Shown one piece after another: positions 1-25,970 of a DNA stretch of 25,970 nt. A program made the position numbers and the translations under genes. A model generated the notes under the pieces. That model was not told the DNA's origin. It did no database searches and saw only the letters and a list, made by a program, of their open reading frames with translations. Source of the DNA: Ceratorhiza oryzae-sativae (taxonomy: Eukaryota; Basidiomycota; Agaricomycetes; Cantharellales; Ceratobasidiaceae); contig JARWMV010000186.1 in the NCBI GenBank assembly GCA_030998015.1, positions 1 through 25,970 of the forward strand. Direction: 5' to 3'. Each line of letters begins with the position of its first letter. Position 1 is the stretch's first letter.

Positions 1-1
1 C

Positions 2-643
2 ATTCAGGTCATAGCTCCAACACCTGACAGCATGGTCAACTGCCTGGTACCCCTGACTGCCCACTCACCTTCACACCCTCTCCCAGACAACTTCAGTATG
101 CCAGAGATGCCAGACCATGAGCAGGTCCACCACACATGCCTCCAATACCAGTATGAGGATGGTCCTGGCCCCAGCCATTGGGCCATTTATCAAGACATAA
201 GCTCTATCTACCTTGACAACCTGGAGCGAACCAACACTCCTGAGCCATGGTTGGATAGAGCTGTTCAAACTGCAAGGCACCACTACCACAACTGGCATGA
301 ATGGCCAGTTGAAGCCTACCCAATGCCTCAACCCCTGACTGAGGACTTGGATGCCTCCAATGAATGGGGCAGGGGTCCTGCAGCTGGAGAAGAATACAGT
401 ACCTGGGAGGATTTGGGTCAGACCTCAGGGATGTACTTGGGTGAAGGAGAGCCACAGCAGGAAGCCAGATGGGATGACTGGATTGGGGAATGGGAGCCAC
501 TAGCTCCAGAAAGAGATAGATATGAGGCTGGCTGGGAAGCCAATTTAGATCTATTGCAATGGGTACCTGTAGAGTCTGAATGGGACTTTGACCTGGAGGA
601 GGAGGAGCCTATTGCAGATATACCCTATCTACCAGAAAGGTAG
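2..643 (+). CDS. Unrecognised acidic protein, 5' end outside window
   Basis: One frame is open from base 2 to the TAG at 641-643. The first ATG is at 32, but nothing stops the frame upstream, so the gene may begin outside the window. From ATG 32 it gives 203 residues, rich in Trp, Glu, Asp and Pro, with an acidic C-terminal run (EEEEP) and no membrane segment. I recognise no family. The DNA is almost free of CpG, like the repeats that follow, so this is more likely part of a transposable element (possibly the 3' end of an accessory or gag-like frame) than a host gene. That a 200-codon frame has survived in such DNA is the only argument for function. Confidence 0.4.
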   Translation: MQVIAPTPDSMVNCLVPLTAHSPSHPLPDNFSMPEMPDHEQVHHTCLQYQYEDGPGPSHWAIYQDISSIYLDNLERTNTPEPWLDRAVQTARHHYHNWHEWPVEAYPMPQPLTEDLDASNEWGRGPAAGEEYSTWEDLGQTSGMYLGEGEPQQEARWDDWIGEWEPLAPERDRYEAGWEANLDLLQWVPVESEWDFDLEEEEPIADIPYLPER

Positions 644-687
644 AAGGATATAAAAGTGATTGATCTCCCAAGATTGTTACAACATGT

Positions 688-842
688 CACACATATATTA
701 ACTTTATAGTATTTTCTTGATTTATTACATTTTTCAAGTATATTTTTGAAGTGCACCTTCCTTTTATGGGATGACTATATCATGTGACTCATGGAATGTT
801 CCAGACTATCATGGCCTAGACCATGACATGGATTTATTCCAA
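688..842 (+). repeat. Diverged repeat, copy 1 (copy 2 at about 1908-2055)
   Basis: This stretch and 1908-2055 share blocks in the same order: acacatatat, an AT-rich core containing gatttattacattt, ccttttatgg, catgtga, and a gatgttccag/aatgttccag block. They are direct-orientation copies of one repeat, aged by many substitutions. Copy 1 lies between the first open frame and the pogo transposase. Copy 2 lies inside the sequence that interrupts that transposase. The region 644-1014 otherwise shows no gene. Confidence 0.6.
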
Positions 843-1014
843 TTTTTATAAATTTATTTTGTATTTTGCTCCATTTTATTTTACAGTGATCCACCACATG
901 CCAAGACACCACCATGTGACAAGACACTGCCACCCCAGGGTCTCTTTCCATATTTGTACACAATCAACCTTCTTTCATACATCATCTGTGATCTCCATAT
1001 TTTTGTTCTCCATG

Positions 1015-3240
1015 GTTGGTCAAGCTAAATCTCTGAGAAAGTGCCAAATTCAATTTTCTGATGAGCAGGAGATGCTCATTCAGGAGGTTCTTGCATGGTA
1101 CAGAGTATGTCCTATGCACAATATTCATGGCTGAACACAACCAAAGGGGCTACAAGTACTTTGCACTGAAGTATCCAATGAGCATGCAGCTGCAATTGGT
1201 GGTGTGTTTATCTCAGCCACTCAACCATAGCACATTGTGCAAATGGGTGGCAGTTGTTACAACAAGCATGCAAAGCCCAAGCTCATCTTACCAAGGCCAA
1301 GACAGAAATAGCCTGTGCATTTGTGATTGACACAGCCAGAAAAGGCTATCCATTCTCACATGCACAGCTCCAGCAACATATTGACCAGCTTATTCACCTA
1401 TGTATCCCTAGCTTCTCTGGAGTTGGCCTCAATTACACAGCACAATTTGTTGACCTTCACCACAACAAACTCACTATGCTCTCATCATGATCCCTAGATG
1501 GAGTTTGTGCCAGTGCAGTAAACCCAACAACAATTGATTCATGTTTTGATGTCCTCAGAGAATCTATTGAGGACTATGCTATTGAGGATAATCAGATGTA
1601 TAGAGCAGATGAGACTGGGCTTCAGGCAGTGTCAGGGAATAGCAAGCAAGTCGTTGGACCACAGGGCACAAAAATTGTCTATCAAATCTGAATGGGGAGC
1701 TGCAAAACAATCACAATCATTGTAACAATCTGTGCAGATGGTACCAGTATCCCTCCAACAGTGATATTCAAGGGAAAACATTACCTTCTTAGGTGGGATC
1801 AGGATAACCCACTAAACACCTCATATATGTCATAAACCTATGATTTGCATTAGTACTGACACCTTTAGCTAGAATTGCCCACTCAGCTAAAGGTTGTGTC
1901 ACAAACTGACACACATATATCCACTCTATAATATTTCCTCGATTTATTACATTTTATGAGATCATCTTCAAAACATACTTGCCTTTTATGGTGTATCTGT
2001 GTCATGTGATTCAGGGGATGTTCCAGGCTGATAACTGAGATGTATTTCAACTCCAATGTGAAATTCTGCAGTTCTGCAGTCACTTCTACTGCTTCTATCT
2101 CTTATCAGTCATGACTCACTGTACAGACTTGTTTGTTATGATGTGGCTTGTACTATGTATATAAACCAGGTCAAGTTTGCAGAGGACTCCTCAAGAACTT
2201 GACCTCTCATCAAATACAAGTTCTTTTCTTTTCTTACTATTTTCCTTGTCACCTGACTTGTCGTCGTCAACAGGTTGGGTCAATGGGGAAATAGCTCTTG
2301 GCTGGCTGCAGGACTTTGATCAAAAAACACAGGAAAAGGCAGCAGGACAATACCAACTTTTACTTGTTGATGGACACACCTTGCATGTTGGTCTGGAGCT
2401 CCTTGAATATGCCTGAGACAATAAGATCATCATGCTATGCTATCCATTGCACACAACACACATCCTCCAGGGTCTTGACAAGGTGTGCTTTGGCCCCTTC
2501 AAAAAATACTGGTTGGAAGAGCAGGATAAGTTCAAGCAGGAAACTGGACAACCAGTTGGGAAATCAAATTTTCTAAAGGTGCTGTCAAAAGCATACAAAT
2601 GTACATTTACCAAAAAGACCATCCAATCAGCCCTCCACACAACTGGTGTAGTGCTGTTCAATCCCTTGGTTGTTCAAAAGGACAATATGGTGCCAACAAC
2701 TGACTGATCATACAAGGCTGCACTCCCACTCCCACAACCTGCCCCTGTCCAGGCCATTGTCAAGTTCTTGCAGGACAATGAGTCAGATTCTCATAGCGCA
2801 GAGTCTGCTTCTGGTCTACATCAATGACTATCAGAGACTTCAGCTTGATTCCTTGTTTTGGACTCACTCATTACAGCCAGAACAGCCAAACTCCCAGACC
2901 TGTTGTACACACCCCTAGACCCCATCAGTTGCAATATTCTTGATCTTGTCAATGCACCTGTAGCCTCATCACTTGAGAAAAGCCTACAGAGCACCTTGAA
3001 GGCTCTCATTGAACAAGACCAAGCTTGAGATGACACAGAACAGGCAGTGACTGCTCAAATGTCACTCCAAAGTCTCTACTGCAATCAACTTTGAGGGCAG
3101 CTGTTTGGGAAAGAAGACAATCAGAAAAAAGAGCATGGGAGACTCTTGGGCAACAAGATGCCAGCTGTGATCACTGGGGATGGGTATGATGAGTTTGCTG
3201 TTGAATGGAGAGAGCAGAAACAAAAGGCAGAGGAGTATTG
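1015..3240 (+). pseudogene. Decayed pogo/Tigger-type (CENP-B-like) DDE transposase
   Basis: Fragments in several frames line up in family order. First comes an N-terminal DNA-binding part (about 1254-1490) with KGYPFSHAQLQQHIDQL and a FVDLHHNKL block. The catalytic start follows at about 1590-1690 (YRADETGLQ, then VVGPQGTK), then ICADGTSIPPTVIFKGK at about 1730-1780. After a 445-bp interruption come GWVNGEIALGWL, LLLVDGHTLH and CYPLHTTHILQGLD (about 2270-2480), then a KDN-containing tail. The Asp of DET and the Asp of VDGH correspond to two acidic catalytic residues of the DDE_1 superfamily. Stops at about 1488, 1498, 1690 and 2414 plus frame changes make it non-functional. It ends where an LTR fragment begins at 3242. 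Confidence 0.8.
1828..2272 (+). repeat. LTR-like insert inside the pogo transposase
   Basis: The transposase reading breaks after PLNTSY and resumes at GWVNGEIALGWL. The intervening 445 bp can be read as TGTCATAAAC...GTCAACA, so it has TG/CA ends, but I see no matching 5-bp duplication. It contains copy 2 of the repeat also seen at 688-842. It also holds a foldback at 1857-1901 (TGACAC..TTTAGCT against AGCTAAA..GTGTCA), a TATATAAA promoter-like box near 2158, a quasi-palindrome at 2168-2205 (GGTCAAGTT against AACTTGACC), and a pyrimidine-rich stretch after it. An old solo LTR is the best reading. A large intron is less likely because the frames do not join across GT/AG. Confidence 0.45.
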
Positions 3241-3241
3241 T

Positions 3242-3329
3242 TGTTACAGGTTAGGGTACACTTGAATATCTAGAGCTTAAGCAAATGTAGATATGTTAGT
3301 ATACACTAATCGTACTCAATACTTCTTAG
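3242..3329 (-). repeat. Truncated LTR fragment, 1.3-kb family, inverted
   Basis: This segment begins TGTTACAGGTTAGGGT. It is the reverse complement of the last ~88 bases of the solo LTRs ending at 14820 and 16902, including the CTAGATATTC and TAGTGTATACTAA blocks. It therefore represents the 3' end of that LTR family in minus orientation. It is cut at the first base of the Ty3 LTR. The missing ~1.2 kb does not reappear beyond the other end of the Ty3 element. Confidence 0.8.
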
Positions 3330-4005
3330 TGTCGTGACCCTCTGGAGGCTCCCTTGTGGAGCACTTAAGTAGTGGCTGCGTTGACGGTTTGGTGCTATGC
3401 GGTATGTATTGAGTGTTCTAGTTACAGTGTTTGCTATGGTCTATGGTGGTTGACGAGATAAAGCAAGCTGAGGTGTCCAGTCTTGCTTTATCCTCCTTAT
3501 ATACCTGTGGCTGCGGTGGCTGCGGACGTATTATCTAAGCACACTCCGCAGTAGGTGTAGGTTATGTATAGTACTATGGGTTAGGTAATTGTTTGTCTTA
3601 AGTTTGTGTGGCTCCGAATCTTATAGAGCCGCGCGAGGTCCGAGGGTCATGTGACCTTTTGGACTTAAGCACCCGGCGCTTAATCGCTGAATAAGCGCCG
3701 AGGTCACGTGACAACTCGCTCCTCGCTCCAGGTAACATGGGAGAGAAACGCTGGAGCGAGTTCAGGGTAACCACCGGCGCTTAATCTTTAGCTAAGCGCC
3801 GAGATCACGTGACAACTCGCTCCTCGCTCCAGGTAACATGGGAGAGAAACGCTGGAGCAAGTTCAGGGTAACCACCGGCGCTTAATCATTAGGTAAGCGC
3901 CGAGATCACGTGACCTTGTTTATGGTTTGTTCCGCTTCAGGAAAAATGCCATAAATCTGTACAATATTCGGTTGTTAGGTTATGTCTGCTAGGCGGGTCA
4001 TAACA
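3330..4005 (-). repeat. 3' LTR of the Rep-carrying Ty3 element (676 bp)
   Basis: It starts TGTCGTGACCC and ends GGGTCATAACA on the plus strand, so the TG/CA ends hold in either reading. It is nearly identical to 9376-10157; the differences I see are mostly C/T or G/A transitions (for example gcggta/gcagta, ggtgtcc/ggcatcc). It holds two complete 101-bp tandem units and a partial third, against three complete and a partial fourth in the other LTR. Confidence 0.92.
3675..3915. repeat. 101-bp tandem hairpin units in the 3' LTR
   Basis: Units begin at 3675, 3776 and 3877 (the last partial). Each has a palindrome GGCGCTTA...TAAGCGCC with a short variable spacer. A CACGTG (E-box) inside TCACGTGA follows, then an inverted repeat AACTCGCTCC...CTGGAGCGAGTT. 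The spacers differ (cgctga, tttagc, cattag) while the arms are preserved. One arm base is changed in unit 2 (gagcaag for gagcgag). Confidence 0.9.
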
Positions 4006-4020
4006 TTATCCCCCCCTTTG
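4006..4020 (-). promoter_or_regulatory. Polypurine tract
   Basis: On the minus strand CAAAGGGGGGGATAA sits directly against the first base of the 3' LTR. Position and composition match the plus-strand primer site of LTR retrotransposons. This also fixes the element orientation independently of the open frames. Confidence 0.8.
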
Positions 4021-4076
4021 GACATGTCTTGGGGGATCTCGAGGCATGTTTCTTTTTCTGGGTTCTAAAAGTTTCT

Positions 4077-4208
4077 AAAAGGTATCTCATATATCGAGGA
4101 GGTTAAGGGCGCTGGACTCAAACCAACGACCTTCTGTTCGATGTGTAATTGATTAGCTAGGAGATGATGAGTCAGGCTAGACCCCTTAACCTCTACGCTA
4201 CATGAGAT
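4077..4208 (-). ncRNA. tRNA-like foldback with pol III box motifs
   Basis: On the minus strand ATCTCAT (4208-4202) pairs exactly with ATGAGAT (4090-4084). Further in, GAGGTTAAGGG pairs exactly with CCCTTAACCTC (4193-4183 and 4109-4099). The bases between these stems also pair partly, giving a stem of more than 20 bp. An A-box-like TAGCGTAGAGG (4200-4190) and a B-box-like GGTTTGAGTCC (4124-4114, within a plausible T-arm) are correctly ordered, and TTTT follows at 4080-4077. It is not a normal tRNA: 17 extra bases separate the T-arm from the outer stem, and no anticodon arm is convincing. It lies between Rep and the polypurine tract. Alternatives are a tRNA-derived relic or a hairpin RNA. Confidence 0.4.
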
Positions 4209-4303
4209 TACTTTCTCCTTGCTTATTTCCTTGTTTAAGCTTACTTCTCGACACATGGTCTGTGAATAAAACAGCTTATACAAAGATAAATTATTTTTAT
4301 TTT

Positions 4304-5620
4304 TTAAGGAAAAATAAAAAATGGCTTCCCTCCTGAGTATACCCAGTCTACGTTTTTGGATACCCATAAGTCCCCTTCTTCCCCCTCTATGTCCGTCCAA
4401 CACTTCATTATGGCTGACCGGCTATTCCCCAGGATCACCGTCGGCCGTACCTTCATTGACTTCACATGAGCATATCTGCCTGTGAAGTCTGCTTCGTACT
4501 GGCTCAGGGCTTTGAGCGAGTACTTCCTGTTTGACTGGACCATGTCATCCAGGATCCAGATGTCGGCGTCCTCCGACAGATTCCCCACGTTCCAGACGTT
4601 GCACATCCGGCTATGGGAGCCCTTGGATCGCGCATATGCCGTCTTCCCAGTTCCTGTTTCACCTTCGATCACCAGGATGCGATGGCGCACGCCCCTCCCT
4701 CTCTTCTCAGACTCTTCCGCAAACCATCGGTCCGCCCTGTCGATGTGCGCCTGGTCTTCTGGGACTTCCAACTCCACCGGGATTGCAGGCATGCATCCCC
4801 GGTCCTCCTTATACGTGTACTCAGCATATGCTCGTACCGAGTTCCACGTCGTCACCATCTGGAGGGGGCGCAGGCGCTTGAATGCCTGGTAGTATTCTTT
4901 TTTTGTCGCTGAGGCAACAATCTCCGCCCCGTCCTCCAGGTCCGCCTCCGCCCTTGACCTTTTCCTGCCCTTTCCCTTCACCAGGATTTCCTCTAACCTT
5001 TCCAAGGTCAGGTCCCCCGCCATCAGCTCCTCTACCTCCTCGCCGTTAGCTCCGACATCCTTCCAGAGGTAGTTGAAAGCCTCCCTTGCAGGGTTGCCTC
5101 CTGGTCCGTCCTTGAGGTCCTTCGGCAGGATGTTGGGGTGTTGCCCCTCGAAGTCCCAGAACCGGGTGTTCTGGGTGTTCCAGCCGCCCTTCCGCTCCTG
5201 ACTGATGGAGAGGGCGTGGACATGGAGGGGCCGGGCCGGGTCGTAGTTCGGTTCCTCGGGGTTGTGGCGTTCCACCACCGCCAAAGTCGCCCAATGATTT
5301 GGCCGTTGGCGGCAGAACGCCTCGTATCGGGCGACGAGCCCACTTGAGGGCTGATCGCGTAGCTTCGACCAGGTCAGCAGCACCGCCCTGGTCTGGACGC
5401 GGAACCGGTTTCGGTCGGCTCTTCGGACCCTCGATCCGTCGGCGTAGGCCGCATAGAAGCGGGTGAGGGGGCTCGGCTTGATACCGAGGGCGCTGGCGAT
5501 GGCGACGCCGACCTCCGCCCTTCGCTTGATCCGCTTGGCTGGGGTGTTGCCGCGTTCGATCCATTTCCGCTTAGCATCGTTTACAGTTTTAGAGGTATTT
5601 GGGGACTGGGAAGAGAGCAT
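4304..5620 (-). CDS. rep: CRESS-DNA replication initiator (Rep), full length
   Basis: A single 438-codon frame has every landmark of a rolling-circle Rep fused to a superfamily 3 helicase. These are motif I VLLTWSK (80-86), motif II LHVHALS with the HxH metal ligands (133, 135), a GRS-like stretch FWDFEGQHPNI (154-164), and motif III FNYLWK with the nicking Tyr184 and Lys187. Then come Walker A GETGTGKT (320-327), Walker B IWILDD (354-359) and motif C VILGNS with Asn399. The HPNI signature points to the geminivirus/genomovirus side of the CRESS Reps. In that family the protein nicks the origin, stays covalently bound through the Tyr, and unwinds DNA. It is longer than usual (about 300-370) because of a basic N-terminal extension of ~75 residues and a charged linker (190-240) rich in KGKGRKR. 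No stop or frameshift breaks it. CpG is abundant, unlike the old repeats nearby. The family call is secure; activity is not shown. Confidence 0.93.
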   Translation of the reverse strand: MLSSQSPNTSKTVNDAKRKWIERGNTPAKRIKRRAEVGVAIASALGIKPSPLTRFYAAYADGSRVRRADRNRFRVQTRAVLLTWSKLRDQPSSGLVARYEAFCRQRPNHWATLAVVERHNPEEPNYDPARPLHVHALSISQERKGGWNTQNTRFWDFEGQHPNILPKDLKDGPGGNPAREAFNYLWKDVGANGEEVEELMAGDLTLERLEEILVKGKGRKRSRAEADLEDGAEIVASATKKEYYQAFKRLRPLQMVTTWNSVRAYAEYTYKEDRGCMPAIPVELEVPEDQAHIDRADRWFAEESEKRGRGVRHRILVIEGETGTGKTAYARSKGSHSRMCNVWNVGNLSEDADIWILDDMVQSNRKYSLKALSQYEADFTGRYAHVKSMKVRPTVILGNSRSAIMKCWTDIEGEEGDLWVSKNVDWVYSGGKPFFIFP

Positions 5621-5654
5621 GAGAGTGTGGGTTATCTCGGGTCTTGTGCTTGTC

Positions 5655-5661
5655 TATATAA
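5655..5661 (-). promoter_or_regulatory. TATA box upstream of rep
   Basis: The minus strand reads TTATATA about 35 bases before the rep ATG. This fits a core promoter with a very short leader. TCACATGAC motifs upstream at about 5683 and 5714 resemble the CATGTGA/CACGTGA elements repeated further into the same intergenic region. Confidence 0.5.
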
Positions 5662-5823
5662 GCTGCAAGGTCCGTTTTAATTGTCACATGACTCCGTCTT
5701 GCATTTGTTGTGATCACATGACCTTATTTTGGTGATGACGCATCTCCGAGGGGTGCCCTCCCATCCGTTCCTCCGCGTCGGCCTTGATCCTCGCTACGCT
5801 CGGGGCCTCCGCTCCCCCACTTC

Positions 5824-5862
5824 GGTCGGTGCCCCCTCTCCGACCCCTCCGGTAGTTAGGGG
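5824..5862. other. Two small hairpins in the rep intergenic region
   Basis: GGTCGG (5824-5829) pairs with CCGACC (5840-5845) around a 10-nt pyrimidine loop. CCCCT (5844-5848) pairs with AGGGG (5858-5862) around a loop of exactly nine bases, CCGGTAGTT on the plus strand. They overlap by two bases, so they are alternative folds. A stem with a 9-nt loop in the large intergenic region is where CRESS genomes hold their nicking site. However, the loop does not match the usual TAATATTAC-type nonanucleotide, so this is only a positional candidate. Confidence 0.3.
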
Positions 5863-5874
5863 ATAGCGTATATT

Positions 5875-5996
5875 CATGTGACCAGGCTGGGTCATGTGAT
5901 TCCTGTGCTTTGTTGTTTGTTTTCTGGCAGGTGGTCACGTGACTAGGCTAGGTCATGTGATTCCCGTGCTTTGTTGTTTGTTTTCTGGCAGATGGT
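5875..5996. repeat. Two 61-bp direct repeats with CATGTGA-type motifs
   Basis: Unit 1 (5875-5935) and unit 2 (5936-5996) differ at only a few positions and both contain GGTCATGTGATTCC and GTGCTTTGTTGTTTG. Each starts with a CACGTGA/CATGTGA hexamer-type motif, and a third start (CACATGT) follows at 5997. They lie between the divergent rep and the plus-strand gene, where CRESS replicons carry Rep-binding iterons. They could equally be transcription-factor sites. Confidence 0.75.
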
Positions 5997-6118
5997 CACA
6001 TGTCTGTTGGTGTCACCTGACCAGACCTTGTTTTGATGTTTGTGCACGTTATTGTGTTGCACCGTGATTTTTTAATGTTCGTGGTTTTGTTGTTTTCCTT
6101 CCTCATCCCGTCTTTACT

Positions 6119-6660
6119 ATGCGTGTTATTTCCCTTAACTACAATCCCCTTGACTGCACCTGCTGGTCTCTCCCTGAGGGGGAGTACTGCGCCTACTGTG
6201 ATGCCGTGTGCGACGCCTCCCTTGAAGACTTCTATCGAGGTGTTGGGGACTGGTTCTTCTGTGGGGTGCCCGGTATGTGTGTTCGTTCTTCGTCGTTCTC
6301 ACGTAGCTAACTTGTTCTGTAGAAGAGCGCATCCTCCTTGATGGTCGGGCCCATGAGGCCACCCTTGAGCGTGTCTGGGCGCTCGTTGATCAGGACTGCC
6401 GGTTATTTGAGGAGCGGCAACACCAGGCTGCCCTTGCTGAGTTTTTTGAGGAGGGCTCGGCCCCTTTGTTCGACGAGGCCTCACCCTTTGCGGCTTCTGG
6501 TTCTGGATGTTTCCAGAACTATATGGCCGATCTCCCAGGGGGGGAGGCCCCCTGGCTGTTGCCTGAGAACCAGGCCGGTGGTTCTGCGGCCCGTACTACT
6601 AGGAAGGATAAGAAGGCAAAAAAACCCTATACCCGGCCCCTCAAGGGCAAGAAAAAATAG
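6119..6660 (+). CDS. Spliced orphan gene divergent from rep, 163 aa
   Basis: Exon 1 is 6119-6272 and exon 2 is 6323-6660, joined over a 50-nt intron with GTATGT donor, CTAAC branch sequence (6307-6311) and TGTAG acceptor. The join keeps one frame to the TAG at 6658-6660. The predicted protein has a Cys-rich N-terminus (CTCW, then CAYCDAVCD, within residues 10-35). A Glu/Leu-rich helical middle (LERVWALVDQDCRLFEERQ) follows, then an acidic stretch, and a strongly basic tail rich in Lys and Arg. I recognise no family. Its place opposite rep is where an ambisense CRESS genome carries its capsid gene, and the basic tail would suit nucleic-acid binding. But it is short for a jelly-roll capsid and its basic region is at the wrong end. 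It runs toward the convergent minus-strand frames ending at 6885. Confidence 0.65.
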
Positions 6661-6884
6661 AAAACATTTTTGAAATGTATTATTATATGATTATGAAAAT
6701 TATTCTTAAGACATTCCAAAAACGTGTGATAGGCCCGATAATCACAGGGGCTCCGGGGCCAGCAGGGGCACTTCCTCCAGGGCGCCTGCCAGCTCATCCT
6801 CCCATTTGGCCCAATCCGTTTGGACTCCCTCTTGGGCCGGGTCCGGGGTTGGTTCCTTTATCGTTACTCTCGGCTCCTCCTCCT

Positions 6885-7271
6885 TCACCACCAGGGACTC
6901 CAGGCTTGCGTGAGGCTCGACATATCTGTGTCGTAACCGTGCAGGTTTGGGCGTACCTTCACCCAGTTACGGAAGTCGGCCAAGTTTGCTTCCTTCAACC
7001 TGATGGCAGTAAACATTTCATCAGTGGTAGTGGCCTCAAGCAGTCCCACATACGGTGCCGCCGGTGCCAGCTTCCACTGCTCCAACAGTGCCTTTGCCCG
7101 GCGCTCCACCTCCCAGTCCCCTCCGTCTGCCATTTGGCCTGTGGCCCTCCTCTGTTGCCTTGCTGCCTTGGTCACCACGTCGACTGTTGGTCCCACGATA
7201 TTGTCGACGACATACATCGGTGTTCTTAACAAGGCGTTTCTCGTCGTTGTTGGCTTCGGCTTCCATGCCAT
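6885..7271 (-). CDS. Unrecognised 128-aa cargo frame (ORF4)
   Basis: The ATG is at 7271-7269 and the stop at 6887-6885. The product has a basic N-terminus (MAWKPKPTTTRNALL), a middle with VDVVTKAARQQRRATG, and a helical C-terminal half (WEVERRAKALLEQWKLAPA, then IRLKEANLADFRNWVK). No membrane segment or known motif is visible. Its first 46 bases overlap the end of the upstream minus-strand frame in another register. It may be a separate gene, the second half of one protein joined by a frameshift, or a second exon. Base composition matches rep and the other cargo genes. Confidence 0.5.
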   Translation of the reverse strand: MAWKPKPTTTRNALLRTPMYVVDNIVGPTVDVVTKAARQQRRATGQMADGGDWEVERRAKALLEQWKLAPAAPYVGLLEATTTDEMFTAIRLKEANLADFRNWVKVRPNLHGYDTDMSSLTQAWSPWW

Positions 7272-7561
7272 GTCAGGACCCCTAACCTGGGATCCAGGTA
7301 CTTGTCATCGTCAATCCAGTTCCTTTCATCCCTTAACTTCTTTGGGATGTACACTAGGTTAGCCCCTGGCAACAGTCGTTCGGCGTACCTCTGGGCGTCT
7401 TCCACACTGGAGCAGTACATCCCTGGTTTAGGACGATTTTCCCTGCCAGGGTAGGGTGCTGGCCGCCTGGTGGTGGGTGGCTGCCGAAGTGGGGCCACCT
7501 GATTTTCGGCAAGTGGGGTGTAACGGTTGGGATGTGCGATTGGGTGAGTGACGAAAGGCAT
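7226..7561 (-). CDS. Unrecognised 111-aa cargo frame (ORF3)
   Basis: The ATG is at 7561-7559. The N-terminal half is Pro/Arg-rich and looks disordered (RQPPTTRRPAPYPGRENRP). The C-terminal half is more ordered (VEDAQRYAERLLPGANLVYIPKKL). The last ~15 residues, after DPRLGVLTW, read through DNA that also encodes the start of ORF4. A GT..AG pair beginning near 7277 could splice out about 55 bases and join the two, but no good branch sequence supports it. Function unknown. It follows the gag-integrase remnant by 87 bases, so it is the first cargo gene downstream of the retroviral part. Confidence 0.5.
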   Translation of the reverse strand: MPFVTHPIAHPNRYTPLAENQVAPLRQPPTTRRPAPYPGRENRPKPGMYCSSVEDAQRYAERLLPGANLVYIPKKLRDERNWIDDDKYLDPRLGVLTWHGSRSQQRRETPC

Positions 7562-7648
7562 GCTTTTGGGGTTTTGCAGGTGTGTTGTGGTGCAAGTGAG
7601 GTAGTAGAGCGGGCTCTGGCCTTTCTTGGGTATCCTGGATGGCTCCTT

Positions 7649-9254
7649 TTAAAGCTTTCCAGATCCTCGTTTGGTTCTCTTTGGCCTGCCTTTCGAGTCA
7701 CCTGAGTGCTGACTTGTCTTGACTGGCATTGGTGCGTCTGGTAAGCGCCTTTGCAAGTCATTTAGAACCTCTTTCATGTCAGCAAACTTGCTGGCACGTT
7801 CCATTGTGTCTTCTATTGGGTCGTAGCCCTTCCATCTGATTTGGTAAAACAGCTCGCCATTCCGCCATTCATAATTTGCAATGTGGTCCACCTCGTATTC
7901 CTCCTCTCCTTTTTCCGTTATGATTGGTGGTGGCTTGGCCTGCCTTCTTTGGAAGTCTTTATCTTCTGTGAATGGCGAGAGGAGATTTACATGGAATACA
8001 TTGTGTACACGTATAGTTTTAGGTAGGTCCAGGCGATATGCGTGGGATGAGATCTTTTCTGTGATTTCAAAGGGCCCCCCTTTTCGGTTGTCCAGTTTCT
8101 TGGAGGGTCTCTTGGACGAGAGGTTTGTTAGGAGCAGCCAAACCTTGTCTCCTACCTTGAATTCCCTCCCTTTCTTTTCCATTTGTTGGTGTAATTCCAT
8201 TGAGGCTCTTGCCTCATCCCATACCTTTTCCATTTGATTACGCATGTTGTCTGCGGCGGGTGCCTCAGATGGTTCTTCTCCCTCTCGGACAACCCATCTT
8301 GGGTTTTTTCCATATACTGTTTCAAATGGGGTTTGTCCTGTTGTAGCATTTACATGGTTGTTATGGCAGAATTCGGCAATGGGTAACCATTTTACCCAAT
8401 CATCTTGTCTATAATTGCAGAAGGTTCTTAAGAACCCTTCTACCCATTGATTTGTCCTTTCCCTTGGCCTTCCTGCTTCAGTTGTTTTCCGGAGCTCATT
8501 TCCTAGATCGGTTACCCGTTGTTCTAGTGCGATTAGGATCTCCCCTGTGTTTTCGGTTTTCTTCTCTAAGCTTTCGAGCTTTCGCTCTTGCATTCCCAGT
8601 ACCCGGTTTATTTCCATGGAGATGTCCTTTAATTCTTTTATCAGGTTCCCCATTTCTGCTTTTAGGTCGTCCTGGTTCTTTGCCACATAGAGGACATTTT
8701 TGTTGGATGTTTCCATAGACCTTACCATCCAGTCCACGTTTCCTTCTTGTCGGGTTAGTGATATTTGACACTGATTTACCTGTGATTGCCTTTTCTAGTT
8801 CCCTATGATTATTGTCTCTAAGTTCCTTGAGCCCCGCCCTGATGGCCGTGGCAATGGTGTGAATAGGGTTGGCAGTGGCTATGGTTCCGGGACCTGGCTG
8901 GGGTTGTGTCCTTGCCTCTTCCGCCAAGGCCATGCCTTGTTCGTATATGGTTCGGGTCATATCTTCTACCTCATCCCTTTCTGGATTTGAGATATCTTCT
9001 GGGTCTGGATTTATCAGGTGAATTGGCGGTTGAGGGCTGCGGAGTGGTATTCCCCCTATTTCCCCTCCCAGGATGGGGGCCCGAGTGGGGTTGGGTTGAG
9101 CCACTGGTCGTGGGTTTTGTGGCAACCCCCCTGGCATTCCTTGGAGGGTCTCGTCTGGGTTACCTTCCGCCTCTGGGGAAGCAATGGGTTTGGGTGATTG
9201 TGGCCTACTGTTTGCCACCCTGCTTTGAGATCGAGTTTGTGGTCTCTGTGACAT
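7649..9254 (-). pseudogene. Gag-integrase-chromodomain remnant of a Ty3 polyprotein
   Basis: Gag starts at ATG 9254 with a Pro-rich disordered N-terminus (MSQRPQTRSQSR). Near 8745 the frame shifts by one base and continues through a coiled-coil-like stretch (MEINRVLGMQERKLESLEKK). Around GRPRERTNQW the sequence jumps in frame into the end of the integrase core (WLPIAEFCHNN, TGQTPFETVYG), then the integrase C-terminal domain (FKVGDKVWLL, GPFEITEKI, VFHVNLLSPF). A chromodomain follows (EYEVDHIANYEWRNG, YQIRWKGYDP) and a basic tail to the stop at 7649. Everything between gag and the integrase C-terminus is gone: CCHC, protease, RT, RNase H and most of the catalytic core. The usual TWEP of the chromodomain reads TMER, losing an aromatic-cage Trp. 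Chromodomains of this clade target heterochromatin; here that function is doubtful. Confidence 0.88.
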
Positions 9255-9375
9255 AGTTTCTTTGTGTTCTCTTATGTATCACAGGAGTTAGCTGGTTTTC
9301 TCGTGTACTCAGCCCTTAGTATCTGTGCAGTATACTTATGTTCGCCACTAGTTAAGTTAAGAGCTTGCTTTATAA

Positions 9376-10157
9376 TGTCGTGACCCTCTGGAGGCTCCCT
9401 TGTGGAGCACTTAAGTAGTGGCTGCGTTGACGGTTTGGTGCTATGCAGTATGTATTGAGTGTTCTAGTTACAGTGTTTGCTATGGTCTATGGTGGTTGAC
9501 GAGATAAAGCAAGCTGAGGCATCCAGTCTTGCTTTATCCTCCTTATATATACCTGTGGCTGCGGTGGCTGCAGACGTATTATCTAAGCACACTCCGCAGT
9601 AGGTGTAGGTCATGTACAGTACTATGGGTTAGGTAATTGTTTGTCTTAAGTTTGTGCGGCTCCGAATCTTATAGAGCCGCACGAGGTCCGAGGGTCATGT
9701 GACCTTTGGACTTAAGCACCTGGCGCTTAATCGCTGAATAAGCGCCGAGGTCACGTGACAACTCGCTCCTCGCTCCAGGTAACATGGGAGAGAAACGCTG
9801 GAGCGAGTTCAGGGTAACCACCGGCGCTTAATCGTTATGTATGTAAGCGCCGAGATCACGTGACAACTCGCTCCTCGCTCCAGGTAACATGGGAGAGAAA
9901 CGCTGGAGCGAGTTCAGGGTAACCACCGGCGCTTAATCGTTAGGTAAGCGCCGAGATCACGTGACAACTCGCTCCTCGCTCCAGGTAACATGGGAGAGAA
10001 ACGCTGGAGCGAGTTCAGGGTAACCACCGGCGCTTAATCGTTAGGTAAGCGCCAAGATTACGTGATCCTGTTTATGGTTTGTTCCGCTTCGGGAAAAATG
10101 CCATAAATCTGTACAATATTCGGTTGTTAGGTTATGTCTGCTAGGCGGGTCATAACA
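9376..10157 (-). repeat. 5' LTR of the Rep-carrying Ty3 element (782 bp)
   Basis: Same ends and order as the 676-bp LTR. It is longer by 106 bp because it has one more tandem unit and a 4-bp expansion (gttatgtatgtaagc) in its second unit. It directly abuts AATGG, which is unrelated to the sequence before the other LTR. Confidence 0.92.
9722..10065. repeat. Tandem hairpin units in the 5' LTR (three plus partial)
   Basis: Units begin at 9722, 9823, 9928 and 10029, with periods of 101, 105 and 101 bp; the last is partial. Each complete unit carries GGCGCTTA...TAAGCGCC, CACGTG and the CTCGCTCC/GGAGCGAG inverted repeat. In the partial unit CACGTG has decayed to TACGTG and GCGCCGAG to GCGCCAAG. 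Confidence 0.9.
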
Positions 10158-10504
10158 AATGGGGCCAACTGATGTGATCAGTCAGCCACTGTTGGTGCAT
10201 TAGTTATGTGGCTAGAGGGATTAGTAACTGCCAATCACCTGCATACTGATCCACCATTCATGCTGACTCACTCCCTCCACTTTGCTTACCGATCTGCCAT
10301 TCATGCTCACTGATACCAAATCATGTATGCTTATGTGATCATGTACATAGAGGAGTATAAATACAGCCATGAAGCTGCTCTGGGTCCCCCAGATTGCTTC
10401 ATCTTGACATCCCCCCCACTATACTGGGGGGCAGGCTGGTGAAACCAGCCTGTCCCCATCACCTCTACTACACACACACACACACCCAGGCAAGCAGTGG
10501 GTTG
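10158..10504. other. Repeat-rich spacer with two hairpins and (AC)n
   Basis: No gene is visible. It contains a C6/G6 hairpin with loop actatact (10412-10431), immediately followed by a 9-bp hairpin CAGGCTGGT/ACCAGCCTG with a 3-nt loop (10432-10452). A CA microsatellite lies at 10470-10486. The microsatellite lies just before the point where copia RT similarity begins on the minus strand. Confidence 0.5.
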
Positions 10505-11885
10505 TGACATCTTGAGGTGCATATAAAAGGCTTGTGCTGCCTGTTTGAGACTGTAAATCACTTTATTGAGCTTTCAAATGGATTGCAGGCCTTCAACAAA
10601 GCCTGGAGGTTACTCCATATAAGTCTCCTTGTCAAGATCCCCATGCAAAAAAGTGGTTTTAACATTGATTTGAAGAAGTCCAAGATTGAGAGCAGCTACA
10701 ATGCTTAAAAGCATCTGTAAGGAATCAGCAACAGCAACAGGTGATGAAATTTCAACAAAATTGACTCCAGGGTGTTGAGAAAAGCCCATCACAACTAATT
10801 GAGCCTTGTAGTGCATGATTTTGCCATCAGGACCATGCTTATAGTCAAACACCCACTCTGCATTTAACAACATTTTTTGTTGATAGGTTGGCCCACAAGC
10901 ATCCAGACTTTGTGCTGCTCAATTGATTTGAGCTGTTCTGTCATCACCTAAAGCCATAGATTTGCATCTGGGCAACACATAGCTTCCTCAAACATTTGAG
11001 GTGGCAATTCCATCATCACAGTAAGTGCCTCTTCATTCTCTTGTCTGTCTGTATGTGCTAAAACACCCACTTGCACTCCATGTCATACTGGTGCTCTTTG
11101 TTCACATAGATTGACACAGAGGTAGTGGGTCTTGCTGTAAAACTGCAATCTCTTGCTCTTCAGGCTCCAAGTCTGAGCTATTGGAAGGTATGATTTCTGG
11201 TTCATTGGGTATGTGCACAGGTTCTGACAATTCAAATGGTTCATCAGATAATTTTGGTGAATGAGTCTTGATTTGGATTGGCAGTAATTCATCCAATTTA
11301 CCCTCCTCATCATCTGTTGGACTCTCATCATGGTCCTTAATAACCACACACTGCCAATTGTCTAGCACTTTGTCAAAGACCATGTCACATGATGTGATTA
11401 TACAACTGATACTGCACTGAGCAAGCATGTGTGCCTTCCTATTAGGGGCAAATCCAAGTTATATGCACTTGATTGAGCATGCTTGGAGTTTCATGTGTGT
11501 ATTGTCTGGCACACAGGCCCAGGCCTTGCATCCAAAGATAAGTAATCCAGACACATTTGGAATCTTGCCACTAAATGCTTTGCTTGGTGTTTGGCCATCT
11601 AGGTGTTTCTTTGGTGTTATGTTCCAGAGGTGAGTTGCATGTAGGATTGTGTAACCCCAATACTTCTCAGGTAAATGTGTGTCAAATTGCATTGTGTGTT
11701 GACAATTGTTTAGGGTGTGTATTGCTCATTCAGCTACACCATTGCTTGCTGATGAATCAGCCTTGGTCTTCTGGTGCTGAATCCCCTCAGATTGCAGGAA
11801 AGCCTCAAAGGCATTTGAACCATACTTGACACTGCCATCTGTTTGTAAATGTTTAATTTGTGTTGTAAGCCACCCTCAATTTCCC
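10505..11885 (-). pseudogene. Copia-type pol relic (integrase plus RT start)
   Basis: Reading from 11885 downward, the integrase core is recognisable: LQTDGSVKYG with the second catalytic Asp, then SSASNGVAE with the Glu and a stop right after it. EKYWGYTILHATHLWNITP and FGCKAWACVPD follow in the integrase C-terminal region. An acidic linker lies at about 11430-11100. The reverse transcriptase start is at 10873-10510 (EWVFDYKHGPDGK, VVMGFSQ, INVKTTFLHGDL, then VIYSLKQAAQAFY). The Lys in NVKTTFLHG replaces the usual first RT Asp. Several stops and frame changes are present, no protease or gag is seen, and the RT is cut off before its YxDD motif. It is a dead fragment in CpG-poor DNA. Confidence 0.85.
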
Positions 11886-12035
11886 TCCCCTCTTTTCCCT
11901 TGTCACAACCTGGTCTCTAGGCCCTTACATGTACTCTTGAAGTACAGTTAAGGAGGATAATACCTCTGTGTATAGTCCTAATCACTGGCTTGGGTTCACC
12001 ACTCAGCGTTGCCCAGTTGTCTGCTAAGGCCTCTG

Positions 12036-12184
12036 TGTTGAGACCCCTCTGTCTGCCTGTCTCTATTGATTCCTTAAGTAGTGGCTATGTTGTCAGTGGT
12101 AATGTGCAGTGTATATTGATAGTATTTATGTAGTATGTACAGGTGATCCCTGTGGTTGACAAGATAAAGCAAGCTGGTGTCCAC
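12036..12184 (+). repeat. Decayed Ty3-family LTR, first part (interrupted)
   Basis: It starts TGTTGAGACCCCTCTG and keeps the blocks CTTAAGTAGTGGCT, GTGGTTGAC and GATAAAGCAAGCTG in the order of the plus-strand reading of 3330-4005. It is split after TCCAC (12180-12184) by the LTR inserted at 12185; the second part resumes at 12905. About 150 bp upstream (11886-12035) shows nothing I recognise. Confidence 0.8.
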
Positions 12185-12904
12185 TGTTATGACCTGCACA
12201 GACAACCATAACATGACAAGAGAATTAGCATATAGTTTATAGCATTTTCTCCTAAGTTGAACAAGCTATAAACATAGTCATGTGACCTCAGTGCTTATCC
12301 TGGTGCTTACAGTGGTTATCTAACTTGCTCCTACAATTCTCTCCATTGTAACTTGGAGCAAGGAGTGAGTTGTCATGTGATCCTGGTGCTTACTGTGGTT
12401 ATCTAACTTGCTCCTGCAATTCTCTCCATTGTAACTTGGAGCAAGGAGCAAGTTGTCACATGACCCTGGCACTTCACACATCACATGATCTTGGTGCTTA
12501 TGGTGGTTACCTAACTCACTCCTGCAATTCTCACCATTGTAACTTGGAGTGAGGAGTGAGTTATCATGTGACCTCAGCACTTAAATCATGTGACCCTTGG
12601 ACCTCATGTGGCTCTATAAGATTTGGAGCTGCAACAACCCTAAGAGCAACTTACTTAATACTTGTTTACACCACACATGACATATAACATACTGCAGACT
12701 GTGGAACAGTCTGACTCATACCTTGAGGGGTATATAACTCATTGAAAGCAAGACTGTGGACCCCAGCTTGCTTTATCTTGTCAACCACAGGGACCACCTG
12801 TACATACTACATAAATACTATCAATATACACTGCAAATTACCACCGACAACATAGCCACTAGTTAAGGAATCAATAGAGACAAGGAGACAGAGGGGTCTT
12901 GACA
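12185..12904 (-). repeat. Solo LTR nested inside another LTR of the same family
   Basis: It begins TGTTATGACCTGC and ends GGGGTCTTGACA, the reverse orientation of the Ty3 LTR. It is flanked by a perfect TCCAC duplication (12180-12184 and 12905-12909) and contains no internal element sequence, so it is a solo LTR left by LTR-LTR recombination. It has three decayed tandem units (ACTTGCTCC/GGAGCAAG arms at about 12325, 12408 and 12510). CpG has been turned into TpG or CpA almost throughout. Confidence 0.88.
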
Positions 12905-13255
12905 TCCACAGGCTTGCTTTCAATGAGTTATATACCCCTCAAGGTATGAGTCAGACTGTTCCACAGTCTGCAGTATGTTATAGGTCATGTGTGGTGTAAA
13001 CAAGTATTAAGTAAGTTGCTCTTAGGGTTGTTGTGGCTCCAAATCTTATAGAGCTGCATGAGGTCCTGGGGTCACATGACTCCTTGCTCCTTGCTCCAAG
13101 TTACAATGGAGAGAATTGCAGGAGCAAGTTAGATAACCATGGTAAGCACTGAGGCTATGTGACCCTGTTTATAGCTTGTTCAACTTTGGAGAAAATGCTA
13201 TAGACTATAGATTAATTCCCTTGTTATGTTATGGCCATCTGTGCAGCTCATAAAA
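12905..13255 (+). repeat. Decayed Ty3-family LTR, second part
   Basis: It continues the LTR interrupted at 12184: GGCTTGCTTT, TGTGGCTCCAAATCTTATAG, CCTTGCTCCAAGTTACA, GACCCTGTTTATAGCTTGTT, and an end CTCATAAAA corresponding to GGTCATAACA. Only one tandem unit with arms is clear. Outer flanks CTCTG and ACAAG do not match. Sequence 13256-13510 holds no gene; its last ~35 bases are a quasi-palindrome (GGTCAAGTTC/GAACTTGATC). Confidence 0.8.
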
Positions 13256-13510
13256 ACAAGCAAGGAAGGAGGATGAGGAACTAGAAGGCTCAAAGGTAGC
13301 CTTATATACTTGAGAGAAAGACTGTTCAAGTCATTACATAGACTACAGTCATACTATAAGTGACTAGTTACAGTAAGTCATAGCATGGTCACTTTACTTG
13401 CTTGCTGACTTGTCTTATACATGTCAAGACCTAACCAGAATCTGAAAGATATTTGAACTGAGCTCACAACTGGAGGTCAAGTTCTTGGGGAACTCCCTTT
13501 GAACTTGATC

Positions 13511-14820
13511 TGTTATGGATCACTAACATTTTCTATTATTTTAGTCTGCTCTGCCAACCTCAAGCAATGCCTCTGTAATTAAATTGTGAAATACTTGAAT
13601 TTGTATGCGCTCTGAATTGTACTATTTTCTGTTCCATTAAATAGTACAAAATTCCCGCTCTCCAAAGCATATTTTATTAAGATTTTACGATAAGATCTCA
13701 GAGAGATATAGAGGTTGCGATATTTCCTCTTATCAGGAGATATTGATTACAACATCGCACCGCTCATATCTCGGCAACCGCTTACGCTATCAAAGCGATC
13801 TTATGCTCTATCGATAGCTAATCTTTGGCAGTATCTGCTGCCCGAAGATCGTCGCGATCCACCAGATCCTCGCGCCGGAATGGCCCGAAGATCATTAGAA
13901 TCTTACTGGACCATCAATCAAGATCTAATGACTCCAGTGAGTCAGGAGAGCTTCCCAAATTGATCCAGAAGCTTCTCTGACTCACTTTATGACTCACTGA
14001 GATGTAGCCTCTGTTCATTACATGTATATACTATGATAATATGATCTACAAGCCAATAGCAGGTCTCAGATGCATCAATGCCTTTGATCCACACCCTGTC
14101 TTTACTCTCATATCCTATACTGGGCTAGGGTGTACCCCAAGTATAGCAGTACCCTCTTTTGATGATTGCACTGGCATGCATGTATCTAATTGGCTCTGGA
14201 ATGCCCTCCTCAGGGTATAAAAGGACCTCCTCTGAGGCCCTTCCAGACCACCTCCCTCCTCTACTCAACCCAGACTGGTTATTGGTTTCCTTTTTCTCTT
14301 TCTATTTCTCTTGTCTGTGTGTGATTTCTTATATAACTAGTACTGAGGAATAAAGTACCATATTAGTTATATGCTGTCTGATTCATTGTATCTTATATAC
14401 AGAGATATATAAGGATACAATATTGCCTGATTGAGCATGACATTAAGTACCAGCTATTAGAGGAAATCTAAGTACCTGTAGCTGAGGAAGTACACGCATT
14501 AGGCAGCCCTCCGTCTATCCTATAAGCTATCACTTAAAGTCTAGTATTAAGATTAGTATCAGTTAGTCCAAGCGACTAGGGCTGAACTACATTTAAGATA
14601 TCTAAGGGAACCTGACCATAGTAGTCTTGCTCTTTATACCTATAAATTAGTCAGTTTACACTGTGAAAGATTAAGACTACCTTGAGTGTTACTTGATTGC
14701 ATTGCAACTACTTTGAGCCTTCTTACTCTAGTCTAAGAAGTATTGAGTACAATTAGTGTATACTAACATATCTACATTTGCTTAAGCTCTAGATATTCAA
14801 GTATACCCTGACCTGTAACA
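13511..14820 (+). repeat. Solo LTR A, 1.3-kb family, TSD TGATC
   Basis: It starts TGTTATGGATCAC and ends CTGACCTGTAACA. A perfect TGATC duplication flanks it (13506-13510 and 14821-14825), and no internal element sequence adjoins either end. A TATAAAAG box (14216) lies 5' of a pyrimidine-rich stretch, and AATAAA (14349-14354) follows. This defines a U3-R-U5 order read on the plus strand. A block at about 13700-13880 keeps many CpGs (for example CGTCGCGATCC, CGCGCCGG). The open frame at 13715-13963 lies wholly in this non-coding U3 and is not a gene. Confidence 0.92.
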
Positions 14821-15099
14821 TGATCCCTGTTATATACCATTCATTGTACAGCTGAGAATACATAGTCACAAACTGCAATTGGTCATTTGATATCAAATAT
14901 GATGTGTCAGCATCTGACAAATCAACCAGAAAGTTCCATGAGTCACCTGACCCAGAAACTATAGATAATAAGGAATATTAAAATACTAGAAATCATCATT
15001 AATTGCCATGACACCTTCTGGCTTGTGACAATACATGATTCACTAACTACATGACTCCTATTGCAATAAAGAGCATCAAGCTGAATAAGGTGGCCAGGT

Positions 15100-15594
15100 T
15101 GACTCCATCTCACCAGTACTAGTGGGAAATGGTGATGTCTTATCTTGGAGGACATGGATCACACCTGACAATTGAGCTCTTGATGTATGCTGCCAAAGCT
15201 TGGACTGCCACAGTTGAGCTTCCTAGCCATATCAACAGGCATCCTGCAAACAGTTGACATTGGGCTTTTTCACCCCTTGAAGCACATCTATCAAGCAGAA
15301 GTGGACAGATGGACATGAATTGGCTGAAAGCTCACTAAAGACCTATTTGTGACCTACAGGTTTCCTGCATCCAAAACTGAAGACCACCTTACTTTGAAGA
15401 TTCACAAGTGTGCTCCATGAAGCACAATAGGAGGCCTACACAGAGAAGATCATCAAAAGTGCATTGAATGTGACCAGTATTACTCCCCTAGATGCATGGC
15501 ATACAAGCATAGTGAAGAGGTGCTGAGAGGAGCTGCAATCAAAACTGACTCTGCACAAGCAGAGCATCCAAATTTTTTGGATGCTGAATTTGGA
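15100..15594 (+). pseudogene. Second pogo/Fot1-type transposase relic (C-terminal part)
   Basis: Translated fragments read HGSHLTIELLMYAAKA (about 15150-15200, with the Asp before HGSH mutated to Gly), then after one frame change ILQTVDIGLFHPLKHIYQ and AEVDRWT. KLTKDLFV follows across two stops (about 15245-15350). This is the second and third catalytic region of DDE_1 transposases. The remainder up to 15590 is open but not recognisable. It is a different, more decayed copy than the one at 1015-3240. It lies between solo LTRs A and B, so this is old target DNA rather than the inside of an LTR element. Nothing is recognisable in 14826-15100. Confidence 0.7.
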
Positions 15595-15605
15595 TGTTAC
15601 AGGTT

Positions 15606-16902
15606 TTTTATGGATCACTAACATTTTCTATTATTTTAGTCTGCTTTGCCAACCTCAAGCGATGCCTCTGTAATTTTCTTGAAATTAAATGAATTTGTAT
15701 GCATCTGAATTTGTACTATTTGTGTTCCATTAAATAGTACAAAATCTCCTCTTTCCAACACATATTTTATCATGATTTTATCTTAAGAACTCAGAGAGAT
15801 ATAGAGGTTGTGATATTTCCTCTTATCAGGAGATATTGATTACAACATCACGCTGCTCATATCTTGGCAACCGCTTACACTATCAAAGCGATCTTATGCT
15901 CTATCAATAGCTAATCTTCAGCAGTATCTGCTGCCTGAAGATCGTCCCAATCCACCAGATCCTTGTGCTGGAATGGCCTGAAGATCATTAGAATCTTACT
16001 GGACCATCAATCAAGATCTAATGACTCCAGTGAGTCAGGAGAGCCTTCTGAATTGATCCAGAAGCTTCTCTGACTCACTTTATGACTCACTGAGATGTAG
16101 CCTCTGTTCATTACATGTATATACTATGATAATATGATCTACAAGCCAATAGCAGGTCTCAGATGCATCAATGCCTTCGATCCACACCCTGTCTTTACTC
16201 TCATATCCTATACTGGGCTAGGGTGTACCTCAAGTATAGCAGTACCCTCTTTTGATGATCACACTGGCATGTGTGCATCTATTTGGCTCTGGAATGCCCT
16301 CCTCAGGGTATAAAAGGACCTCCTCTGAGGCCCTTCCAGACCACCCTCCTCTACTCAACCCAGACTGGTTATTGGTTTCTTTTCTCTTTCTATTTCTCTT
16401 GTCTGTGTGTGATTTCATATATAACTAGTTCTGAGGAATAATGTACCATATTAGTTATATACTGTCTGATTCATTGTATCTTATATACAGAGTTATATAA
16501 GGATACAATATTGCCTGATTGAGTGTGACATTAAGTACCAGCTATTAGAGGAAATCTAAGTACCTGTAGCTGAGGAAGTACACACATTAGGCAGCCCACC
16601 ATCTATCCTATAAGCTATCACTTAAGTTTAGTATTAAGATTAGTATCAGTTAGTCCAAGTGACCTGAACTACATTTAAGATATCTAAGGGAACCTGACCA
16701 TAGTAGTCTTGGTCTTTATACCTATAAATTAGTCAGTTTACACTGTGAAAGATTAAGACTACCTTGAGTGTTACTTGATTGCATTGCAACTACTTTGAGC
16801 CTTCTTTCTCTAGTCTAAGAAGTATTGAGTATGATTAGTGTATACTAACATATCTACATTTTCTTAAGCTCTAGATATTCAAGTGTACCCTGACCTGTAA
16901 CA
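15606..16902 (+). repeat. Solo LTR B, 1.3-kb family, TSD AGGTT
   Basis: It is homologous to solo LTR A over its whole length. A perfect AGGTT duplication flanks it (15601-15605 and 16903-16907). Its first bases read TTTTATGGATCAC instead of TGTTATGGATCAC, so the terminal TG is mutated. TATAAAA is kept (16309-16315), but the AATAAA of copy A reads AATAAT. Most CpGs present in copy A at 13700-13880 are TpG or CpA here. Confidence 0.9.
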
Positions 16903-16907
16903 AGGTT

Positions 16908-18821
16908 TATGTAGGCAATGTATCCATATTGTGATGCAAAATACTTAAAATTGGGTGTTTTGCCCATTTTCTAAATGCATTTGTTGGGACCAGGACAATC
17001 CCAACAACATGAATACCAGCCTACTAAAGCTTTTGTTGAAGATGCCACAGTCCACAGGTCACCTAAAATCTAAAAGTGGACAAAACATCTATTTTACATG
17101 GAATTGTCCAAAAAGTTTGGACATTCCCAATCTGCAGAGTGAGCTGATACAAATCCAAAAACGATCTGGTTATCAGGTGCCAAAAAGCACTGACACAATG
17201 CCTTGACCTTGTAAACAATTCCCATGCAAGTGCTTAGCAGTTGCAACAAGGGCCCAGGGAGGTTTTATCAATGATTGAGGATACCTTGGCTCGGTTTGCA
17301 ATGCTAGGATTAGAGCTTGTGTCTGCAAAGGTGGCAGCCCTTGATTGCCAGCATTGTAAAACAACTGGTAGCAAACGAGTCAGACAGGCTATCATTTGGG
17401 TTCAAGCTGAAATAGAGGCATTGGGGAGTGGAAAGGTGAGGCCAAGGAATCTCGCAGTGCAAAAAGGGGTAGAGGACGAGAACGAAGCTAGAATAAGGTT
17501 TGCAGTCGCAGTCGTGCCACTGGTAGAGGAGCTCGTCTCCTTGGAATGAGGCAACAGACTTCGCTGATGAAAACGACATCAATATAAGGGATTTGTTTAC
17601 TATATGCGTTTACGACTCACCTGTGGAAGTAGGGGCTGCGTATGATGTCTGATGCTTCGTTGCAATCCTCAAGGTAGAGAGGAACGTGGCGGCAGTGCAA
17701 TCAGCGTTTACCGGTTTGGTTGCGACCTAAGTTTCACGCCGGCATCAAGCGGTCTCAATATCATATGGGATGACTTCTCTGCGACAGCACATCTAGCATG
17801 CACAAGAGTCATATAGACTCGCTTGATGTTCAAAGCAGGGTCGTTGAAGGAAGTTATTAAACATCCCACAATTTTTTGATGGCTGAATTGATTCAACAAG
17901 CACATTTGCCAAAATCACTATGGCAGAACCAGCACAAGCTAATGGGATAAATTTGTATGTATAGGGCGTTTGGTTGGCTCTATACACGTGCCAAAATTCA
18001 AGCCCCGTAAGAGACTCAAACCGTAGAACATGAGCCTGGTCCGCTTCCCTAATCCGGTATGGCAGATAGAACGCTCTGCAAGTGCCGACGACGTCCTGAC
18101 CTTCTCATATTCTCGTCAAGAAGCCGCGCTTGAACGGGAGTGTTTCTCTTTGTCCGGCACATTTCGGACGACGAAAGATCTCCAGACCGTCTCCATTGCA
18201 TACCCGTTTGAGCTCGGCACTCCACCCAACCCAAGTCTTCGCTCCTCTAGAACCCAAGCCTACACCCAGAAGGTATAGCTTGAGACTCCGTAGGGCATAA
18301 TCAAATAACACCGGCTCTAGGACGGTTCGGAGCGATAAGCTCCGCCCACTCACGAGCCATCTTATTAACTTCTACTCTAAAGTGTAGTAGACAAAAATAA
18401 AATGCCGCAACCCAGGATTTACCCGGTCAGTCAAACAAACCGGGAAAGTAGCAGCAGCACATCGGACAGCTCCACCAAGACACAATTGACAAGCGGGGAT
18501 CGACGTCTATCCCCGTCTCCCATTTAGCAAAACAGCCATGTCGACAAAACAGGTGGTTGCGGGATTTTGAAACAGACGCCACAGTGTGCGAAGAGCCACC
18601 ATGACAAATGGATACCAAACCGGAACTTTTCGGAATTAGATTACAATAGGAAACAAGATGAACGGCGCCACCCGGCGGTACTCCATACTGCCACGCGTCT
18701 TCAGATGCGGGCAAAAATAACACGGAAAACATGCGGCTCTATTACTACTAAGCGATGGTACACATTTCTACGATATCTTCACAAGCCGTTCCACCAGAGC
18801 GAAAAAGGAGATGATGTGATT
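16908..18821. other. No recognised gene; repeat-to-genic transition
   Basis: No family is recognisable on either strand. Short open frames exist at 16955-17206 and 17241-17549 (plus) and at 17793-17987 and 18427-18732 (minus). None shows motifs, intron signals or composition that persuade me. The first 500 bases remain CpG-poor like the repeat block. CpG becomes frequent from about 17435 onward. The last few hundred bases should include the 3' untranslated region of the GMC gene. Confidence 0.4.
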
Positions 18822-21891
<3,070 letters not shown>

Positions 21892-24106
21892 ATGGGCGCC
21901 CTCGACTCTACTTTTGGCGCTACTTATATTGGCACTGTCGTCGCCACCTTGTACGTCTCTTCCCTTCGGACCCCTGGATTCGTGTCACCAGAGGAAATCT
22001 GACTTCTTTTTAGCCTCTATGGCATCATGACGCTCCAGACCTATATCTACTGGAGCAGGTATATCCATGACACTACTTTTGATCGTCTATTCGTGAGTTT
22101 TCCTCGAACTTTCGTCTCCAGTGAGCTTTGACCGACGGCCATGCATAGGTTTTCGCACTTTGGTAAGTCAGCCACAGAACCCTCACTTGGTTTGAATTCT
22201 GAATGATGCACGTAGGGTGATCGACACGCTTCAAATGGCTTGCATAGCACACATGCAATACCATTACCTGATCAACAATTATGCGAATCCCGCCGCGCTG
22301 CAGTTCAATAACTGGTACGCTCCCTTCTCTGTTCTACAAAACTCTCACTCTAAACCGGATTTAGGTCGTTCAACGTATGACCAATCTAGCTCAGTCTGTT
22401 TGTGCTCCTGACTTACGCGAATTCGCTTAGATGGAGGTCGGTCTAACCGCAGTCATCACGTTTATGGTTCAAGTGTGAGCTTGTTTTCGCCCCCTGTGCT
22501 TTGCTATAGTGATCGCTAAAACCTACGTGTTTGAAGGTTCTTCGCGAGACGCGCGTGGTATTGTATGTTCCTCTTCTCTTCCTCTTGGCCATGTCAATCT
22601 GACACAAACCCCATAGTTACGAAGCGGGTTGGCTCGCGCTTCACCACAACTCGCCGGACACAAATGATGGGTGCCATTATTGTTAGTTGTGCTCGAATGT
22701 TTGATTCCGTCGAATTTTCACGGCTAATTATTTCTTCCTGCGCTAATCACTCGCCTCCAACCGATTGGCTCGTATGCTTCCCGTCTGATTGCCTACCCGT
22801 CTGTGCCCGGTGATCTGGCCTTGCTCCTTCGACACGCCGTTGCGATATTCTCTTCCCCCCGATTTCATTTCACATCAACAAACCATCACAACAGGGCTTC
22901 ATCGCGCTCTGTCAGCTTGGTTTCGGGATGGGGGCGTTCGGGATGGTCTGGGTTCTAGGCGAGTTTCAAAAGTTCATCAAGTACAACGTGGGTGGATTCT
23001 TCTCCGTGTGTTCGAGGAGGGAAATTAAATCAGCCGATATATACGCGCGCTTCTTTGTCGTATCGCCCTCTCCCCAATCTCCCTTTGACACAACGCCACT
23101 GTTTCAATAATGCCGATCCCTGCTTCGACACTCTCTGGCCGCCACTGGCTCGTTTTAGTGGCTCGTCGGAGGATGGCTCGGCGCCGCGGCTTTGGGAGAT
23201 GTCATTATCGTGTACATGCTGTCCACAGCCCTCATGGCTCAACGAACTGGATTTGGACGGTCCGTCTTGCATCTTCTCCCTCGGATTTGTCTTGTGTGAC
23301 TAAATTTGTGCTTCGCTTGAGCAGAACTGACGCACTGATTAACAAGCTTTTGCGGTACACGATCAACACCGGCCTTCTGACCAGGTATGTTCCCTTCCGC
23401 ATTGCTCCTGTCATCATGGAACTGAGCGTATTTTAGTTTGATAGCCATCACGGACGTGGTCACGTTTTGTACAATGAACAACTTGATCCACCTTGGGTTT
23501 AATTTTACGCTCGGGAAACGTACGTTTATTCTGTTTTTGAAGAGCGAAAAATGAAGACTGACCTTGGCTAATAGTATATACCAATGTGGGTAATTATTTC
23601 GAATAGGATCCACACCGATCATGCCCTTCAACCTTGTCTATCGATGTCTTCATTTCTGCCTCGTGCCGATGCTATTGCCCACCTTCTGGTGGAGAACTTG
23701 AATTCGCTAACATACTCAATGCATAGACGCTTCTCGCTACCCTCAACTCGCGCGAAATCGAACCCGAAAACGTTGTGCACGTCGAGTCGGGTTCGTACCG
23801 ACTCGGCGAGGTGAACCGCCTTCCGGCATCGAACACGGTCAAATTCAACCGACCGGCAGCCCCGTCCCAGTAGGCCGCGCTTTATCCCTAACCGAGGGCA
23901 TGTTGCTAATGATGACCACATAGCTCGATTTGAACAGCGGTGTTCTTCTCCACACCGATACGCAAATTCAGGTTGCCGAGATGGACTCTCCTCCTCACGA
24001 ACGCCAAAAGCGGGTGGTCGTTTTGCCTCGCGAGGGCAAGGATGAGGAGTATGATCTCGACGGCTCAGAGTCGATGGAGAGCAAAAAGCGCAGCAAGCCG
24101 CTATAG
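21892..24106 (+). CDS. DUF6534-like seven-helix membrane protein (copy 1)
   Basis: Fifteen exons: 21892-21950, 22014-22092, 22149-22162, 22216-22314, 22365-22374, 22431-22474, 22537-22562, 22617-22681, 22895-22987, 23159-23259, 23325-23384, 23437-23519, 23575-23585, 23727-23869 and 23938-24106. Their 1056 bases read in frame to the TAG at 24104, giving 351 residues. Hydrophobic segments lie at about 10-32, 46-66, 88-106, 129-153, 166-190, 211-235 and 243-260. A charged cytosol-type tail with REGKDEEYD and SKKRSK follows. The order YGIMTLQTYIYW, WSFNMEVGLTA and FFARRAWY is what I associate with the basidiomycete DUF6534 family, often near NxxW/SFN turns. The biochemical role is unknown; a seven-helix fold allows a receptor or transporter, which is inference. 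Microexons of 14, 10 and 11 nt are unusual. A near-identical gene structure follows at 24696. Confidence 0.85.
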
Positions 24107-24695
24107 ACATTCTCAAGGGGTTTCGATTAAAAGTTGTATATGTTTATAGATACTATAGCTCAGGACTAGTTTTCCATCACGTTCGCTTTCGCTATTTTCT
24201 TTTTGTACATTTCTTCTAGACCAAAATGCACTGCGTTTGTGGGTGCCTTGAGGGAACCACCCAGTTGTGGATTTGGCACAAATTGCGTCCTTGGTCGACC
24301 CTGCAATCCACATCACGCGCCACCACGTTGGCTCACCCTGAGAAGCCACCACGTTTGCGGGTCTATAGCACTTCTGATCTCACGCTAAGCCTGGTTAGTT
24401 ACCTCGACCGGTCATGGCGGGTCCTCGTCGGTCTTGCGTGTTGGTTGTCCGAGTTCTTTCCCGTCACATGGAAATTTGCATATTCTCTGCTAGAATGGTT
24501 CTCTATTGCCGGTTGTTCTGATCTAGCGGCGACTGGTTTGTCTGATCGTTTAGCTAAGCGTCCAGTCCCCCCGTCGGCTGTATATCAATGCACAGGCACT
24601 GTACTGTGAAATCAGGCCTCCCCACTCTCATCCCCCCCGACTCGGGCTTTAGCTATCAGGCAGTTGATCTCTGTACCTGCTTACTCTAACACAAA
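24107..24695 (+). other. Intergenic region between the two tandem paralogues
   Basis: It holds the 3' region of copy 1 and the promoter of copy 2. I see no coding sequence with motifs and no repeat. Open frames at 24203-24388 and 24226-24609 have no family resemblance. The leader just before ATG 24696 is pyrimidine-rich (ctgtacctgcttactctaac). Confidence 0.45.
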
Positions 24696-25970
24696 ATGGG
24701 CCTCCTTGACGACACTTTTGGTTCGACCTACATTGGGGTGATCATTGCCACCTTGTAAGCCTTTTTTTTAATGATAGATGATACAGTTATTGACAATCTG
24801 TTAGTCTGTACGGTATCATGACCTTGCAGTCGTACATCTACTGGGTCCGATACGTGCATGACAGTCTCTTTGACCGACTATTCGTACGTCTCCGTTTCTC
24901 GTGCCAACGAGTTCCAGCTCATTCCAAGTTCCGACACGCAGGTAGTCGCACTCTGGTCCGTTGCCATACCCCAAAAATATCTCTGCAAGACGCGCTAACC
25001 GCGAATCGTGTGACAGGTGCATTGACACACTCCAGCTAATCTTCATTTGCCATATGCAATACTGGTACATGATTGACAACTTTGCCAATCCCGTCGCGCT
25101 GCAGTATAACAACTGGTAAGTTTGGCGCCACAGTTCCCCGTTGACAGCGTGCTCATGGGGATGTGATTTGCATCCAGGTCTTTCAACGTGTGTATTCTTA
25201 TTTCATTTCGGTTTCACACACGGAACTTAGTTTTGCAAATTCGGGTCTAGATGGAAGTTGGCCTGACCGCGATCATTACATTCATGGTTCAAGCGTACGT
25301 CGATAACTTGTGTAACACGCCGTCCGCTAAAGCCGATGTTGGATTAGCTTCTTTGCTCGTCGGGCCTGGTACTGTGAGTGATTTCTTGCTGGCATAATAT
25401 CGGCGAGTTTTCTGATTAGACTTTCAGTCACTAGCCGCGTTGGGAACAGGAACGAAGCCACGCGCAAGACGAAGGTTCTGGGCGTCCTGATTGTATGTTC
25501 TGATATGATCGATGGGTTTATTGGGTTTCTGATCTCGTGTGATTCTCCCTTAGGGTATCATTTCAGTTACCCAGCTCGGGTTTGGTCTTGCTTGCTTCGG
25601 AATGGTGTGGGTGCTCAAGATGTGGGTTCAGTTTATCGAATACCGGGTATGTCATGGTTGAGCACTTGGTGGGATTCGGATGCTGACCGTGATGACAGTG
25701 GCTCGTGGCGGGATGGCTGTCTTCAGCTGCACTGTGTGATGTGCTGATTGTGTATATGCTTTCGACCGCGTTGATGACCCAACGCACTGGCTTTGGACGG
25801 TTCGTTCAGCTGTTCATATATGCACATTGGTCACAGGCTGATTATTGTTCTAGAACGGATGCCTTGATTGACAAACTCTTGCGCTATACCATCAACACTG
25901 GCTTGCTGACCAGGTATGTTCTCTTCTAATTTGCATATTCAGAAAGGCTGACGGGGACGTCTGAAGCATT
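24696..25970 (+). CDS. DUF6534-like membrane protein (copy 2), 3' end beyond window
   Basis: Exons visible: 24696-24754, 24805-24883, 24942-24955, 25017-25115, 25178-25187, 25251-25294, 25348-25373, 25428-25492, 25554-25646, 25699-25799 and 25854-25913. An intron is open at the window end (GTATGT at 25914). Exon lengths 59, 79, 14, 99, 10, 44, 26, 65, 93, 101 and 60 are exactly those of exons 1-11 of copy 1, and splice phases agree. The protein starts MGLLDDTFGSTYIGVIIATF. It keeps the helices and the WSFNMEVGLTAIITFMVQ and AFFARRAWYF blocks, with changes spread through loops such as TSRVGNRNEATRKTK. It is a tandem duplicate that diverged in sequence but not in gene structure. About a third of the coding region (exons 12-15 by analogy) is missing. 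Confidence 0.85.

What the first reader, a model, noticed from the sequence alone, without database searches (positions are those of the whole stretch)
3330..10157. LTR retrotransposon carrying an intact CRESS-DNA Rep gene
An apparently uninterrupted geminivirus/genomovirus-type Rep lies inside a gypsy-type element, between the chromodomain remnant and the polypurine tract, in the same orientation as gag. Endogenous CRESS Reps in fungal genomes are known; one framed by two near-identical LTRs and so copyable by reverse transcription is, as far as I know, not a described arrangement. If other loci show the same structure, the Rep has been amplified as retroelement cargo.
Basis: partly seen in the sequence, partly recalled or inferred. 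Interest (0 to 1): 0.93.

Follow-up and report, generated by a model that had tools for sequence, protein, structure and literature searches.

The report
Retrotransposon family with viral replication gene
A family of copy-and-paste genetic elements in a fungus (likely a Ceratobasidium relative) carries a gene with the motifs of a geminivirus-type DNA-replication protein in 97 of 98 copies examined, and mutation patterns show that selection has kept this gene, so the element likely uses a viral replication enzyme in its own life cycle.

Summary
The window element (LTRs 3330-4005 and 9376-10157, read on the - strand) is an internally deleted copy of a Ty3/gypsy chromodomain family. The genome has 156 internal/3'-LTR junctions; of 98 examined, 97 have Rep DNA in place. 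Of 16 copies with both flanks read, 11 have matching 5-bp target duplications, all different. The window copy does not; its contig shares its right flank with three others, one of which (C3) does. Full-length copies have gag, protease, RT, RNase H, integrase, chromodomain, ORF3, an antisense gene with a 50-bp intron (ORF2), then Rep. Rep is not passive cargo: dN/dS is 0.05-0.14 between subfamilies, and the HUH, GRS and SF3 motifs persist in 29-30 of 30 copies. ORF2 is also constrained. Relatives of both genes occur in other Ceratobasidium strains, with consecutive gene tags in strain AG-Ba. My searches found no LTR element with a CRESS Rep in print; the nearest case is a truffle TIR transposon with a Rep ORF. 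Best reading: an LTR retrotransposon that adopted a gemini/genomovirus-type Rep as accessory enzyme. That Rep nicks or copies the element's extrachromosomal DNA, perhaps at LTR stem-loops, is inferred and untested.

The parts
9376..10157 (-). 5' LTR (782 bp), three copies of the ~101-bp repeat
9362..9373 (-). Predicted primer binding site, 12-nt exact complement of LTR position 643, 36 nt after the TATA box
   Evidence: 2 of 1000 LTR shuffles gave 12 nt or more; transcript start not known
8463..9254 (-). 5' part of gag
   Evidence: ORF 8496-9254; continues as gag in the full-length copies
8453..8462 (-). Internal deletion joint; gag 3' part, PR, RT, RNase H and most of integrase are missing, 10-bp overlap at the joint
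7649..8462 (-). Integrase C-terminal part, SH3_Tf2-1 and chromodomain
   Evidence: PF24626 E 4.7e-20, PF00385 E 1.1e-5
6885..7561 (-). ORF3, unknown function, interrupted in this copy, open in the C32 copy
   Evidence: no Pfam family
6119..6272 (+). ORF2 exon 1, antisense to the element
6273..6322 (+). ORF2 intron, 50 bp, GT..AG in 27 of 27 complete copies
   Evidence: splicing predicted, no RNA data
6323..6660 (+). ORF2 exon 2, basic C-terminus
5621..6118 (.). Divergent intergenic region of Rep and ORF2, likely two promoters; 5 KTCAYRTGA sites
4304..5620 (-). Rep, 438 aa, HUH endonuclease and SF3 helicase motifs, GRS-type motif
4010..4019 (-). Polypurine tract
3330..4005 (-). 3' LTR (676 bp), two copies of the ~101-bp repeat
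9966..10016 (-). LTR stem-loop 1, loop with TGTTAC; candidate Rep site (predicted)
9865..9915 (-). LTR stem-loop 2
9760..9810 (-). LTR stem-loop 3
3814..3864 (-). LTR stem-loop in the 3' LTR
3713..3763 (-). Second LTR stem-loop in the 3' LTR

Best explanation
This is one copy of a Ty3/gypsy LTR retrotransposon family in which a Rep gene with gemini/genomovirus-type motifs lies before the 3' LTR in 97 of 98 examined 3' ends and is under purifying selection, and Rep likely acts as an accessory nickase-helicase on the element's own DNA. Shown: the family inserts as a unit with 5-bp target duplications; Rep and the antisense, intron-bearing ORF2 diverge under strong constraint; the catalytic motifs are kept; relatives of both genes occur in other Ceratobasidium strains. 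Inferred: the element is transcribed from the LTR and self-primed in the manner of Tf1 (recalled), the ORF2 intron survives because it is antisense to the genomic RNA, and Rep and ORF2 are made from their own promoters. Predicted, not tested: Rep nicks LTR circles or cDNA at the stem-loops repeated in each LTR and so multiplies or processes extrachromosomal copies before integration.
For: Rep DNA at 97 of 98 examined 3' junctions, 71 by the Rep table and 26 of 27 by fetched DNA; junction after Rep at 30 of 30 Rep loci. Matching 5-bp duplications in 11 of 16 copies. Full-length copies with gag, PR, RT, RNase H and IN domains. Rep dN/dS 0.05-0.14 between the main subfamily and L015, L019, L026 at dS 0.45-0.88; true frame 0.06-0.12 against 1.0-4.8 in the four frames that do not share wobble sites. 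Motifs kept: HxH, YLWK, motif C and HPNI in 30 of 30, LLTW, Walker A and Walker B in 29 of 30. ORF2 dN/dS 0.11-0.21 for diverged pairs and GT..AG in 27 of 27, true frame 0.12-0.18. Consecutive Rep and ORF2 tags in AG-Ba for 3 of the 5 AG-Ba ORF2 representatives. LTR stem-loop fold z -4.29, TGTTAC in 81 of 86 loops.
Against: No evidence of Rep activity, expression or element circles. No NANTATTAC or TAATATTAT in the window element; the stem-loop is also in the related LTR at 12185-12904, with TGTAAC, and that family's Rep status is unknown. The GGCGCTTA hairpin is absent in L015, L019 and L026. The fetched full-length copies have interrupted frames, and 5 of 16 copies, the window's among them, lack matching flanks. 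Among the three divergent copies Rep dN/dS is 0.27-0.59. In 11 of 25 database relatives the motif I columns read CFPD instead of LTW. The LTR context in other species is unseen.
Confidence: 0.5

Rival explanations
1. Rep is kept for a regulatory or counter-defence role, such as binding the element's promoters, easing silencing or pushing the cell towards DNA synthesis (roles of plant geminivirus Reps, recalled), rather than for copying element DNA.
For: KTCAYRTGA sites cluster in both LTRs and the Rep/ORF2 intergenic region, 9 of the 10 in the element. CGA-to-TGA stops recur in copies, which suggests genome defence by C-to-T change. No viral origin motif was found.
Against: The HUH tyrosine motif, HxH, Walker A, Walker B and motif C are all kept in 29-30 of 30 copies, more than binding alone would need.
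Confidence: 0.3
2. Rep and ORF2 are a separate CRESS-like replicon or transposon that lives inside the retroelement and moves by itself.
For: Rep and ORF2 diverge from one intergenic region, as in CRESS genomes. 25 of 96 Rep places had no junction in the capped list, and 24 of these were not checked.
Against: 30 of 30 fetched Rep loci join the 3' LTR at nearly constant distance; 97 of 98 examined junctions have Rep. No free relative in IMG/VR (two short peptide patterns).
Confidence: 0.06
3. Rep is a passive passenger, a viral relic copied along with the element.
For: More than half of the scored Rep places have stops: 37 of 96 have none inside the match, by my count.
Against: dN/dS 0.05-0.14 between subfamilies with frame controls; relatives with motifs kept in other strains.
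Confidence: 0.03
4. The LTR-Rep-LTR order is a misassembly.
For: The window copy lacks a duplication and its contig shares its right-hand flank with C3, C143 and C164.
Against: 11 copies on 11 contigs have matching, different duplications; distances from Rep to the junction are 233-307 bp at 71 places.
Confidence: 0.02

Closest known systems
Geminivirus-like TIR transposon of the truffle Tuber melanosporum (Liu et al. 2011, PMC3198968; abstract and passages read)
   Same: A geminivirus-like Rep ORF spread in a fungal genome inside a mobile element, 42 Rep genes or remnants
   Different: That is a DNA transposon with 37-bp TIRs, transposase ORFs, an interrupted Rep and no obvious TSDs; this is an LTR retrotransposon with gag-pol, 5-bp TSDs and a Rep under purifying selection
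LTR retrotransposons with additional ORFs between pol and the 3' LTR, such as Grande, RIRE2 and Retand (PMC7264820; passages and section 7 read)
   Same: Sense and antisense extra genes between pol and the 3' LTR in most copies of a family
   Different: The passages name no viral Rep among the extra ORFs and do not mention introns (0 occurrences); those are plant elements
Reps of Geminiviridae and Genomoviridae (motif table in PMC8703526, passages read; GRS remarks in PMC7468197, passages read)
   Same: Motif I, HxH, GRS-type motif, YxxK, Walker A, Walker B and motif C in the same order
   Different: No sequence match at usual cut-offs; gene lies in a retroelement and no capsid gene was recognised beside it
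Tf1/Tf2-type chromodomain retrotransposons (recalled, plus Pfam SH3_Tf2-1)
   Same: Integrase C-terminal SH3 and chromodomain; PBS complementary to the LTR, as in self-priming
   Different: Three extra genes, one a Rep; self-priming not tested

Membership tests
Ty3/gypsy LTR retrotransposon | Two LTRs with TG..CA ends, PPT before the 3' LTR | tested here: met
Ty3/gypsy LTR retrotransposon | gag, then PR-RT-RNaseH-IN in this order, with chromodomain | tested here: met
   Met in full-length copies C57, C32, C39, with interrupted frames; the window copy keeps only the ends
Ty3/gypsy LTR retrotransposon | Target site duplication of 5 bp | tested here: met
   Met for the family in 11 of 16 copies; not met for the window copy
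Ty3/gypsy LTR retrotransposon | PBS matching a tRNA or the element's own 5' RNA end | tested here: inconclusive
   12-nt complement in the LTR 36 nt after the TATA box; RNA start not known; tRNA match not tested
CRESS-DNA Rep, gemini/genomovirus type | HUH endonuclease motifs I, II, III and SF3 helicase motifs | tested here: met
   29-30 of 30 genomic copies; in 25 database relatives HxH in 20, YLWK in 21, Walker A GKT in 24
CRESS-DNA Rep, gemini/genomovirus type | GRS motif between motifs II and III | tested here: met
   FWDFEGQHPNI at 154-164; FWD and HPNI in 30 of 30 copies, compared by eye with PMC8703526
CRESS-DNA Rep, gemini/genomovirus type | Profile match to a Rep family above its cut-off | tested here: inconclusive
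   Gemini_AL1_M E 0.15 for the window Rep, below the cut-off; 9 of 25 relatives, best E 0.001
CRESS-DNA Rep, gemini/genomovirus type | Rep fold | not testable with these tools
   Structure prediction not accepted
CRESS-DNA virus or replicon | Circular genome with nonanucleotide stem-loop origin | tested here: not met
   No NANTATTAC or TAATATTAT in the window element
CRESS-DNA virus or replicon | Capsid gene | tested here: inconclusive
   ORF2 and ORF3 match no Pfam family at usual cut-offs; ORF2 has no convincing PDB match

The most novel reading that the evidence does not exclude
An LTR retrotransposon that has added a rolling-circle DNA replication stage: reverse-transcribed circles are nicked and multiplied by an adopted gemini/genomovirus-type Rep at origins built into the LTR repeats, so one element combines retroviral and ssDNA-virus replication.
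Probability: 0.25. Interest if true: 0.96.

Novelty: new variant of a known kind. Interest (0 to 1): 0.88.

Why it matters
Reps of ssDNA viruses are known in fungal genomes as scattered genes or relics and in one TIR transposon. Here a Rep with its catalytic motifs in place is a regular, selected gene of a high-copy LTR retrotransposon, with relatives of the gene in several Ceratobasidium strains. It joins two replication machineries in one element and makes it testable whether a retroelement can use rolling-circle replication. It offers an explanation for many 'hypothetical proteins' in Ceratobasidium annotations. The antisense, intron-bearing partner gene shows how a spliced gene could survive passage through an RNA copy.

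Tried and rejected
Reading AG-Ba protein P0050 (Rep followed by integrase) as the same arrangement in another species: rejected, since its integrase part is 22% identical to this family's and it looks like another element nested in Rep. Reading the four deletion copies (C186, C3, C143, C164) as four transpositions of the deleted form: rejected, they share long flanks. A CRESS nonanucleotide or a significant fold in the Rep/ORF2 intergenic region: none (fold z 0.11 and 0.10; motif scan of the window element). The GGCGCTTA hairpin as origin: weakened, 0 in L015, L019 and L026. Free relatives in IMG/VR: none confirmed among 19 stretches that matched two short peptide patterns. PHROG and PDB searches gave nothing useful.

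Literature: ten searches with terms for Rep, CRESS or geminivirus, LTR, gypsy or retrotransposon, fungi, Ceratobasidium or Rhizoctonia. No title or abstract start in these listings, and no passage that I read, describes an LTR element with a CRESS Rep. The library holds open-licence papers only.

Not done because the genome tools did not complete: the 3' side of 24 Rep places without a listed junction, 2 of the 29 junctions without a listed Rep, whether the divergent LTR family at 12185-12904 carries Rep, and a genome search with PF08283. 56 of the 156 junctions were not listed by the tool and were not examined.
Full report
What is in the window. The element spans 3330-10157 and reads on the - strand: 5' LTR 9376-10157, predicted PBS 9362-9373, the 5' part of gag, a deletion joint at 8453-8462, the integrase C-terminal part with SH3_Tf2-1 (E 4.7e-20) and chromodomain (E 1.1e-5), ORF3, the antisense gene ORF2 (6119-6660, intron 6273-6322), Rep (4304-5620), PPT 4010-4019 and 3' LTR 3330-4005. 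The LTRs differ at 18 of 675 aligned columns, 16 of them transitions, and by one repeat unit; the LTR pairs of C57, C32 and C39 differ at 15 of 778, 13 of 677 and 14 of 577. Full-length copies show what was lost here: the rest of gag, protease, RT, RNase H and most of the integrase. Their frames are interrupted in places.

Copies in the genome. The window is contig C186 of a 48.8-Mb genome in 253 contigs. All named relatives of Rep are from Ceratobasidium, so the host is likely a relative; it is not named to me. A Rep search scored 96 of 367 candidates (98 matches); by my count 37 of the 96 have no stop inside the match. The PPT-LTR junction occurs 156 times and the LTR-PBS junction 142 times, each with 0 in the backwards control; only 100 places of each were listed, best matches first. 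Of the 100 listed PPT junctions, 71 have a Rep from the capped table 233-307 bp upstream. Of the other 29 I fetched 27: 26 encode Rep C-terminal sequence in place (in L069 only the last 21 residues, cut off by another repeat), and one (L059) has another repeat instead; 2 were not fetched. So 97 of 98 examined have Rep DNA, and 58 of 156 were not examined. From the other side, 30 of 30 fetched Rep loci, the best-scoring ones, run into the junction. Fifty-three pairings of listed junctions lie 5.0-10.7 kb apart (one PBS is used twice), 34 of them 8.9-9.3 kb.

Insertion. Both flanks were read for 16 copies. Eleven have matching 5-bp duplications, all different and on 11 contigs: CCATT (C3), GTACC (C22), TATGC (C238), GGTTC (C250), CCTGA (C251), CACAT (C29), CTAAG (C237), ATCCT (C17), CACAA (C57), TGCTA (C32), CAGGG (C39). 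Five do not match: the window, C143, C164, C36 and C19. The window, C143 and C164 share their 5' flank with C3, 98-100% identical in the stretches searched and up to the ends of the three short contigs, and differ just beyond the 3' LTR. These may be haplotypes, duplications or assembly joins at a repeat. The window's own 3' joint is the weak point; the family evidence does not depend on it.

Rep. The window Rep has no PHROG or PDB match and no convincing Pfam match; a profile of 25 relatives has no PDB match either. The motif set is complete: LLTWS, HVH, FWDFEGQHPNI, YLWK, GETGTGKT, WILDD, ILGNS. For comparison, a published table gives one genomovirus Rep as LLTYPQ, NHLHA, GRS DVFDVDGRHPNIQSRL, AGYDYVIK, GDTLTGKTQWAR, IFDDL, YISN (PMC8703526, passages read), and another paper says that GRS motifs are needed for geminivirus replication, occur in genomoviruses and were not found in cruciviruses (PMC7468197, passages read). 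Gemini_AL1_M appears for 9 of 25 relatives, best E 0.001, and for the window Rep at E 0.15, which is weak. In 30 genomic copies HxH, YLWK, motif C and HPNI are present in 30; LLTW, Walker A and Walker B in 29. In the 25 database relatives, HxH is present in 20, YLWK in 21, and the motif I columns read CFPD in 11; I take the latter as broken or misannotated copies, an inference.

Selection. Pairwise Nei-Gojobori comparisons over codons 67-438 between the main subfamily and L015, L019 or L026 give dN/dS 0.05-0.14 at dS 0.45-0.88. Over codons 72-431 of four pairs the true frame gives 0.06-0.12; the antisense frame that shares wobble positions gives 0.14-0.23, as expected; the other four frames give 1.0-4.8. 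Among the three divergent copies the ratio is 0.27-0.59, and among close copies 0.10-0.51, which is noisier and includes decay after insertion. Pol (PR-RT-RH) gives 0.09-0.13 for three pairs and 0.38-0.70 for the three pairs with the broken L033 copy. In-frame TGA codons recur at four CGA codons, 98, 263, 298 and 331. Relatedness of copies and exchange between subfamilies limit the precision: in the C20 copy PR-RT-RH is 97.5% identical to C57 while Rep is 82% identical to the window.

ORF2 and ORF3. ORF2 lies antisense to the element, 163 aa after removal of a 50-bp intron. Of 30 loci, 27 hold it complete (L013, L020 and L028 do not), and 27 of 27 keep GT..AG; 15 of the 27 keep the window's frame to the same stop. 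dN/dS is 0.11-0.21 for L015, L024, L026, L029 and L030 against main copies; it is 0.28-0.72 for pairs with L021, 0.32-0.58 for L019 against main copies, and 0.17-0.29 for the diverged copies against L019. The true frame gives 0.12-0.18 in three control pairs, the wobble-sharing antisense frame 0.17-0.29 and the other frames 1.07-2.73. Eight relatives are all from Ceratobasidium, with five invariant cysteines. In AG-Ba, Rep and ORF2 bear consecutive locus tags in three cases: RhiLY_09190/09191, RhiJN_06805/06806, RhiLY_05231/05232; that these are neighbours is inferred from the tags. ORF3 is a further sense gene without a Pfam match; its dN/dS of 0.13-0.62 is less clear.

Age and spread. In a tree of 26 chosen Reps, 13 of this genome's (100/100), 5 of AG-Ba's (82/85), 2 from strains 395 and 428 (100/100) and 6 from metagenomes (98/98) each form one group. 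This fits old presence and separate amplification, but the LTR context outside this genome is unseen.

Mechanism. Catalytic motifs that stay intact while the sequence diverges argue for catalysis. The candidate sites are stem-loops in the ~101-bp LTR repeats: a 146-nt stretch of the 3' LTR folds with z -4.29, and in L001-L036 81 of 86 such loops contain TGTTAC. I recall, from no call, that some genomoviruses use a TAATGTTAT-type nonanucleotide. In Magnaporthe oryzae, LTR elements form circles by end joining, autointegration and recombination (PMC9694575, passages read), so substrates are plausible. Against it: the stem-loop also occurs, with TGTAAC, in the related LTR at 12185-12904, whose Rep status I could not test; no viral nonanucleotide is present; nothing shows activity. 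A regulatory or counter-defence role is the main rival: 9 of the 10 KTCAYRTGA sites of the element lie in the LTRs and the intergenic region.

Novelty. The nearest published case is the truffle TIR transposon with a Rep ORF (PMC3198968, abstract and passages read). Extra ORFs between pol and the 3' LTR are known in plants (PMC7264820, passages and section 7 read). I found no report of a CRESS Rep in an LTR retrotransposon in the ten searches named in Tried and rejected. I call it a new variant of a known kind, close to a new kind if the rolling-circle stage is real.

Noticed in passing
window 12036-13253: Copies of a related LTR (64-70% identical) in inverted arrangement, arms of 175, 152 and 118 nt; this LTR family is in high copy (193 matches in the genome).
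   Followed up: partly
window 13510-14820 and 15608-16902: Two direct copies of another repeat about 2.1 kb apart; pieces of it flank or interrupt several Rep elements (window 3242-3329, L010, L013, L028, L059, L069).
   Followed up: partly
window 10158-25970 and contigs C3, C143, C164: Four contigs share this stretch at 98-100% where searched; three of them end at the same point, which suggests haplotypes or an assembly branch.
   Followed up: partly
L003, L006, L007, L020-L026, L030 Rep frames: In-frame TGA recurs at the same CGA codons (98, 263, 298, 331), as C-to-T decay would give.
   Followed up: partly
Rep N-terminus, residues 1-65: Many copies match the window Rep only from about residue 49-74, with a 429-aa open frame; AG-Ba relatives also show two N-terminal versions.
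   Followed up: no
L021, L024, L029, L030, Rep/ORF2 intergenic region: About 200 bp more than in the window, a second copy of the GGGGTGCCC..GGTAGTT block.
   Followed up: no
L036 and L015 (contig C20): PR-RT-RH 97.5% identical to C57 but Rep 82% to the window: likely template exchange between subfamilies.
   Followed up: partly
window 9362-9373 and LTR position 643: PBS complements the LTR just after a TATA box, as in self-priming Tf1-type elements (recalled).
   Followed up: partly
L034 (contig C27) 5250-8054: A different gag-pol element (about 28-48% identical in pol) lies inside or beside this copy.
   Followed up: no
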